In this document: positions 1 to 64,000 of the stretch, piece after piece | Layout of the letters: every line of letters starts with the position of its first letter | How positions within the stretch are numbered: position 1 is the stretch's first letter | Assembly: GCF_000024025.1 (NCBI RefSeq) | Contig: NC_013131.1 | Span: forward strand, 6,820,001-6,884,000 | Direction of reading: 5' to 3' | DNA: 64,000 nt | Source of the DNA: Catenulispora acidiphila DSM 44928 | Lineage (GTDB): Bacteria; Actinomycetota; Actinomycetes; Streptomycetales; Catenulisporaceae | Translations under genes and position numbers: made by a program | Notes under the pieces: model-generated | Seen by the model: the letters and a program-made list of their open reading frames with translations, nothing else | Databases searched by the model: none | What the model was told of the DNA's origin: nothing

Positions 1-306
1 GCCGCGGCGACCTACCTCGCGGACAACGTCCCGGTCCTGCCGATGGGCGGCTTCACCAGCGACGCCCCGGCGCCGACCGTGCAGGGACTCGCGCAGCTCG
101 TGCACACCGGCAAGCTGCGCTACGTCGTGGTGTCCGGCATGCGCATGGGCGGCCGGAGCGTCGCAGCGAAGGACCGCGACGCCTGGGTGACCAACCATTG
201 CCACTCGGTTCCGGGCCTGTCCTCCGACACCGGCAGCGGCGTTGGCACCGGCACCGGCACTGGTATTGGCACCGGCGCGGCGACCGGCGTATTCGATTGT
301 TCGTGA
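1..306 (+). CDS. C-terminal end of a membrane glycosyltransferase (GT39/ArnT-like), partial
   Basis: The reading frame is open from the first base, so the gene begins outside the window; only the last 101 residues are visible. The segment PMGGFTSDAPAPTVQ, followed by a stretch predicting VHTGKLRYVVV, resembles the periplasmic C-terminal part of actinobacterial PMT/ArnT-type glycosyltransferases, where a Gly-Gly-Phe-x-x-x-Asp-Pro segment precedes a short alpha/beta unit and a W-V motif (here AWVTNHC). Such enzymes move sugars from polyprenyl-phosphate carriers in the membrane. The tail carries a low-complexity Gly-Thr dipeptide run (TGTGTGIGTG). The family call rests on this short tail only and is moderate; the membrane segments are not in view. 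Confidence 0.55.
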   Translation, partial: AAATYLADNVPVLPMGGFTSDAPAPTVQGLAQLVHTGKLRYVVVSGMRMGGRSVAAKDRDAWVTNHCHSVPGLSSDTGSGVGTGTGTGIGTGAATGVFDCS

Positions 307-325
307 TCGCGGCCGGGGATAAGAT
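297..325 (+). promoter_or_regulatory. Candidate promoter for the T-box/aspS transcript
   Basis: TTGTTC (297-302) and TAAGAT (320-325) are separated by 17 bp, a good fit to a housekeeping sigma-70-type promoter. It overlaps the stop codon of the upstream gene and would start RNA about 10 nt before the first T-box helix. Assigned by inspection only. Confidence 0.45.
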
Positions 326-334
326 CCCTCCAAC

Positions 335-610
335 ACGTTGAAGGAGACGAGTAGCCTCGGATCCGCGCGGGTCCAGAGAGCCGTCGGCAGCTGGGAAGAC
401 GGTCCCGCGTCCCGGGGCGAAGACCCTCCTGAGTGCGGGGAGGCAATGCCCCGCCGGCTGGCTCCCGTCATCGGGCCGCCACGAGGTCGTGGCTGAGGCG
501 ATCGCCGACTCCGGCGGTGGCGGAGGCCGCGGCGAAGGTGCGGTGGTACCGCGATTCCCTTATCGCCCGCGCCCCCAAGGGATCACTTCGATGCCCTTGG
601 AGGGCTCAAA
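335..610 (+). promoter_or_regulatory. T-box riboswitch leader, apparent Asp (GAC) specifier
   Basis: T-boxes are leader RNAs that bind a specific tRNA and sense whether it is charged. Stem I closes with AGGAG (342-346) against CTCCT (426-430). The specifier internal loop has AGTA (350-353) on the 5' side and GAA (419-421) on the 3' side, directly followed by GAC (422-424), the Asp codon. Above it GCCTCGG (354-360) pairs with 412-418. The antisequestrator has the conserved GGTGGTACCGCG (542-553) with the tRNA-end-pairing TGGT at 544-547. Downstream, TTCCCTT (555-561) can pair with AAGGGA (577-582), and CCCTT...AGGG (594-604) can pair around the ribosome binding site GGAGG (599-603). There is no U-tract terminator, so control of translation is more likely. 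Specifier and downstream gene agree, which is strong internal support. Confidence 0.88.
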
Positions 611-1903
611 ATGATCCACCGCGTACTCGCCTCCGAGATGCCGGCGCACGTAGGTGAAACCGTCCAGGTCTGCGGCTGGCTGCACCGCCGCCGCGAACTC
701 AAGAACGTCACGTTCCTCATCCTGCGCGACCGCAGCGGCCTGACACAGGCCGTCCTGCCGGGCGCCGTCGCCGAGCAACTGCGCGACATCCCGGAGGAGA
801 CCGTGCTCTCCTTCGTCGGGACCGTAACCGCCAACGAGCAGGCGCCCGGCGGCGTGGAGGTCGTCGCGCCGGCCAGCGGCCCGCAGGTCGAGCTCCTGTC
901 CACCCCGGCCGAAACGCCGCCGCTGGACATCTACCGCCCAAGCGTGACCGCCTCGCTGCCGACCATCCTGGACGGCGCCCCGGTGGCCCTGCGCCATCCA
1001 CTCCTGAACGCCCCATTCCAGATCACGGCCGCCTCCATCGCCGGCTTCCGCACCGCACTGGACGCCCTAAACTTCACCGAGATCCACACCCCGAAGATCG
1101 TCGGCTCGGCCACCGAATCCGGCGCCAACGTCTTCGCCCTGGACTGGTTCGGACGCAAGGCATACCTGGCGCAATCCCCGCAGTTCTTCAAGCAGGCCAT
1201 GGTCGGCGTCTTCGAGCGCGTCTACGAGACCGGCCCAGTCTTCCGCGCCGAACCCTCCGACACCGCACGGCACCTGGCGCAGTACACAAGCCTGGACGCG
1301 GAACTCGGCTTCATCACCGACCACCGCGACGTGATGGCCGTGGTCCGCGAGGCCCTGGCCGGCATGGTCACCACAGTCGCCGAACGCGCACCGGCAGCCG
1401 TGGACCTCCTCGGAGTGAAGCTGCCGACCGTCCCAGACCAGATCCCCGAGATCCACTTCGCAGACGCCATGAAGATGCTCGGCGAAGACGAGCCGGACCT
1501 ATCCCCAGCCAACGAACGCGACCTGAGCCACTGGGCACTACGCGAATTCGGCAGCGAGTTCCTCTTCGTCACCGGCTACCCAATGACCAAGCGTCCCTTC
1601 TACACCCACGCACAACCCGACCGCCCAAACTACTCCAACAGCTTCGACCTAATCTTCCGCGGCCTAGAACTAATCACCGGCGGCCAACGCCTCCACCGCT
1701 ACGAGGACTACATCGCAGCCCTGACCGCCCGCGGAGAACCAACCAACGCCTACGAGGGATACCTCGCCAACTTCAAGCACGGCATGCCCCCACACGGCGG
1801 CTTCGCACTCGGCCTGGAGCGCTGGACCATGCGCCTGACCGAAGCGGACAACCTGCGCCGGACGGCCCTGTTCCCTCGGGACCTGCACCGCCTGACACCA
1901 TGA
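611..1903 (+). CDS. aspS: Aspartyl-tRNA synthetase, compact archaeal type (possibly Asp/Asn non-discriminating)
   Basis: This 430-residue class II synthetase charges tRNA with aspartate. An N-terminal OB-fold (about residues 15-100, with VQVCGWLHRRRELKNVTF) binds the anticodon; the catalytic core shows motif 2 around PVFRAEPSDTARHLAQYTSL and motif 3 near the C-terminus (GGFALGLERWTMRL then LFPRDLHRL). It lacks the roughly 150-residue GAD insertion of the normal bacterial enzyme (about 590 aa), so it belongs to the archaeal/eukaryotic-like group, several members of which also charge tRNA-Asn. Actinobacteria normally have the long form as housekeeping gene, so this is probably a second, inducible copy; that is inference. 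The ATG follows GGAGG by 7 nt, and the gene is preceded by a T-box with an Asp specifier. Confidence 0.9.
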   Translation: MIHRVLASEMPAHVGETVQVCGWLHRRRELKNVTFLILRDRSGLTQAVLPGAVAEQLRDIPEETVLSFVGTVTANEQAPGGVEVVAPASGPQVELLSTPAETPPLDIYRPSVTASLPTILDGAPVALRHPLLNAPFQITAASIAGFRTALDALNFTEIHTPKIVGSATESGANVFALDWFGRKAYLAQSPQFFKQAMVGVFERVYETGPVFRAEPSDTARHLAQYTSLDAELGFITDHRDVMAVVREALAGMVTTVAERAPAAVDLLGVKLPTVPDQIPEIHFADAMKMLGEDEPDLSPANERDLSHWALREFGSEFLFVTGYPMTKRPFYTHAQPDRPNYSNSFDLIFRGLELITGGQRLHRYEDYIAALTARGEPTNAYEGYLANFKHGMPPHGGFALGLERWTMRLTEADNLRRTALFPRDLHRLTP

Positions 1904-2026
1904 TCGTGCACTGATTCGGTGCGCGCACGGGCCTCTCGTCGTCGTCATGGCGGCGAGAGGCCCGGCCCGAACTCGGCGTGGCCAACGGATTGCTGGCATA
2001 CGCGATCGGCCCTCTTCATTCACCTA

Positions 2027-2306
2027 TTTCGCTCCTCCGGGCGCCGTTCGGCCCCCCGGGCCCTGCTCACTTCTCCAGGCTCCGCTCGCCTCTTCGCCTC
2101 TTTCGCTCCTCCGGGCGCCGTTCGGCCCCCCGGGCCTGCTCGCTTCTCCGGGCTCCGCTCGCCTCTTCGCCTCTTTCGCTCGTCCCAGCGCCGTTCGGCC
2201 CCCAGACCCTGCTCGCCTCTCCAGGCACTCGCTTCTTCGCCTCTTTCCCTCTTCCCGGCACCGTTCGGCCCCCGAGCCCTGCTCGCTTCTCCGGCGCCAG
2301 AGGTGA
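2027..2306 (+). repeat. Tandem repeat, four imperfect copies of a 70-74 bp unit
   Basis: Copies begin at 2027, 2101, 2174 and 2244, each opening with TTTCGCTC or TTTCCCTC, followed by GCGCCGTTCGGCCCCC and a pyrimidine-rich CTGCTCGCTTCTCC tail. The 74, 73 and 70 bp spacing shows small indels. It fills most of the 1904-2445 gap between aspS and pepP; the rest of that gap shows no convincing gene. Confidence 0.85.
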
Positions 2307-2445
2307 ATACCGCGGTGCGGTCATGGAATGTAACATTGCACACCGCAGCCCGCCGGGACACCGCTCACTCCGCCCCGCCAGCACCACCCCAGCACCGCAC
2401 CCGCGCGCCGCACGTACCGACCCTTCGCACCCCCAGGGAGCCGCA

Positions 2446-3885
2446 GTGTCCAGCGACCCGAACCTGTCGAAGTTCGCGACCGGAAGCCACGACCTCCCGG
2501 TCACCGACGCCCTAGCGGCGTTCATGGCCACGCAGTGGGCACCGAGCCCGCTACCGGACCTGGCCCCGACCCCCGTCTCAGCATGGACCGGCCACCGGCG
2601 CGCAGCAGTCTCGGCACGCTTCCCCGGCGAGCGCCTGATCGTCCCCGCCGGCGTGGAGAAGCTCCGCAGCAACGACACCTACTGGCACTACCGCCCCCAC
2701 AGCGCCTTCGCCCACCTGACCGGCGGCCAGCTCCTCGAGGCGGTGCTGGTCTTCGAGCCGAACGGCACCGGCCACGACGCGATCCTCTTCGCCCACGACC
2801 GCTCCTCCCGCGACAACGGCGAGGCATTCCGCGACCGCCGCCTCGGCGAGATGTGGGAAGGCCGCCGTCCCTCCCTCAGCGAAAGCTCGGAGCTCTACGC
2901 CATCGCCACCGAGAACCTGAACCGCCTGGCGGACAAGCTCTCCGGCGCCGCAGTCCCCACCCGCGTACTGCGCGGCTCGGACCCCCGCGTGGACTCCCTG
3001 GTCACCGCACGCCCGGAAGCCGACGCAGAGTTCACCGCCTTCCTGTCCGAGCTCCGCCTAGTGAAGGACGCATGGGAAGTCGAGCAGCTCCAAGCCGCCG
3101 TCGACGCCACCACCCTCGGCTTCCAGGACGTCGCCCGCATCCTGCCCACGGTCATCGGCAAACCGCGCGGCGAACGCTGGGTCGAAGGCGCCTTCAACAC
3201 CCGCGCCCGCATCGAAGGCAACGACGTGGGCTACAACACCATCGTCGGCGGCGGCGCCCACGCCTGCGTCCTGCACTGGACAGCGAACAACGGCACCCTC
3301 AACCCCGGCGAGCTACTCCTCCTCGACGCAGGCGTCGAAGTAGACAGCCTCTACACCGCCGACATCACCCGCACCCTCCCAATCTCCGGCACCTTCACCC
3401 CCCTCCAACGCGACCTCTACAACCTCGTCCTCTCCGCCCAGAACGCCGGCATCGCCACCCTCCACGCCGGCGCCAACTTCCGCGACTTCCACTGGGCCGC
3501 AATGCGCACCATCGCCACCGGCCTCATCGACATGGGCATCCTCAAGGTCTCCCTGCAGGAAGCCATGGACCCCAACGTCGGCCTCTACCGCCGCTACACC
3601 CTCTGCGGCAGCGGCCACATGCTCGGCATCGACGTCCACGACTGCGCCAAAGCCCGCGCCGAAGAGTACGTAGACGGCACCCTCACAGCAGGCAACGTCC
3701 TCACCGTCGAACCAGGCCTCTACCTCCAACCCGACGACCTGACCCTCCCCCAAGAACTACGCGGCATCGGCATCCGCATCGAAGACGACCTCCTGATCAC
3801 CGACGAAGGCGCAATCCTGATGTCAGCAGCCCTCCCGCGCGAGGCAGACGAGATCGAGGCCTGGATGGCGCACCAGGCGGCCTAA
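2446..3885 (+). CDS. pepP: Xaa-Pro aminopeptidase (M24B, AMP_N domain)
   Basis: A cytoplasmic metallopeptidase that removes the N-terminal residue before proline. At 479 aa from the GTG at 2446 it matches the usual length of actinobacterial PepP. The N-terminal AMP_N domain covers about residues 40-200; the C-terminal pita-bread domain carries all five metal ligands: two Asp in LLLDAG and YTADITRT (about 294 and 306), His in GSGHMLG (about 391), Glu in TVEPGLYL (about 423) and Glu in RIEDDL (about 446). The GTG start is chosen because GGGAG lies 7-10 nt upstream and the frame upstream is the tandem repeat; an in-frame ATG at 2524 is the alternative. The region upstream is a repeat array, so no promoter was assigned. 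Confidence 0.92.
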   Translation: MSSDPNLSKFATGSHDLPVTDALAAFMATQWAPSPLPDLAPTPVSAWTGHRRAAVSARFPGERLIVPAGVEKLRSNDTYWHYRPHSAFAHLTGGQLLEAVLVFEPNGTGHDAILFAHDRSSRDNGEAFRDRRLGEMWEGRRPSLSESSELYAIATENLNRLADKLSGAAVPTRVLRGSDPRVDSLVTARPEADAEFTAFLSELRLVKDAWEVEQLQAAVDATTLGFQDVARILPTVIGKPRGERWVEGAFNTRARIEGNDVGYNTIVGGGAHACVLHWTANNGTLNPGELLLLDAGVEVDSLYTADITRTLPISGTFTPLQRDLYNLVLSAQNAGIATLHAGANFRDFHWAAMRTIATGLIDMGILKVSLQEAMDPNVGLYRRYTLCGSGHMLGIDVHDCAKARAEEYVDGTLTAGNVLTVEPGLYLQPDDLTLPQELRGIGIRIEDDLLITDEGAILMSAALPREADEIEAWMAHQAA

Positions 3886-3934
3886 GCGCTGCATGGCAGA
3901 GCAGGCGGGCTTCGCGCCCTGGTCCCCCGGGTCG

Positions 3935-4085
3935 CCTACTCGCCTGCGCGCCTCTCCTTCGCCGGGTCGCCCGCTCACCTTGGTTCGCCAACTCGCCAAC
4001 TCACCTCTGCTCACCAGGTCGCCCGCTCACCTCTGCTCGCCTGCCCGCATCTGCTCACCAGGCCACCAGGTCACCAGGTCGACCG
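3935..4085 (+). repeat. Degenerate short direct repeats (CTCACCTCTGCTC / CACCAGGTC)
   Basis: Between pepP and the convergent GntR gene there is a pyrimidine-rich stretch with repeated CGCCCGCTCACCT, CTCACCTCTGCTC and CACCAGGTC words, the last recurring around 4012-4020 and three times in close succession near 4060-4082. It resembles the pyrimidine-rich parts of the 2027-2306 array on the other side of pepP but is not in register with it. Confidence 0.6.
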
Positions 4086-4374
4086 CGCCAGCCGAGGCCC
4101 GAACGCCAAAGCACGCCCGCCACAGCACGGATGCCCCAGCTCGCCCATTCGGCGGCATCCAATTTACGCAGCACGATCTACGCCAATCACCCGATGTCCG
4201 ATATGCAACAAACATGGACTATTGAGGTAATCCAAAGGCCGCCACGCACCGCCAAGCAAACGGCGACCCCAGGACCGACGGCCACCACCGACCAGGCGCG
4301 GACAGAGCTCACCGCACCCGGCCCACGGCAGCCGCCACGCCCTCGATGACCTCGCGTCGTCGACTGCTCGAAGC

Positions 4375-4457
4375 GAGGCGATAAAAGCCCCCGACTTCGG
4401 CCAAGTCGGAGGCAAAAGTGGGGGATCGCCTCACACCGAGCAGGCCCCGCAAGGGGC
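4375..4457 (+). other. Structured intergenic element of unknown function
   Basis: An outer 8-bp helix GAGGCGAT (4375-4382)/ATCGCCTC (4425-4432) encloses an inner 7-bp helix CCGACTT (4391-4397)/AAGTCGG (4403-4409) with a 5-nt loop. CCCCC (4388-4392) could alternatively pair with GGGGG (4420-4424). It is directly followed by GCCCC-GCAA-GGGGC (4444-4457), a GNRA-capped hairpin on the + strand. It lies in the 778-bp gap 3886-4663 between convergent genes. A terminator is possible but there is no T-run. The remainder of the gap (about 4090-4370 and 4460-4580) shows no gene that I can support. Confidence 0.45.
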
Positions 4458-4583
4458 GGGCACGCACAACAACCCAACAGCCGGGCCCCGGCGTCACCCC
4501 CAGACACCAGGGCCCGGCGTCCAAGCCTGCCCTTTTTCACTACCTGCTGTTTTTCAGTCCATTGACCGAATCAACCAGCCCGA

Positions 4584-4667
4584 CCAGCTACCTCCGGCCT
4601 GAACAACGACTAGCGCCCGACCAGCTACTTCCCAGCCTAAACAGCTGCGCCCCGCCCAACCAGCTAC
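4584..4667. repeat. Direct repeats containing the GntR stop codon
   Basis: CCAGCTAC occurs at 4584-4591, 4621-4628 and 4660-4667 within longer similar units (37 and 39 bp spacing); the last copy contains the complement of the GntR gene's TAG stop (4664-4666). The upstream copies therefore look like degenerate duplications of the gene's 3' end. Confidence 0.6.
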
Positions 4668-5395
4668 TCGCGCCCCGCCCAGATCGACCGCACATGCGTC
4701 AGGTGCGTCTTCATCAGCGCCTCGACCCTGTCGGCATCGCGGGCGACCAGCGCGTCCACGAGCTGCACATGCTCCTCGGCGGAGCTGGCGAGCGCTCCGG
4801 CGTCGGCGAGCGAGGGCAGGCCGTACAGCCGCGAGCGGTTGCGCAGGTCGCTGACCACCTCCACCAGGTGCGGGTTGCCCGACAGGCCGAGCAGCGCCAG
4901 GTGGAAGGCTTGGTCGGCCTCGACATAGCCGATCAGGTCGCGCGCCTTGGCGGCGGTGACGATGGCCTCCGCGGCCGGACGCAGCGCCTGCAGGTCGCCC
5001 AGGGCGGCGCCGCGGGCCAGGCCGGTCACCACCGGCACCTCGATCAGGGCCCTGATCTCGGTGAACTGGTCCAGGTCCGCCTCGGACAGCTCGGTCACCC
5101 GGAACCCCTTGTTCCGCACGACCTCGACCAGCCCTTCCTTCGCCAGGTCGAGCATCGCCTCGCGTACCGGCGTCGCCGACACCCCGAAGCCGGCGGCCAG
5201 GACCGGCGCGGAGTACACCACCCCGGGCCGCAGCTCGCCGGCGATCAGGGCCGCGCGCAGCGCGTGCGAGACCTGCTCGCGCAGCGAGTGGTGGCCGAGC
5301 ACGCGGGGCAGGTTCAGCGCCGGGCCGCGCTCCGGGTCGGGCCCCGGAGCCGTGCCCGCGAAGACGGCGGCGCCGCTGGTAGTCCTGTCTGGCAT
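4664..5395 (-). CDS. GntR-family regulator, FadR/FCD type
   Basis: A DNA-binding regulator of about 243 aa from the ATG at 5395 (an upstream ATG at 5431 would add 12 residues). The winged helix-turn-helix spans about residues 30-95 (SLREQVSHALRAALIAGELR, then ATPVREAMLDLAKEGLVEV), followed by an all-helical FCD ligand domain with metal-site residues in EADQAFHLALL, EEHVQLV and KTHLTHVRS. FCD regulators respond to small carboxylates or amino acids. It is the last gene of the minus-strand hydroxyproline/proline operon, 63 bp after the epimerase gene, so local control of that operon by a pathway intermediate is the natural inference. Its 3' end overlaps short direct repeats. Confidence 0.87.
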   Translation of the reverse strand: MPDRTTSGAAVFAGTAPGPDPERGPALNLPRVLGHHSLREQVSHALRAALIAGELRPGVVYSAPVLAAGFGVSATPVREAMLDLAKEGLVEVVRNKGFRVTELSEADLDQFTEIRALIEVPVVTGLARGAALGDLQALRPAAEAIVTAAKARDLIGYVEADQAFHLALLGLSGNPHLVEVVSDLRNRSRLYGLPSLADAGALASSAEEHVQLVDALVARDADRVEALMKTHLTHVRSIWAGRE

Positions 5396-5458
5396 GGTCG
5401 GAACCCTATCCGCTGATTGATGCTTTGACACAGATCTTCCCGGTCTTCCCGGACGGAC

Positions 5459-6460
5459 TCAGATGAGGAAGCCCGCTGGGAACGGGTCGTCCGGATCCAG
5501 GAAGTACTGCGCGGTCCCGGTCACCCAGGCCCTGCCGGTGACCGTCGGAATCACTGCGGGCCGTCCGGCGACCTCGGTCTGCTCGACCAGGCGGCCGATG
5601 AAGCGCGTGCCGATAAAGGACTCGTTTATGAAGTCGGTGTCCAGCGCCAGCTCGCCGCGGGCGTGCAGCTGCGCCATACGTGCCGAGGTGCCGGTGCCGC
5701 ACGGTGACCGGTCGAACCAGCCGGGGAAGATCGCCATGGCGTGCCGTGAGTGCTGGGCGGTGGAGCCGGGGGCGCGGAAGTAGACGTGGTGGACGGCGCG
5801 GATGCCGTCGTCCAGCGGGTGTATGGGCTCGGCGGCGGCGTTGATCGCTTCCATGGTGGCCAGGCCGGCGGTGATGATCTCGTTCTTGGCGGCGCGGTCG
5901 AAGGGCAGCTTGTAGGCGTCCAGGTCCACGATCGCGTAGAAGTTGCCGCCGTAGGCCAGGTCGTAGGTGATGGCGCCGAAGCCGGGGACTTCGACGGTGG
6001 CGTCCAGGCGCTCGACGAAGCTGGGGACGTTGCGGATGGTCACGGACTTCGCGGCGCCGTCCATGACGTGCACGTCGGCGAGGATCAGCCCGGCCGGGGT
6101 GTCCAGGCGCACCGTGGTGATTGGCTCGACTACCGGCACCATGCCTGTCTCGACCAGCACGGTGGCCACGCCGATGGTGCCGTGGCCGCACATCGGGAGC
6201 AGTCCGGAGACCTCGATGTAGAGCACGCCGTAGTCGGCGTCGGGTCGGGTGGGCGGCTGCAGGATCGCCCCGGACATGGCGGCGTGGCCGCGCGGCTCGT
6301 ACATCAGGAGCGTGCGGAGGTGGTCCAGGTGCTCCATGAAGTAGAGGCGCTTGGCCATCATGGTCTCGCCGGGGACCACGCCGACCCCGCCGGTGATGAC
6401 CCGGGTCGGCATGCCCTCGGTGTGGGAGTCGACGGCGTGGTAGACGTGCTTGGTGCGCAT
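5459..6460 (-). CDS. Proline racemase / 4-hydroxyproline 2-epimerase family
   Basis: A cofactor-independent epimerase of 333 aa, the usual family length. Both catalytic cysteines are present: Cys91 in LLPMCGHGTIG and Cys254 in DRSPCGTGTSA, so this is a two-base epimerase/racemase and not the Thr-containing trans-3-hydroxyproline dehydratase. In 4-hydroxyproline degradation the enzyme inverts the alpha carbon of trans-4-hydroxy-L-proline to give cis-4-hydroxy-D-proline. Its neighbours (D-amino-acid-type dehydrogenase subunits and a DapA-like deaminase) match that route better than simple proline racemization. The start ATG overlaps the stop of the upstream DapA-like gene by one base (TGATG), so the two are translationally coupled. 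Proline itself cannot be excluded as substrate. Confidence 0.9.
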   Translation of the reverse strand: MRTKHVYHAVDSHTEGMPTRVITGGVGVVPGETMMAKRLYFMEHLDHLRTLLMYEPRGHAAMSGAILQPPTRPDADYGVLYIEVSGLLPMCGHGTIGVATVLVETGMVPVVEPITTVRLDTPAGLILADVHVMDGAAKSVTIRNVPSFVERLDATVEVPGFGAITYDLAYGGNFYAIVDLDAYKLPFDRAAKNEIITAGLATMEAINAAAEPIHPLDDGIRAVHHVYFRAPGSTAQHSRHAMAIFPGWFDRSPCGTGTSARMAQLHARGELALDTDFINESFIGTRFIGRLVEQTEVAGRPAVIPTVTGRAWVTGTAQYFLDPDDPFPAGFLI

Positions 6461-7380
6461 CAGACCTGCTGCCTCCGCTCACGGGACTTGTCCTCCAGTG
6501 GCAGGACGCGGAGGGTGTCGGCCTTGATGGCGTCGGCCTGCTCCGGCAGGAGTGGGACGCGGGGCGGGCGGCAGTCGCCGCCGTGTCGACCGGCCAGGTC
6601 CATGGAGAGCTTGATCGCCTGGACGAACTCGACGCGGGAGTCCCAGCGCAGGAGCGGGTGCAGCTCGCGGTACAGGGGTAGGGCTTCCTGCAGGTCCTGG
6701 GCGACAGCGGCCTGATAGAGGTCGACGCACGCGTGCGGGATGGCGTTCGGGTAGCCGGAGATCCAGCCGACGGCGCCGGCCAGGGCGAGTTCGAGCAGGA
6801 CGTCGTCGGCGCCGACCAACAGATCGAGCTCGGGCGCCAGTTCCTTGATGCGGTAGGCGCGGCGGGTGTCGCCGGAGAACTCCTTGACGGCGCGGATGTG
6901 GCCGGCCTCGTGGAGCTGCTGGAGGAGTTCGGGGAGCAGGTCGACCTTGGTGTCGATGGGGTTGTTGTACGCCACGATCGGGATGCCGACGTCGGCGACC
7001 GCCTTGTAGTGCGCCAGGACGGAGCGCTCGTCGGCACGGTAGGCGTTGGGCGGCAGCAGCATGACCGCTTCGGCACCGGCCTCCGCCGCCTGTTCGGCCC
7101 ACCGCCGCGACTCCATCGAGCCGTATGCCGCCACGCCGGCCAGCACCCGGTCCCCGCCGACGGTCTCGACCGCGGTGCGCACGACGGCGGCACGTTCGTG
7201 ATCGGTGAGTGTCTGGTACTCGCCGAGCGAGCCGTTGGGACACACGCCGTCGCAGCCGGCGTCGATGAGGCCGCGCAGGTTCTCGGCGTAGGCGTCGAGG
7301 TCCACGGACAGGTCGTCGCGGAAGGGCAGGGCGGTGGCGACGACGACGCCGTGCCAGGGCATGCGGGAGGACATGGTCAC
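6460..7380 (-). CDS. DapA-family aldolase/deaminase, probable pyrroline-4-hydroxy-2-carboxylate deaminase
   Basis: A 306-aa class I Schiff-base TIM-barrel protein of the dihydrodipicolinate synthase/N-acetylneuraminate lyase superfamily. The Schiff-base lysine is Lys166 (RAVKEFSGD), the partner tyrosine Tyr138 (VAYNNP), and the substrate-carboxylate motif reads NGSLGEYQTL near residue 50 where true DapA has GTTGE. In hydroxyproline operons a DapA paralogue converts pyrroline-4-hydroxy-2-carboxylate to alpha-ketoglutarate semialdehyde with loss of ammonia; I assign that role from context. The start overlaps the preceding oxidoreductase gene (stop at 7377) by 4 nt. No semialdehyde dehydrogenase is visible in the window, so the next step must be encoded elsewhere. 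Confidence 0.85.
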   Translation of the reverse strand: MTMSSRMPWHGVVVATALPFRDDLSVDLDAYAENLRGLIDAGCDGVCPNGSLGEYQTLTDHERAAVVRTAVETVGGDRVLAGVAAYGSMESRRWAEQAAEAGAEAVMLLPPNAYRADERSVLAHYKAVADVGIPIVAYNNPIDTKVDLLPELLQQLHEAGHIRAVKEFSGDTRRAYRIKELAPELDLLVGADDVLLELALAGAVGWISGYPNAIPHACVDLYQAAVAQDLQEALPLYRELHPLLRWDSRVEFVQAIKLSMDLAGRHGGDCRPPRVPLLPEQADAIKADTLRVLPLEDKSRERRQQV

Positions 7381-9266
7381 TTGTTCCTTCGGTCTTGGTC
7401 GGCGAGCACGCCGAGCGGGACGGGACGCGCCAGCGGACGCTTCGCGGCGGCAAGGAGGTCGGCCTCGGTGGGCGGATCGGCGTCAGCACCCTCGCCGCGG
7501 GCCAGGCATGCGACGGCGTAACCGCACACGCGCCCCTGGCACCAGCCCATGCCGGCGCGTGTGAGGAGCTTGACGGTCCGGGCGTCGCCGGCGCCGAGGT
7601 CGGCGACCGCCTCGGTGATGGCGGAGGCGGGCACCTCCTCGCAGCGGCAGACGACGGTGTCGGCGGCGAGGTGCTCGCGCCACGCTGCCGGGATGGGATG
7701 GCGCGCGCGGAGGAGGTCGGCGAGGGCGCGCTGGCGGGTGCGGCGACGGAGGAGGGTGGGGAGGTTCGGGGGTGTGGTGGCAGCTGGAGATTCGGCGGGG
7801 TCGCTGGCGGCTGGAACTAAGGTGCGGCGGGTGAGGCGGGCTCGGGCGGCGGTGATTTTGGAAGTGCTGGTGGCGGTAGGCGAGTTAGGGACCGGCGATG
7901 ATGCGGCATCGGCGCGAGCAGCAACGGGCTCGGAGTTGGTGGCGGCGGGCGAGGCAGGGCTCGGCGATGGTCCGGGATCGGTGCGGTGGGTGAGGCGGGC
8001 GCGGATGTTTTCGAGTGCGCGGGAGGCGGGGTTGGGTTCGGTGGGTGCGGGTTTTGGGATGGTGTCGTTGTTTGATCGGCGGGTGAGGCGGGCTCGGGCG
8101 GCGGTGATTGTGCGGGTGGTGCGCGGGGTGGTGGTCTTGTCGGCGGGGGGTGTTGGTGGCGGAAGGCTGGCCGATACGGGGCTTTGTGTCTCGGTGGTGC
8201 CTGCTGCTCTGCTTGCCATGCGGCGGGCGCGGGCTGTGGCTTGGGCGACGGCTAGGCCGGCGATTTCGCCTTCGAGGAGGGCTGTTTCTACTCCGGCTAC
8301 GCCGGCGGTTTCGCCTGCGGCGTAGAGGTTGGGGATGGTGGTGCGTTGGGTTGTGTTCACTCGGAGGGCTGTGGTGCCGTCGGTGAGGTGGGTGGGGGTG
8401 GCGCCTAGGGTGAGGGCTAGGTCGATTTGGGGGGCTAGGCCGTAGCCGATGGCTAGGGTGTCGCATTCGATGCGGTGGGGGTCGGTGCCGTCGGGGCGGG
8501 CCGTTATGACTGCTTCGAGGGTTTCGGTGCCTTGGGCTTCGATGATCATGCGGCCGGTGTGGACGGGGATGCGGGCCCGGGTCAGGTGGCGGGCGTAGTC
8601 GAGGCCTTCGGCGAGTTTGGTGGGGTTGGTCAGGAGGGGGAGGGGGTTTTTGGCGTAGCCACGGATGGTGTTGGCTTCGTAGAGGCCGAGGACTTGGGCG
8701 CCTGCGGTGGCCAGGCCTGCTGCTACGGGGAGCAGGAGTGGGCCGGTGCCTGCCACGACCACGCGGCGGCCGGGGAGGACCAGGTTGCCCTTGAGGAGGG
8801 CTTGGGCGCCGCCGGCGGTGAAGACGCCGGGGAGGTCCCAGCCGGGGAAGGGGACGACGCGTTCGTAGGCGCCGGTTGCGAGGATCACGTAGGGCGCCTC
8901 GATCGGGCCGCGGTCTGTCAGGACCCTGAATCCGGGCTCGATGGCCCAGACCTGGTGGCCGAACAGGACTTCGATGCCGGCGGCCGTCTCCACGCGCGTG
9001 AGCAGCTGCTCGAACTGCTGCCAGCCGTGGTAGAGCTTCGGCAGCCAGTCGGCGGTGAGGCCGGGCGCGGGGTGGCGGAAGTACTGGCCGCCGAGTTGGC
9101 GGCCGGCGTCGATGAGGGCGACGCGCAGTCCTTGTTCGGCGGCGGTCGCGGCTGCTGCCATGCCCGCCGGGCCGGCGCCGATGACGGCCAGGTCGAAGGC
9201 GTCCAGGTGCTCGGTGTCGCCGAAGACCTCAGAGGTGGCGGTGGGATCGAGGGCGCGCTCAGTCAT
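7377..9266 (-). CDS. FAD-dependent dehydrogenase alpha subunit (HcnB/OoxA-like) with 2Fe-2S (BFD) C-terminus and an expanded linker
   Basis: About 629 aa from the ATG at 9266, which overlaps the end of the upstream ferredoxin-like gene (ATGACTGA). The N-terminal two-dinucleotide-binding FAD domain starts with VIGAGPAGMA and runs to about residue 345 (NLYAAGETAGVAGVETALLEG). The C-terminal BFD-like domain has four cysteines (VVCRCEEV, WCQGRVCG). Relatives in hydrogen cyanide synthase, octopine/nopaline oxidase and D-hydroxyproline dehydrogenase are about 460-480 aa; here a Pro/Thr/Ala/Arg-rich linker of about 160 residues separates the domains and holds repeats of ITAARARLTRR. The cysteines survive, so the enzyme is probably functional. 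Expected role: subunit of a membrane-linked D-hydroxyproline or D-proline dehydrogenase. Confidence 0.85.
   Translation of the reverse strand: MTERALDPTATSEVFGDTEHLDAFDLAVIGAGPAGMAAAATAAEQGLRVALIDAGRQLGGQYFRHPAPGLTADWLPKLYHGWQQFEQLLTRVETAAGIEVLFGHQVWAIEPGFRVLTDRGPIEAPYVILATGAYERVVPFPGWDLPGVFTAGGAQALLKGNLVLPGRRVVVAGTGPLLLPVAAGLATAGAQVLGLYEANTIRGYAKNPLPLLTNPTKLAEGLDYARHLTRARIPVHTGRMIIEAQGTETLEAVITARPDGTDPHRIECDTLAIGYGLAPQIDLALTLGATPTHLTDGTTALRVNTTQRTTIPNLYAAGETAGVAGVETALLEGEIAGLAVAQATARARRMASRAAGTTETQSPVSASLPPPTPPADKTTTPRTTRTITAARARLTRRSNNDTIPKPAPTEPNPASRALENIRARLTHRTDPGPSPSPASPAATNSEPVAARADAASSPVPNSPTATSTSKITAARARLTRRTLVPAASDPAESPAATTPPNLPTLLRRRTRQRALADLLRARHPIPAAWREHLAADTVVCRCEEVPASAITEAVADLGAGDARTVKLLTRAGMGWCQGRVCGYAVACLARGEGADADPPTEADLLAAAKRPLARPVPLGVLADQDRRNK
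7745..8215 (-). repeat. Internal coding repeat in the HcnB-like linker
   Basis: The coding linker holds two copies of a 32-33 nt segment, ending at 7856 and 8108, identical over at least 30 nt and exactly 252 nt (84 codons) apart; both encode ITAARARLTRR. A diverged copy near 7988-8010 encodes IRARLTHRT, and the flanking native helix has a related ARARRM motif. The exact multiple of three keeps the frame open. Confidence 0.8.
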
Positions 9267-9546
9267 TGCCTTCACCGCCCCGCTCGCCGCCGCGTCCATC
9301 GCCTACCTGGGTCCGCACCACATCTCCCTCCGCGACGACCGCGAGGCACGCCCGCACGTTCGGCTCCCCGTTCACCGTCACCAGACAGTCGAAGCACACG
9401 CCGATCCCGCAGAACAGCCCGCGCGGCCGGCCGCTGAAGCGCGTCGTGCGCCATGACCGGATGCCCTCGGCCAGCAGTGCCGCGCCGACGGTCTGTCCGG
9501 GTTGGGCCGTCAGCGGGCGGCCGTCGAAGCTGAAATCCACGCTCAC
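9259..9546 (-). CDS. 2Fe-2S ferredoxin-like dehydrogenase subunit (HcnA/SoxD-like)
   Basis: A 95-aa plant-type [2Fe-2S] domain protein. The four cluster cysteines are Cys46, Cys51, Cys54 (LFCGIGVCFDC) and Cys67 (NVRAC), the arrangement found in small subunits of hydrogen cyanide synthase, opine oxidases and the hydroxyproline dehydrogenase complex. It passes electrons between the two flavoprotein subunits encoded on either side. The start overlaps the stop of the upstream DAO-family gene by 4 nt (ATGA) and its own end overlaps the next gene by 8 nt, so all three subunits are translationally coupled and presumably made in equal amounts. The last 15 residues are a Gly/Glu-rich tail. Confidence 0.9.
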   Translation of the reverse strand: MSVDFSFDGRPLTAQPGQTVGAALLAEGIRSWRTTRFSGRPRGLFCGIGVCFDCLVTVNGEPNVRACLAVVAEGDVVRTQVGDGRGGERGGEGND

Positions 9547-10739
9547 TGCGTACCGTCCCCGTGTTCGACAGCCGTGCCGAAGCGTGCCGGCGCGAATGGC
9601 TCCGCCGCTACCGGCGACCGTTGCCCGATCAGCATCGAAGCGATCAACTCCCCGGTTGCTGGCGCCAGGCCGATTCCGGCGCCCTCGTGCCCGCAGGCGT
9701 GGAAGAGCCCTGATACGTTGAGGTCTGGGCCGATTGCCGGCAGGTGATCGGGCAGGTAGGGCCGGAAACCGGTGTAGTAGCGCTGGACCTTCACGTCCGC
9801 CAGGAACGGGAACAACTCAGCGCCCTGAGCTGCCAGTCGACCCAGCGCGTCATACGACGGCCGCCGGTCCAGCCCGACACGCTCCCGGCTCGCACCGATC
9901 AGCACCGGTCCCGACGGCGTCCCCTCAACCACAGCAGAGGACTGCAACGCCGCATCCGAGCTCGAGACATCCGCGACGTAGGCCGCCGAATACACCTTGT
10001 GCCGCACCATCGCCGGAAGCGGCTCGGTCACCAACACGAACCCGCGTCGCGGCTGGACCGGCAGTGCCGACCCGGCGAAGGAAGCGATAGCTGACGCCCC
10101 GAACCCGGCGGCGTTCACCACGAACCGCGCCGGGATCTCTCCCGCCACCGTCCGCACCCCGCGCACCGCGCCGCTGCCGGACAGCACAAGCCCGGTTACC
10201 GCGCTCCCCAACCGCAGCCGCGCGCTCGAGGCCTTCAGCAACCGCGCCGTGGCCAGCGCCGGCATCACCTGCGCGTCCTGCGGATACCAGAATCCGCCGG
10301 CCAGTTCCGGGGCGATGTAGGGTTCGAATTCGGCTAATCGGTCCCCCGGTACTTCTTCGGCGACGACGCCCAGAGGTACCTGCGTGGCCGCAAAGCGTTG
10401 CAGCGCCTCGAAATCGGTCGCCGTGAACGCGACGACCAAGCCGCCCTTGGCCTCGAACTCGAAGCCCGCTCCGAACGCGCCGTCGTCCTCGGCGGCCAGC
10501 GAGCGCCACAGCTCCTGGGAGCGCAGCGCGAGGTCCAACTCCGGTCCCGGTTCCTTGTCCGAGACCAGCAGGTTCCCCTCCCCCGCCCCGGACGTGCCGC
10601 CGGCCACCGGGCCGCTGTCGACTACCGTCACCGACAGGCCGGCGCGCGCGGCGTAGAAGGCGCACGCCGCGCCGATCATCCCGGCCCCGATCACCACGAC
10701 GTCGGACGTCGGGCGGGACCCGCTGGCGGCTGCGCTCAC
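9543..10739 (-). CDS. FAD-dependent D-amino-acid-type oxidoreductase, beta subunit (HcnC/DadA-like)
   Basis: A 398-aa flavoprotein of the DAO family. The Rossmann motif VVVIGAGMIGAACA lies at residues 13-26, and the C-terminal FAD signature reads YTGFRPYLPDHLPAIGP followed by FHACGHEGAGIGLAPATGE. This subunit oxidises the amine, in this context probably D-hydroxyproline or D-proline to the corresponding pyrroline carboxylate. It is the first gene of the minus-strand operon that continues through the ferredoxin-like subunit, HcnB-like subunit, DapA-like deaminase, epimerase and GntR regulator. The operon promoter must lie in the 181-bp space shared with the divergent encapsulin gene. Sarcosine or glycine oxidase activity is the main alternative. 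Confidence 0.87.
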   Translation of the reverse strand: MSAAASGSRPTSDVVVIGAGMIGAACAFYAARAGLSVTVVDSGPVAGGTSGAGEGNLLVSDKEPGPELDLALRSQELWRSLAAEDDGAFGAGFEFEAKGGLVVAFTATDFEALQRFAATQVPLGVVAEEVPGDRLAEFEPYIAPELAGGFWYPQDAQVMPALATARLLKASSARLRLGSAVTGLVLSGSGAVRGVRTVAGEIPARFVVNAAGFGASAIASFAGSALPVQPRRGFVLVTEPLPAMVRHKVYSAAYVADVSSSDAALQSSAVVEGTPSGPVLIGASRERVGLDRRPSYDALGRLAAQGAELFPFLADVKVQRYYTGFRPYLPDHLPAIGPDLNVSGLFHACGHEGAGIGLAPATGELIASMLIGQRSPVAAEPFAPARFGTAVEHGDGTQ

Positions 10740-10840
10740 GCCAGTACTATGTCACATGCTCCGGCTAGCCGCCACCGGCTCGCACTGTCGCGACCACTCG
10801 TGAACCGTCCTCTGTTTGTCACCCATTGCGGTAATAGACC

Positions 10841-10858
10841 GAGTCCCACATCGGACTC
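10841..10858. promoter_or_regulatory. Inverted repeat upstream of the encapsulin gene
   Basis: GAGTCC-CACATC-GGACTC is a perfect 6-bp inverted repeat with a 6-bp spacer in the intergenic region between the hydroxyproline operon and the encapsulin operon, about 63 bp before the encapsulin start. It could be an operator for either side; no regulator gene points to it. Confidence 0.35.
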
Positions 10859-10920
10859 ACGATGAAGGAGCGAGCGAGAAGCATCAGTGGTTCATCAGTC
10901 GTTATATAGAGGGGGCAACG

Positions 10921-12372
10921 ATGACGGTCGATCAGAGCGCGGCGGCACCGGAGACCACTACCGAGGGCGATCAGCTCAGCCTGGACACCGCGGCGGCGCG
11001 GAACCTGGCCACCACCACCAAGACGCCGCCGCAGATGCAGGGCATCACCTCCCGCTGGCTGCTGCGCGTGCTGCCGTGGATCGAGGCCTCCGGCGGCGCC
11101 TACCGGGTCAACCGCCGCCTGAGCCACGCCGTCGGGCGCGGCCGGGTGGCGTTCAGCCAGGCCGGGGACGACGACGTGCGCGTGCTGGCGCCGACCCTGA
11201 CCGAGCTGCCGCCGCTGCGCGACTTCGCCGACGAGGCGTTGCTGGCCGAGCTGGCCTCGCGCTTTTCCGTGCGCGAGCTCCGGGCCGGGCAGACGCTGAC
11301 CGAGGCCGGGACGCCGGTGGACACCCTGTGGCTGATCGCCCACGGCAAGGTCGACCTGACCGGCCAGGGCAAGTACGGCGACGACGCCGTGCACGGCCAC
11401 CTCGCCGACGGCGACCACCTGGGCGACGAGGTCTTCCAGACCACCGCGGGCGGCGGCGCGGCCGTCAACGGCCACGCCCCGCGCTGGCAGACCACGGCGC
11501 TGGCCGCGACCCCGGTCATCGCGCTGGCGGTTCCGGCGGCCGACGTCAGGGCCCTGATCGACCGGTCGGAGGCGCTGCGCGAGCACCTGGCCGCGCACCG
11601 CAGCACAACGGCCAAGGCACAGAACGCGCACGGCGAGGCCGAGATCGAATTGGCCGCCGGGCACGAGGGCGAGACCGAGCTGCCCGGCACGTTCGCCGAC
11701 TACGAGCTCAACCCGCGCGAGTACGAGCTGTCGGTGGCGCAGACCGTCCTGCGGATCCACACCCGCGTCGCAGACCTCTACAACAAGCCGATGAGCCAGC
11801 TGGACCAGCAGCTGCGGCTGACCGTCGAGGCGGTGCGCGAGCGGCAGGAGGACGAGCTGGTCAACAACCGCAGCTTCGGGCTGCTGCACAACGCCGACTT
11901 CGAGCAGCGCGTGCACACCCACTCCGGACCGCCGACGCCGGACGACCTGGACGAGCTGCTCTCGCTGCGCCGCGACACCAACTATCTGCTCGCGCACCCG
12001 AAGGCGATCGCCGCCTTCGGCCGGGAGTGCACCAAGCGCGGGATCTACCCGGGGACGATGGATCTGCTGGGGACGCAGGTGCCGTCGTGGCGGGGTGTTC
12101 CGCTGCTGCCGGTCCCGAAGATCCCGGTGCTGGACGGGCACACCACCTCGATCCTGGCGCTGCGGGTCGGCGAGGCCGAGCAGGGCGTGGTCGGACTGCA
12201 CCAGACCGGGCTGCCGGACGAGTACCAGCCGGGGCTGTCGGTGCGGTTCATGGGCGTCGATGAGAAGGCCATCACCTCTTATCTGGTGAGCGCCTACTAC
12301 TCGGCGGCGGTGCTGGTGCCGGACGCGCTCGGCGTGCTGGAGAACGTCGAGATCGCGCGGCCTCGTGGCTGA
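10921..12372 (+). CDS. Family 2B encapsulin shell protein with inserted cyclic-nucleotide-binding domain
   Basis: This 483-aa protein matches family 2B encapsulins (EshA-like, formerly major membrane protein I-like): an HK97-type phage-fold shell protein that assembles into a hollow protein compartment. An N-terminal arm ([35 protein letters not shown]) leads into a cNMP-binding domain at about residues 98-225 ([28 protein letters not shown]; phosphate-cassette region LGDEVF and RWQTTALA), then the shell core (residues about 255-483) with [21 protein letters not shown] and the C-terminal [14 protein letters not shown]. The start at 10921 has a strong GAGGGGG site 6 nt upstream. The next gene overlaps it by 8 nt and encodes a prenyl synthase, a known cargo class for this family. 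Confidence 0.92.
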
Positions 12373-13507
12373 GCCGTTGGCGGCGGGGACGGCGTGGGCG
12401 ACGGGCGAGGCGGGTGAGGCAGACTCTGCGGGAGCGGCTGACGCCGGGACCGGGGCGCCAGCTGACATAGCGTCGGGATCGCCATTGGCAGCGCCATTGC
12501 CCAAAGGTCTTGCCGAAGCAGCGTTGCACCGCACTCGTGACGCGGTCGAACCGGTCCTGCGCGCCGCCATCGACACCCTTCCGGGCCGATTACGCACGAT
12601 TGCCGCGTACCACTTCGGCTGGGAGGACGCCGAGGGCGCAGCGGTCGACGGCATCGGCGGCAAGTTGTTGCGGCCGGGTCTGGTCCTGGCCGCCGCGGCG
12701 GCGGTTGGGGGCGAGAAGGTCGCCGACTCCCCGGTGCTGGCTGCCGCGGCGGCCGTCGAGCTGGCGCACAACTTCACGCTGCTGCACGACGACGTCATAG
12801 ACCGCGACCAGACCCGGCGCCACCGCCCGACCGCGTGGACGGTGTTCGGCGCCGAGAACGCGATCCTGGCCGGGGACGCCATGCTGGCGCTCGCGCTGCG
12901 GCTGGTCGGGGGCGAGGCGGCGAGCCGGCTGGCGGAGTGCGTCATCGAGATCTGCGACGGTCAGTACGAGGACTGCGCCTTCGAGCTGCGCGACGACGTC
13001 ACGCTGGACGAGTGCTTGGCGATGGCCGGCAAGAAGACGGGGGCGTTGTTGGGCTGCGCGTGCGCGCTCGGCGGGTTGGCGGTGCGCGCCGATCCGCTGA
13101 CCGTGGCGGCGCTGGACCTGTTCGGGCGCGAACTCGGGATGGCCTTCCAGCTGACCGACGACCTGCTCGGCATCTGGGGCGATCCGGCGGTCACCGGCAA
13201 GCCGGTCGGGGCGGATCTCAGTGCACGAAAGAAGTCGCTGCCGGTGGTCGCCGCGCTGTCGGCACGCTCGGCGGCGGCGGGGGAACTGGCGCGGTTGTAT
13301 GCGCTGGGGCGCGACTTCACCGAGCACGAGGTGCGGCGGGCGACCGACGCCGTGGAACGTGCCGGGGGCAGAGCATGGGCCGCGACGGAGGCGACGGCCC
13401 GCATCGCCAAGGCGCACGCGCATCTGCGGCGCGCGCCGAGTATCGAACAGACAGCGGTGCACGACCTGCATGCGATCGCCGAGCTGATCACCCGGCGCAG
13501 CAAGTAA
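12365..13507 (+). CDS. Polyprenyl diphosphate synthase, probable encapsulin cargo
   Basis: A 380-aa trans-isoprenyl diphosphate synthase that condenses isopentenyl diphosphate onto allylic primers. The first Asp-rich motif is [10 protein letters not shown] (Asp142, 143 and 146), the second [12 protein letters not shown] (Asp265, 266). The first about 50 residues are Ala/Gly/Pro-rich and disordered (for example [20 protein letters not shown]), an extension absent from ordinary synthases. Disordered N-terminal targeting regions are the hallmark of cargo of family 2 encapsulins. The GTG start overlaps the encapsulin stop by 8 nt, so shell and enzyme are coupled. Product chain length cannot be read reliably here. 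No terpene cyclase lies in the window. Cargo status is inference from extension and position. Confidence 0.88.
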
Positions 13508-13508
13508 T

Positions 13509-13901
13509 TCAGAGCCCGCTCAGAGCCCTGTCCGCCACCGAGGAACAGCGCCACCGCCGCCCGGCCGGGCCGCACGCGCACCGCAGCAGAAGCTGCACAT
13601 CGCAGCGCCGCATCACCACACCATCAACGCATCTCAGCACCACAGCCAGCACACAGAATCGCAGCGCGCAGAACCGTGGCCGGCACACAGAACCAGCGCA
13701 CCTCAAGCACCACAACACCAATGCACCGCGGAACCACAGCCAGCACGCAGGGCCACTGCATTCAGAAACACAGCCAGCAGACAGAACAGCCGCACACAAA
13801 ACCGCGGCCGGCACACCGAACCAGCAGCACCGCAGCAGCGCAGCAGCCCACCGCACCGCAGCACCGCCGCACCACGACAGCACCACCAACGGGAGAACGT
13901 C
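13509..13901 (+). repeat. T-poor, CA-rich degenerate repeat region
   Basis: The 394-bp gap after the prenyl synthase is strikingly poor in T on the + strand and is built from variants of GCC(A/G)GCACACAGAACCAGC, seen near 13640, 13678, 13738, 13780 and 13810, separated by CAGCACCAC-like words. It starts with an 11-bp duplication TCAGAGCCCGC/TCAGAGCCCTG (13509-13530). No convincing gene; GGGAG at 13890-13894 belongs to the next gene. Confidence 0.6.
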
Positions 13902-14660
13902 ATGACCGCCAAGGACTACGGCATCATCGTCGCCGTCCTCATCCTGACCTTCATCACCCTGCGCCTGTTCGAGCGCTTCATTCCGCATCATCGGCGCGAG
14001 CCGCACAATGATGTCGCCGGGTTCATCTTCGCCACGGTCTCTGTGGTGTTCGCGGTGCCGTTGGCGTTCGTGGTGGTGGCGTTGTGGACGAACAATGACA
14101 CCGCGCATCAGACCACGTTCAAGGAGGCTAACGAGCTCGCGGGTATCTACTGGATCTCGCGTCAGTTGCCGGAGCCGCTGGGTCCGCAGTTGGAGCACGA
14201 GACGCTGGACTACGCGCACACGGTCATCGATGACGAGTGGCCGTTGCTGGCCGATCATCAGACGAGCCCGAAGGCCACGGAGCTGGTGTACCAGATGCGC
14301 GACAGTGTCTTTGCCTTCAAACCGGCCGACATCTCGCAGCAGACTCTCTACGATCACGCGCTGACCCATGTCGAGTCGCTGGCTGAGGAGCGCAGACTGC
14401 GGTTGAACCAGACCGAGGAGTCGTTGCCGCCGCTGCTGTGGGCGATCCTCATCGGCAGCGCGTTGGTGACCATTGCCTTCACGTTCTTGTTCGGCCTGTC
14501 CAGTTCCTTCGCGCACACCGTGATGGTGATGACGTTGGCCGCGCTGGTCGTGGTGTCGTTGGTGGTCGTCAGGGAGATGAGTTACCCGTATTCGGGGACG
14601 ATGAAGGTCCATCCGACGGCGTTCGAGGTGTTCCTGTCACGGCTGCCGGCGCCTCGCTGA
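13902..14660 (+). CDS. DUF4239 (bestrophin-like) membrane protein
   Basis: A 252-aa protein with four predicted membrane helices in two hairpins: residues about 8-25 and 42-62 near the N-terminus, then about 178-200 and 205-223 near the C-terminus, separated by a soluble helical stretch. The layout and the segments HHRREPHNDVAGFIFATVS and PYSGTMKVHPTAF match the DUF4239 family, whose C-terminal YxG motif is conserved and which is distantly related to bestrophin channels. No biochemical function is established. The ATG follows GGGAGAACGTC closely. It sits alone between a repeat region and a bidirectional terminator. Confidence 0.82.
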   Translation: MTAKDYGIIVAVLILTFITLRLFERFIPHHRREPHNDVAGFIFATVSVVFAVPLAFVVVALWTNNDTAHQTTFKEANELAGIYWISRQLPEPLGPQLEHETLDYAHTVIDDEWPLLADHQTSPKATELVYQMRDSVFAFKPADISQQTLYDHALTHVESLAEERRLRLNQTEESLPPLLWAILIGSALVTIAFTFLFGLSSSFAHTVMVMTLAALVVVSLVVVREMSYPYSGTMKVHPTAFEVFLSRLPAPR

Positions 14661-14683
14661 GCAGCCGATCCCGCGGAAAAGCA

Positions 14684-14709
14684 GCGCGCCCCGCGAGAGC
14701 GGGGCGCGC
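14684..14709. terminator. Bidirectional hairpin terminator
   Basis: GCGCGCCCCGC (14684-14694) pairs perfectly with GCGGGGCGCGC (14699-14709) across a GAGA loop, between the convergent DUF4239 and permease genes. CTTTC follows on the + side. Confidence 0.85.
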
Positions 14710-14715
14710 CAGGCT

Positions 14716-14745
14716 TTCAGATCAGATCAGATCAGCTCAGATCAC
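14716..14745. repeat. ATCAG pentamer run over the permease stop codon
   Basis: TTCAG, three ATCAG, CTCAG and ATCAC follow one another without gaps; the permease stop (complement TCA, 14737-14739) lies inside the CTCAG unit. Confidence 0.75.
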
Positions 14746-16281
14746 GTCCAGGTCCGCGAACTGCTCGGCCTCGACCGTGCCGGCCGGCGGGGCGTAGCTG
14801 GCCCGGCCGCGTGCCAGCCACCAGACCCCGGACAGGATCAGGGCGGCCGCGAGGGCGATCGGTGCGTAGTTGAACGTGAGTGCGGTGACCGGCGAGGCCT
14901 GCGGCAGGCAGAAGAGCACGACCTCGATCACCACCCACACCGAGGCGGTGTAGCCGACCAGCGGTCCCCACTTGCCCAGGTTCCAGGCGCCCTTCTTGAA
15001 GTTCTTGCCCTGTCGGGCGCGCAGGAAGCCGGGGATGACGTAGGCCGGTGCCAGGCCGATCGAGGCGATGGCGGTCACCGCGCCGTAGGCCTGGATGGTC
15101 CACAGGGAGGGCAGGGCCAGGATGAAGGCCACGACGACCACGAGCCACATGGCGTTGGTCGGGACCGCCGAGCGGTTGACCTTGCGCCAGGTCGGGGAGC
15201 CGGGCAGGGCGCCGTCGCGGGAGAAGGCGAAGACCATGCGCGCCGCCGAGCCGATGGCGGCCAGGCCGCAGCACAGCTGGGCCACGACGATGATCAGCGT
15301 CAGGACTTCGGCCCAGTGCTGGCCCAGGGCGTCGATCATGATGATCGAGGGCGCCGTCACCGCGCCGCCGTAGCCGGAGCCGGCGGCCTCGGTGGCGTAC
15401 TGGCCGGAGTTGCCCTGGATGGCGAACAGGAAGGCGACCAGCAGCACCAGGCCGGCGATGCCGGAGACCCAGATGGACCGCACGATGCCCTTGGGCGCCA
15501 GCGTCGATGCCTGGGAGGTCTCCTCGGACATGTGGGCCGAGGCGTCGTAGCCGGTCAGGGTGTAGCCGGTGAGCAGCAGGCCGATGGCGCTGACGTAGAT
15601 CGCGCTCTTGAAGCCGGTGGCGTTCACGTAGTGGGTGAACACGAAGCTGGCGCTCTGGTGGTGCGCCGGGACCAGGAACAGCACCGCCACGATGAACGCC
15701 ACGCCCAGCAGGTGCCACCAGACGCTGACCCGGTTGAACAGGTCCAGCACCCGCACGCCGAAGGTGTTCAGCACGCCGTGCAGCAGTAGGACGCCGGCGA
15801 ACACCGCGATCAGCCCGTACTTGTCCGGGGTCCAGCCGAACGTCATGCCGGTGAAGGCGCCGATGAACTCCGCGGCGCCGTAGTCGATGCCGGCTATGAC
15901 GCCGAACAGGCCCAGCATGTTCAGCCAGCCGGTGATCCAGCCCCAGCCCTTGCCGCCGAGGCGGTGGGCCATGAAGAACAGCGCGCCGGAGGTCGGGTAG
16001 ACGCTGGTCACCTCGGCCAGGCTCAGTCCGATGAGCAGCACCGCGATGGTGACGCCGATCCAGCCCCAGACCATGACGGCCGGGCCGCCGGTGGACATGC
16101 CGAAGCCGAACAGCGTCATACAGCCGGACAGGATGGAGATGATGGAGAAGCTGATGGCGAAGTTGCCGAAGCCGGACATCTTGCGGGACAGCACCGGTTC
16201 GTAGCCGATCGCGCGCAGTTGCGCGGCATCGGCGTCGGTGTCTGCAAAGGCGGAGTTCTCTGAGCTTTCAGTCATCGACAT
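14737..16281 (-). CDS. APC-superfamily amino-acid permease (GABA/choline-type)
   Basis: A 514-aa integral membrane transporter with about 12 hydrophobic helices. The N-terminal cytoplasmic segment AIGYEPVLSRKMSGFGNFAISFSIISIL and the Gly-rich first membrane segment (SILSGCMTLFGFGMSTGGPAVMVWGW) are typical of the amino acid/choline/GABA group of the APC superfamily. It probably imports an amino acid or amine by proton symport; the substrate cannot be fixed from sequence. The start is placed at the ATG at 16281 because the upstream in-frame stretch contains short direct repeats and has no membrane or family character; ATG 16275 is a close alternative. Three TGCGA-based repeats lie upstream. Confidence 0.88.
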   Translation of the reverse strand: MSMTESSENSAFADTDADAAQLRAIGYEPVLSRKMSGFGNFAISFSIISILSGCMTLFGFGMSTGGPAVMVWGWIGVTIAVLLIGLSLAEVTSVYPTSGALFFMAHRLGGKGWGWITGWLNMLGLFGVIAGIDYGAAEFIGAFTGMTFGWTPDKYGLIAVFAGVLLLHGVLNTFGVRVLDLFNRVSVWWHLLGVAFIVAVLFLVPAHHQSASFVFTHYVNATGFKSAIYVSAIGLLLTGYTLTGYDASAHMSEETSQASTLAPKGIVRSIWVSGIAGLVLLVAFLFAIQGNSGQYATEAAGSGYGGAVTAPSIIMIDALGQHWAEVLTLIIVVAQLCCGLAAIGSAARMVFAFSRDGALPGSPTWRKVNRSAVPTNAMWLVVVVAFILALPSLWTIQAYGAVTAIASIGLAPAYVIPGFLRARQGKNFKKGAWNLGKWGPLVGYTASVWVVIEVVLFCLPQASPVTALTFNYAPIALAAALILSGVWWLARGRASYAPPAGTVEAEQFADLDVI

Positions 16282-16332
16282 GCTCGTTCCGTTTTCCCTT
16301 CGGGACCCAACAGGGGACGGTTGTGCCTTTGG

Positions 16333-16422
16333 TGCGATGGTGCGAATGAGCTCTCTGCGATGGTGCGACTTCTGGTGCGGGTTCGGATTTCGTTGAGGAA
16401 TCTGCCCCCTGCGATAGTGCGA
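16333..16422. promoter_or_regulatory. Three direct repeats TGCGATRGTGCGA upstream of the permease
   Basis: TGCGATGGTGCGA occurs at 16333-16345 and 16356-16368 (23 bp apart) and TGCGATAGTGCGA at 16410-16422. Each is itself a direct repeat of TGCGA. They lie 52-141 bp before the permease start, where an activator or repressor would bind. Confidence 0.55.
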
Positions 16423-16438
16423 GAAAAGCAAGCAGGCG

Positions 16439-17440
16439 CTATGGACCGGCGCGCTGCCTCCCCGAAGTTCCGCCGCGCCGCGAGGCCGCGGCTGCCAGCG
16501 CGGTGGAGCGTGCGCGGACGAACTCCTCCACGGCGTCCCCCGACCCCGAGGCCACGGTCCACGGCCGGTTGGAGCCGTAGGGACCCATCGCTTCGAAGAC
16601 GTCCGCGGCCAGGTCGGCGCGTCCGCCGACGACCAGCGCGTGGGCCAGGTGCGACAGATCCACGACCAGCCAGTCCTGCTTGCCGGAGCTGGCGAACCAG
16701 TTCCAGCCGCGCGCCATCTCGGTGCGCGCGGTCTCCGTCGTCCACAACAGATGCGCCAGGCCGTCCCCCTGGGCCTTGCGGTATTCGTAGGCGACGACGA
16801 TCGCGTACAGCGGCAGCAGCTGCAAGGGCGACAGGCTGCTGAGCCCGACGCTGCTGACGATGCTGGAGGCGAACAGCTGCGCGGCGGCGGGGCTCGGAGC
16901 TGCGCCGGAGCCGACGGCGCTGAGCATCCGGTGGGCGCCCTCGCGGTTGGCCGGGTCGATGCGCCACAGGTCGCGGAAGGCGTGCCAGGGCCCTGGTACC
17001 GGGCAGGAGTCCGGGCCTTCGACGCGCTCGCCGAACCCGGCGGCCAGGGCCAGACGTCCCAGGTAGGGCACCGGATCAGCCGGGTCCATGGCCGCGGCCT
17101 CGGCGCACAGCTCGGCAGCCCGCCGGCCCATGCCCTGGGCCTGCGCGAGGCCCTTGGCAGCGGCCTTACATGCCCGCTCGACCGCGACCCGGGCGGCCAT
17201 GGCGACCGCGTCAGGGTCGCGCGGCCGCTCGGCGACCCACTGGTCGACGGCGTTGGAGGCGGCGGCGACCTGGGCCAACAGCGCGATACGGGTACAGCGC
17301 AGGCGGCGGTCGCCGCCGGAGGCGGCCAGCATCTCGGCCATGGAGAACCAGTGGCCGGTGCGGACCTCGCCGAGGATCCGGGCCATCGGCTCGTCGAATC
17401 CGGCGGGGTGCATGACGGGCTTGAAGTCGTGGGGGCTCAT
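16439..17440 (-). CDS. Hypothetical alpha-helical protein
   Basis: I do not recognise this 333-aa product. It is mostly helical and rich in Ala, Arg and Gly, with segments such as RIALLAQVAAASNAVDQWVAE, a run DPADPVPYLGRLALAAGF that looks like a TPR-type helix pair, and a conserved-looking aromatic part (MARGWNWFASSGKQDWLVVDL). There is no signal peptide or membrane helix. The composition and helical-hairpin pattern suggest a scaffold or repeat protein, but no catalytic motif is seen. It stands alone on the minus strand between the permease and the IPP isomerase. The start at 17440 follows a GGGGG-rich stretch (GAGCCCCCATG on the minus strand). Confidence 0.7.
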   Translation of the reverse strand: MSPHDFKPVMHPAGFDEPMARILGEVRTGHWFSMAEMLAASGGDRRLRCTRIALLAQVAAASNAVDQWVAERPRDPDAVAMAARVAVERACKAAAKGLAQAQGMGRRAAELCAEAAAMDPADPVPYLGRLALAAGFGERVEGPDSCPVPGPWHAFRDLWRIDPANREGAHRMLSAVGSGAAPSPAAAQLFASSIVSSVGLSSLSPLQLLPLYAIVVAYEYRKAQGDGLAHLLWTTETARTEMARGWNWFASSGKQDWLVVDLSHLAHALVVGGRADLAADVFEAMGPYGSNRPWTVASGSGDAVEEFVRARSTALAAAASRRGGTSGRQRAGP

Positions 17441-17570
17441 GGGGGCTCAGGCGGCAGCCGGCGGGGGGTCCGGCAGTTGGGCATCGTCAAGCAATTCCCA
17501 AGACCGCGTAAAGGGATCGGGCACCGCGCAATGATGCCCGACTTCACAGGTGTCGAACAAGCCCCACTGT

Positions 17571-17597
17571 GATCACGCGATCACGGCGAAGATCACG
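17571..17597. repeat. Three GATCACG repeats over the idi stop codon
   Basis: GATCACG at 17571-17577, 17579-17585 and 17591-17597; the last contains the complement of the idi stop TGA (17593-17595). Confidence 0.6.
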
Positions 17598-18150
17598 ACA
17601 TCCCGAGGACGAAATCCCGAGCGGCCAACTGCTCGACTTGAAGGCGGCACCAAGGCGACACCTCGAAGGCACCGGAAAGTACTTGACGACTGAAATCCGC
17701 CCACGGAATCCAGCGGTATTCGCCTACTTCGTCGGGGTCTGGCGACGGTGTAATTCCCGTCGCGACCACGGCCCGGAACACCGGACAGACTTCGTTCTCG
17801 ACGATGCCGTTCGGCATTACCGCGCGGTAACGGAACTCCGGCAACAGCGGCAGGATCGTAGTGATATCGAGACCGAGTTCACTGGCGAGGCGGCGCCGCA
17901 CGGCATCCTCGATGGACTCCCCCGGTCCGGGATGTCCGCACGCGGAGTTGGTCCACACTCCAGGCCAGGTGCGCTTGGAATCCGCACGCCGGGTGACCAG
18001 CAGCTGGTTCTCCTCGTCGAAGACGTAGCACGAGAACGCCAGGTGCAGCGGGGTGTTCTCGGTGTGCACCGTGGCTTTGGGCGCGGTGCCGATTGGCGTG
18101 CCGTCTTCGGCGAGCAGTACTACTTCTTCAACTTCCACATTGGTTTCCAC
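17593..18150 (-). CDS. idi: Isopentenyl-diphosphate delta-isomerase, type I
   Basis: A Nudix-fold enzyme (about 185 aa) interconverting IPP and DMAPP, which supplies the allylic primer for prenyl chain growth. The catalytic cysteine lies in TNSACGHPGPGES, the catalytic glutamate in IVENEVCPVF, and the W of the WIPWADF segment closes the active site, all as in the bacterial type I enzyme. The start is uncertain: GTG at 18150 or GTG at 18138 both give a normal length; there is no ATG in frame nearby. It lies about 4 kb from the polyprenyl synthase/encapsulin pair and supplies the same pathway, but is on the opposite strand and not in that operon. Confidence 0.93.
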   Translation of the reverse strand: METNVEVEEVVLLAEDGTPIGTAPKATVHTENTPLHLAFSCYVFDEENQLLVTRRADSKRTWPGVWTNSACGHPGPGESIEDAVRRRLASELGLDITTILPLLPEFRYRAVMPNGIVENEVCPVFRAVVATGITPSPDPDEVGEYRWIPWADFSRQVLSGAFEVSPWCRLQVEQLAARDFVLGMS

Positions 18151-18197
18151 ATCAAATGAGCTTGCCCGGGCGCGCCCCGGTTGTCGCCGGTTGTGCA

Positions 18198-19904
18198 CTA
18201 TTTGGCGTCCCCATAACACTCCACCGAGTGAACACTCATAGGAAATCGGACCGGTGATGGACCGAAGACCAACCGCCCGGCGGCGGTGGCACACTGAATG
18301 ATCATCTCAGTAACGGCGGCGGCGTGCTCCCGCGGCGCGTGGACCAGTACCTCGTCGTGTTGGAAGAACACCAGCTGCGGACCATCCAGCGTGCGCAGTT
18401 GCTGGCGCAGAAGAGCGAGTAGCACCTCGGCCCACTCGGCGGCAGTGGCCTGGATGACGAAGTTGCGGGTAAAGCGTCCGCGCGCCCGAGCCACCTGACC
18501 GGAGCGGCGGTTGCTGTCGTCGGCGGCGTCGGCTTCGGCGTCCCCGGCGATCGCGCTCTGCCAGCGCTGCGAGGGCGGCGGACAGGTGCGGCCGAGCTGC
18601 GAGCGCACCAGGCGTCCGCGCTCACCCTCCCGGGCGGCGTCGTCCAGCAGCGCGGTGGCTTTCGGGAAGCGACGGCGCATCAGGGCCAGCGGCGCGGCGG
18701 CGCCACCGCCGGTCTGGCCGTACATGGCGCCGAGCAGACCGAGCTTGGCCTGGTCTCGGGAGCCTTCGAAGACCCCTGCCAGGGCGGAGTACATGTCATC
18801 GCTCTGCGTCGCCTCGGCCATGCCAGGGTCCTGCGCCATCGCGGCCAGGATGCGCGGCTCCAGCTGCGCGGCGTCGGCGGAGACGAACAGCCAGCCGGGG
18901 TCGGCGATGACCGCCTTGCGCAGCCGCCGCGCAATCTGCAGCGCGCCGCCGCCTCGGGCCGCCCAGCGTCCGGTGACGACCCCGCCGACGCTGTACTCAG
19001 GCCGGAACCGGCCGTCCACGACCCAGGTGTCGCGCCAGACCCAGCCGTTGAATGAGTAGAGCCGCGAGAGCTCCTTGTACTTCAACAGCAGCGGGATCGC
19101 CGGATGGTCGATTCCTTCGAGCTCCCAGCGGCGCAGCGAGGGCAGCTTCACCCCGGCGTCGGAGAAGGCCTTGGTCACCTGCGCCGCAGAGTCCGGATTC
19201 AGCGCACGGATGCCCAGCGCCTCGGCGAGTCGGGCGGCCATCGCGACCATCTCCCGTGGCGGCGAGCCGTCCAGCGGACGCGGGCCCAGGACCTCCTCCA
19301 GGATCTGGCTGTGCACGTCGGCGCGCCAGGGCAGGCCGTGGTGCGCCATCTCGGCGGCGGCGAGGGAGGCCGCGGACTCGGCGGCGACCAGGAGCCGGAA
19401 CGCGCCGGGGTTCGCGGTGGCGGCGATGCGGCGCAGCTGCTCGGCGTAGACCTCGCGCACCGCGCGCAGCGGATCGACGTCGGCGGACAGCCTGGAGCGG
19501 TCCGGCTCGAACAGCGCCGGCTGGGTGGTCGGGTTGTCGGCCGGGGCGGCCATGGTGCCCTCGGCGCGGTCCTCCGGGACCGGCAGGCCGTGCAGGCGGG
19601 CCCAGGCCGCGCCCAGGGAGCGCGGCTCGCCACAGTGGCCCTCATAGGCCAGCAGCAGGGCTTCGGTCAGCGCGAGGTCGTGGCACCGGTCGACGCGGAC
19701 GCCGCGGCGCAGCAGCGCCGGGGCGATGTCGGCGGTGGCCGGCCAGACCCAGCGCGGACCGCCGGACTCCTCCAGCGCCGCGACCTCGGCTTCCAGGTCC
19801 GCGACGGCGCGCGCCGGCCCGGCCTCGGCGCCGTCGTCGGTGATCGCTTGAACGAAGCCTCGATCCCTGAAACCCTCGGGGTCGTAGGTCGCGGCGATCT
19901 GCAT
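18198..19904 (-). CDS. Pol I-like DNA polymerase without 5' nuclease (bifunctional 3'-5' exonuclease/polymerase type)
   Basis: A 568-aa family A polymerase-like protein found in actinomycetes in addition to PolA. The N-terminal about 190 residues take the place of a 3'-5' exonuclease domain but keep few of its acidic residues; there is no 5' nuclease domain. In the polymerase domain motif A reads VSADAAQLEPRI (normally DYSQIELR), the O-helix motif B RDQAKLGLLGAMYGQT, and motif C FFQHDEVLVHA, so the two metal-binding Asp residues are kept. ATG 19904 is chosen as start; the upstream in-frame stretch is low-complexity. A role in repair or in tolerance is likely but unproven. It ends 48 bp before idi begins on the same strand. 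Confidence 0.87.
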   Translation of the reverse strand: MQIAATYDPEGFRDRGFVQAITDDGAEAGPARAVADLEAEVAALEESGGPRWVWPATADIAPALLRRGVRVDRCHDLALTEALLLAYEGHCGEPRSLGAAWARLHGLPVPEDRAEGTMAAPADNPTTQPALFEPDRSRLSADVDPLRAVREVYAEQLRRIAATANPGAFRLLVAAESAASLAAAEMAHHGLPWRADVHSQILEEVLGPRPLDGSPPREMVAMAARLAEALGIRALNPDSAAQVTKAFSDAGVKLPSLRRWELEGIDHPAIPLLLKYKELSRLYSFNGWVWRDTWVVDGRFRPEYSVGGVVTGRWAARGGGALQIARRLRKAVIADPGWLFVSADAAQLEPRILAAMAQDPGMAEATQSDDMYSALAGVFEGSRDQAKLGLLGAMYGQTGGGAAAPLALMRRRFPKATALLDDAAREGERGRLVRSQLGRTCPPPSQRWQSAIAGDAEADAADDSNRRSGQVARARGRFTRNFVIQATAAEWAEVLLALLRQQLRTLDGPQLVFFQHDEVLVHAPREHAAAVTEMIIQCATAAGRLVFGPSPVRFPMSVHSVECYGDAK

Positions 19905-19949
19905 CCGATCATTGTCTGCGACAGCACTGACAGACCGACACACCGAGCC

Positions 19950-19981
19950 GACCCGACACCGAACAGACCCGACACCGAACC
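19950..19981. repeat. 16-bp tandem duplication between divergent genes
   Basis: GACCCGACACCGAACA (19950-19965) is followed directly by GACCCGACACCGAACC (19966-19981), in the 110-bp divergent promoter region of the polymerase-like gene and the SDR gene. A weaker GAGCCGACCC-type copy precedes them. Confidence 0.7.
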
Positions 19982-20014
19982 GACCGACAGCGCACAGAGC
20001 GACAAGGAATATCA

Positions 20015-20761
20015 ATGACCAAGACCGCCGTCGTCACCGGAGCCAGCAGCGGCATCGGCGCCGCGACCGCACGCCGGCTGGCCGCCGAGGGGTACCGGGT
20101 GGTCCTCGTGGCCCGCCGCAAGGAGCGCCTGGAGGCGCTGGCGACCGAAATCGGCGAGGCGGCCGAGGCGGTGGCGCTGGATGTGACCGACGCCGAGGCG
20201 GTGAAGGCCTTCGCCGCCGGGCTGGAGGCGTGTGACGTCCTGGTGAACAACGCCGGCGGGGCGATCGGCTCGGACCCGGTGGCCGCGGCCGATCCCGGCG
20301 ACTGGCGCTCGATGTTCGAGACCAACGTCCTGGGCGCGCTGAACTTCACCCAGGCGCTGCTGCCGAAGCTGATCGCCTCCGGCGCCGGGACCGTGGTGAT
20401 GCTCACCTCGACCGCCGGGCACATCGCCTACGAGGGCGGCGCGGGGTACTCGGCGTCGAAGTCGGCGATGCACGCCATGACCGCGACGCTGCGCCTGGAG
20501 GTCTTCGACCAGCCGGTCCGGGTCATCGAGATCGCCCCGGGCATGGTGATGACCGAGGAGTTCTCCCTCAAGCGCTTCGGCGGCGACGCGGACCGGGCCG
20601 CCTCGGTCTACGCCGGCGTCCCGGGCCCGCTGGTCGCCGAGGACGTCGCGGACTGCATCGCCTGGTCGGTCACGCGGCCGCCGCACGTGAACGTGGACCT
20701 GATGGTCGTGCGGCCGCGCGCGCAGGCGGCGCAGCACAAGGTGCACCGGATCGCGGAGTAG
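20015..20761 (+). CDS. Short-chain dehydrogenase/reductase (YdfG-like)
   Basis: A 248-aa classical SDR. The nucleotide-binding motif TGASSGIG is at residues 9-16, the NNAG motif in VLVNNAGGAIG at about residue 80, and the Ser-Tyr-Lys catalytic set in SSTAG-type context: TSTAGHIAYEGGAGYSASKSA around residues 136-152. An Arg-rich segment after the first strand (VARRKERLE) favours NADP(H). The C-terminal pattern (RPPHVNVDLMVVRPRAQA) matches YdfG-type enzymes that reduce 3-hydroxy acids such as L-allo-threonine or 3-hydroxypropionate. Preceded by AAGGAATATCA, with the ATG at 20015. It diverges from the polymerase-like gene. Confidence 0.9.
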   Translation: MTKTAVVTGASSGIGAATARRLAAEGYRVVLVARRKERLEALATEIGEAAEAVALDVTDAEAVKAFAAGLEACDVLVNNAGGAIGSDPVAAADPGDWRSMFETNVLGALNFTQALLPKLIASGAGTVVMLTSTAGHIAYEGGAGYSASKSAMHAMTATLRLEVFDQPVRVIEIAPGMVMTEEFSLKRFGGDADRAASVYAGVPGPLVAEDVADCIAWSVTRPPHVNVDLMVVRPRAQAAQHKVHRIAE

Positions 20762-20819
20762 CGCCGATCAGCACCGAGTAGCCCGCAGCAGCGCGGAGGA
20801 ACGACGTGACTGGCGGGCC

Positions 20820-21800
20820 TTAGGCGATGGCTGCCTCGGGCCCGCAGTCTTCAGAGGCGATGGTCGCGGCGACCGCGCCGGCCGGAGCCACTGGTGTGGA
20901 GGCCGCTTCCGGCGTCGACGCCGATGACGACGCCGGCGCGGCCTCGTCTCCCCTGCGCAGCGTGGACAGCACCAGTCCGATCATCACCAGCGGCGCCCCG
21001 ACGATCACGCCGGCCTTGATCGTCTCGCCGAGGAACAGCACGCCGCCGGAGACCGCGACCGCCGGGTTCACGAAGGTGATCATCGAGGACTTCGCCGGGC
21101 CGACCTCGCCGATCAGCGCGAAGAACAGCAGGAAGGCCGCGGCGGTGCAGACCAGGCCGAGCCCGACCACGGCGCCCAGCGCGTTCGCCTTGGGCATGTG
21201 CGTGGGGTGGCTGAAGGCGGCGATCGGCACGTACAGCAGCGCGACGCCGGTCAGCGACAGCGTGATGGTCGCCAGCGTCGGGACGCCGACCAGCTTGCGG
21301 TCGGCGATGATCGGCGCGATCGCGTAGCCGACCGCGACGGCGATCACCTCGAGCATGCGCAGTACCTGCACCTGCCCGATGTTCAGCCCGACGATCGCGA
21401 CCACGCCGGCCATGCCGATGAACAGTCCGGCCAGCCGCGTCCCGGACACCGCCGAGCGGTCCCCCAGCCGCCACATGAGCAGCGCGACGAAGAACGGCAC
21501 GGCCGCGATCAGCAGTCCGGCCAGGGACGAGGTCATGTGCTGCTCGGCGTCTCCCAGCAGCAGCCAGGGACCGGCGATCTCCAGCGCGGCGAACGCCGCG
21601 ATGTAGCGCCAGTGCTTCAGCGCCGGGGCGACCATCCCGCGCTTCCAGGCCACCGGAAGTAGCACCGCCGCGCCGATCGCGGTGCGCGCGAACACGATGA
21701 ACGGCGCCGGCATCCCCTCCAGCGCGACCTTGATCAGCAGATACGGGATGCCCCAGATCACCGACATGGCCGCGAACAGCAGCCATCCCCGCTTCGACAC
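20820..21800 (-). CDS. EamA/RhaT-family drug/metabolite transporter
   Basis: A 326-aa membrane protein with ten hydrophobic helices arranged as two EamA repeats. The first repeat opens with LLFAAMSVIWGIPYLLIKVALEGMP, a conserved segment of the family, and the second ends in GETIKAGVIVGAPLVMIGLVLS. Members export amino acids, nucleotides or small metabolites. The start is placed at GTG 21800, preceded by GAGGGGGC at ideal spacing; no ATG fits. The C-terminal about 45 residues form a Ser/Ala/Thr/Pro-rich cytoplasmic tail without family character. Substrate unknown. Confidence 0.9.
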   Translation of the reverse strand: MSKRGWLLFAAMSVIWGIPYLLIKVALEGMPAPFIVFARTAIGAAVLLPVAWKRGMVAPALKHWRYIAAFAALEIAGPWLLLGDAEQHMTSSLAGLLIAAVPFFVALLMWRLGDRSAVSGTRLAGLFIGMAGVVAIVGLNIGQVQVLRMLEVIAVAVGYAIAPIIADRKLVGVPTLATITLSLTGVALLYVPIAAFSHPTHMPKANALGAVVGLGLVCTAAAFLLFFALIGEVGPAKSSMITFVNPAVAVSGGVLFLGETIKAGVIVGAPLVMIGLVLSTLRRGDEAAPASSSASTPEAASTPVAPAGAVAATIASEDCGPEAAIA

Positions 21801-22004
21801 GCGAGCCCCCTCGAGGCGACGAAAACGAATCTTCCCCACAAGCCGGATCCGCGCACGAAGCCCCCGGTCGCAGCCGGTCCGGCCGCCCGGTGTAACAGTC
21901 GCCGGGCGCCTGAGCATATTCCATGGGCGCTTCCCAGGAAATGAGGCCTCTGCCAAAGTGGACAGCCTGCACGGAGCAACGGAACGATCACGTGGAGGCA
22001 ACCT

Positions 22005-23891
22005 ATGTCCACCCCGAGACGCACCCCGGCACGCACCCGGGCACGAACCCCTCGCCACAGACGCTCCACCGCGGCAGCCGCCCTGCTCACCGCGGTCGCG
22101 CTGACCGGGACCCTGACCGCCGCGCGCGCCGCCCCGGCGCACGGCGCCCAACCGCCCAAGGAACCGGTCGCCACCGGCTACGGCGGCGCGGTCGCCAGCG
22201 TCAGCCCGTACGCCACACAGGCCGGGCTGGACGTGCTCAAACACGGCGGCAACGCCGTGGACGCCGCGGTGGCCACCGCGGCCGCGCTCGGCGTCGTCGA
22301 GCCGTACTCGGCCGGGATCGGCGGCGGCGGCTTCTTCGTGTACTACGACGCGCGCACGCACAAGGTCTCCACCATCGACGGCCGCGAGTCCGGACCCGCG
22401 GCGATGACCACGAACTGGTTCATCGACCCGGCGACCGGCCAGCCGCTGTCGTTCACCGACGCGGTCAACTCCGGTCTGTCGGTCGGCATCCCGGGCACGC
22501 TGAAGACCTGGACGACGGCGCTGAACAACTGGGGCACCATTCCACTGGGCAAGGCGCTGCAGGGCGGTATCGACATCGCCTCCAAGGGCTTCGTCGTGGA
22601 CCCGACCTTCAACTCCTTCACCGCGATGAACCAGGCGCGGTTCTCCCAGATCGCCCCGACCGCGCAGCTGTTCCTGCCCGGCGGCGCGCCACCGGCGGTC
22701 GGCTCGGTGTTTAAGAACCCTGATTTGGCGAACACCTACAAGCTGCTGGCCAAGGAGGGTCCCGGGCTGTTCTATGGCGGCGAGTTGGGCAAGGAGGTCG
22801 CGAACACCGCGCAGCATCCGCCGACGATCCCGAACCCGACGATGAACTTCCGCCCCGGCGGTCTCACCGCAGCCGACATCACCGGCTACAACGCGCCGGT
22901 GCAGGCGCCGACGCATGTGAACTACAAGGGTCTGGACGTCTACTCGATCGCGCCGCCGTCCTCCGGCGGGACGACAGTCGGCGAGGCTCTCAACATCCTG
23001 TCGAACTTCAACGTGAACTCCGGCGACCAGGTGCAGGCGCTGCACTTGTATGACGAGGCCTCGAAGATCGCCTTCGCCGACCGCAACCGCTGGGTCGGGG
23101 ACGCGAAGTTCAACGACGTGCCGACCAAGCAGCTCACCTCGGCGCGGTACGGCGACGACCGGGCCTGCCTGATCAGCCCGACCAGCACGCTGACCGCGCC
23201 GGTCGCGCCGGGGAACCCCTTCGCGCCGGGCGGCGGGACGGACTGCTCGGCGGCCGCGCCGAGCGGGACCTCGTACACCGACACCGAGGGCATGTCCACG
23301 ACGCACCTGGTGACCTCGGACAAGTGGGGCGACGTCGTGTCCTACACGCTGACCATCGAGCAGACCGGCGGCTCGGCGATGACCGTGCCCGGCCGCGGCT
23401 TCCTGCTGAACAACGAGATGACCGACTTCGACTTCGTCCCGCTGTACCCGGGCGTCCCGGACCCGAACCTGCCGGCCGCGCACAAGCAGCCGCGCTCGGC
23501 GATGTCGCCAACCATCGTGCTGAAGAACGGCAAGCCGTTCATCGCCGTCGGCTCCCCGGGCGGCGCCACCATCATCACCACGGTGCTGCAGATCCTGGTC
23601 GACCGCCTGGACCTGGGCATGAACCTGGAGCAGGCGATCGCCGCACCGCGTGCGTCACAACGGAACGCCGCCTCCACACAGGCCGAGCCGGCGTTCTTGA
23701 ACCTGCCGCAGATCCCTGGGTTGGAGGCGTTGGGTGAGACGTTCACCCTCGCGCCGCCGTCAGGAACGCCGACACCGGAGATCGGCGCGGCGACCGGACT
23801 GGAGTTCCTGCCGAACGGCGCCGTCGAGGCGGCGGCTGAGCCGGCGCGGCGCGGTGGCGGCGCTGCGGCTGTCGTGCATCCGGTGAGGTAG
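22005..23891 (+). CDS. ggt: Secreted gamma-glutamyltransferase
   Basis: A 628-aa Ntn-hydrolase that cleaves gamma-glutamyl bonds in glutathione and related compounds. The N-terminus is an export signal: an Arg-rich stretch (TPARTRARTPRHRRS), then a hydrophobic core ending in AARAAPAHGA. The large-subunit region shows GGNAVDAAVATAAALGVVEPYS and SGIGGGGF-type Gly-rich loops. Autocatalytic processing would occur before Thr432 in GMSTTHLV, which becomes the nucleophile of the small subunit; the oxyanion loop appears later as GGATIITTVLQ. About 50 residues at the C-terminus (Ala-rich) are extra. The gene stands alone with its own promoter region. Confidence 0.93.
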   Translation: MSTPRRTPARTRARTPRHRRSTAAAALLTAVALTGTLTAARAAPAHGAQPPKEPVATGYGGAVASVSPYATQAGLDVLKHGGNAVDAAVATAAALGVVEPYSAGIGGGGFFVYYDARTHKVSTIDGRESGPAAMTTNWFIDPATGQPLSFTDAVNSGLSVGIPGTLKTWTTALNNWGTIPLGKALQGGIDIASKGFVVDPTFNSFTAMNQARFSQIAPTAQLFLPGGAPPAVGSVFKNPDLANTYKLLAKEGPGLFYGGELGKEVANTAQHPPTIPNPTMNFRPGGLTAADITGYNAPVQAPTHVNYKGLDVYSIAPPSSGGTTVGEALNILSNFNVNSGDQVQALHLYDEASKIAFADRNRWVGDAKFNDVPTKQLTSARYGDDRACLISPTSTLTAPVAPGNPFAPGGGTDCSAAAPSGTSYTDTEGMSTTHLVTSDKWGDVVSYTLTIEQTGGSAMTVPGRGFLLNNEMTDFDFVPLYPGVPDPNLPAAHKQPRSAMSPTIVLKNGKPFIAVGSPGGATIITTVLQILVDRLDLGMNLEQAIAAPRASQRNAASTQAEPAFLNLPQIPGLEALGETFTLAPPSGTPTPEIGAATGLEFLPNGAVEAAAEPARRGGGAAAVVHPVR

Positions 23892-24021
23892 AACTGGCGC
23901 TTGTCTACCCGAGGCTGGACCGGATTCTTGGCAGTCTCCGGTCCAGCTTTGGGAGGTGTTCGTGAAACGCGATCCGGGTGACAGACTCAGGGCACAGATA
24001 ACGACCTGAGGGGATCAAGAC

Positions 24022-24750
24022 ATGACGATCGATGTTGTCGACGAATCGGTTCCGGCGGACGGAACGCGTGGGCAGCATGTGCTCGACCTTCTGGACAAGG
24101 CCATCAACACGCAGACCCCGCTGGTGCGCAAGAACATCGCGCGGGCCCGGCAGAAGAACCCGGAAGCGCCGCCGGCGCGCGTGATCCGGAACCTGGAGCG
24201 GATGTATGTCAGTGCTTTGACCGGCTCTGGCGCCGCGGTGGGAGGAACCGCGGCGGCGCCCGGTGTCGGCACGGGAGTCGCGCTGGCCCTGTCGGCGGGC
24301 GAGGCTCTGTCGTCGCTGGAGCTGAGCGTCTTGTTCGCGCTGTCGATCGCCGAGGTCCACGGGGTTCGCATCGACGAGATCGAGCGCCGCCGGACCATCG
24401 TGATGGGCATCATGCTCGGCGGGTCGGGCTCGTCCACCATCGCCAAGATCTCCGAGCGCACGGGACAGCACTGGGGACGTCAGATCGTCGCCAAGGTGCC
24501 CGCCGAGAGCCTGCGCCAGATCAACAAGGTCCTGGGACGGAACTTCGTCACCAAATACGGGACCAAGCAGGGAGTCATCGTCCTCGGTCGGGTGGCGCCG
24601 TTCGGGATCGGCGCCGTGATCGGCGGCGGCGCCAACGCCGCGCTCGCGACGCTGTCGGTGCGGGCCGGTCGCCGCGCGTTCGGCCCGCCGCCGGAAGCGT
24701 GGCCGGAATCCGAACACAGCGCGGCAGCAGAGCCGATTTCGGCGCCGTGA
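24022..24750 (+). CDS. EcsC-like hypothetical protein
   Basis: A 242-aa protein of unknown role. Two Gly/Ala-rich amphipathic stretches stand out, GTAAAPGVGTGVALALSAGEALSS (about residues 75-100) and APFGIGAVIGGGANAALATLSVRAGRRAF near the C-terminus. A Gly-rich P-x-x-G-x-x-IG-G-x-x-N motif just before a basic R-x-x-RRAFGPPP end is typical of EcsC-family proteins, which associate with membranes. I rate that family call as probable, not certain. The ATG at 24022 follows GAGGGGATCAAGAC. It is a single gene between ggt and the LysE-type exporter. Confidence 0.6.
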   Translation: MTIDVVDESVPADGTRGQHVLDLLDKAINTQTPLVRKNIARARQKNPEAPPARVIRNLERMYVSALTGSGAAVGGTAAAPGVGTGVALALSAGEALSSLELSVLFALSIAEVHGVRIDEIERRRTIVMGIMLGGSGSSTIAKISERTGQHWGRQIVAKVPAESLRQINKVLGRNFVTKYGTKQGVIVLGRVAPFGIGAVIGGGANAALATLSVRAGRRAFGPPPEAWPESEHSAAAEPISAP

Positions 24751-24761
24751 CAGGAAGAGCC

Positions 24762-25376
24762 TCAGCTCCGGGCGGCCATCGCGACGCCGAGGGTGATCAT
24801 GGTGATGGCGATGACGCCGTCCAGGACGCGCCAGGCTTTGGGGCGGGCGAGGAGTTTGCCGAGGCGGCCGGCGCCGAAGCCGAGGGTGGTGAACCACAGG
24901 ATGCTGGCGGTGGTGGCGCCTAGGGCGAAGGACCAGTGGGCGTTGCCGTAGCTGTTGCCGACGGTTCCTAGGAGTAGGACGGTGTCGAGGTAGACGTGGG
25001 GGTTGAGCCAGGTTAGGGCTAGGCAGGTCAGGACTGCTGTGCGGAGGGTGGTTTCGCCTGTGCCGTCGGCTGCTAGGTGGTCCTGGTGTTTCCAGGCTCG
25101 GCGGGCGGCGAGGAGGCCGTAGGTCACCAGGAATGCGGCGCCGATCCAGGCTATGGCGGTCACGGCGGTCGGCATGGAGCGGACGAGGGCGCCGAGGCCG
25201 CCTACGCCGGCGGCTATGAGGACGGCGTCGGAGGCGGCGCAGATGGTGACGATGATGCCGACGTGCTCGCGGCGGACTCCCTGGCGCAGGACGTAGGCGT
25301 TCTGCGCGCCGATCGCGATGATCAGGGACAGGCCGGTGCCGAGGCCGGCTGCGGCCGCCGCGAGGGAGGAGGTCAT
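24762..25376 (-). CDS. LysE/ArgO-type amino-acid exporter
   Basis: A 204-aa membrane protein with six predicted helices. The conserved first helix IIAIGAQNAYVLRQGVRREHVG and the NPHVYLD motif (LALTWLNPHVYLDTVLLLGTVG) are diagnostic for LysE/ArgO, which exports lysine and arginine by cation exchange when intracellular levels are high. The ATG at 25376 is supported by GGAGG 7 nt upstream and by the conserved N-terminus. It is divergent, with only 67 bp between, from a LysR regulator of the LysG/ArgP class, the standard arrangement in actinobacteria in which the regulator activates export in response to basic amino acids. Confidence 0.93.
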   Translation of the reverse strand: MTSSLAAAAAGLGTGLSLIIAIGAQNAYVLRQGVRREHVGIIVTICAASDAVLIAAGVGGLGALVRSMPTAVTAIAWIGAAFLVTYGLLAARRAWKHQDHLAADGTGETTLRTAVLTCLALTWLNPHVYLDTVLLLGTVGNSYGNAHWSFALGATTASILWFTTLGFGAGRLGKLLARPKAWRVLDGVIAITMITLGVAMAARS

Positions 25377-25443
25377 GGGGACGATGCTAGGAAGGCCTGT
25401 GATCCTCAGGCCAGCTAACTTTTCTTGGCTATCATTAGAGATC
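25377..25443. promoter_or_regulatory. Divergent control region of the exporter/LysR pair
   Basis: The 67-bp space holds an AT-rich core CTAACTTTTCTTGGCTATCATTAGAG, unusual in this GC-rich background, that must contain both promoters and the LysG-type operator. Confidence 0.55.
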
Positions 25444-26394
25444 ATGATGACGGACCTGCCGCTGGACCACGTGCGCACCCTCCTGGTCGCGGTGGACGCC
25501 GGCACCTTCGAGGCCGCTGCCCGCATCCTGCACGTCACCCCCTCCGCGGTCAGCCAGCGGATCAAGGCGCTGGAGCAGCGCACCGGCCGCGTGCTGCTGG
25601 TCCGCTCCAAGCCGCTGCGCCCGACCGAGTCCGGCGTGGCGGTGGTGCGCTTCGCCCGGCAGCTGGCGTGGCTGGAGGACGCCGCCCGGGCGGAGCTGGG
25701 ACTGGCCGGCGCGGACCAAGCCGATGCCGCTCATGACGCTCATGCCGCCGATGGCACCAGCGCCGCCCCGGTCCAGACCCTGTCGATCGCCGTGAATTCG
25801 GACTCGCTGAGCACCTGGTTCCCCGAGGTGACCGCACGCTTCAGCCCGGAGGCGGCGGTCTGCTTCGACCTCCACCGCGAAGACCAGGACTACACCGACG
25901 AGCTGCTGCGCGCCGGGTTGGTGATGGCCGCCATCTCCTCCTCGCCGAAGCCGGTCCAGGGATGCGTGGTGCGACCGCTGGGGCGCATGCGCTACCGCGC
26001 GGTCGCCACCCACGGCTTCGTCAGGCGCTGGCTGCCGGGCGGCGTCGGCGCGACGGATCTGGCTGCCGCGCTCGCCGTCGCGCCGGTCATCATCTTCAAC
26101 CGCAAAGACGATCTGCAGGACGGCTTTCTGCGCGGCATCGGAGCACCAGCCAGCGGACCGCGCCACTACCTTCCGGCGACGGACGCGTACCTGTACGCGG
26201 TGGAGTCCGGATACGGCTGGGGACTGATCCCGGACGTGCAGGCCAAGCAGTTCGGCCAGGTGGAGCTGGTCGAGCTGGCGCCGGGACGGCCGGTGGACGT
26301 GCCGCTGTACTGGCAGCAGTGGAGGCTCGCGCCGCCGATGCTGACCGAGGTCGGGGAGGTCGCGGTGGAGGTCGCGGCACGACGCCTCGCGTAG
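25444..26394 (+). CDS. LysR-family regulator, LysG/ArgP type
   Basis: A 316-aa transcription factor. The N-terminal winged helix contains FEAAARILHVTPSAVSQRIKALEQRTG (residues about 22-48), the classical LysG/ArgP recognition region. The effector domain (about residues 100-316) follows a linker that is longer than usual because of an AHDAHAADGTSAAP insert. TDAYLYAVESGYGWGLIPD is a conserved part of the effector pocket. It should activate the divergent exporter when lysine or arginine accumulates. ATG 25444 is used; an adjacent ATG at 25447 is equally possible. Confidence 0.92.
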   Translation: MMTDLPLDHVRTLLVAVDAGTFEAAARILHVTPSAVSQRIKALEQRTGRVLLVRSKPLRPTESGVAVVRFARQLAWLEDAARAELGLAGADQADAAHDAHAADGTSAAPVQTLSIAVNSDSLSTWFPEVTARFSPEAAVCFDLHREDQDYTDELLRAGLVMAAISSSPKPVQGCVVRPLGRMRYRAVATHGFVRRWLPGGVGATDLAAALAVAPVIIFNRKDDLQDGFLRGIGAPASGPRHYLPATDAYLYAVESGYGWGLIPDVQAKQFGQVELVELAPGRPVDVPLYWQQWRLAPPMLTEVGEVAVEVAARRLA

Positions 26395-26449
26395 GCGGGA
26401 GGAACCGTTGCGCAGGCGAGGCGGCGGAACTGTCACCGAGATCGCACGC

Positions 26450-27202
26450 TCAGATCCCGAAGCGCGCCGCCAGCCCATCCAGCATCGCCTGGAGTCCCAA
26501 CTCGAACTCCCGCACCGCGTCCACCGGCGCCAGTCCGTCGGTGACGAGCGCCGCGAACCGAGGGTAGCGTCCGCTGCGCAGCAGCCACTGCATGTTCGCG
26601 CGTAGCAGCAGCCTGACATCCCCGTCGGCGCCGTAGCCGCGCCGCTCCAGCATCATGCGCTGGTTCACCTCGCCGTCGGCGGCGCCGCGCGCGTAGGCGT
26701 CCAGCGCCCTGATGAGCTGCATCTTCTGATCACCGGTGAGCGGCAGCGGTTCCAGCGCGGCGAGCATGCGCTCCAGGACCTGGTTGCGGCTGGGGGTCAG
26801 GGTGGCCGGGACCTGGGACTGCGCCGCCGGGAGCCAGGGGTGGGCCAGCGCCGTGGCGCGGCGGCGGTGGGCCGCCTCGCCGAAGACCGCGCGCCAGTCC
26901 TCGGGGTCGGCGGTCAAGGTGGCGGGGTCGCTGACCGCGTCGGTCATCAGCTCCAGGAGTTCGTCCTTGCTGTCGACGTAGCGGTACAGGGCCATGGTGG
27001 CCACGCCGAGGCGTTCGGCGAGCTTGCGCATGGAGACGGCTTCCAGGCCTTCGGCGTCGGCGAGGGCGACGGCGGCTTCGGCGATCCGGTCGTGGGTCAG
27101 GGTGCTGCGGGCGGTGCGGGGGGCGTCGAGGCGCTCCCAGATCGTCGCCGGGATCTCCCCGTCCGCCGCGGAGGGGGCGCCCTCGCTCTTGGTCTTCGCC
27201 AT
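26450..27202 (-). CDS. TetR-family regulator (TetR_C / TetR class C-terminal domain)
   Basis: A 250-aa repressor. The helix-turn-helix lies at about residues 35-85 (RIAEAAVALADAEGLEAVSMRKLAERLGVATMALYRYVDSKDELLELM), with a long N-terminal arm rich in charged residues. The C-terminal domain (about 90-250) is helical and resembles the tetracycline-repressor-like class, with a FELGLQAMLDGL end. It diverges from an FMN reductase gene over a 155-bp region with a clear palindrome, so it most likely represses both. The ATG at 27202 begins MAKTKSEG; upstream codons read through the operator region and are not coding. Confidence 0.9.
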   Translation of the reverse strand: MAKTKSEGAPSAADGEIPATIWERLDAPRTARSTLTHDRIAEAAVALADAEGLEAVSMRKLAERLGVATMALYRYVDSKDELLELMTDAVSDPATLTADPEDWRAVFGEAAHRRRATALAHPWLPAAQSQVPATLTPSRNQVLERMLAALEPLPLTGDQKMQLIRALDAYARGAADGEVNQRMMLERRGYGADGDVRLLLRANMQWLLRSGRYPRFAALVTDGLAPVDAVREFELGLQAMLDGLAARFGI

Positions 27203-27227
27203 GCCGGAAGCCTCCCATGGGTCGTCT

Positions 27228-27284
27228 TGTGTACATCGTACGCGCCGAGGTACGGTGTACGCACTGGAGCGTACAGCGTACACA
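27228..27284. promoter_or_regulatory. TetR operator cluster
   Basis: The centre is a perfect inverted repeat TGTACGC (27256-27262), 6-bp spacer, GCGTACA (27269-27275). It is flanked symmetrically by TGTGTAC-ATC-GTACGC (27228-27243) and GCGTAC-AGC-GTACACA (27269-27284), which are inverted copies of each other. All are built on GTAC. The site lies between the divergent TetR and FMN reductase genes. Confidence 0.75.
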
Positions 27285-27357
27285 TTCAGCCCACTCATCA
27301 GTACCAGACCAGCACGTCAGCCTGCCACCACGCCATCCACTCCCAAGGGGGATCACC

Positions 27358-28002
27358 ATGACCGCCGGCACAGCCACCGCCACCGCCGACTCCGCCGCGC
27401 CGCCCTCGGACGCCGCCGCGAACCCCGACCCGCTGCGCGTCGCCGTCATCATCGGCAGCACCCGCGCGGGCCGCTTCGCCCCGACCGTGGCCGACTGGTT
27501 CCTCGCCGGCGCCGCCGAGCACCGCCCCGATCTGGTCTTCGACCTGATCGACCTGGCCGAGGCGGACCTGCCGCTGACCATGACCGGCTTCGGGCAGCCG
27601 CGTCCGGAGGCGGTCGCCGCCCTCGCGCCGCGGCTGGTCGACGCCGACGCCTTCGTCGTGGTCACCCCCGAGTACAACCACAGCTTCCCGGCGGTGCTGA
27701 AGAGCGCGATCGACTGGTACCACGGCGAATGGAGCCGCAAGCCGGTCGCGTTCATCTCCTACGGCGGCGTCTCCGGCGGGCTGCGCGCCGTACAGCAACT
27801 GCGCCACGTCTTCATCGAGCTCTCGGCGGTGCCGATCCGCGACACGATCAGCTTCACCGAGTACTGGAACCAGTTCGCCGAGGACCAGTCGTGGCCGCGT
27901 CCCTCCGAAAACCGCGACAAAGCCTTGGTGAGCCTGCTGGATCAGCTCGTCTGGACCGCCACGACGCTGCGCGCGGGCCGCCGCAGGGAAGCCGCCGGCT
28001 GA
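27358..28002 (+). CDS. NADPH-dependent FMN reductase
   Basis: A 214-aa flavodoxin-like reductase. The FMN phosphate-binding loop is GSTRAGRFAP (about residues 38-47), and the second flavin motif is TPEYNHSFPAVLKSAIDW (about 103-120), followed by YGGVSGG. The first 27 residues are a Thr/Ala-rich disordered extension. Enzymes of this family reduce FMN, quinones, azo compounds or chromate with NAD(P)H. AAGGGGG precedes the ATG at proper distance. Placement opposite a TetR gene with shared operator suggests induction by a toxic quinone or similar compound, which is inference. Confidence 0.92.
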   Translation: MTAGTATATADSAAPPSDAAANPDPLRVAVIIGSTRAGRFAPTVADWFLAGAAEHRPDLVFDLIDLAEADLPLTMTGFGQPRPEAVAALAPRLVDADAFVVVTPEYNHSFPAVLKSAIDWYHGEWSRKPVAFISYGGVSGGLRAVQQLRHVFIELSAVPIRDTISFTEYWNQFAEDQSWPRPSENRDKALVSLLDQLVWTATTLRAGRRREAAG

Positions 28003-28006
28003 AAAC

Positions 28007-28044
28007 TTGCCCTCAGCGCAAAAAAATAATTGCGCTCAGCGCAA
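28007..28044. promoter_or_regulatory. Two operator copies TTGCSCTCAGCGCAA upstream of the second TetR gene
   Basis: TTGCGCTCAGCGCAA (28030-28044) is a palindrome with a 3-bp centre; TTGCCCTCAGCGCAA (28007-28021) differs in one base. Their starts are 23 bp apart with an A-rich tract (AAAAAAATAA) between them that could serve as the -10 region. This is a strong candidate for autoregulation by the TetR gene that starts at 28065. Confidence 0.75.
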
Positions 28045-28064
28045 GTTCGGGAGAAGGTGTATCC

Positions 28065-28769
28065 GTGTCCGCAGACGACAACGACGCGGGCTCCCGGCGC
28101 GAACGCAAACGCCTGGAGACGCGCAACTGCATCAGCCAGGCGGCGCTGCAGCTCACCCTGGAGAACGGCGGGCTGCAGAACGTCAGCCCGGACGAGATCG
28201 CCGAGCGCGCCGGGGTCTCCCCGCGCACGTTCCACAACTACTTCCACAGCCGCGAGGCCGCGCTCGGGGCGCTGCCCGGGGACCGCGCCAGGCGCGTGGC
28301 GCTGGCCTTCAGCGAGCGCCCCGCCGCCGAACCCTTCGACGTCGCGCTGGCCGAGGCGGTCGTCGCGGAGTACACGCTGGGGCACGAGCCGGACAAGGCC
28401 GTGGTCAGCAAACTCCACGCGATCATGGCCGACGGCGGCTTCACCAAGGAGGCGCTGCGCCGGGTGATGGCCGACGAGGGGGCGCGGCCGCACCTGCTGG
28501 AGTCGATGCGCCAGCTCGAGGACGCCCTGACCCCGGTCATCGGCACCCGGCTGGGGCTGGATCCGAACGAGGACCTGCTGCCGCGGATCGTCGCGGCGGC
28601 GGTGAACGGCGCGGTGCGGGTGGCCACGAAATATTGGCTGCACGAGGACTCCGAGGTCCCCTACACTGCCCTGCTGCGCCAAGCGGTCCGCACCGCCGCG
28701 GCGCTGGCCGAACAGCCCTCGCTCCCCTACCCGCCTGGGCCCAGCGTACCGGAAAACGCAAACCCCTGA
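28065..28769 (+). CDS. TetR/AcrR-family regulator upstream of the ABC exporter
   Basis: A 234-aa repressor. The helix-turn-helix covers about residues 10-55 (ETRNCISQAALQLTLENGGLQNVSPDEIAERAGVSPRTFHNYFHSREAAL), with the FHNYF signature of AcrR-type members. The helical C-terminal ligand domain is about 175 residues. Start GTG at 28065 has GGGAGAAGG upstream; a GTG at 28057 is out of frame. The downstream ABC exporter begins only 76 bp after the stop, in the same direction, so the regulator probably controls the exporter through the paired palindromes upstream. The ligand is unknown but would be a substrate of the exporter. Confidence 0.9.
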   Translation: MSADDNDAGSRRERKRLETRNCISQAALQLTLENGGLQNVSPDEIAERAGVSPRTFHNYFHSREAALGALPGDRARRVALAFSERPAAEPFDVALAEAVVAEYTLGHEPDKAVVSKLHAIMADGGFTKEALRRVMADEGARPHLLESMRQLEDALTPVIGTRLGLDPNEDLLPRIVAAAVNGAVRVATKYWLHEDSEVPYTALLRQAVRTAAALAEQPSLPYPPGPSVPENANP

Positions 28770-28845
28770 TTTCGCATACAGTGCTCGCCCGGTCACGCCG
28801 ACCGCCACCGTGAAGCCGGCATGCCGTGCCAGATGGGACGACTTC

Positions 28846-30579
28846 ATGCTTATCAAAATCCTGAGACAATACCTGCGACCGTACAAAGGACCGATCTATC
28901 TGGTCCTGGCGCTGCAGTTCGTGCAGACGCTGTGCGCGTTGTACCTGCCCACGCTCAACGCCGACATCATCGACGACGGCGTGGTCAAGGGCGACACCGG
29001 ATACGTCATCAAGACCGGCGCCCTGATGCTGGTCTTCTCGCTGCTGCAGATCGCCTGCTCGGTCGGCGCCGTCTACTTCGGCGCCCGGACCGCGACGGCG
29101 CTGGGCCGGGACCTGCGGGCCGGCATCTTCGACCGGGTCCAGGCCTTCTCCACCCGCGAGGTCGGCCGCTTCGGCGCGCCCTCGCTGCTCACCCGCACCA
29201 CCAACGACGTGCTGCAGGTGCAGATGGTGGTCCTGATGACCTTCACCATGGCCGCCGCCGCGCCGGTGATGCTGGTCGGCGGCGTCATCCTGGCGCTGCG
29301 CCAGGACGTGCCGCTGTCCGGGCTGCTGGTCGCGATCATCCCGGCGCTGGCCATCGCGATCGGGATCATCATCAGCCGCATGGGCCCGCTGTTCCGGATC
29401 GTGCAGGTCCGCATCGACAAGATCAACGGTGTGATGCGCGAGCAGATCACCGGTATCCGCGTCATCCGTGCCTTCGTCAAGGACGAGCACGAGAACCAGC
29501 GCTACGGCCGGGCCAACGAGGAGCTGCTGGACGTCTCGCTGCGCGTGGGCAAGCTGATGGCGCTGATGTTCCCGGTCGTGATGACGATCGTGAACTTCGC
29601 CAGCGTCGGCGTGCTGTGGTTCGGCGCGCACCGCATCGACTCCGGCGGGATGCAGATCGGGTCGCTGACGGCGTTCCTGAGCTACCTGATGCAGATCCTG
29701 ATGTCGGTCATGATGACCACGTTCATGTTCATGATGGTTCCCCGGGCCGCGGTCTGCGCCGACCGCATCGGCGAGGTGCTGGAGACCGAGTCCAGCGTCG
29801 TCCCGCCGGTCGTGGCGCTGGTGCCGCAGACCTCCGGCACGCTGGAGTTGCGCGGCGCGAGCTTCAAGTACCCCGGCGCCGAGGACTGCGTGCTGAACGA
29901 GGTGTCGCTGACCGCGCGGCCCGGGGAGACCACCGCGATCATCGGCTCCACCGGCGCGGGCAAGACCACGCTGCTGAACCTGGTGCCCCGGCTGGCCGAC
30001 GTCACCGACGGCGCGGTGCTGGTCGACGGTGTGGACGTGCGCCAGCTCGATCCCCAGCGGCTGACCGAGACGGTGGCCATCGTGCCGCAGAAGCCGTATC
30101 TGTTCACCGGCACCATCGCCTCCAACCTGCGCTACGGCCGGCCCGACGCCTCCGATGAGGAACTGTGGGAGGCGCTGGAGACCGCGCAGGCGCGGGACTT
30201 CGTCGAGCGCATGCCCGAGGGCCTGAACGCCCCGATCGCCCAGGGCGGGACCAACGTCTCCGGCGGCCAGCGGCAGCGCCTGGCGATCGCCCGCGCGCTG
30301 GTGCACAAGCCGGAGATCTTCCTGTTCGACGACTCGTTCTCGGCCCTGGACTACAGCACCGACGCCCGGCTGCGCGCCGCGCTGGTGGACCAGACCCGGG
30401 AGTCCACGGTGGTCATCGTCGCGCAGCGCGTCTCCACGATCCGCACCGCGGACCGCATCATCGTCCTGGACCGGGGCGTGGTGGTCGGGTCCGGGACCCA
30501 CAGCGAGCTGATGGAATCCAACGAGACCTACCGGGAGATCGTGCTCTCGCAGCTCACCGAAGAGGAGGCCGCGGCATGA
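28846..30579 (+). CDS. ABC exporter half-transporter (permease plus ATPase), subunit 1
   Basis: A 577-aa type IV exporter subunit: six membrane helices over about residues 15-300, then a nucleotide-binding domain. Walker A is GSTGAGKTTLL, the signature VSGGQRQRLAIARAL, Walker B IFLFDDSFSALD. The residue after the Walker B aspartate is Asp instead of the catalytic Glu, so this subunit carries the degenerate ATP site of a heterodimeric pair. ATG 28846 (MLIKILRQYLRPYKG) is the natural family start; an upstream ATG at 28810 is less likely. The stop overlaps the next gene (ATGA), giving tight coupling to its partner. Confidence 0.93.
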   Translation: MLIKILRQYLRPYKGPIYLVLALQFVQTLCALYLPTLNADIIDDGVVKGDTGYVIKTGALMLVFSLLQIACSVGAVYFGARTATALGRDLRAGIFDRVQAFSTREVGRFGAPSLLTRTTNDVLQVQMVVLMTFTMAAAAPVMLVGGVILALRQDVPLSGLLVAIIPALAIAIGIIISRMGPLFRIVQVRIDKINGVMREQITGIRVIRAFVKDEHENQRYGRANEELLDVSLRVGKLMALMFPVVMTIVNFASVGVLWFGAHRIDSGGMQIGSLTAFLSYLMQILMSVMMTTFMFMMVPRAAVCADRIGEVLETESSVVPPVVALVPQTSGTLELRGASFKYPGAEDCVLNEVSLTARPGETTAIIGSTGAGKTTLLNLVPRLADVTDGAVLVDGVDVRQLDPQRLTETVAIVPQKPYLFTGTIASNLRYGRPDASDEELWEALETAQARDFVERMPEGLNAPIAQGGTNVSGGQRQRLAIARALVHKPEIFLFDDSFSALDYSTDARLRAALVDQTRESTVVIVAQRVSTIRTADRIIVLDRGVVVGSGTHSELMESNETYREIVLSQLTEEEAAA

Positions 30580-32873
30580 GCACGGGGAACAGCGGGAACT
30601 CGGGGAGCTCGGAGAACTCCGAAAACTTCGAGAACTCCAAGGACTTCGAGAACTTCGACGCCGCCCAGAACGGCGCGGGCTCGAACGGCGCCGCCCAGAA
30701 CGGTGCGAGCTCGAACGGCGCCAGTACCAACGGCGCCAGTACCAACGGTGTCAGTCAGAACGGCGCCAGTGCCAACGGCGCGAGTTCGAACGGCGCCGGG
30801 ACCAACGGCGTGAGTCAGAACGGCGCCAAGCCCGGCGCGGCGCCGAAGATCCCGGCGGCGGCCGGCTCCCCGGACCGCGACGCCGAGCGCCTGGAGACCG
30901 AGAGCGAGGGCGACGCGCCGCGTCCGCAGCAGGGCGGCGCGATCCGCGGTCCGGCGGCGTTCATGGCCGGACCCGCCGCGAAGTCCAAGGACTTCAAGGG
31001 CTCCTCCCGCCGGCTGCTGGCCTACCTACGCCCGGAGCGCCCGATCCTGATCGTCTCCATGGTGATGGCGGCGATCGGCGTCGGGATGTCGGTCTGGGGA
31101 CCCAAGCTGCTGGGCAAGGCGACCGACCTGATCTTCGCCGGCGTCATCGGGCGGCAGTCCAAGCCCGGTCCGGACGGCCACTACCCGACCAAGCAGGAGA
31201 CCATCGCGCGCTTGCGCGCCACCGGCCACGGCACCCAGGCCGACCTGCTGAAGTCGATCAACTTCACGCCGGGCCACGGCATCGACTTCACCAAGGTCGG
31301 GCACGTCCTGATGATCCTGGCCGGGCTGTACGTCCTGGTCTTCGTCTGCATGATGATCCAGTCCCGACTGGTCATCATCGTGGTGAACCGCGCGATGGCG
31401 CGGCTGCGCACCGACATCGAGGCCAAGCTGAGCCGGCTGCCGCTGTCCTACTTCGACAAGCAGCCGCGCGGAGAGGTGCTCTCGCGGGCCACCAACGACG
31501 TGGACAACCTGGCCCAGTCCCTGCAGCAGTCGCTGGCGCAGGTGGTGATGCAGGTCTTCACGCTGCTGGGCGTGATGGTCTTCATGATCTGGACCTCCTG
31601 GCTGCTGGCGCTGATCGCGATCGCGATGGTGCCGCTGTCGGTGTTCGTCGCCGGGCGGATCGGCAAGCGGTCCAAGCCGCAGTTCGTCAAGCAGTGGGCG
31701 GCGACCGGCCGGCTCAACGCGCACATCGAGGAGATGTACACCGGCCACCAGCTGGTCAAGGCGTTCGGGCGGCAGGAGGAGGCGGCGGCGGAGTTCAAGA
31801 AGCAGAACGACGTGCTCAACGACGCCAGCTTCAAGGCGCAGTTCATCAGCGGTCTGATCCAGCCGACGATGATGTTCCTGGGCAACGTCACCTACGTGCT
31901 GGTCGCGGTGGTCGGCGGGCTGCGGGTCTCGGCCGGCGCGCTGTCGCTGGGCAGCGTGCAGGCCTCGATCCAGTACACCCGGCAGTTCAGCATGCCGCTG
32001 TCGCAGGTCGCGGCGATGGCCAACATGATGCAGTCCGGGGTCGCCTCGGCCGAGCGGATCTTCCAGATCCTGGACGCCGAGGAGATGTCGCCCGAGCCGG
32101 CGCAGCCGGTGGAGCTGGAGCGGGTGCAGGGGCGGGTGGAGTTCCGGGACGTGAACTTCAGCTACTCCGCCGACCGGCCGCTGATCGAGGACCTGTCGCT
32201 GGCCGTGCAGCCGGGGCAGACCGTGGCCATCGTCGGCCCGACCGGCGCCGGCAAGACCACGCTGGTCAACCTCCTGATGCGGTTCTACGAGGTGGACTCC
32301 GGCGCGATCCTGCTCGACGGCGTCGACACCGCCGAGATGTCCCGGGAGTACCTGCGGACGCAGACCGGCATGGTGCTGCAGGACGCGTGGCTGTTCGGCG
32401 GCTCCATCGCCGACAACATCGCCTACGGCACCCAGGGCGCCTCGATCGAGCGGATCAAGGCCGCGGCGGCGGCCACGCACGTGGACCACTTCGTGCGCAC
32501 GCTGCCGGACGGCTACGACACCGTGCTCGACGAGGAGGGCTCGAACCTCTCGGCCGGCGAGAAGCAGCTGATCACGATCGCCCGCGCCTTCCTGGCGGAG
32601 CCGGCGATCCTGATCCTGGACGAGGCGACCTCCTCGGTCGACACCCGCACCGAGGTCCTCATCCAGCGCGCGATGAACAAGCTGCGCGAGGGCCGCACCT
32701 CCTTCGTCATCGCGCACCGCCTGTCCACCATCCGCGACGCCGACATGATCCTGGTCATGGAGAACGGCCGGATCGTGGAGAAGGGCTCGCACGTGCAGCT
32801 GCTGGACGCCGACGGCGCCTACTCCCGGCTGTACGCGGCGCAGTTCTCGCAGGCCCTGGCCGAGGTCGACTAG
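30576..32873 (+). CDS. ABC exporter half-transporter, subunit 2, with Asn-Gly-Ala repeat N-terminus
   Basis: A 765-aa partner of the preceding subunit. Residues about 30-92 are a low-complexity tract of NGA/NGV units (SNGASTNGASTNGVSQNG), preceded by a NSGNSGSSENSENFEN stretch; the whole extension before the membrane domain is about 140 residues and should be cytoplasmic and disordered. The membrane domain follows from about residue 145, with an insert between helices 1 and 2 (about residues 190-235). Walker A is GPTGAGKTTLVN, Walker B ILILDEATSSVD with the catalytic Glu present, and the signature is LSAGEKQL, slightly non-canonical. Together with subunit 1 it forms an asymmetric lipid or drug exporter. 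No substrate can be named. Confidence 0.93.
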   Translation: MSTGNSGNSGSSENSENFENSKDFENFDAAQNGAGSNGAAQNGASSNGASTNGASTNGVSQNGASANGASSNGAGTNGVSQNGAKPGAAPKIPAAAGSPDRDAERLETESEGDAPRPQQGGAIRGPAAFMAGPAAKSKDFKGSSRRLLAYLRPERPILIVSMVMAAIGVGMSVWGPKLLGKATDLIFAGVIGRQSKPGPDGHYPTKQETIARLRATGHGTQADLLKSINFTPGHGIDFTKVGHVLMILAGLYVLVFVCMMIQSRLVIIVVNRAMARLRTDIEAKLSRLPLSYFDKQPRGEVLSRATNDVDNLAQSLQQSLAQVVMQVFTLLGVMVFMIWTSWLLALIAIAMVPLSVFVAGRIGKRSKPQFVKQWAATGRLNAHIEEMYTGHQLVKAFGRQEEAAAEFKKQNDVLNDASFKAQFISGLIQPTMMFLGNVTYVLVAVVGGLRVSAGALSLGSVQASIQYTRQFSMPLSQVAAMANMMQSGVASAERIFQILDAEEMSPEPAQPVELERVQGRVEFRDVNFSYSADRPLIEDLSLAVQPGQTVAIVGPTGAGKTTLVNLLMRFYEVDSGAILLDGVDTAEMSREYLRTQTGMVLQDAWLFGGSIADNIAYGTQGASIERIKAAAAATHVDHFVRTLPDGYDTVLDEEGSNLSAGEKQLITIARAFLAEPAILILDEATSSVDTRTEVLIQRAMNKLREGRTSFVIAHRLSTIRDADMILVMENGRIVEKGSHVQLLDADGAYSRLYAAQFSQALAEVD

Positions 32874-32914
32874 CCCTCGGCCGAGACGACCTGAACCAGG
32901 GTCCTGCGTCAGCG

Positions 32915-32954
32915 GCGGGCCGGCCGACTCCGAGGGGGGAGTCGGCCGGCCCGC
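32915..32954 (+). terminator. Strong hairpin terminator after the ABC operon
   Basis: GCGGGCCGGCCGACTCC (32915-32931) pairs perfectly over 17 bp with 32938-32954 across a 6-nt loop, followed by TTGCTGT. Placed 41 bp after the exporter stop. Confidence 0.88.
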
Positions 32955-33098
32955 TTGCTGTGTGCAACTCGGCAAAAGAGTTGCCATGAGCTCGTGACTT
33001 CCTGGCTACCTGCGAGTAGCTTTACCGACCGGTAACCACGCGCGTGTGACCCTGCTCACTCGAACCGTTCGCCCTCGGTCGCCCCCCAGGGAGTCAGA

Positions 33099-33950
33099 AT
33101 GCGTAAACGCCGGATTCTCCATGCCCTCTCAGCCCTGCTCCTGGTCGCGCCACTTGTGGCGTTGGCCGCCCCCGCCCAAGCCGCCACCTCGTCCGGGATC
33201 AACGACTTCTCGTGCAAGCCCAGCGCCGCGCACCCCCGACCGGTGGTGCTGGTACACGGGACGTTCGGTAACGCCAGCGACAACTGGCTGGTCGGCGCGC
33301 CGTACATCGCCGCGCGCGGCTACTGCGTCTTCGAACTCGACTACGGCCAGGAGCCGGGCATCCCGCTGTTCCACGGCCTGGCGCCGGTCGCGCAGTCGGC
33401 GCAGCAGCTGTCGGACTATGTCAACCAGGTGCTCGGCGCCACCGGCGCGTCCCAGGTCGACATCGTCGGACACAGCCAGGGCGGGATGATGCCCCGCTAC
33501 TACCTGAAGTTCCTCGGCGACGCCGCGAAGGTCCACACCCTCGTCGGCCTCGCGCCCTCCAACCACGGCACCAATCTCGACGACATCGAGACCCTCGCCG
33601 CCGACTACTTCCCCGCCGCGCTCGGGCTGATCGGCACGGCCTGCCCGTCGTGCTCGGACCAGATCGTCGGCTCGCCGCTGATGCAGCAGTTGAACGCCGG
33701 CGGCGACACCGTGCCCGGCGTGCAGTACACGGTGATCTCCACGCTGTTCGACGAGGTCGTCACCCCCTGGCAGTCGCAGCGGCTGAGCGGAGCGAACGTC
33801 CACAACATCCTGCTGCAGAACCTGTGCCCGACCGACCTGTCCGAGCACGTCCTCATCGGCACCACCGACAAGATCGCCCTGCACGAGGCGGTCAACGCAC
33901 TGGATCCGTCCCACGCGACGCCGACGACGTGCCTGTCGGCCTTCTCGTAG
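33099..33950 (+). CDS. Secreted lipase/esterase, alpha/beta-hydrolase (GHSQG)
   Basis: A 283-aa extracellular lipase. The signal peptide is clear: RKRR, then a hydrophobic core LSALLLVAPLVALAAPAQA with a cleavage site after AQA. The mature part has the oxyanion segment VVLVHGTFGN, the nucleophile elbow GHSQGG (Ser near residue 128), an acidic residue in the TLFDEVVTP region, and a His in SEHVLIG near the C-terminus. Four or more cysteines suggest disulfides. It resembles Streptomyces/actinobacterial triacylglycerol lipases of the LIP class. The ATG at 33099 follows CAGGGAG. Substrate chain length unknown. Confidence 0.92.
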   Translation: MRKRRILHALSALLLVAPLVALAAPAQAATSSGINDFSCKPSAAHPRPVVLVHGTFGNASDNWLVGAPYIAARGYCVFELDYGQEPGIPLFHGLAPVAQSAQQLSDYVNQVLGATGASQVDIVGHSQGGMMPRYYLKFLGDAAKVHTLVGLAPSNHGTNLDDIETLAADYFPAALGLIGTACPSCSDQIVGSPLMQQLNAGGDTVPGVQYTVISTLFDEVVTPWQSQRLSGANVHNILLQNLCPTDLSEHVLIGTTDKIALHEAVNALDPSHATPTTCLSAFS

Positions 33951-33959
33951 ATTCGCCAT

Positions 33960-34002
33960 GGCGGGCGGTGCCGCGGTTCTCGTTGACGCGGCACCGCTCG
34001 CC
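33960..34002 (+). terminator. Hairpin terminator after the lipase
   Basis: GGCGGGCGGTGCCGCG (33960-33975) pairs with CGCGGCACCGCTCGCC (33987-34002) over 16 bp with one G-T pair and an 11-nt loop. It ends 21 bp before the HIT gene start. Confidence 0.8.
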
Positions 34003-34022
34003 GGCGCCTAGAGTCAGTCCTC

Positions 34023-34478
34023 GTGACCCAGGACCCTGACTGCTACAGCTGCCAGAACGAGGCTCGCCTGCCGGAGCTGCCACCGCGCGAACACGTCGGG
34101 TCCGACGACCACTGGCGGGTCGCGCACGCCTTCGGCGCGGGCGTGCCGGGCTGGCTGGTGCTGCTGCCGCGCCGGCACGTCACGGCGATCGCGGACCTGA
34201 CCGACGCCGAGGCCGCTGGTCTGGGCACCTGGCAGGTCCGGTTGTCGCGGGCGCTGCACGCGGTGACGGGCTGCGAGAAGACGTATGTGGCGCAGTTCGC
34301 CGAGGCTGCCGGCTTCGGACATGTCCACTTCCACATCGTCCCGCGAAGCCCTGACCTGCCGCCGGAGCTTCGCGGTCCGCGCGTGTTCGGGCTGCTCGGG
34401 CGCGGTGCGCAGGAATCGGTTCCGGACGTGCGGGCAGACGAGATCGCTCTCGCGCTACGAGCAGCGCTCGCCGGCTGA
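34023..34478 (+). CDS. HIT-family nucleotide hydrolase/transferase
   Basis: A 151-aa cytoplasmic protein. The histidine triad is HVHFHIVPR near residue 100, and the N-terminal strand pair reads PGWLVLLPRRHV, both typical of HIT enzymes acting on AMP- or diadenosine-linked substrates. Two N-terminal cysteines (DCYSCQNE) resemble the zinc-binding CxxC found in many HIT proteins. The start is GTG at 34023. It lies just after the lipase terminator and converges on the LacI gene. Confidence 0.9.
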   Translation: MTQDPDCYSCQNEARLPELPPREHVGSDDHWRVAHAFGAGVPGWLVLLPRRHVTAIADLTDAEAAGLGTWQVRLSRALHAVTGCEKTYVAQFAEAAGFGHVHFHIVPRSPDLPPELRGPRVFGLLGRGAQESVPDVRADEIALALRAALAG

Positions 34479-34508
34479 GAAGCGCGCGGCCGCAAGGATC
34501 GCAGCCCC

Positions 34509-35552
34509 CTACTCAGCAGCCTGATACACCGCACGCCCGCCCGGCAGCGGCGGGCCCACCGCGTCGCCGCCCGAGCCGCGGTCGATGAAGCGGGTGGCCA
34601 GGACCACCGAGCGCGCGGCGGCGTCGTCGCCGTCGATGCGGCCGAACAGGAGTTGGGCGGCGGTACGGCCGAGGGCTGCGGGGTCCTGGCTGACCACTGA
34701 TATCGGGGGGTCGAGTTTGTCAGCGAGCAGGAAGTCGTCGAAGCCGACCAGGGCGAAGCGGCGGCTGGCGCCGGCGTCGACCGCGCCGAGGGTGACCAGG
34801 TCGTTGCCGCTGAAGACGGCGGTCGGGGGGTTGGGGGCGTCCATCAGCTCGCCGATCGCCTTGGCGGCTTCGGGGACGCCGCGCAGGCCGTGGCGGACCA
34901 GGGCCGGGTCCACGGCCAGGCCGGCGGCGGCCATGGCTTGTTCGTAGCCGGCGTAGCGTTCGCGCTGGGTCCAGATCTCCTGGCGGTCGCCGAGGTAGGC
35001 GATGCGGCTGTGGCCGCGGTCCAGGAGGTGGCGTACGGCCGTGGCGGTACCGGCTCGGTTGTCGACGGCAACGCAGTCCACGTCCAGGCCGGTCGCCGGG
35101 CGGTCGACGCAGACCACCTTCACCCCGCGCGCCATCTGCGCCCGGAAGAAGGGGCGGTTGCCGCCGGTGGGGACCAGGACCAGGCCGTCGACCTGGCGGG
35201 CGCTGAAGGCCGAGACCACGTCGCGCTCGCGGCGGGGGTCGTCGTTGGTGCTGCCGACCAGGACCAGGAAGCCGCGGCGGTAGGCCTCGTCCTCGACCGA
35301 GCGCGCGAGGGCGGAGAAGAAGGGGTTCGCCAGGTCGTCGACCACCAGACCGATGGTGCGCGAATCCTGTGCCTTGCGTCTGAGGTTGCGGGCGATATCG
35401 TTACGCTGGTAACCCAGAGCCCTGATCGCCTCCTCGACCCGGGCCGCGGTCTGCGGGGCCACGCCGGTCTCGCCGGCCACCACCCGCGAGACCGTCATCA
35501 GCGACACCCCCGCCGCCCGCGCCACGTCTTTCATCGTGGGCCGCGCTGCCAT
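34509..35552 (-). CDS. LacI-family sugar regulator
   Basis: A 347-aa repressor. The helix-turn-helix and hinge occupy residues 1-60 (MKDVARAAGVSLMTVSRVVAGE, then ARNLRRKAQDSRTIG). The effector domain has the periplasmic-binding-protein fold with VDRPATGLDVDCVAVDNRAGTATAVRHLLDRGHSRIAYLGD. The start at 35552 follows GAGGACCGATG. It diverges from the GH92 mannosidase with two palindromic candidate operators in the 149-bp gap, so it most likely represses the mannosidase and itself until a mannose-derived sugar binds. Effector identity is inference. Confidence 0.92.
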   Translation of the reverse strand: MAARPTMKDVARAAGVSLMTVSRVVAGETGVAPQTAARVEEAIRALGYQRNDIARNLRRKAQDSRTIGLVVDDLANPFFSALARSVEDEAYRRGFLVLVGSTNDDPRRERDVVSAFSARQVDGLVLVPTGGNRPFFRAQMARGVKVVCVDRPATGLDVDCVAVDNRAGTATAVRHLLDRGHSRIAYLGDRQEIWTQRERYAGYEQAMAAAGLAVDPALVRHGLRGVPEAAKAIGELMDAPNPPTAVFSGNDLVTLGAVDAGASRRFALVGFDDFLLADKLDPPISVVSQDPAALGRTAAQLLFGRIDGDDAAARSVVLATRFIDRGSGGDAVGPPLPGGRAVYQAAE

Positions 35553-35570
35553 CGGTCCTCCTCGTTCGGC

Positions 35571-35585
35571 TGGTTAACGTTACCA
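35571..35585. promoter_or_regulatory. LacI-type operator near the LacI gene
   Basis: TGGTTAACGTTACCA is a near-palindrome centred on AACGTT, the usual centre of LacI-family operators. It lies 19 bp before the LacI start and 117 bp before the mannosidase start. Confidence 0.65.
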
Positions 35586-35648
35586 TCCGTAATTCCTCAG
35601 CGCGTCCCATTGACAACTCTTCTCAGGGGCCAGACAATCCCCGATGCC

Positions 35649-35662
35649 TGTGAACGTTCACA
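35649..35662. promoter_or_regulatory. LacI-type operator near the mannosidase gene
   Basis: TGTGAACGTTCACA is a perfect 14-bp palindrome with the same AACGTT centre, 39 bp before the GTG start of the GH92 gene. The two sites are 78 bp apart start to start. Confidence 0.65.
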
Positions 35663-35701
35663 CCGTACTGCGTCAGTGCTCGCGTCGAGAGAAGAGACAT
35701 C

Positions 35702-38374
35702 GTGACCGGTTCGAACCGCACAGGGCGCCCACGGCGCCTCAGCTCCCTGATATCGGCCGGGGCCCTGGTGGCCGCGACCGCACTGGGCACCGCGGGGCTG
35801 TCCGCGGGTGCCGCCCACGCCGCCGCCCCCGCCTTCGTCGCCGATCCGGCCTCCACGGTCAACACCCTGGTGATGACCTCCGGCGGCGGCAACGACTTCC
35901 CCGGCGCCGACTCCCCGTTCGGCATGGTGCAGTGGAGCCCGGACTCCCCCAACGGCAGCCGCAACGCCGGCGGCGGCTATGACTACAGCGCCAACTCCAC
36001 CCGCGGGTTCTCCCTGACCCACGTCGCCGGACCCGGCTGCGGCGCCATGGGCGACCTGCCGGTCCTGCCGTTCACCGGCGGGCTGCCCTCCGGCGACCCG
36101 GGTGTGCTCACCGAATCGCTGAACCACAGCACCGAGACCGGAAACGCCGGCTACTACACGGTGAGCACCGGCTCGACGCCGGTGAAGACCGAGCTGACGA
36201 CCACGGCCCACACCGGGATCGCCCGCTTCACCTTCCCGGCCACCACGCAGGCCGACCTGCTGCTCAAGCTGCTGGACAGCCAGAACGGCAGCAGCGCCAC
36301 CGCCGCGCAGATCGTCGGCAGCAACGAGGTCACCGGCCAGCTCACCTCCGGCGGCTTCTGCGGCGAGGCCGGCAGCTACACGCTGCACTTCGACATGGTC
36401 TTCTCGCAGAACTTCACCTCCTCGCAGGTCATCACCGAAAGCGGCCAGGGCAGCCCGAACTCGGTGTTCCTGAACTTCAACACCAGCTCCAACCAGACCG
36501 TCCAGGCCAAGGTCGGCATCTCCTACGTCTCGGCCGCAAACGCTTCCGCCAACCTGGCCGCCGAACAGTCGGGGTTCAACTTCTCCACGGTGCAGACCGC
36601 CGCGCACAACGCCTGGAACGCCCAGCTGAACAAGATCCAGATAGCCGGCGGCACCACCAGCCAGCAGCAGCTGTTCTACACCTCGCTCTACCACGCGCTG
36701 CTGCACCCCAACACGGTGACCGACGTCAACAACCAGTACATGGGCTTCGACAACGCCGTGCACACCGCCGCCTCCGGCCACCCGCAGTACGACCAGTTCT
36801 CCGGCTGGGACGTCTACAAGGGCCAGACCCAGCTCGCCGCGTTCGTCGATCCCTCGATCGCCTCGGACCAGGCGCAGTCGCTGGTGAACGACTACGCCCA
36901 GGGCGGGACGTTCCCGCAGTGGGGCTTCATGAACTTCTACAACTGGGTCATGGACGGTGACCCGGCGACCGCCGCCATCGCGAACTACTACGCCTTCGGC
37001 GGCACGAACTTCAACACCTCCACCGCGCTGTCGGACATGCTGAATGAGGCCACGACCAACAACAACGTGCGCCGCGGGACCTCGCTGGAGAACACCTACG
37101 GCTACCTGCCCTCGGACCTCTACACCGGCTCCCTGGGCTGCTGCAACGTCCGCGACACGGCCTCCAGCCTCATCGAGTACGACAACGCCGACTTCGCGCT
37201 GTCCCGCTTCGCCTCCTCCATGGGCGACTCGGCCAACGCGACCAAGTTCAACGCCCGGGCCAACAACTGGAAGCACATCTTCAACCCGGCCAACCAGCTG
37301 CTGAACCCCGAGTCGAGCAACGGCAGCTTCGACAGCATCACCACCGGGAGCACGACCGGCTTCACCGAGTCCACCGCCGCGCAGAACCGCTTCGACGTCG
37401 GCTTCGACCAGGCCGGTCTGGCCGCGCTCTACGGCGGCAACAGCGCGATCAACTCGGCGCTGGACTACTACTTCCAGTCCTTCAACAGCAGCCACTCCGA
37501 CCAGTCGTTCCTGTCCAACGAGGTGGACCTGGGCACCCCCTGGTTCTACGACTGGACCGGCGAGCCCTCGCACACCCAGTCGGTCGTGAACCGCATGCTC
37601 AACCAGCTCTACCAGGACACCCCGGCCGGCTTCCCGAACAACGACGACCTGGGCACCATGTCCTCGCAGTACGTCTGGGGCGCCCTGGGCATGTACCCGG
37701 TGACCCCGGGCAGCGCGGACCTGGCGCTGAACAGCCCGCTGTTCACGCAGGCGGTCGTCCACCTGGACTCCGGCTCGACCATCACGATCAACGCCCCGGC
37801 CGCCTCGGCGAGCAACTACTACATCCAGTCGCTCACCGTGAACGGCACCGCGAGCACCCACACCTGGCTGCCGGCCTCGACCTGGAAGTCCGGCGCCACG
37901 CTGAACTTCACCCTCGGCTCCTCGGCGTCCAGCTGGGGCACCGCGGCCGGCGACGCGCCGCCGTCCTACGACCAGAGCAGCGCCGGCGGCGCCGTCGGGC
38001 CGCTGACGTCGGGCATCGCGGGCAAGTGCGCGGACGACGACCACCGCGGCACCGCCAACGGGACCAAGATCCAGCTGTGGAGCTGCAACGGTTCGGTGGC
38101 GCAGCAGTTCACCGCCAACGCCAACGGCAGCCTGGGCATCATGGGCGGCTGCCTGGACGTGACCAGCGGCGGGAGCGCGGACGGCACGCTGGTGCAGCTG
38201 TACACGTGCAACAACACCGGATCCCAGGTGTGGCAGCAGCAATCCAACGGCTCGCTGGTGAACCCGCAGTCCGGCAAGTGCCTGGACGACCCGGGCAGCA
38301 GCACCACCGACGGCACGCAGTTGCAGATCTACACCTGCAACGGCTCCAACGCCCAGAAGTGGACGATTCCGTAG
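35702..38374 (+). CDS. Secreted GH92 alpha-mannosidase with C-terminal ricin-type lectin domain
   Basis: An 890-aa extracellular enzyme. The signal peptide is about 40 residues (LISAGALVAATALGTAGLSAGAAHAAA). The GH92 N-terminal beta-sandwich begins with VNTLVMTSGGGNDFPGADSPFGMVQWSPDS; the catalytic (alpha/alpha)6 domain has SGWDVYKGQ and GFPNNDDLGTMSSQYVWGALGMYPV, the latter holding the catalytic acidic pair. GH92 enzymes are calcium-dependent exo-alpha-mannosidases acting on N-glycan or fungal mannan chains. The last about 130 residues form a ricin B-type beta-trefoil with three QxW-type repeats (VAQQFTAN, SQVWQQ, AQKWTIP) for carbohydrate binding. The GTG start at 35702 is preceded by GAGAAGAG. 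Regulated probably by the divergent LacI protein. Confidence 0.93.
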   Translation: MTGSNRTGRPRRLSSLISAGALVAATALGTAGLSAGAAHAAAPAFVADPASTVNTLVMTSGGGNDFPGADSPFGMVQWSPDSPNGSRNAGGGYDYSANSTRGFSLTHVAGPGCGAMGDLPVLPFTGGLPSGDPGVLTESLNHSTETGNAGYYTVSTGSTPVKTELTTTAHTGIARFTFPATTQADLLLKLLDSQNGSSATAAQIVGSNEVTGQLTSGGFCGEAGSYTLHFDMVFSQNFTSSQVITESGQGSPNSVFLNFNTSSNQTVQAKVGISYVSAANASANLAAEQSGFNFSTVQTAAHNAWNAQLNKIQIAGGTTSQQQLFYTSLYHALLHPNTVTDVNNQYMGFDNAVHTAASGHPQYDQFSGWDVYKGQTQLAAFVDPSIASDQAQSLVNDYAQGGTFPQWGFMNFYNWVMDGDPATAAIANYYAFGGTNFNTSTALSDMLNEATTNNNVRRGTSLENTYGYLPSDLYTGSLGCCNVRDTASSLIEYDNADFALSRFASSMGDSANATKFNARANNWKHIFNPANQLLNPESSNGSFDSITTGSTTGFTESTAAQNRFDVGFDQAGLAALYGGNSAINSALDYYFQSFNSSHSDQSFLSNEVDLGTPWFYDWTGEPSHTQSVVNRMLNQLYQDTPAGFPNNDDLGTMSSQYVWGALGMYPVTPGSADLALNSPLFTQAVVHLDSGSTITINAPAASASNYYIQSLTVNGTASTHTWLPASTWKSGATLNFTLGSSASSWGTAAGDAPPSYDQSSAGGAVGPLTSGIAGKCADDDHRGTANGTKIQLWSCNGSVAQQFTANANGSLGIMGGCLDVTSGGSADGTLVQLYTCNNTGSQVWQQQSNGSLVNPQSGKCLDDPGSSTTDGTQLQIYTCNGSNAQKWTIP

Positions 38375-38402
38375 CGCCGGCGGCGCCCTCCGGCTCCGCC
38401 GG

Positions 38403-38480
38403 AACGCAGTGAATCGCAGTGAATCGCAGTGAATCGAACTGAATTCGCACTGAAATCGCACTGAACTGAAATCGCACTGA
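38403..38480. repeat. Short tandem repeat GAATCGCAGT and variants
   Basis: Two exact GAATCGCAGT units after a GAACGCAGT lead, then GAATCGAACT, GAATTCGCACT, GAAATCGCACT and GAACTGAAATCGCACT follow in tandem, drifting from 10 to 16 bp. It lies between the mannosidase stop and its terminator. Confidence 0.8.
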
Positions 38481-38516
38481 TCAGGGGTCTGGTTCCGAAG
38501 TGAACCAGACCCCTGA
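38481..38516. terminator. Bidirectional hairpin terminator
   Basis: TCAGGGGTCTGGTTC (38481-38495) pairs perfectly with GAACCAGACCCCTGA (38502-38516) across a 6-nt loop, between convergent mannosidase and LLM genes. Confidence 0.88.
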
Positions 38517-38535
38517 CGCCTCCCCCCAGGAGGTC

Positions 38536-39294
38536 TCAGTCGCGCGCGTGCGCCAGCAGCCGCCGCACGTTGTCCAGCTCGAACGGGTGGTCCCCGCCGA
38601 CGATGATGTGGTCGGCGCCGACGTCCAGATACGCCTGGTAGTTGTCGATCTCGTCGTCATTGATCATCACGGTGCGCTCCACGGCCTTGGGGTCCCGGCC
38701 CAGCTTCGCGCACCACTCGTCGAGCACCTGGTTCTTGTGGCGGAAGTTCTCCACCGGACCGAAGGTGTTCCACAGGTCGGCGTACTGCGCGACCAGCCGC
38801 AGCGTCACCTTCTCCCCGCCGCCGCCGATCAGGATCGGCAGGTCGGCGGCGGCCGGGTTGAGCTTGCCCAGCCGCTCCTTGATCCGCGGCAGCGCCGCCT
38901 TCAGCGCCTGCAGCCGCTCCGGCGCGGTCCCGAACTCATAGCCGTATTCGGTGTAGTCGCGCTCGAACCAGCCCGAGCCGATACCCAGCACGTACCGTCC
39001 GCCGGAGAGCTGGTCCACGGTCCGCGCCATGTCCGCCAGCAGCTCAGGATTGCGGTAGCTGTTGCAGTGCACGAGCATCCCGAACCGGGCCCGCGTCGTG
39101 GTCACGGCCATCGCGGCGAGCAGGCTGGAGCCCTCGAAGTGGGTCCCGTCCGGATCCCCGCCGAGCGGGTAGAAGTGATCCCAGGTCCAGATCGAGTCCA
39201 CGCCGAGAGCGTCCGCGCGCTGCCACGCCTCGCGCAGGGCGGTGGTGTCGGTGTGTTGAGGGCGCAGCTGCACGCCCACTTTGAATCGCGCCAT
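38536..39294 (-). CDS. LLM-class F420-dependent oxidoreductase
   Basis: A 252-aa TIM-barrel protein of the luciferase-like monooxygenase family. Segments ADALGVDSIWTWDHFYPL, SGGRYVLGIGSGWFERDYTEYGYEF and DLPILIGGGGEKVTLRLVAQYADLWNTFG are characteristic of actinobacterial F420-dependent reductases/dehydrogenases rather than FMN luciferases. Substrate unknown. At 252 aa it is slightly shorter than the usual 280-330 but all core segments are present. Single gene, convergent with the mannosidase. Confidence 0.88.
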   Translation of the reverse strand: MARFKVGVQLRPQHTDTTALREAWQRADALGVDSIWTWDHFYPLGGDPDGTHFEGSSLLAAMAVTTTRARFGMLVHCNSYRNPELLADMARTVDQLSGGRYVLGIGSGWFERDYTEYGYEFGTAPERLQALKAALPRIKERLGKLNPAAADLPILIGGGGEKVTLRLVAQYADLWNTFGPVENFRHKNQVLDEWCAKLGRDPKAVERTVMINDDEIDNYQAYLDVGADHIIVGGDHPFELDNVRRLLAHARD

Positions 39295-39428
39295 GAACGG
39301 CGGTCCTCACTGTCGTAAGAGGTCTACGGAGTTGTACCGGACAACTCCACCACACTCAAGGACGACCTACGGCAGCGACGGGCCGATCTGGTTGCACAGT
39401 GAGACACCGCACGCCGGGCGGACCGGCT

Positions 39429-39472
39429 GCGGAACTGCTTCGGGCTTACTGCGGAGCTGCTTCGGGCCTACT
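39429..39472. repeat. 22-bp tandem duplication over the kinase stop codon
   Basis: Two 22-bp units (39429-39450 and 39451-39472) of GCGGARCTGCTTCGGGCYTACT; the second contains the complement of the kinase TAG stop (39468-39470) and the first a TAA at the equivalent position. A partial third GCGGCGG follows. Confidence 0.8.
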
Positions 39473-41510
39473 GCGGCGGCGAGCCCTTCGATCCGTTGCA
39501 CAGCGGGACGCTGCCGAACGCGCCGTTGTTGGCGCCGCCGTGCCCATCCACCGCGCTGACCCAGCCCCAGCTCTTGTCGTTTGCCTCGGTCCAGGCCCAC
39601 CAGTTGTTGTAGTACTGCCCGCCGCTCTCGGTCTCGGTCCGGCCCTGTGCCTGGCAGATCACCCAGTTCGTGCCCTGCGGAAGATAGCCGACGACGCCTC
39701 CGCCGCTGTTCAGGACCGGCGATCCGCCGCTGGAGCCGTTGCCCGCGGTGTCGAACGTGCAGTTGATACCGGTACCCTGCGGGGTCGAGGAGGTGCCGCC
39801 GCACGGGACCGGCGCGGGCGCCGGAGCGTGCGAGGTCGACGGCGGCGGCGCGGCGGTGGTGTGCGACGCAGGCGGGGCGGACGAGGTGTGCGCGGACGTG
39901 CCCGCCGGCGGTGCCACAGAGGAGTGCCCGGCCGAGGAGGACGTGGCCGCCTGGCCGCCCGAGGTGGCGCCCTGGGCCGGTGCGGATGCGCCGCTGGACG
40001 AGGGCGCGCTGGTGCCCGCGGGTGGAACGCCGTTGGAGGTCGGCAGGGAGTCGCCGGGCTTGGAGCTGCCGGCCGACAGGTCCCCGCCGTCCTTGCCGCC
40101 GGACGTGGTTTGCGCAGAGCTCTGGTTCGAGGCGTCTCCTTGCAACGCGGTCGCGCCGCCGGTTTTGCTGCCGCCGGATGCCAGCGCCACGCCGCCGGCG
40201 ACGATCGCGGCCAGGAGCACGGCCGCGCCGCCGATGAGCGCTACCGACTTCTTGCGCTGCGGCGGTAGCTGCTCGGTGTCGCCGGGGCGTTGGGTGCGCG
40301 GGGCGTATGGGCCTTGCGGACCTTGCGGGCCGCCGCGGCCGCCCGCGCCGCCGCGCCCGGACATGTCGCCGAAGCCCGCGGCGTTGAGCGCGTTGCCGGT
40401 GAGCGCGGCCGCGTCGCGACCGGGACCGATGTCGGCGCCGTAGCCGGCGACGCCGCCGGAGCCGACGGCCGCCCGACCCGCGCCGGACTGCCCGCCCAGG
40501 CTCCCGAAGCGGGGGTCTTGCAGGTCCAGGCGCGCGGTCTCGGCCGCCGCGTGTGCCGCCGTCAGGTCGTAGTCCCGGACGGTGTGCATCGCCAGCGGCT
40601 TGGGCAGCCAGGTCGTGGCCAGTCCGAGCGTGTCGCCGGTCGTGCCGCCGCCGGACCAGTCGGTCGTGGTGACCGGGACGCCGGGCCAGTCGCTTTCGCC
40701 GCGCAGGCGCTGGGCCTCGGCGGCGAGCCGTGCGGCGTCGGGGCGCCGGCTGGGGTCCTTGGACAGGCACTGCGTCACCAGCGGCTGAAGTTCGGTGGGC
40801 AGTTCGCTCAGGTCCGGCTCGCCGTGGACCACGCGGTAGGCGACCGTGACCGGCTCGCCGCTGCCGAAGGCGAGTTTGCCGGTGGCGGCGAAGGCGAGCA
40901 CCACGCCGCCGGCGAAGACGTCGCCGGCCGGGAGCATCGCCTGGCTCTCGATGCGCTCCGGCGCGATGAAGCCGGCCACGCCGAGCACGCCGGCGTGGGT
41001 GGCGGTGAGCTTGGTGTCGTCGGTCGCGCGGGCGATGCCGAAGTCGATCAGGCGCGGGCCGTCGGCGGCGAGCAGGATGTTGTTGGGCTTGATGTCCCGG
41101 TGCACCACGCCGGCCGCGTGCACGGCCGCGAGCGCCTGGCCCAGGCACTGCGCCAGCACCGCGACGGTCTCGGTGGGCAGCGGGCCGAAGCGGGTGACCG
41201 CGGCGTCCAGCGTCGGGCCGGCGACGTATTCGGTGGCCAGCCACGGCGATTCGGCGTCCGGGTCGGCGTCCAGCACCCGGGAGATCCACGGCCCGCTGAC
41301 CCGGCGCGCCGAGGAGATCTCGCGGCGGAAGCGGGCCCGGAAGTCGGGGTCCTGCAGGAAGTCGGTGCGGACCACCTTCACCGCGGCGGGCCGCCCGGCG
41401 GGGTCCCAGCCCAGGTAGACACTGCCCATACCGCCGGCGCCCAGCCGGCCGGTCAGGACGTACGGACCGATCCGGTGCGGGTCCCCGGCACCAAGCGTCT
41501 GCATCGTCAT
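39468..41510 (-). CDS. Transmembrane Ser/Thr protein kinase with extracellular C-terminal domain
   Basis: A 680-aa Hanks-type kinase. The kinase domain spans about residues 15-270: Gly-loop GRLGAGGMGSVY, Lys in AAVKVV, VVHRDIKPNN, IDFGIAR and GFIAPERI. A disordered Gly/Pro linker leads to one membrane helix (VALIGGAAVLLAAIVAGGVAL, about residues 424-444). The outer part is a Ser/Thr/Ala/Pro-rich stalk of about 125 residues ending in a small domain with four cysteines (CGGTSS, NCTFD, VICQAQ, PLCNGS) and several Trp (NNWWAWTEANDKSWGW). This is a sensor-like arrangement but not PASTA. ATG 41510 or ATG 41504 may start it; the latter has better spacing to GGGGGA. Confidence 0.92.
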   Translation of the reverse strand: MTMQTLGAGDPHRIGPYVLTGRLGAGGMGSVYLGWDPAGRPAAVKVVRTDFLQDPDFRARFRREISSARRVSGPWISRVLDADPDAESPWLATEYVAGPTLDAAVTRFGPLPTETVAVLAQCLGQALAAVHAAGVVHRDIKPNNILLAADGPRLIDFGIARATDDTKLTATHAGVLGVAGFIAPERIESQAMLPAGDVFAGGVVLAFAATGKLAFGSGEPVTVAYRVVHGEPDLSELPTELQPLVTQCLSKDPSRRPDAARLAAEAQRLRGESDWPGVPVTTTDWSGGGTTGDTLGLATTWLPKPLAMHTVRDYDLTAAHAAAETARLDLQDPRFGSLGGQSGAGRAAVGSGGVAGYGADIGPGRDAAALTGNALNAAGFGDMSGRGGAGGRGGPQGPQGPYAPRTQRPGDTEQLPPQRKKSVALIGGAAVLLAAIVAGGVALASGGSKTGGATALQGDASNQSSAQTTSGGKDGGDLSAGSSKPGDSLPTSNGVPPAGTSAPSSSGASAPAQGATSGGQAATSSSAGHSSVAPPAGTSAHTSSAPPASHTTAAPPPSTSHAPAPAPVPCGGTSSTPQGTGINCTFDTAGNGSSGGSPVLNSGGGVVGYLPQGTNWVICQAQGRTETESGGQYYNNWWAWTEANDKSWGWVSAVDGHGGANNGAFGSVPLCNGSKGSPPQ

Positions 41511-41595
41511 CGTCCCCCATCCCGTTCTTCGACTGACGATCAGATGGTTACCATACCGATGATGGGCATGATCATGGCCACGGTGCTGAGACTGC

Positions 41596-41641
41596 GGTCA
41601 TGCGTTGTCAGGCGCAGTCATACACGGTCATGCGCTGTCAG
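41596..41641. repeat. 16-bp direct repeat over the acyl-CoA synthetase stop codon
   Basis: GGTCATGCGTTGTCAG (41596-41611) and GGTCATGCGCTGTCAG (41626-41641) are 30 bp apart; the second contains the complement of the TGA stop at 41628-41630. Confidence 0.75.
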
Positions 41642-43226
41642 AGGCAGCGTGGATCTCGCGCAGTTCGCGCTTGAGGACCTTGCCGGAGGGGTTCTTCGGG
41701 AGCGCGGGGACGATGACCACCTTCTTGGGCGTCTTGAACCCCGCCAGCCGCGCCCGGCAGAACTCGACGACCTCCTCCGGCTCCAGCCGCTCCCCCGGCT
41801 TGACCACCACCGCCGCGCAGACCATCTCGATCCAGTACGGATCCGGCACGCCGAACACCGCCACCTCGGCGACCGCCGGGTGCTGGTAGACGGTCTCCTC
41901 GACCTCGCGGCTCGCGACGTTCTCCCCGCCGGTCTTGATCATGTCCTTCTTCCGGTCCACGACGGCGAGGTAGCCCTCCTCGTCCATGACGCCGAGGTCG
42001 CCGCTGTGGAACCAGCCGCCGCGGAAGGCCTCGGCGGTGCGCTCGGGGTCGTTCCAGTAGCCGAGCATCGTGTGCGGGCCGCGGTGCACGATCTCGCCGA
42101 CCTCGCCGCGCGGGACCTCGTTCCCGGCGTCGTCGACCACGCGGGTCTCGACGTTGAGCGCGGCACGGCCGGCCGAGCCGGGCTTGCGTTCCTGGTCCTC
42201 CGGACCGAGCACGGTGGCGACCGGGGACATCTCGGTCTGGCCGTAGAAGTTGTACAGCCGCAGCTCGGGAAGCCGGCGGCGCAGTTCGGCCAGGACCTCG
42301 ACCGGCATCGCGGCGGCACCGTAGTAGCCCTTGCGCAGGGTACTGAGATCGCGGGCGTCGAAATCGGGATGGCGCAGCAGGGCGATCCAGACCGTCGGCG
42401 GGCAGAAGAGCTTGGTGACGTGCTCCAGCTCGACGGTGCGCAGGATCGTCGCGGGATCGGCGCCGGGGAGCACGATGCTGGTGGCGCCGAGCTGGATGTC
42501 GGGGGTGAGGAAGCAGTGAAGCTGCGCGCAGTGGTAGAGCGGGAGGGCGTGGACCTCGATGTCGTCGGCGGACATGGCGCCGGTGACGATGGCACTGGTG
42601 TACTGCGCGATCAGGTTCCGGGTGGACATGACGGCGCCCTTGGGACGTGACTCCGTGCCGGAGGTGTACATGATCTGGACGGGGTCGTCGTCGGTGACGG
42701 GGGCGTCGGGCTCGTCGGCGGAGGCGTTTCGGTAGGCGGTCTCGAAGTCGAGCCAGCCTTCCGGGGTCTCGGTGGCGCCGCTACTGATCGCGGCCCTGAC
42801 GACAGGCACGATGCCGGCGACCTGGCACGCGCGGTCAGCGGTGTCGGCCAGCGCGTCCTCAGCGATGACCGCGACGGCGCCGGAATGCGTGAGAACGTAG
42901 GCGATCTCATCGGGACCCAGCATGAAATTCACCGGCACGGAGACCGCACCGAGCCGCGCGAGCGCGAAGTAGGCGACGACGAAGCCGTGCGAATTGTGCG
43001 CGAGCAACAGGACCCGATCCCCGTACCGCACACCCCGCTCAGCAAGGGCATTCGCGGCCCGACTGACGGTCACATCAAGCTCGGCAAAAGTCTGCCGCAC
43101 CCCACCGAAGACGAGCGCCAGCTTGCCAGGCTCCCGCGCAGCACTACGACGCAACAAGTCGGCAAGCGTACCGCGCCGGGCAATGGACTGGTCACCGCTC
43201 GGGTGCCACGCATTCTGGGCCGTCAT
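41628..43226 (-). CDS. Acyl-CoA synthetase (AMP-forming, FadD-like)
   Basis: A 532-aa member of the ANL superfamily that activates a carboxylic acid as acyl-AMP and then acyl-CoA. The P-loop is IMYTSGTESRPKGAV, with YNFYGQTEMSP (A5), a DLGVMDEEGYLAVVDRKKDMIKTGGENV core (A7-A8) and the catalytic Lys in NPSGKVLKREL (A10) near the C-terminus. The ATG at 43226 (MTAQNAWHPSG) is preferred to one 15 codons upstream. The substrate could be a fatty or aromatic acid. It lies 63 bp downstream of a LysR gene on the same strand and may be controlled by it. Confidence 0.92.
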   Translation of the reverse strand: MTAQNAWHPSGDQSIARRGTLADLLRRSAAREPGKLALVFGGVRQTFAELDVTVSRAANALAERGVRYGDRVLLLAHNSHGFVVAYFALARLGAVSVPVNFMLGPDEIAYVLTHSGAVAVIAEDALADTADRACQVAGIVPVVRAAISSGATETPEGWLDFETAYRNASADEPDAPVTDDDPVQIMYTSGTESRPKGAVMSTRNLIAQYTSAIVTGAMSADDIEVHALPLYHCAQLHCFLTPDIQLGATSIVLPGADPATILRTVELEHVTKLFCPPTVWIALLRHPDFDARDLSTLRKGYYGAAAMPVEVLAELRRRLPELRLYNFYGQTEMSPVATVLGPEDQERKPGSAGRAALNVETRVVDDAGNEVPRGEVGEIVHRGPHTMLGYWNDPERTAEAFRGGWFHSGDLGVMDEEGYLAVVDRKKDMIKTGGENVASREVEETVYQHPAVAEVAVFGVPDPYWIEMVCAAVVVKPGERLEPEEVVEFCRARLAGFKTPKKVVIVPALPKNPSGKVLKRELREIHAASDSA

Positions 43227-43289
43227 CGGTCCAGGCAAGCGGAGTGGCCGGGCAGCGTCAAGACCTCCCACCCCGAGCTCGCCGCTCGA

Positions 43290-44213
43290 TCAGCCCGCAG
43301 CCGCCTCGCTGTCCGGCCAGGTCCGCAGGCCTCGTGCCAGGGCCACGAAAGCGCGTTCGGCGGGTGATAGGAGGCGGTCTCGGCGGTAGGCGATCACTAC
43401 TGGGCGGGAGCGTAGGGGTGGGTCGACTTCGAGGACTGCTAGGCGGCCGTCTTTGACTTCGGTGTCGATGGCGTGTTCGGAGATCAGGGAGATGCCTAGG
43501 CCGGCTGCTACGGATTGCTTGATGGTTTCTGGGCCCCACATGTCGGCTTTGGGCATGTCGTCGAGGTCCCAGTTGATCAGGGCTGCTTCTTGGAGGTCGC
43601 GGGTTTGGGAGCCGGGTTCGCGCAGGAGGAAGCGTTCGCCTGCCAGCTGGGGTGCGGTGATGTGGGGGGTGGGGTGGGTCAGGGGGTGGCCGGGGGCGGC
43701 TACTAGGAGGAGGCGTTCGTCGAGGACTGTTTCGGTTTTCAGTTGGGGGGCTGCGGGTTGGCCGGCGACGATGGCCAGGCCGAGTTCGCCGTCCAGGAGG
43801 CGCTTGAGGATCTGGCCGTTGTTGCCGACGACGATGTCGCACTCGATGTTCTGGTGCCGTTCGCGGAAGCGTGCGAGCAGTCGTGGCAGCAGGTACGTGC
43901 CGACCGTGGTCGTGCCGCCGACTTCCAGGCGCCCGGACTGGACGCCGGATACCTCGCGGATGGCTGCGACCGCTTCCTCGGTCAGGAGGAAGATGCGGCG
44001 TGCGTACTCGGCCAGGACTTCGCCCTCGGCGGTGGGGCGGATGCGCGGGCCGGAGCGGTCTATCAGGGTTGTCTGCAGCGACTGTTCGAGGTTGCGGACG
44101 TGGTTGGAGACCGAGGGCTGGCTCATGTAGAGCTTCTGCGCGGCCGCCGAGAAGCCGCCGGTCTCGACGACGGTCAGGAAGATCGACAGGCGGTGCAAGT
44201 TCAGCTGCGTCAC
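43290..44213 (-). CDS. LysR-family regulator (CbbR/CysB-like)
   Basis: A regulator of about 307 aa from GTG 44213 (TQLNLHRLSIFLTVVETGGFSAAAQ); GTG 44231 would add six residues but its Shine-Dalgarno (AGGAGG) would sit only one base away. The winged helix ends near residue 65 (YMSQPSVSNHVRNLEQSLQT), and the effector domain shows GTTTVGTYLLPRLLARFRERHQNIECDIVVGNN, similar to CbbR/RbcR regulators. No CO2-fixation genes are in view, so the target is open: the acyl-CoA synthetase on the same strand directly downstream is the nearest candidate. LysR genes usually face their target, and this one does not. Confidence 0.88.
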   Translation of the reverse strand: MTQLNLHRLSIFLTVVETGGFSAAAQKLYMSQPSVSNHVRNLEQSLQTTLIDRSGPRIRPTAEGEVLAEYARRIFLLTEEAVAAIREVSGVQSGRLEVGGTTTVGTYLLPRLLARFRERHQNIECDIVVGNNGQILKRLLDGELGLAIVAGQPAAPQLKTETVLDERLLLVAAPGHPLTHPTPHITAPQLAGERFLLREPGSQTRDLQEAALINWDLDDMPKADMWGPETIKQSVAAGLGISLISEHAIDTEVKDGRLAVLEVDPPLRSRPVVIAYRRDRLLSPAERAFVALARGLRTWPDSEAAAG

Positions 44214-44350
44214 GGTTGGTCCACTTCCCACGCCTCCTGGCCCGTGCCCGCCAGCCTAATCCGCGGCGTTAACAGCGGGCAGATGCTCGGCGGCCGGCGC
44301 GGATCGTCGAGATGGACGTTTCCAGCGCCGCCGGGAAGCGCGAGGGGCGA

Positions 44351-45619
44351 TCAGGGAACGCGCGATGAGGGTGCCGGCATGGCGGCCATCGCCGAGACGA
44401 ACCCCAGCGGGTCGGCCAGCAACGGCTCGAACGCCTTCTCCGCGGCGCCGATCAGCGTGGAGTCCGCGCCGAGTCCCGGCGTCACCAGGCGCACGCCCTC
44501 GCGGACCACGCCGAGGCTCCCGGAGAGCAGGTTGGTGCGGATCTGCCCCTGGATGCCGGGGAACACGTCGCCGAACAGGCCGCCGAAGATCACCATGCTG
44601 GGGTTGAAGACCGTGACGATGTTCGCCACGCCCAGGGCGATCCAGCCGCCGATGTGCTCCAGCGCGCGGACCGACTTCTCATCGCCGGCCGCCGCCTCGG
44701 CGACGAGTTCGGCCACGGTCGCGCGGCGTCCGTCGGCATGGCCGGCCGCGGCCAGGATCGCCGGCTCGCCGATTTCGGTCTCCCAGCAGCCGCGCGCGCC
44801 GCAGCGGCACAGCCGGCCGGAGGGGTTGACCACCATGTGCCCGACCTCGCCGGCGTAGCCGTCGTGTCCGGACATGGCCTCGCCGCCGGCGATCACCCCG
44901 GCGCCGACGCCGACCTCGCCGACGATGTACACCAGGTCGTCGCAGCCCACTGCCACGCCCCGGGTGCGTTCGGCCAGGGCGCCGAGGTCCGCGTCGTTGC
45001 CGACCGCGACCGGGGCCTGGATGCCGAAGGTCTCCACCAGGCGGCGGTGCAGGATGTCGCCGAGCGGGGCGTCGCCCCAGTCGTCCCAGTTCATGTTGGG
45101 GACGAAACGCAGCATGCCGTCGGAGTTGCGGACGGCGGCCGGGACCGCCGCGCCCACCCCGGCGCAGAAGGCGCCGGGCGGGATGTCCTCGGAGGACAGC
45201 AGCTCGCCGGTGAAGCGCTCCAGGTGCCCCATGACGTCTTCGAGGTCGTAGTCGCCGCGCGGGCGGTACAGCTCGCGCCGGTCGAGCACCTGTCCGCCCA
45301 GGCCCACCCGGGCCGCGACGACGAAGTCGACGCCGATCATGTAGGCCAGCGCGTACACGTGCGCGGCCCTGGGCACCACGACCAGGGACGGCCGGCCGGC
45401 ACCGAGGTGCTGGCCGGGCAGCTCTTCCTCGACCAACCCGGCCGAGGACAGGTCGGCGGTCAGCGCGCCGATCGTCGAGCGGTTGAGGTTCATGCTCGCG
45501 GTGAGCACGGCGCGCGAGGTCGGTCCGTGCTGGTGGACATAGCGCAAGAGGGTCGACAGGTTGTGCCGGCGCAGTTCCTCCTGGGTCACTCCGTAAGTGA
45601 ACCCCTTGCGGGCCCTCAT
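44351..45619 (-). CDS. ROK-family regulator (Rok7B7-like) of the xylose operon
   Basis: A 422-aa ROK transcription factor. The N-terminal winged helix (residues about 15-75, LLRYVHQHGPTSRAVLTASMNLNRSTIGALTADL) is followed by the ROK sugar-kinase fold: the substrate segment VGEVGVGAGVIAGGEAMSGHDGYAGEVGHMVV and the zinc motif CRCGARGCWE. In Streptomyces the ROK regulator Rok7B7 lies next to xylFGH and controls xylose uptake, carbon catabolite control and secondary metabolism; here too it is downstream of xylFGH, in the same direction. The ATG at 45619 has AGGAGAG upstream; the longer reading from 45706 has no family character. Confidence 0.92.
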   Translation of the reverse strand: MRARKGFTYGVTQEELRRHNLSTLLRYVHQHGPTSRAVLTASMNLNRSTIGALTADLSSAGLVEEELPGQHLGAGRPSLVVVPRAAHVYALAYMIGVDFVVAARVGLGGQVLDRRELYRPRGDYDLEDVMGHLERFTGELLSSEDIPPGAFCAGVGAAVPAAVRNSDGMLRFVPNMNWDDWGDAPLGDILHRRLVETFGIQAPVAVGNDADLGALAERTRGVAVGCDDLVYIVGEVGVGAGVIAGGEAMSGHDGYAGEVGHMVVNPSGRLCRCGARGCWETEIGEPAILAAAGHADGRRATVAELVAEAAAGDEKSVRALEHIGGWIALGVANIVTVFNPSMVIFGGLFGDVFPGIQGQIRTNLLSGSLGVVREGVRLVTPGLGADSTLIGAAEKAFEPLLADPLGFVSAMAAMPAPSSRVP

Positions 45620-45710
45620 GGTTCTCTCCTCGCTGCGCGTTTCCCCGCTCTGTGGGCCGGTTTCAGCCGGTCCCGGACCTTGATGAACCGAGACCGGCTG
45701 ACTCACCGCC

Positions 45711-47027
45711 TCAGTGCGAGTCGCCTCGGCCGACGCGGCGCGAGGTCGCGTCGAACCCGGCCGCGAGGAGCAGCACCAGACCGGTGACGATCCACTGCCA
45801 GGCCTGGCTGTTCGCGCCCTTGATCAGGTCGCCCATACCGTTCTGGATCACCGCCACCACCAGGCCGCCCCACACGGCGTCCATGATGCGGCCGCGTCCG
45901 CCGAACAGGCTGGTGCCACCGATGACGGCCGCGCCGACGGCGAGGAGCAGGGTGTTGCCGGCGCCGAAGTTCGAGGCCACCGACTCCAGCTGCGAGGCCT
46001 GCACGACACCGGCCACCGCGGCCAGCGTGGAGCAGATCACGAACACCGAGATCCGGATCCGGTCGACCCGGATACCGGCCCGGCGCGAGGCCTCGTCGTT
46101 GCCGCCGACGGCGTAGACGTGGCGCCCGTACCGGGTGCGGCTGAGCAGGAAGGTCAGGCCCACCGTCAGGACGATCAGCAGCAGGACGACCCAGGGGATG
46201 CCCTCGATCTTCAGGTTGTTGAAGAAGGCGTTCTGCTGGATCGCGCGGTTCTCGCCGAGCAGGTAGACGAACACCGCCCCGAGGATGAGCATCAGCAGCG
46301 TCTTGGCGAAGGTCACCAGGGCCGGCTCGGCCTCCAGGCCCGCCGAGCGCCGGCTCACCGCGATGCGCAGCTTGACCAGGGCGTAGCCGCCGGCCACCAC
46401 GGCCAGCATGACCCAGCCCAGCCACAGCGGCATCAGGTTGTTGTTGTAGCCCTCGAGCGTGATGATCGGCTTGGCGGCCTGGTCCGGCAGGGAGATCGAG
46501 CCGGCCTTGCCGACCTGCATCAGCACGATGCCCTGGAAGGACAGGAACGCGGCCAGGGTGACCACGAAGGAGGGGATGCGCACCTTGGCGCGCAGCCATC
46601 CGATCAGGAAGCCCAGGACCGCGCCGGTGACGATCGCGGCCAGCACGGCCACGTACCACGGCAGGCTGTGCCGCACGATCATGACCGCCATCAGCGCCGC
46701 GCACACGCCGGAGGCGGTGCCCGCGCTCAGGTCGATCTCGCCCAGCAGCAGGACGAAGATCAGGCCCATGGCCAGCACGATGATCGGTGCGGCCTGGGTG
46801 ACCAGGTTGGCGATGTTGTACAGCGACAGGAAGCCGTTCTGCACGATCGCGAAGAAGATGACCAGGACGACCAGCCCGGCCACGGCGGGCATGGAGCCCA
46901 GCTCGCCGCCGCGGGCGCGCTCGAGGCGGTTGCGGCCGTAGGCCAAGAGCGTGCCGGCCGCGCCGGTCTCCGGAACCGTCTCGCCGGTGGCGGTCGCGGT
47001 GCCGGTCGGGTTCTCGGTAGCGGTCAT
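45711..47027 (-). CDS. xylH: Sugar ABC transporter permease XylH
   Basis: A 438-aa inner-membrane permease of the BPD_transp_2 family with about ten helices. The repeat segment LGEIDLSAGTASGVCAALMAV is the hallmark of ribose/xylose/galactose permeases, and GGNDEASRRAGIRVDRIRISVFVICS is the cytoplasmic loop that touches the ATPase. The start ATG at 47027 overlaps the stop of xylG (ATGA), so both are coupled. An N-terminal extension of about 45 residues is Thr/Gly-rich. It completes the xylose uptake system with XylG and XylF. Confidence 0.93.
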   Translation of the reverse strand: MTATENPTGTATATGETVPETGAAGTLLAYGRNRLERARGGELGSMPAVAGLVVLVIFFAIVQNGFLSLYNIANLVTQAAPIIVLAMGLIFVLLLGEIDLSAGTASGVCAALMAVMIVRHSLPWYVAVLAAIVTGAVLGFLIGWLRAKVRIPSFVVTLAAFLSFQGIVLMQVGKAGSISLPDQAAKPIITLEGYNNNLMPLWLGWVMLAVVAGGYALVKLRIAVSRRSAGLEAEPALVTFAKTLLMLILGAVFVYLLGENRAIQQNAFFNNLKIEGIPWVVLLLIVLTVGLTFLLSRTRYGRHVYAVGGNDEASRRAGIRVDRIRISVFVICSTLAAVAGVVQASQLESVASNFGAGNTLLLAVGAAVIGGTSLFGGRGRIMDAVWGGLVVAVIQNGMGDLIKGANSQAWQWIVTGLVLLLAAGFDATSRRVGRGDSH

Positions 47028-47965
47028 GCCGTCACCCCGTCGGTTCCGTCGGATTCGTTGGAGGCCTGCTCGCCCTGGTTCGCCTCGGCCGCGCTCAGGG
47101 CGTCGGAGACCCCGGTGCCGCCGGCGGCGTTGAGGCCGTTGCCGTTGGCGCCGTTGCCGTTGGCGCCGGGCTGCAGGCCCAGGTCCCCGGAGCGGCCGGC
47201 GGTGATCAGCTCGACGATCTGGGTCTGGGTCACCTCGGAGCGCTTGACCTGAGCGGCCATCCGCCCCAGGTACAGCGCGGCGATGCGGTCGGAGACCTCG
47301 AGCACGTCGCGCATGTTGTGCGAGATCAGGATGACCGCGTGGCCGCGGTCGGCCAGCCGGCGCACCAGTTCCAGGACCTGCGCGGTCTGGGCCACGCCGA
47401 GCGCGGCGGTCGGCTCGTCGAGGATGACGACCTTGGAGTTCCACAGCACGGACTTGGCGATCGCGACCGTCTGGCGCTGGCCGCCGGACAGGCTGGAGAC
47501 CTGCTGGCGCAGCGACTTCACGGTGCGGACCGACAGGCCGGCCAGGGTCTCCCCGGCCAGGCGCTCCATGGCGTTCTCATCCAGCGTGCGCCAGCCGGAG
47601 ACGCGCTCGCGGCCCAGGAACATGTTGCCGACGATGTCCAGGTTCTCGCACAGCGCGAGGTCCTGGTAGACGATCTCGATGCCCAGCGCGGCGGCGTCGC
47701 GCGGGTCGTGGACCTTGACGTCGTTGCCCTCGAAGACGTAGTCGCCGCTGTCGATGGAGTACGTGCCACCGATGCACTTGACCAGCGTGGACTTGCCGGC
47801 GCCGTTGTCGCCGACCAGGGCGGTGACCTCTCCGGCGTGCGCCTCGAAGTCGACGTCCTGCAGCACATGGACCGGGCCGAAGGACTTGTTGACACTCCGC
47901 AACTGAAGGATCGGCTCGCCCGACCCCGCCGTCCGGGGTGCCGCGGACGTGGTTGTTTCCGTCAC
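47024..47965 (-). CDS. xylG: Sugar ABC transporter ATP-binding protein XylG, single-domain form
   Basis: A 313-aa ATPase with one nucleotide-binding domain: Walker A GDNGAGKSTLVKC, Q-loop IVYQDLALCENLDIVGNMFLG, signature LSGGQRQTVAIAKSV, Walker B VVILDEPTAALG, His switch ILISHNM. Canonical XylG/RbsA/MglA proteins of Gram-negatives are about 500 aa with two such domains; actinomycete systems often use the short form, which presumably dimerises. The C-terminal about 70 residues are disordered, with NGNGANGNGLN repeats. No second ATPase is in view. Confidence 0.92.
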   Translation of the reverse strand: MTETTTSAAPRTAGSGEPILQLRSVNKSFGPVHVLQDVDFEAHAGEVTALVGDNGAGKSTLVKCIGGTYSIDSGDYVFEGNDVKVHDPRDAAALGIEIVYQDLALCENLDIVGNMFLGRERVSGWRTLDENAMERLAGETLAGLSVRTVKSLRQQVSSLSGGQRQTVAIAKSVLWNSKVVILDEPTAALGVAQTAQVLELVRRLADRGHAVILISHNMRDVLEVSDRIAALYLGRMAAQVKRSEVTQTQIVELITAGRSGDLGLQPGANGNGANGNGLNAAGGTGVSDALSAAEANQGEQASNESDGTDGVTA

Positions 47966-48171
47966 CTCACACCTCTCTCAACTCATGACGCCCAGCAATC
48001 GAACGGTCGAGCCAGAGCGGTCGAGCCCGAACGGTCTTGCCTTCAGCGACCGTCTCCGGACCGCCGTATGGGCTTCGCAGGGGGGTTATAGAGCTCCCGC
48101 GCGGAGCACTGACCAGCGGCGACAGCATCGGAAGTGAGAAACCCGATGCGGCCGCCGCGGGTCGCTTGGTG

Positions 48172-49332
48172 CTACTTGATGCCGGCCGCCGTGCACTTGG
48201 CGGCGAAGTCGCCGGTGCAGACGTCGGCGGCCTTCTGGTAGCCGTCGGTGAACGGCAGGGTGATGTTGGACTTGTCCACCACGACCGGGGTCGCCAGGTA
48301 GGACGGGACATCACGGTTGCCGGTCGGGTCGTGGACCACGGCCGGCGCGGTCGGCTTCTGGCCGGACAGGACCTGGCTGGCCAGCTTGACGGCCACGTCG
48401 GCCTCGCCCTTGACCGGCTTGTAGATCGTGAAGCACTGGTCGCCGTTGAGGATGTTCTGCAGACCGGTCGCGGTCGCGTCCTGGCCGGAGACAGCCACCT
48501 TGCCGTTGAGGCCCTGCTGCTTCAGGACGGTGATGGCCGCGTTGGCCATCTCGTCGTTGGCGACCATGACCGCGTTCAGGTCCGGAGCGCCCTGCAGCAG
48601 CTTCTGGAACACCGACTGCGCGGTGCCGGCCGGGTTGTCCCAGTTGCCGGACTGGTCGCCGGCCTGGGTCCAGCCGGTCTGCGCCTTCAGCACGCTGTCG
48701 TAGCCCTGCTTGAACAGCGTCGCGTTGTTGTCGGTCGCGGCGCCGTCCTCCTCGACGTACTTCACCGCGGTCTTGCCGGCGACCTGGGTGCACTTGGTCA
48801 GGGCGGTGCCCTGCGCCTTGCCGACGGCCACGTTGTCGAAGGAGACGTAGTACTGCGCGGTGCCGCCGAGCGTGAGCCGGTCGTAGTCGATGGTGACGAC
48901 GCCCTTGGCCTGCGCCTGCGCCTCGATCGCCTTGGCCGAGCCGGAGTCCAGGTTGGTGAGCATCAGCACGCCGACGCCCTCGTTCAGCATCGACTGCGCC
49001 TGCGAGGTCATCGTCGTGGCAGAACCGTTGGAGTTCTGGATGTCACAGGTCAGGCCGTACTGCGCGCACTGCGTCTTCAGCTCGTCGGGGTCGGAGTTGA
49101 CCCACCGCGGCGAGGAGTTGGTGTCCGGCAGCAGGATGCCGACCTTGTTGTTCTTGTACGTGGGCGTGCCACTGCTGCTACTGCTGCTGCTGGAGCCCGC
49201 AGCGGCGCTGGTCGTCGAGCTGCCACCGCCCGTGGTGGAACCGCTGCTGCTGCTCTTAGAGCTACTGCATCCAGCTGCGCTCAACGCAACCGCGGCGCCG
49301 AGTGCGGTGATTGCGAGTATCGCCTTACGCAT
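48172..49332 (-). CDS. xylF: Xylose-binding lipoprotein XylF
   Basis: A 386-aa solute-binding lipoprotein. The signal peptide ends in the lipobox ALSAAGC, with Cys22 the lipidated residue, followed by a long Ser/Gly/Thr linker (about residues 23-56). The two-lobe sugar-binding fold follows: VGILLPDTNSSPRWVNSDPD and ANDEMANAAITVLKQQGLNGKVAVSGQDATATG are typical of XylF. It is the first gene of the minus-strand operon xylF-xylG-xylH-ROK; a 206-bp spacer between xylF and xylG has no gene that I can see and may hold a processing or attenuation site that lets the binding protein be made in excess. Confidence 0.93.
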   Translation of the reverse strand: MRKAILAITALGAAVALSAAGCSSSKSSSSGSTTGGGSSTTSAAAGSSSSSSSSGTPTYKNNKVGILLPDTNSSPRWVNSDPDELKTQCAQYGLTCDIQNSNGSATTMTSQAQSMLNEGVGVLMLTNLDSGSAKAIEAQAQAKGVVTIDYDRLTLGGTAQYYVSFDNVAVGKAQGTALTKCTQVAGKTAVKYVEEDGAATDNNATLFKQGYDSVLKAQTGWTQAGDQSGNWDNPAGTAQSVFQKLLQGAPDLNAVMVANDEMANAAITVLKQQGLNGKVAVSGQDATATGLQNILNGDQCFTIYKPVKGEADVAVKLASQVLSGQKPTAPAVVHDPTGNRDVPSYLATPVVVDKSNITLPFTDGYQKAADVCTGDFAAKCTAAGIK

Positions 49333-49938
49333 GGGAGCTTGCCCCTTTCTGGTTCCGCACGTCGCCTACCCCCGGGAGGCGCCGCCGATATGTTGACGCG
49401 CAAAACCTATTCGGGTCCGGACCATGATCGCCATGAGGTAGCGGACACGAATCCGCCATGAACGCGTCACGAAACGGCAACGTAAGAACCATTCGATGAC
49501 ACAGAGCAGCCATCGGGCCCGGACAACCCCCTCGTCGGGGCCGGAACTGGGCGCTCTGCGAAGTTTCGTAGGAACGCCGGTCCGGGAGCGGTGGCGGGCG
49601 GGGGTCCGGGGTGCGCACCTCAAATACGCTCAACGCGCGATGCGCCCGGACGGTGCGGTTGCGACGGCTGGTGTTGGACGGACGAGGCGCACGGGACCGG
49701 CGAGGGTGCATTGGTGGCGGGGGGCAACCTTGATCGCGATGTTGCGGGATGCTTGGTGCACTAATAGTCGCTCGTGGGCGATAGGTAGCCCTTATCCCGA
49801 TTTCGGACGAAATCTCAGGCAGCGCGCCTTTGATGTCTTCGACAAAGGAGTGAGGAGTCCAGAGCCTGCGCCGGCCGCCCGTCCGCGACCTTTGCCGACA
49901 AGCTCCTAACAAACTCCTGCGCGCTGGAATCGTGGTGG
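49333..49938. other. 606-bp gap upstream of xylF, no gene supported
   Basis: I see no convincing gene. The region must carry the xyl operon promoter. It is noticeably less GC-biased in places, for example around 49395-49415 and 49785-49810, and has CTCCTAACAAACTCCTG near 49903-49919. No clear palindrome for the ROK protein was found by eye. Confidence 0.5.
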
Positions 49939-50808
49939 CTAGGCCCAGTGCGAGGGTCGGGCGAGGCCGTCGGGGATCTTCGTACCCTGATCTGCGAGCG
50001 CCGCGTTCAGCTGTGTCTGCGTCAGGAATATCGCGCCGGTCAGATCCGCCCCGGCCAGCTTCGCATCGCGCAGATCGGCGCCGATCAGATCGGCCCGCCG
50101 CAGGTCAGCGCCCGAGAGGTCGGCGCCGATGAGGTAAGCGCCGCGCAGGTCCGCTCCTTGGAAGTCCGCACCTGCCAGCCGGGCGCCGATGAGGTCCGCG
50201 CCGCGGCGGTCCTTCTTCCGGCCGCCGCCGATGCCCGCGCGCGTCAGGGTGCTGACTTCCGAAAGCAGTTCGCTGACGCCGGCGCGGTGCGCGGAGAGGT
50301 CCAGCGCCAACAAATCCTCCAGCGGCAACCGGGACAGCCGTTCGGTCTCCTCGGCGGACCAGCCGACCTCGGTGCGCAGGGCTGAGGCCGAGGCCAGCGT
50401 CTCGGCCTCGGCCAGGTACCACAGCATCTCGTGCAGCTGGCGCATCACCGGCAGCGCCGCGAACATCTGCGGGGCGCTGTGCGGCGCCTCGCGCCACGAC
50501 ACGCCGCCGAACGTCTGTCTCGACAGCTTCTGGCCGGCGCCGAAGCAGTCGTACACCGTGCAGCCCTGGAAGCCGCGGCCGCGCAGTCCGGTGTGGATCG
50601 AGCAGCGGTCGTCGGCGGCCAGGTTGGGGCACGGCGTCCCGGCGGACTTGTCGACGGCGAAGTCCTGGGACGCCGTGAACGCCAGCCCCACGCAGCACAG
50701 CGCGAAGCAGTTCGCGCAGTCGGCCGCGAGATCGGCACGACTGGTGCGCTCGGTGCGCTCGGGGTGCTCCTTGCGCTCCGCGCGCTCCGTGCTTTCGTTG
50801 CCCTGCAT
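49939..50808 (-). CDS. Cys-rich (YkgJ-like) / pentapeptide-repeat fusion protein
   Basis: A 289-aa protein in two parts. After a charged arm with repeated ER (STERAERKEHPERTERT), residues about 30-100 hold eight cysteines: DCANCFALCC, GTPCPNL, DDRCSIH, FQGCTVYDCFG. The C-x2-C-x3-CC and C-x-IH/CxxYxC pattern resembles YkgJ-type iron- or zinc-binding clusters. A helical segment follows, then from about residue 205 a run of roughly twelve pentapeptide repeats (ADLIG ARLAG ADFQG ADLRG), which fold as a right-handed beta-helix. Function is unknown; pentapeptide proteins can mimic DNA or act as scaffolds. Single gene. Confidence 0.85.
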   Translation of the reverse strand: MQGNESTERAERKEHPERTERTSRADLAADCANCFALCCVGLAFTASQDFAVDKSAGTPCPNLAADDRCSIHTGLRGRGFQGCTVYDCFGAGQKLSRQTFGGVSWREAPHSAPQMFAALPVMRQLHEMLWYLAEAETLASASALRTEVGWSAEETERLSRLPLEDLLALDLSAHRAGVSELLSEVSTLTRAGIGGGRKKDRRGADLIGARLAGADFQGADLRGAYLIGADLSGADLRRADLIGADLRDAKLAGADLTGAIFLTQTQLNAALADQGTKIPDGLARPSHWA

Positions 50809-50838
50809 GGGAAGCGGCGCCTGTCCCTACCTCCAGCC

Positions 50839-51765
50839 CTAGAGCTGGCGCATCACGTCGGAGGCGATGAGCTCCATGTGGTCCAGGTCCTGCAGGTCGA
50901 GGAACTGCAGGTACAGGCGCTGCGCGCCGATGCCGGCGTAGCGCCCGATCTTCTCCACAACCTCTCCCGGCGTGCCGGCCAGTCCGTTCTCGCGCAGCTC
51001 GGCCGGCTCGCGGCCGATCGCGGCGGCGCGCTTGGCGAACTCGGCCTCGTCGCGGCCGACGCAGGCGACCAGGGCGGCGGAGTACGTCATCGACTCCGGC
51101 GAGCGGCCGTTGGCGCTCACCGCCTCGCGCACGGTGGTGAACAGCTTGTCGCTGTCGTCGAAGGGGCGGAAGGAGGTGTTGAACTCGCTGGCGTAGCGGG
51201 CGGCCAGGCGCGGGGTGCGCTTCGGGCCGCCGCCGCCGAGGATGATCGGCGGGTGCGGCTTGGTGGCCGGCTTGGGCAGCGCCGGGGACTCCGAGACGGC
51301 GTAGTGCTCGCCCTTGAAGGTGTAGGTGGCGCCGTCGGGGGTGTTCCAGAGCCCGGTGATGATCTCCAGCTGCTCCTCCAGGAGCCCGAAGCGCTTCTCC
51401 GGGAAGGGGATGCCGTAGGCGGTGTGCTCGTCCTCGAACCAACCGGTACCCAGACCCAGCTCGACACGGCCCGGACCGGCCATGGCGTCGACCTGCGCGA
51501 CGGAGATCGCCAGCGGGCCGGGCAGCCGGAAGGTGGCCGGGCTGACCAGCGTGCCGAGCTTGATGCGGCGGGTGTCGCGGGCCAGGCCGGCCAGGGTGAT
51601 CCAGGCGTCGGTGGGACCGGGCTCGCCGGTCACCTCGCCCATCTTCAGGTAGTGGTCGGAACGGAAGAACGCGTCGAAGCCCAGGTCCTCGGCGGCCTTG
51701 GCGACGGTGAGGAGCGTGTCGTACGAAGCGCCCTGCTGTGGCTCGGTGAAGATGCGCAAGTCCAT
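50839..51765 (-). CDS. LLM-class F420-dependent oxidoreductase, TIGR03621-like group
   Basis: A 308-aa luciferase-like TIM-barrel enzyme. It shows DLRIFTEPQQGASYDTLL at the start, DLGFDAFFRSDHYLKMGE, RVELGLGTGWFEDEHTAYGIPFP and HPPIILGGGGPKRTPRLAARYASEFNT, all standard for actinobacterial F420-dependent oxidoreductases. The first residues after the ATG at 51765 are used because upstream codons read into the short intergenic space; GTGCGAGGCTTG precedes. Substrate unknown. It is divergent from an aminotransferase gene, 91 bp apart. Confidence 0.88.
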   Translation of the reverse strand: MDLRIFTEPQQGASYDTLLTVAKAAEDLGFDAFFRSDHYLKMGEVTGEPGPTDAWITLAGLARDTRRIKLGTLVSPATFRLPGPLAISVAQVDAMAGPGRVELGLGTGWFEDEHTAYGIPFPEKRFGLLEEQLEIITGLWNTPDGATYTFKGEHYAVSESPALPKPATKPHPPIILGGGGPKRTPRLAARYASEFNTSFRPFDDSDKLFTTVREAVSANGRSPESMTYSAALVACVGRDEAEFAKRAAAIGREPAELRENGLAGTPGEVVEKIGRYAGIGAQRLYLQFLDLQDLDHMELIASDVMRQL

Positions 51766-51856
51766 GGGGCAAGCCTCGCACACCGCGGACCGTCCCCGAG
51801 GACGCCCGGGCCGGTCCTGCCCGGTCGTGGCGGCGCCGGTACGGCAGGATGGCGGT

Positions 51857-53020
51857 ATGCGCCTGCCCTACCTCAACAGCCGCCTGGCCCCGATGGGCAC
51901 CACGATCTTCGCCGAGATGTCCGCGCTGGCCGTCGCGACCGGCTCGATCAACCTCGGCCAGGGCTTCCCCGACACCGACGGGCCCGAGGAGATCAAGCGC
52001 GCCGCCGCCGAGGCAGTGCTGTCCGGACGCGGCAACCAGTACCCGCCCGGACCCGGCATCCCGGAGCTGCGCACCGCCGTCGCCGCGCACCAGAAACGCT
52101 TCTACGGCCTGGACTTCGACCCCGACACCGAGGTCCTCATCACCGCCGGCGCCACCGAGGCCATCGCGGCGGCGATGCTGGCCCTGCTCGAGCCGGGCGA
52201 CGAAGTGGTGGCGTTCGAGCCCTACTACGACTCCTACACCGCGTGCATCGCCATGGCCGGCGGCGTCCGCGTCCCGGTGACCCTGCGCCCCCCGCACTTC
52301 CGCCCGGACCTGGACGCCCTGCGCGCCGCCGTGACCGACCGCACCCGCCTGCTCCTGCTGAACACCCCGCACAACCCGACCGGCATGGTCCTCACCCGCG
52401 CGGAATCCGAGGCCATCGCGCAGCTCGTCCGCGAACGCGACCTCCTGGTCGTCACCGACGAGGTCTACGAACACCTGACCTTCGGCCCGGAGCACATCCC
52501 CCTGGCGACCCTGCCCGGCATGCGCGAGCGCACGGTGACCATCGGCTCAGCCGGCAAAACCTTCTCCTTCACCGGCTGGAAGGTCGGCTGGGTAACAGCG
52601 CCCCCGGCACTGGTCTCCGCAGTCCGCAGCGCCAAGCAGTTCCTCACCTACGTCGCCAGCGGCCCGTTCCAGTACGCCGCCGCAACAGCACTGGCCCTAC
52701 CGGACGCATACTTCAGCACCCTGCGCACCGACCTGGAACGCAAACGCGACCTCCTCGCCGACGGCCTGACCGCAGCCGGCTTCGAAGTCTTCCGCCCAGA
52801 CGGCACCTACTTCATCACCACCGACATCAGCGCCCTGACCCCCAAGGGCGGCATGGACTTCTGCCGCGAACTCCCCGAACGCTGCGGCGTCGTAGCCATC
52901 CCCAACCAGGTCTTCTACGACGACACCGAAGCCGCCCGCAGCCTGGTCCGCTTCGCCTTCTGCAAGAAGGACGAGGTCCTGACCGAAGCCGTCGAGCGCC
53001 TGGGGCGTCTGAAGGGGTAG
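51857..53020 (+). CDS. PLP-dependent aminotransferase, class I/II (DapC/kynurenine aminotransferase-like)
   Basis: A 387-aa fold-type I aminotransferase. The N-terminal INLGQGFPDTDGP motif, substrate and cofactor residues in LLLNTPHNPTGMVL, VVTDEVYEHLTF and the Schiff-base lysine in GSAGKTFSFTGWKVGW (about residue 238) are all present. This subfamily includes N-succinyldiaminopimelate aminotransferase and kynurenine/methionine aminotransferases; the conserved motifs do not separate them. ATG 51857 is used, with GGCAGGATGG upstream. Single gene on the + strand. Confidence 0.92.
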   Translation: MRLPYLNSRLAPMGTTIFAEMSALAVATGSINLGQGFPDTDGPEEIKRAAAEAVLSGRGNQYPPGPGIPELRTAVAAHQKRFYGLDFDPDTEVLITAGATEAIAAAMLALLEPGDEVVAFEPYYDSYTACIAMAGGVRVPVTLRPPHFRPDLDALRAAVTDRTRLLLLNTPHNPTGMVLTRAESEAIAQLVRERDLLVVTDEVYEHLTFGPEHIPLATLPGMRERTVTIGSAGKTFSFTGWKVGWVTAPPALVSAVRSAKQFLTYVASGPFQYAAATALALPDAYFSTLRTDLERKRDLLADGLTAAGFEVFRPDGTYFITTDISALTPKGGMDFCRELPERCGVVAIPNQVFYDDTEAARSLVRFAFCKKDEVLTEAVERLGRLKG

Positions 53021-53089
53021 CGCGAGCGCGGCGAGCTGTTCGCCGTCAGCGAAAGCACTCGGGCTCCGGTTGGCGCGCTGAACGGCTGA

Positions 53090-53499
53090 CGCCCCTGGAC
53101 CCTTCTGCGACGCCGGTCGCGATCCTGGTCGTTAGGGTGCCGGGTGCGGGCAAGAGCACGCTCGCCGAAGGACTGGCTCGGGAGCTGCGCGCGCCGGTGT
53201 TCTCCATGGAGTGGCAACTCGGGACGCTGACGCCGTTCCGGAATGTGACTAACGAGAATCAGACTCCGGTGGCGGAGATGATGCTCGTCGGCGCGCTCGC
53301 TCGGCAGCTGCAGCTCGGACTGGACGTGGTGACCGACGCGACCGGTCATGAGGTCGAGGGCGGGACCGGTATCGGCGGGTTGCCGCAAGCCTCGGAGGCG
53401 TGGTCCGAGCCGCACCTCATCATGGACTCTGCGACACAGGATGCTGGGACGACACTCAAGCGTGTGCTGGACGCGGTGGCGACGGGGCGGAGCAGCTGA
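53090..53499 (+). pseudogene. Broken P-loop kinase/ATPase gene
   Basis: An open frame of about 135 codons encodes a start of a P-loop protein, TPVAILVVRVPGAGKSTLAEGLARELRAPVFSMEWQLGTLTPF, with Walker A GAGKST, typical of small AAA/zeta-like kinases of actinomycetes. No start codon is found before the P-loop in this frame. After GLDVVTDATGH the expected middle (Walker B, Arg-rich lid) is missing and the frame jumps to what looks like the C-terminal end (PHLIMDSATQDAGTTLKRVLDAV). I read this as a gene with a lost start and an internal deletion. It lies 70 bp after the aminotransferase and before a terminator. Confidence 0.6.
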
Positions 53500-53523
53500 G
53501 AAACAAGGCCTCGAATAGGACGC

Positions 53524-53560
53524 CGCGGTCCCGGTCCGCACGAGGCAGACCGGGACCGCG
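53524..53560. terminator. Hairpin terminator, convergent genes
   Basis: CGCGGTCCCGGTC (53524-53536) pairs perfectly with GACCGGGACCGCG (53548-53560) across an 11-nt loop, between the broken P-loop gene and the rpf-like gene. Confidence 0.85.
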
Positions 53561-53580
53561 AAGCTCGCAGAGCTCACAGG

Positions 53581-54650
<1,070 letters not shown>

Positions 54651-54674
54651 TCGGAGCGCGCAAAACGGGACGAT

Positions 54675-56132
54675 TCACCCCACTCGGCGGCGGTGTCCGG
54701 GGTCCTGGCGCGGCATCCGCTGCGCCGTCGGCGGTACCGGCGCGGGCAGCGTCGCGACCTCGGTCAGCTCCTGCTGGTACAGCGCCGCGGCGTCCGGCAG
54801 CTTCGGGAACGAGGTGTCCGGACGGGACATACGCAGCGTCCTGGTCATGTCACCGACGGTATGGCGCCGCCACTGGCTGATGTTCGGCTCCCACACCCCG
54901 AACCGCCGCTCCAGGAACCGCAGCGTCGAGGTGTGGTCGAACAGCTCCGAGCAGACGTAGCCGCCGGCGCTCCACGGCGAGATGACCAGCGTCGGCACCC
55001 GGAACCCGAGCCCGGCGGGACCGGCGATGCCCTGGCACTCCGCCGGCAGCGGGTCCACCGTGATCCACTCCCCCGGCGTCCCGGGCGGCGCGGTCGGCGG
55101 CGGCACGTGGTCGAACAGACCGTCGTTCTCGTCGTAGGTGATGATCAGCAGCGTCTTGGCCCACACCTGAGGGTGCTGCCCGAGCGCGTCCAGCACGTCC
55201 CAGATGTAGTTCGCGCCGGCGCCGGGCAGCCCCGGCGGGTGCTCGCTGGCCTCCGGCAGCCCGATCGAGGGCATGTACTGCGAGTTCAGCCAGCTGACGG
55301 CGGGCAGGTCGCCGTTGGCGATGTCGTCGGCGATCGCCTGCGGCGGCCGCGGCTGCATCCCGTTGATCCACAAGGACGAATCCTGCGGCGCCTGCTGGAA
55401 CTGCTGGAACCAGCCGAGGTCCGAGCCCGCGGTGTTGGGGACGTAGTAGCGCCAGCTGATGCCCGCGGCCTCCAGGCGCTCGGCGTAGGTGGTCCAGCGG
55501 AACGGCGCCGGGTTGGCGTTGCTCACCACCGGCCCGCCGGCCGCGCCGTCCGGGTCGTTGGTGCCGCTGATCGCGAACAGCCGGTTGGGATGCGTCGGCC
55601 CGAAGACCGAGCAGTGGTAGTTGTCGCAGATCGTGAAGGCGTCGGCGAGCGCGTAGTGGAACGGCAGATCCTGCTTGGTCAGGTAGCCCATGGACCACGG
55701 GCCGCCGTCGGTGGCGCGGTGCGCGGCCATCCAGCCGTCCATCGCGCCGCCGTTCCACGAGGTGTGCTGGGCGTGCCAGCCGTGGTCGGTGCTCGGGTAC
55801 TTGGCTCCGCTGGTCTTGGTGGTGTCGACGCGGAACGGCAGGGTGTAGCCGTCGGGGTTGGCCGGGTCCGGCTGGTAGAAGACCGGACGGCCGTCCGGCA
55901 GGCGGATCGCCTCGCGGTCGTCGAACCCCCGGACTCCGGACATCGTGCCGTAGTAGTGGTCGAAGCTGCGGTTCTCCTGCATCAGGATCATGACGTGCTC
56001 GATCTGGTCGAGCGAGTGCAGCCGCAGATCCGGGGCGGCGGCGGCCATCGCCTTGGTCAGCGAGGCCGGCAGCGACAGCGCCGAGGTGGCGGCGGCGGTG
56101 GTGGTCAGCAGGCGGCGGCGGGTCAGTGACAT
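54675..56132 (-). CDS. Secreted phosphoesterase of the phospholipase C/acid phosphatase family
   Basis: A 485-aa enzyme with a Tat-type signal (SLTRRRLLTTTAAATSALSLPASLTKAMAAA). The family motif HVMILMQENRSFDHYYGTMSGVRGFDD (residues about 45-72) and later DAFTICDNYHCSVFGPTHPNRLFAISG, LLIITYDENDGLFDHVPPP and SGGYVCS-type region are characteristic of PF04185, which includes bacterial phosphatidylcholine-specific phospholipase C and acid phosphatase AcpA. Without biochemical data, substrate is open. ATG 56132 has AGGAGCCCGCGC upstream; the longer upstream frame is not family-like. Confidence 0.92.
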   Translation of the reverse strand: MSLTRRRLLTTTAAATSALSLPASLTKAMAAAAPDLRLHSLDQIEHVMILMQENRSFDHYYGTMSGVRGFDDREAIRLPDGRPVFYQPDPANPDGYTLPFRVDTTKTSGAKYPSTDHGWHAQHTSWNGGAMDGWMAAHRATDGGPWSMGYLTKQDLPFHYALADAFTICDNYHCSVFGPTHPNRLFAISGTNDPDGAAGGPVVSNANPAPFRWTTYAERLEAAGISWRYYVPNTAGSDLGWFQQFQQAPQDSSLWINGMQPRPPQAIADDIANGDLPAVSWLNSQYMPSIGLPEASEHPPGLPGAGANYIWDVLDALGQHPQVWAKTLLIITYDENDGLFDHVPPPTAPPGTPGEWITVDPLPAECQGIAGPAGLGFRVPTLVISPWSAGGYVCSELFDHTSTLRFLERRFGVWEPNISQWRRHTVGDMTRTLRMSRPDTSFPKLPDAAALYQQELTEVATLPAPVPPTAQRMPRQDPGHRRRVG

Positions 56133-56249
56133 GCGCGGGCTCCTGTCTTTCCCAGAGGACTGAGATGGCGTCCTCCCCTGGCAAGGTAATCGCCGACGGT
56201 GGATTCGGGGAGAACGTCCGGCTGCCCGCCGGTGCCGGATGATGGCGGC

Positions 56250-56741
56250 GTGACCGTTTCCGTTGTCTGGGCCCGCGAGCCCATCCCGTCCGGACCGAGC
56301 GTCTTCCTGGCCGGTCCGACCCCGCGCTCCAAGACCGTCGCTTCCTGGCGTCCGCAAGCGATTCAGGCTTTGGACGCGGCATGGCAGGCGCCGCGGACGC
56401 TGCACATCCTGGTGCCGGAGAACCCCGGCGGTCTGCGCGAAACCGAGTACGAGGACCAGATCGAATGGGAATGGGAGGGTTTGGACCGGGCTTCGGCGAT
56501 TCTGTTCTGGATCCCCCGAGATCTGCGCACTCTGCCGGGATTCACCACGAACGTGGAGTTCGGATTCGTCGCGGGCTCCGGCCGAACGGTGCTCGGCTGC
56601 CCGCCGGAGTGCCCGAATCCGGAAAGGAATCGCTACCTGATCCGCCTGGCGCGCAGGTTGGGCGTAGCCGTGACGGAGACGATGGCTGACACGGTCGCAG
56701 CGGCGATGGAGATCATCTCAATGATCGACGTCACACAATGA
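56250..56741 (+). CDS. Nucleoside 2-deoxyribosyltransferase-like protein
   Basis: A 163-aa protein. The start PSVFLAGPTPRSKTVASWRPQAIQAL and the later DQIEWEWEGLDRASAILFWIPRDLRTLPGFTTNVEFGFVAGSGRTVLG match the PF15891 group of nucleoside 2-deoxyribosyltransferase-like proteins, with the nucleotide-binding AGPTPR and acidic E in NVEFG. It may act in nucleoside salvage or phage defence; neither is shown. The GTG at 56250 is chosen from the conserved beginning; an ATG upstream at 56199 would add a low-complexity arm. Divergent from the phosphoesterase gene. Confidence 0.85.
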   Translation: MTVSVVWAREPIPSGPSVFLAGPTPRSKTVASWRPQAIQALDAAWQAPRTLHILVPENPGGLRETEYEDQIEWEWEGLDRASAILFWIPRDLRTLPGFTTNVEFGFVAGSGRTVLGCPPECPNPERNRYLIRLARRLGVAVTETMADTVAAAMEIISMIDVTQ

Positions 56742-56867
56742 TCTCGAACCGTCTACGTTTGAGGCCGGTATTTAGGGTTAACCCTCTCGTCTGTGCACTC
56801 GCCGTCAACCCGTTGCGGTAGCGTGGCGAAGCACTTCGCACGTCCAACAACAATGGGGGTACCACCA

Positions 56868-57413
56868 ATGTCCACCACGCGTGGCGTCCGGATTCTCGTC
56901 GGCACGGCCCTGGCGTCATCCATCATTCTGCTCGGGGGCTGTGCTTCGTCCGGCACCACTCCGGCTGCCGGCGGCAGCACCTCGAACCCGCTGGGCGGGA
57001 GCACGTCCCACTCCACGGCGGCGTCCACCGGCGGCTCGTCCAGCAGCTCCTCCTCGGACGACTCCAGCAGCAGCAGCTCCTCCTCCTCGGACGACTCCAG
57101 CAGCAGCGGCGGCCTGACCGGCAACAGCAACGACCCGGGCTGCTCGGCCGCGGAGTCGGACGTCACCAGCGGCACGACCGCGATGAGCAACGCCGGCAGC
57201 GACCCGGCGGGCGCGCTGGCGGCGATCAAGGCCATCGGCGACAAGCTCCACGCCGACGCCGGCAAGTCCACCAACCCGACCGCCGCCGCGGCGATCAAGA
57301 AGGTCGGCGACGACTACGTCAACGTCGCCACCCAGGCCGCCGCCGGCAAGGCGCCCGACACCACCTCGATGGTGAACGACGCGACCGCGATGGCCACGGC
57401 CTGCGAGGGCTGA
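56868..57413 (+). CDS. Hypothetical Ser-rich lipoprotein
   Basis: A 181-aa exported lipoprotein. The signal peptide ILVGTALASSIILLGGCASS has a lipobox LLGGC with the cysteine at residue 25. Residues about 26-85 are a Ser/Asp/Gly-rich disordered tract with two near-identical SSSSSDDSSSS runs. The last about 95 residues have a small alpha-helical domain (SAAESDVTSGTTAMSNAGSD..ALAAIKAIGDKL, with Cys pair PGCSA and TACEG). Not recognised. GGGGGT precedes the ATG at 56868 by 7 bp. Confidence 0.85.
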   Translation: MSTTRGVRILVGTALASSIILLGGCASSGTTPAAGGSTSNPLGGSTSHSTAASTGGSSSSSSSDDSSSSSSSSSDDSSSSGGLTGNSNDPGCSAAESDVTSGTTAMSNAGSDPAGALAAIKAIGDKLHADAGKSTNPTAAAAIKKVGDDYVNVATQAAAGKAPDTTSMVNDATAMATACEG

Positions 57414-57452
57414 CCCAGGTCGCGAGAAGACAACACGGGGAAGCGGTAGAGA

Positions 57453-57481
57453 CGGTCCGGCCGGGGATTCCGGCCGGACCG
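57453..57481 (+). terminator. Hairpin terminator after the lipoprotein gene
   Basis: CGGTCCGGCCGG (57453-57464) pairs perfectly with CCGGCCGGACCG (57470-57481) across a 5-nt loop, followed by CCTTGCGTT. Confidence 0.85.
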
Positions 57482-57524
57482 CCTTGCGTTCACGGCTGTC
57501 TGGGCACGTAATCAGCACGTGTAT

Positions 57525-57564
57525 CAGTACTCAGACACACCGGTTCTCAGTACTCAGACACACC
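57525..57564. repeat. 17-bp direct repeat over the stop codon of the Ig-like protein
   Basis: CAGTACTCAGACACACC at 57525-57541 and 57548-57564, 23 bp apart. The second copy contains the complement of the gene's stop (57554-57556). Confidence 0.85.
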
Positions 57565-59020
57565 CGTGGATGTCGCTGGTCGAGGACGCCACGATCGTGT
57601 CCAGCAGCCCGGGCACGATCACGTGCACCGCGTTGACCGTCAGCGCGTGGTCGCCGCCGGAGCCGGTGGCGATCTGCTCGTTCAGGATCAGCTTGATCCC
57701 CAGCACGTTCACCGTGGTGTTCGGTCCCGGGGTGATGCTGACCGGGACGGCGATCCCGCCCACCGTGATGGAGGCGACGGTCGCGCCGCCGGCGCCGCCC
57801 GCGCAGACCATGTGCGAGGTGGAGGTCACCGCGCCGATCTGGATCGCCGGCAGACCGAGCAGGCCGATGCCGACGCGCTGCACCGAGGCGTTGGCGGTGG
57901 AGGAGTCCGGGTTCACCGCGGTGGAGACGTTGGCGCACAGCGTGCCGGCGTTGATCAGGCCGCTGAGGGTCACCACGCACGGCGGCGAGCTGGCCGTGGC
58001 GACGGTCGTGGCCACCGGTCCGGCCTCGGGTGTCGGCGCGATGCCGACCAGGCCGGAGGATTTCAGGCCGAAGGCGTGGCCGGTCAACAGGATCTGCCAG
58101 ATCACCTGGACAGTGTTGGAGGTGACCGTGCCGGCCGGGTTCGCCGTGGAGGCCTGGAGGGTGTCGGTCCCCGCTGCCGTGCCGGTGTAGGTCAGCGTCG
58201 CGTTGCCCGAGGCGTCGGTGGAGACTGCTTTGGTCAGGCCGGCGTTCGGGCCGCTGAGCACGGCGAAGGTGATCGGCGCGCCCTGCAGCGGGTCGCCGCA
58301 GCTGTTGACGTAGTTGGCGGTGACAGAGGCCTGCGATCCGACCGCGCGGTCCTGCTGCGGCGGCGCCAGCGACAGCACCGATCCCGGGCAGGAGACGCTG
58401 CCGACCGGTGCCCACTGCTGGGACTCGTTGCCCATGCCGCAGCTGGCGCCGTCGACGCCGCCGGTGTTCAGGATCTTGCCGGTGTCGTTGAACGTGCTGA
58501 CCACGCCGTCGATGGAGACCGTGACGAGCGGGACCACGCCGGACTGGTCGCAGTGCCCGGACCAGTCGGCGCCGTTCGGCCCGATGTCGGAGGTGTCGAA
58601 GGAGCCGTCGGAGGTGCAGCCGGCGCTGAAGGAGTTGATCGTCTGGGTGATGATGTACTGCCCGTTCGGACCGAGCGGGACGTTGTGCCGCCAGATGTCG
58701 TACACGCAGGTGCCGAAGCTCACCTTGACGTAGTCGACGCTGACGTTGACCCCGGTGTTGTTGATCAGCCGCACCGCGCCGGCGTCGAAGGTGCACCCGC
58801 CGGTGCAGCCGCCGTAGGTGACATCCGGCGCGCCCTCCCACGGCGTCGGGAAGTTGTTGGGATTCGCGCGCAGGTTGTCGGCGTAGCCGACCTGCACGGC
58901 GACGTTCGCCGCGGCGTGCGCCCGGCCCGCGGGTCCGACGACGACCGCGGCGCAGGCGAGCGCCAGCATTCCGAGGAACGCCAGGGCTCTTCGCAAGCCG
59001 GTCGTGGTTGCTGACATCAT
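57554..59020 (-). CDS. Secreted choice-of-anchor-P protein with Ig-like domain
   Basis: A 488-aa exported protein. The signal peptide (ALAFLGMLALACAAVVVGPAGRAHA) is followed by a Cys-containing beta-rich domain (residues about 40-215, with GGCTGGCTFDAGAVRLINNTGVNVSVDYVKV). A bacterial Ig-like (Big_1) domain covers about 225-315 (APPQQDRAVGSQASVTANYVNSCGDPLQGAPITFAVLSGPNAGLT). The C-terminal about 165 residues (HAFGLKSSGLVGIAPTPEAGP to the end) fit the choice-of-anchor P family. It ends IHGCV, so there is no LPxTG sorting motif. Surface or matrix role is inferred. ATG 59020 is used; 59017 is also possible. Confidence 0.85.
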   Translation of the reverse strand: MMSATTTGLRRALAFLGMLALACAAVVVGPAGRAHAAANVAVQVGYADNLRANPNNFPTPWEGAPDVTYGGCTGGCTFDAGAVRLINNTGVNVSVDYVKVSFGTCVYDIWRHNVPLGPNGQYIITQTINSFSAGCTSDGSFDTSDIGPNGADWSGHCDQSGVVPLVTVSIDGVVSTFNDTGKILNTGGVDGASCGMGNESQQWAPVGSVSCPGSVLSLAPPQQDRAVGSQASVTANYVNSCGDPLQGAPITFAVLSGPNAGLTKAVSTDASGNATLTYTGTAAGTDTLQASTANPAGTVTSNTVQVIWQILLTGHAFGLKSSGLVGIAPTPEAGPVATTVATASSPPCVVTLSGLINAGTLCANVSTAVNPDSSTANASVQRVGIGLLGLPAIQIGAVTSTSHMVCAGGAGGATVASITVGGIAVPVSITPGPNTTVNVLGIKLILNEQIATGSGGDHALTVNAVHVIVPGLLDTIVASSTSDIHGCV

Positions 59021-59245
59021 CCACCCCTTCTTCCACCCGATAAGGACTCCCGCGCGGACGCCTGCCCCACTAAGACCCCTAATACGGACGTGGCAGCCGC
59101 GCGCCGGTGAACCTATACGAGCTCTGATTCACCGTCGCTCGGGCGCGGGCCGGGCGTTGCCTGGCGCGGCGATTCGCCGTCCGCCACACTCATGCCGCAT
59201 ACCGCGCCGACCGGCGGCGACCGGCGGATGAATCAGAGAACTGAT

Positions 59246-60007
59246 TCAGTGCGCGGACGGTGTCAGCACCTGTTCGGACAGCCCGAGCCGCGCGGCGAGG
59301 ATCTCGCGTCCGGCCGGCGTCACCAACACCGCGCGCGTGGTCCCGACGCGCTTGATCCAGCCCTTGTCCAGAGCGTGGCCGCACAGCGCCGCGCCGACGG
59401 CGCCGGCCAGATGCGGGCGGCGTTCGGTCCAGTCCAGGCAGGGGCGCAGCGCCGGGCGCTTGGCGGCGGTCGGGACCTCGATCCCGAGTTCGGCCAGCCA
59501 GCGCGCGCCGTCCGGGGTCAGGCTCAGACCGTGCTCCCAGTCGACCAGCTCGCGCTCGGTCATCGCGTCCGCGATCGCCACGCCGACGCGCCCGGCGAGG
59601 TGGTCGTAGCAGGTGCGGGCGTGGGCCAGCGCGCGCCGGCGGCTGTCGGCGGACAGCGTGCGCGGCGGCGGTGCGGAACGGACCGGGGCGGCGGCGGCCA
59701 GGGTCTCGATCAGTTCGGCGATCTGCTGGTCGGCGAGGCGGACGTAGCGGTGCCGGCCTTGGCGTTCCTCGGCGAGCAGGCCGCCGGCGACCATCGCGTT
59801 CAGGTGCTCGGTGGCGGTGGACGCCGCGACGCCGGCGTGCCGCGCCAGTTCGGTCGGGGTCCAGGCGCGGCCGTCGAGCAGGGCCAGGCAGAACGTGGCG
59901 CGGGTGCCGTCGGCCAGCAGGCGGGCGATGGCGGCCAGGTCGGCGCCGGCCAGCAGGGGGTTCGCGGGGCTCGCCGCGTCAGTGGTGACAGGGCCGGTAG
60001 TGCTCAT
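59246..60007 (-). CDS. ArsR-type winged-helix regulator
   Basis: A 253-aa regulator. The winged helix-turn-helix occupies about residues 25-95: IARLLADGTRATFCLALLDGRAWTPTELARHAGVAASTATEHLNAMVAGGLLAEERQGRHRYVRLADQQIAELIETL. The C-terminal about 150 residues form a helical domain with a KRPALRPCLDWTERRPHLAGAVGAALCGHAL motif seen in a Streptomyces subgroup of ArsR-like proteins; no cysteine pair for metal binding is obvious. It diverges from a flavin reductase gene over 65 bp and may control it. Confidence 0.88.
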   Translation of the reverse strand: MSTTGPVTTDAASPANPLLAGADLAAIARLLADGTRATFCLALLDGRAWTPTELARHAGVAASTATEHLNAMVAGGLLAEERQGRHRYVRLADQQIAELIETLAAAAPVRSAPPPRTLSADSRRRALAHARTCYDHLAGRVGVAIADAMTERELVDWEHGLSLTPDGARWLAELGIEVPTAAKRPALRPCLDWTERRPHLAGAVGAALCGHALDKGWIKRVGTTRAVLVTPAGREILAARLGLSEQVLTPSAH

Positions 60008-60072
60008 ACCAGCGATTATCGTCCGGCCACCGTTCGGCGGCGGCCGAAACGTCCGCTGCTTACCGTCGGCTC

Positions 60073-60786
60073 ATGAGCACCACGACCAGCACGAGCACCA
60101 CGCCGAGCACGACCGGCACCGATCGGGCCGATCGGGCCGACCGGGACAACCGGGCCGACCACGTCGCGATCGAGCCGTCGATCCTCTACTTCGGCACCCC
60201 GGTGGTGCTGCTGTCCACCGAGAACGACGACGGCTCGGCCAACCTGGCGCCGATCTCCTCGGCCTGGGCCCTCGGGTCCACGATCGTCCTGGGCCTCGGC
60301 GCTGAGGGGCAGACCGCGTACAACCTCGCGCGCCGCCCGCAGATCGTGATCAACGTCCCCGGACCGCATCTGTGGCGCCGGATCGAGAGCCTGGCGGGGG
60401 TGACCGGACGGTTCCCGGTCCCGGAGAGCAAACCGGCGGGGATGCGGTACGAGCCTGACAAGTTCGGTGTATCAGGGTTCACATCCCAGGAGTCGGAGGT
60501 TGTCATCCCGCCGCGGGTCGCCGAGTGCGGGCTGCAGTTCGAAGCCGCTGTGGCGCGGGCGCTGCCGGACGTCACCGAGGACTTCCTCATCGTCGAGGCG
60601 CACGTGCTCAAGGTGCACGCCGATCCGGCGATCGTGATCCCGGGCACGAACCACGTGGAGCCGGCGGCGTGGAGCCCGCTGATCTACAACTTCCGCCACT
60701 ACTTCGGGCTCGGCGGCGAACTCGGGCACACCTGGCGCAGCCAGACCCCGCGCGGCGCCGCATCTCAGGACTCGCATACCCGTTAG
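60073..60786 (+). CDS. Flavin reductase-like FMN-binding split-barrel protein
   Basis: A 237-aa protein of the flavin reductase family. After a Thr/Arg/Asp-rich arm of about 30 residues, the split barrel begins with EPSILYFGTPVVLLSTENDDGSANLAPISSAWALGSTIVLGL (FMN-binding TENxDGSxNLAPxSS), followed by HLWRRIESLAG and a dimer-swap strand GLQFEAAVARALP. Such proteins reduce flavins for partner oxygenases or act as oxidoreductases; specific partner unknown. ATG 60073. Divergent from an ArsR-type gene that could regulate it. Confidence 0.88.
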   Translation: MSTTTSTSTTPSTTGTDRADRADRDNRADHVAIEPSILYFGTPVVLLSTENDDGSANLAPISSAWALGSTIVLGLGAEGQTAYNLARRPQIVINVPGPHLWRRIESLAGVTGRFPVPESKPAGMRYEPDKFGVSGFTSQESEVVIPPRVAECGLQFEAAVARALPDVTEDFLIVEAHVLKVHADPAIVIPGTNHVEPAAWSPLIYNFRHYFGLGGELGHTWRSQTPRGAASQDSHTR

Positions 60787-60827
60787 TAGCGATCTACCTG
60801 GGGTTTTTGATCTGACGTTCCGTTATA

Positions 60828-60841
60828 TTACTTGTCAGTAA
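60828..60841. promoter_or_regulatory. Inverted repeat upstream of the cholesterol oxidase operon
   Basis: TTACT-TGTC-AGTAA, 5-bp arms with a 4-bp spacer, in an AT-rich stretch 70-83 bp before the cholesterol oxidase start. It may overlap the promoter. Confidence 0.4.
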
Positions 60842-60868
60842 GTGCGTGACTTCTCACGCGGGCGGTAG

Positions 60869-63634
<2,766 letters not shown>

Positions 63635-63638
<4 letters not shown>

Positions 63639-64000
63639 TCATCGACCTGCCGGAGGGCAAGGAACCCATCGGCTACGTGTGGGGCGAGATGGTGCCCGGC
63701 ATCGGTCCCGCCGCCGCCGCGTTCTCGATGGCGGTCTACGACCGCACCACCCTGGGCCTGCGCGAATTCGAGGCGGCACGCCTGCGCGTCGCCCAGATCA
63801 ACGGCTGCCTGTTCTGCCTGGACTGGCGCACCGAGCGCGACGGAACGAAAGTCGAGGACGGATTCGACGCGGCGGTCGCCGAGTGGCGCACCGTCGACGG
63901 CTTCGACGAGCGGACCCGGCTGGCAGCGGAGTACGCCGAACGCTACTGCCTGGACCACCACAACCTGGACGAGGAGTTCTGGACCCGGATGCTGGCCGTG
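63635..64000 (+). CDS. Carboxymuconolactone decarboxylase (CMD)-family protein, partial
   Basis: The start is GTG at 63635, overlapping the previous stop (GTGA); 122 residues are in view and the gene continues past the window. The sequence begins VIIDLPEGKEPIGYVWGEMVPGIGP and has the AhpD-like CxxC in RVAQINGCLFCLDWRTERDG, followed by a helical stretch (DERTRLAAEYAERYCLDHHN). CMD/AhpD-type proteins act as peroxidase partners or decarboxylases. Its operon with cholesterol oxidase, an H2O2-forming enzyme, makes an antioxidant or steroid-related role plausible, which is inference. Confidence 0.87.

What the first reader, a model, noticed from the sequence alone, without database searches (positions are those of the whole stretch)
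308..610. Asp-specific T-box controlling an archaeal-type AspRS in an actinobacterium
Seen: closed Stem I, AGTA/GAA specifier loop, GAC at 422-424, and the T-box core GGTGGTACCGCG directly ahead of an AspRS gene, so codon and gene agree. Known: T-boxes are common in Firmicutes; in actinobacteria they are mostly ileS translational switches. An Asp T-box on a non-housekeeping AspRS would mean that this copy is induced only when tRNA-Asp (or tRNA-Asn, if the enzyme is non-discriminating) is under-charged, for example by an aspartyl-AMP-like antibiotic.
Basis: partly seen in the sequence, partly recalled or inferred. Interest (0 to 1): 0.78.

Follow-up and report, generated by a model that had tools for sequence, protein, structure and literature searches.

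The report
tRNA-Asp switch on spare aspartyl-tRNA synthetase
In front of a spare aspartyl-tRNA synthetase gene of a soil actinomycete lies an RNA switch that looks built to sense uncharged tRNA-Asp, and related switches sit before the same spare enzyme, and before spare seryl-tRNA synthetases, in other actinomycetes, which points to an inducible backup for when the main enzyme fails.

Summary
Window 329-573 (+) matches the Rfam T-box model (64.8 bits, E 6.8e-14, though under the 93-bit gathering score), with AGUA/GAA specifier loop, GAC at 422-424 and the UGGUACC core, ending 37 nt before a 430-aa archaeal-type AspRS. The genome also has a bacterial AspRS. GAC is invariant in 39 of 39 leaders (window plus 38 of 39 relatives); Stem I covaries at 15 of 24 pairs. 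No terminator was found, but a strong hairpin covers the Shine-Dalgarno (z -4.0) and overlaps the antisequestrator, so translational control is likeliest. Of 394 sampled actinomycetes 21 have this AspRS (59% identity or more); 21 of 21 have a T-box core upstream and also the bacterial AspRS. Related leaders precede a second AspRS lineage and, with specifier TCC, duplicate SerRS: 67 of 67 GAC leaders stand before AspRS sequence, 17 of 20 TCC leaders before a SerRS start, the other three being remnants. Stem I seems to have shrunk to a small hairpin several times. A known mechanism in an apparently undescribed niche; induction and any antibiotic link are untested.

The parts
297..325 (+). likely vegetative promoter: TTGTTC (297-302), 17-nt spacer, TAAGAT (320-325)
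   Evidence: same spaced pattern 8-28 nt before the GGAGAC of Stem I in 28 of 39 leaders, 0.4% of letter-shuffled regions; the stricter consensus scan found no promoter
329..573 (+). T-box leader (RF00230, model 1-219)
   Evidence: 64.8 bits, E 6.8e-14, below gathering score 93
334..435 (+). long Stem I with AGUA (350-353), AGAGAG bulge (375-380), distal loop region and GAA (419-421)
   Evidence: RNAalifold on 37 of 39 leaders: 15 of 24 pairs with changes on both sides
422..424 (+). specifier GAC (Asp)
   Evidence: invariant in 39 of 39 leaders; alignment to RF00230
435..477 (+). Stem II and Stem IIA/B region (CCGTCATCGGG)
   Evidence: alignment to RF00230; boundaries approximate, naming recalled
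537..573 (+). antisequestrator: A1 537-543/567-573, bulge UGGUACC 544-550 (would pair the tRNA 3' end), A2 551-555/562-566
   Evidence: RF00230 alignment; A1 pairs standard in 57-60 of 60 leaders at every position, with exchanges at 3 of 7
571..605 (+). sequestrator hairpin covering the Shine-Dalgarno; shares 571-573 with the A1 3' arm
   Evidence: -23.9 kcal/mol, z -3.99, 0 of 200 shuffles as stable; one search gives -37.3 for the state with this hairpin and -34.7 with A1 forced
599..604 (+). Shine-Dalgarno GGAGGG
   Evidence: read from sequence; 83% paired with the A1 arm segment in the ensemble
611..1903 (+). aspS2: archaeal-type AspRS, 430 aa, second copy
   Evidence: bacterial AspRS elsewhere in the genome at C1:2683160-2684887, 705 bits

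Best explanation
The leader is a tRNA-Asp-sensing T-box that keeps a backup AspRS silent. Shown by comparison: long Stem I with GAC specifier, T-box core, antisequestrator A1/A2, and in the window a rival hairpin over the Shine-Dalgarno. Inferred: when tRNA-Asp is charged, hairpin 571-605 hides GGAGGG (599-604). When uncharged tRNA-Asp (anticodon GUC) pairs with GAC and its NCCA end pairs with UGGU, A1/A2 (537-573) is stabilised, takes bases 571-573 back and frees the ribosome site, so AspRS2 is made. The T-box goes with a second AspRS (two lineages) or, with specifier TCC, a SerRS of a separate type, as an emergency enzyme used when the housekeeping synthetase cannot keep its tRNA charged. 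An inhibitor of the housekeeping enzyme is the likeliest reason to keep such a gene; plain Asp starvation is the alternative.
For: Rfam match E 6.8e-14. GAC in 39 of 39 leaders. Stem I covariation at 15 of 24 pairs and exchanges in A1. Specifier follows the gene: 67 of 67 GAC leaders stand before AspRS sequence (64 with the start of the gene in place) and 17 of 20 TCC leaders before a SerRS start (NCBIfam names SerRS for 3 of 3 tested), although the search model was built from Asp leaders only. UGGN agrees with the discriminator base: N is C in 49 and U in 11 of 60 leaders, tRNA-Asp of this genome has G73, tRNA-Ile A73. No terminator-like site; Shine-Dalgarno hairpin z -3.99. Second copy in 21 of 21 genomes; archaeal-type AspRS genes of another family have no T-box core in 8 of 8 loci looked at, of 13 found.
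Against: No expression or binding data. Catenulispora leaders carry UGGU, which meets G73 only by a G-U wobble. Score is below Rfam's gathering score, and the window's Stem I alone folds no better than shuffles (z -0.69). In the window the free fold disrupts A1, but in 29 of 39 leaders, near relatives included, the free fold of the 3' segment already has A1 formed beside a separate hairpin, so the switch is not evident there. Shine-Dalgarno hiding is not uniform: 3 of 17 lineage groups have it at least half free, 6 of 17 have z above -1, and only 7 of 17 have it mainly paired to the A1 arm. Two relatives with full flanks lack a T-box core although their genomes also have the bacterial AspRS (L185, L193). 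Five draft genomes with aspS2 show no bacterial AspRS. No neighbour gene is shared by more than 9 of 39 loci, so nothing ties aspS2 to antibiotic clusters. That the TCC-linked SerRS is a second copy was not tested; it is assumed because SerRS is essential and the T-box gene is found in a minority of species.
Confidence: 0.8

Rival explanations
1. The leader acts at transcription, by an unusual G+C-rich terminator without U-tract or by Rho, rather than at translation.
For: The hairpin before the gene is very stable; in 29 of 39 leaders A1 and a downstream hairpin can coexist. Long Stem I is typical of transcriptional T-boxes (TBDB paper PMC7778990, passages read).
Against: No terminator-like site in 240-660. 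The Shine-Dalgarno is on average more than half paired in 14 of 17 lineage groups, more often than not. A few translational T-boxes with long Stem I are on record (PMC7583486, passage).
Confidence: 0.17
2. The element mainly serves tRNA-dependent asparagine synthesis: it responds to uncharged tRNA-Asn and supplies Asp-tRNA-Asn to GatCAB.
For: Enzyme has non-discriminating-type His25 and a Pro where T. kodakarensis-type AspRS has Trp26 and Lys (the meaning of these residues is recalled). GatB is present, and the AspRS query found no AsnRS-like gene, only the bacterial AspRS and a weak 507-aa ORF. tRNA-Asn also has G73.
Against: Specifier is GAC in 39 of 39, never AAC; tRNA-Asn would need a G-U at the first position. 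The same GAC leader controls an AspRS lineage (35 of 67 GAC leaders) with Lys, Asn or Arg and no Pro at that site in the 34 of 35 seen. If no AsnRS exists, the housekeeping AspRS must already be able to make Asp-tRNA-Asn.
Confidence: 0.08
3. The backup enzyme answers ordinary Asp or growth-state starvation (as argued for thrZ and tyrZ of Bacillus, recalled), with no antibiotic involved.
For: Gene is free-standing, without widely shared neighbours; T-boxes generally read starvation.
Against: Asp is a central metabolite made in one step (recalled); only about 5% of sampled species keep the gene (21 of 394), and the sister class is Ser, the target of albomycin, whose producers carry a second SerRS (review PMC9437257, passages read).
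Confidence: 0.35

Closest known systems
Translational T-boxes of actinobacterial ileS (Seliverstov 2005, PMC1262725, passages; Sherwood 2015, not held)
   Same: T-box core, antisequestrator against a hairpin that hides the Shine-Dalgarno, actinobacteria; this genome has an IleRS T-box too
   Different: Asp (and Ser) specifier, duplicate rather than housekeeping synthetase, mostly long Stem I with AGAGAG region; translational T-boxes are described as mostly intermediate or ultrashort, a few long (PMC7583486 passages)
Clostridium acetobutylicum T-boxes on aspS and on tRNA-dependent amidation (Saad 2012, 2013; seen only as references)
   Same: T-box on an extra AspRS; one of three aspS genes of C. 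acetobutylicum is T-box controlled (PMC2494555 passage)
   Different: here the specifier is Asp (the Clostridium switch is tied to asparagine by the titles), the gene stands alone, and output is probably translational
T-box on class I LysRS lysK of Bacillus cereus (PMC2916919, title and start of abstract only)
   Same: T-box on a second, unlike synthetase of the same specificity
   Different: Firmicute; different amino acid
Inducible resistant duplicate synthetases (TrpRS/indolmycin, SerRS/albomycin, IleRS/mupirocin; review PMC9437257, passages)
   Same: duplicate, diverged synthetase that covers for an inhibited one
   Different: the review does not mention T-boxes (0 occurrences); no inhibitor is known here

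Membership tests
T-box riboswitch (RF00230) | significant covariance-model match over the whole model | tested here: met
   E 6.8e-14, model 1-219, but 64.8 bits against a gathering score of 93; no T-box match in the 14 genomes of the family reaches it
T-box riboswitch (RF00230) | Stem I with specifier loop (AGUA/GAA) and codon matching the downstream gene | tested here: met
T-box riboswitch (RF00230) | UGGN bulge in an antiterminator/antisequestrator, N pairing with the discriminator base | tested here: met
   UGGC 49, UGGU 11 of 60 leaders; tRNA-Asp G73; in the window itself only a G-U wobble
T-box riboswitch (RF00230) | binds uncharged tRNA and switches expression | not testable with these tools
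   needs binding or reporter assay
Translational (class II) T-box | alternative hairpin hides the Shine-Dalgarno and excludes the antisequestrator | tested here: inconclusive
   clear in the window: hairpin 571-605, z -3.99, overlap 571-573; in 29 of 39 leaders the free fold keeps A1 beside another hairpin, and hiding is uneven
Translational (class II) T-box | no intrinsic terminator before the gene | tested here: met
   0 sites in window 240-660
Non-discriminating archaeal-type AspRS (AspRS2) | archaeal-type AspRS sequence family | tested here: met
   NF003483 529.7 bits over cut-off 353; TIGR00458 342.4, under its cut-off 368.4; 1n9w E 4.9e-113
Non-discriminating archaeal-type AspRS (AspRS2) | His/Pro in place of Trp26/Lys of discriminating T. 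kodakarensis AspRS (recalled rule) | tested here: met
   alignments
Non-discriminating archaeal-type AspRS (AspRS2) | charges tRNA-Asn as well as tRNA-Asp | not testable with these tools
   needs aminoacylation assay

The most novel reading that the evidence does not exclude
Actinomycetes carry a dedicated emergency system: one T-box class with exchangeable specifier (GAC or TCC) that switches on a diverged duplicate AspRS or SerRS when the housekeeping enzyme is poisoned. Its spread would imply natural antibiotics of the aminoacyl-adenylate kind aimed at AspRS (as albomycin is at SerRS). One genome has both T-box genes in one island with three NUDIX proteins (one with a weak ASCH match) and a phosphotransferase-like gene. 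Under one gene, this T-box has repeatedly lost its upper Stem I.
Probability: 0.4. Interest if true: 0.78.

Novelty: new variant of a known kind. Interest (0 to 1): 0.62.

Why it matters
It extends the actinobacterial T-boxes described in the papers I could read (Ile, His) to Asp and Ser, ties them to duplicate synthetases, and gives a ready-made biosensor class: if they work as read, the leaders should light up for inhibitors of AspRS or SerRS and could help to find such natural products. Within one orthologous gene it offers long and ultrashort Stem I forms side by side, a natural series for the question of how translational T-boxes recognise tRNA without the distal elbow contact.

Tried and rejected
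Rfam at gathering score missed the element; only the E-value search showed it. A tRNA pattern of my own for tRNA-Asp/Asn found nothing; RF00005 then gave the tRNAs. Conserved neighbours as a clue to function: the largest neighbour cluster spans 9 of 39 loci and most clusters stay within a genus. My first reading of downstream genes by longest frame mis-framed many G+C-rich genes and was replaced by tblastn, whose hit lengths I checked: this lowered the TCC count from 18 to 17 of 20, since L129 keeps only the last 42 residues of SerRS. A pseudoknot between the A2 loop UCCCUU and AAGGGA (577-582), seen by eye, would free the ribosome site; the paired letters hardly vary among the 39 leaders, so covariation cannot test it, and I leave it as an idea. 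My automatic search for ultrashort hairpins missed L164 and picked other hairpins in L159; those two are by eye only. As a rough control, the same search also found a GAC hairpin in 3 of the 13 long-Stem-I leaders it scored in family f27 (L181, L183, L190), so a single hairpin means little; the weight lies in the repeated UGAC(A/G) loop and its position. The lineage groups were set by hand. L040 and L043 were dropped as near-duplicates from the alignment. In the tree script L037 got its type label from the wrong query; the tree places it with the window's lineage.

Not in print: searches gave no paper that I found to describe an Asp or Ser T-box in actinobacteria. I read the listings of all of these and passages of ten papers; of the 19 papers listed I looked into three (PMC12096830, PMC12452182, PMC7927825). 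Sherwood 2015 and Saad 2012 are not held. One paper says broadly that T-boxes of Actinobacteria and Firmicutes control various synthetases (PMC9413887), and the TBDB database, which scanned Actinobacteria with a class II model, could not be queried, so these leaders may already be listed somewhere.

Full report
What is there. The window lies in a single-contig genome of 10,467,782 bases; by recall that is the length of the Catenulispora acidiphila chromosome, and the nearest named relatives are Catenulispora. At 329-573 on the + strand the Rfam T-box model aligns from end to end with 64.8 bits, E 6.8e-14, E 3.3e-13 over the whole genome. This is below the curated gathering score of 93 bits, which is why a default scan is silent. 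The one other T-box match in the genome, 52.4 bits, stands before a protein that I recognise by eye as IleRS. The bacterial AspRS at C1:2683160 has no T-box match at E up to 10.

Anatomy. AGTA 350-353, AGAGAG 375-380, GAA 419-421, specifier GAC 422-424, core GGTGGTACCGCG 542-553, Shine-Dalgarno GGAGGG 599-604, ATG 611. A promoter-like pair TTGTTC-17-TAAGAT at 297-325 would start the RNA about 331-333 (inference); the same spaced pattern lies before Stem I in 28 of 39 leaders and in 0.4% of shuffled regions, although a stricter consensus scan found no promoter. One search found 39 relatives of the protein; 38 have the leader, the exception being a Spirochaete at 40% identity. In the window plus these 38, GAC is invariant (39 of 39) and the base after UGG is C in 29 and T in 10. 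RNAalifold on 37 of the 39 leaders gives 24 Stem I pairs, 15 with changes on both sides that keep the pair. The window's Stem I alone is no more stable than shuffles (z -0.69); the evidence is comparative.

The gene. The 430-aa ORF matches NF003483 'aspartate--tRNA(Asn) ligase' at 529.7 bits (cut-off 353) and TIGR00458 at 342.4, under its cut-off of 368.4. Its best solved relative is the non-discriminating archaeal-type AspRS2 of entry 1n9w. His25 and a Pro stand where the T. kodakarensis-type enzyme has Trp26 and a Lys (alignments; that these positions mark tRNA-Asn acceptance is recalled). The genome also has a bacterial AspRS (705 bits) and GatB. A search with the AspRS protein turned up no AsnRS, only the bacterial AspRS and a weak 507-aa ORF.

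Output. No terminator-like site lies in 240-660. Bases 571-605 form a hairpin that takes in the Shine-Dalgarno, -23.9 kcal/mol against -13.3 for shuffles, z -3.99, 0 of 200 as stable. It shares 571-573 with the 3' arm of helix A1 of the antisequestrator, and the two states lie close in energy (-37.3 against -34.7 with A1 forced). A1 pairs hold in 57 to 60 of 60 leaders at each position, with exchanges at three of seven. Over 60 leaders in 17 hand-made lineage groups the Shine-Dalgarno is on average more than half paired in 14 groups, the segment is more stable than shuffles (z below -1) in 11, and the Shine-Dalgarno is paired mainly with the A1 arm segment in 7. Against this, the free fold of the 3' segment has A1 already formed, beside a separate hairpin over the start region, in 29 of 39 leaders; the window is one of the 10 in which it is not. 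So direct exclusion between A1 and the Shine-Dalgarno hairpin is clear in the window and some clades; in the others the switch is not explained.

How widespread. A model of Stem I (R1) was run on 394 sampled genomes of the class: 44 have a match at E 1e-4, 46 matches in all. I read the 30 matches for which loci were given: 14 precede AspRS; 2 carry TCC, one before SerRS and one (L129) before only the last 42 residues of a SerRS; 14 are weaker, 10 of which I recognise by eye as IleRS and 4 not resolved. The AspRS protein was found in 35 of the same 394 genomes: 21 at 59-100% identity, one at 38%, and 13 of one family at 35-39%. All 21 have a T-box core upstream; 14 have the long Stem I with GAAGAC and 7 do not. 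All 21 also have the bacterial AspRS over its cut-off. Eight of the 13 low-identity loci were looked at and none has the core; in the one of these 13 genomes that I tested (G217) no bacterial AspRS reaches the cut-off, so there the archaeal-type enzyme seems to be the only one, and it has no T-box.

A Ser class and a second AspRS lineage. In 394 sampled genomes of the family of G195 (Streptomycetaceae, judging by the named loci that fall beside them in the tree), 66 have a match to R1 at E 1e-6, 79 matches in all. I fetched these and took together loci L118-L133 and L203-L282: 96 loci, in 8 of which my motif did not match (L233, L239, L254, L255, L265, L278, L279, L280; six of these show GAC or TCC by eye, two were not resolved, and all eight are left out of the counts). 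The rest hold 87 distinct leaders: 67 GAC and 20 TCC. By tblastn 67 of 67 GAC leaders stand before AspRS sequence, 32 of the window's type and 35 of a second type; in 64 of the 67 the start of the gene is in place, the other three being partial or interrupted (L126, L229, L248). At the discriminating site the second type has Lys in 27, Asn in 4 and Arg in 3 of 35, one unseen; the window's type has Pro in 30 of 32. Of the 20 TCC leaders 17 stand before a SerRS with its start, one (L129) before a SerRS stump, and two (L271, L273) before other sequence. NCBIfam names serine--tRNA ligase for 3 of 3 tested. R1 contained no Ser leader, so the match of codon and gene is independent of the model. I did not test whether these genomes have another SerRS. 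A tree of 87 AspRS rows, thinned from 144, puts the two AspRS types in separate clades (61 rows, support 100/98; 19 rows, 96/93), the second beside the T-box-free AspRS of the 35-39% family (rooted at the midpoint, long branches warned of). The same T-box class thus serves two AspRS lineages and SerRS.

Shrinking Stem I. In a sample of 149 genomes of family f27, 30 have the AspRS. Of these 14 have the long Stem I, 12 have instead a small hairpin with GAC in its loop, such as GAGG(CCUGACACC)CCUC, with GGGG/CCCC, GGAG/CUCC and GGGA/UCCC stems as variants, 1 has the core but no clear Stem I (L202), and 3 show no core: L178, where only 237 bases lie upstream, and L185 and L193. The same hairpin search also fired in 3 of the 13 long leaders it scored, so the ultrashort call rests on the shared loop and place, not on one hairpin. 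25 of 30 genomes also have the bacterial AspRS; the five without are drafts 77-93% complete. On the AspRS tree 58 rows labelled long or ultrashort need at least 4 changes, 3 without L164. Two of the labels, L159 and L164, rest on reading by eye.

Mechanism and use. The best reading is a T-box that releases translation of a backup AspRS when tRNA-Asp is uncharged. tRNA-Asp of this genome has G73, which fits UGGC of most leaders fully and UGGU of Catenulispora by wobble; tRNA-Ile has A73. tRNA-Asn is an unlikely ligand since AAC does not occur in the 39 leaders. What would make a cell need a second AspRS is not shown. The sister class on SerRS, the target of albomycin whose producers have a second SerRS (review PMC9437257, passages), and an island in one genome where T-box SerRS and T-box AspRS flank a phosphotransferase-like gene (by eye) near three NUDIX proteins, point to poisoned synthetases; the lack of shared neighbours elsewhere gives no support. 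I put poisoning somewhat ahead of starvation.

Known or new. A 2005 survey of actinobacteria reports ileS T-boxes and no others (PMC1262725, passages); a 2008 survey counts 32 T-boxes in 12 of 19 genomes then filed under Actinobacteria, and eighteen in Symbiobacterium (PMC2494555, passages); his operon T-boxes are known in Corynebacterium, and the same paper says in general that T-boxes of Actinobacteria and Firmicutes control various synthetases (PMC9413887, passages). A T-box on one of three aspS genes is known in Clostridium acetobutylicum (PMC2494555, passage). My searches of the open library found no Asp or Ser T-box in actinobacteria (passages), but key subscription papers are not held and TBDB itself could not be queried. 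I file it as a T-box, a new variant by specificity, gene and lineage.

Noticed in passing
L240 (G845:C1:8343000-8358000), 6747-14977: T-box(TCC)-SerRS (9513-10796 -) and T-box(GAC)-AspRS (6747-8066 -) lie about 1.4 kb apart with a phosphotransferase-like ORF (8481-9464 +, by eye) between them and three NUDIX proteins nearby, one with a weak ASCH match.
   Followed up: partly
L271 from 210 +, L273 from 210 -, L129 from 1510 +: TCC T-box remnants: in L271 and L273 no SerRS follows (L273 keeps a core and a stub that looks like the SerRS start), in L129 Stem I runs into the last 42 residues of a SerRS.
   Followed up: partly
L126 (G020:C895) and L167: In G020 the aspS2 gene seems interrupted: T-box and N-terminal part near C895:59-500, remainder from 3720, about 3 kb apart.
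   Followed up: no
G000:C1:6617990-6618231 (L002, L047): Second T-box of the genome, before a protein read by eye as IleRS.
   Followed up: partly
window 10961-11468 (-): Rfam match to Sernc350 (Saccharopolyspora sRNA 350), 123.8 bits.
   Followed up: no
window 19519-19610 and 22131-22222: ARAGORN tRNA-Met and tRNA-Ala calls of 92 bases; the genome-wide Rfam tRNA search lists none in the window, so they are probably false.
   Followed up: partly
window 2020-2300: About three imperfect copies, by eye, of a C+T-rich unit (GCTCCTCCGGGCGCCGTTCGGCCCCCCGGGCC-like) between aspS2 and the next gene.
   Followed up: no
L185 (G426) and L193 (G429): aspS2 relatives (59%) with full upstream flanks but no T-box core, in genomes that also have the bacterial AspRS.
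   Followed up: partly
G413, G428, G431, G436, G439 (family f27): Draft genomes with aspS2 but no bacterial AspRS found; in all five the leader has the long Stem I (L183, L195, L190, L180, L188). Either incomplete drafts or cases where the T-box gene is the only AspRS.
   Followed up: no
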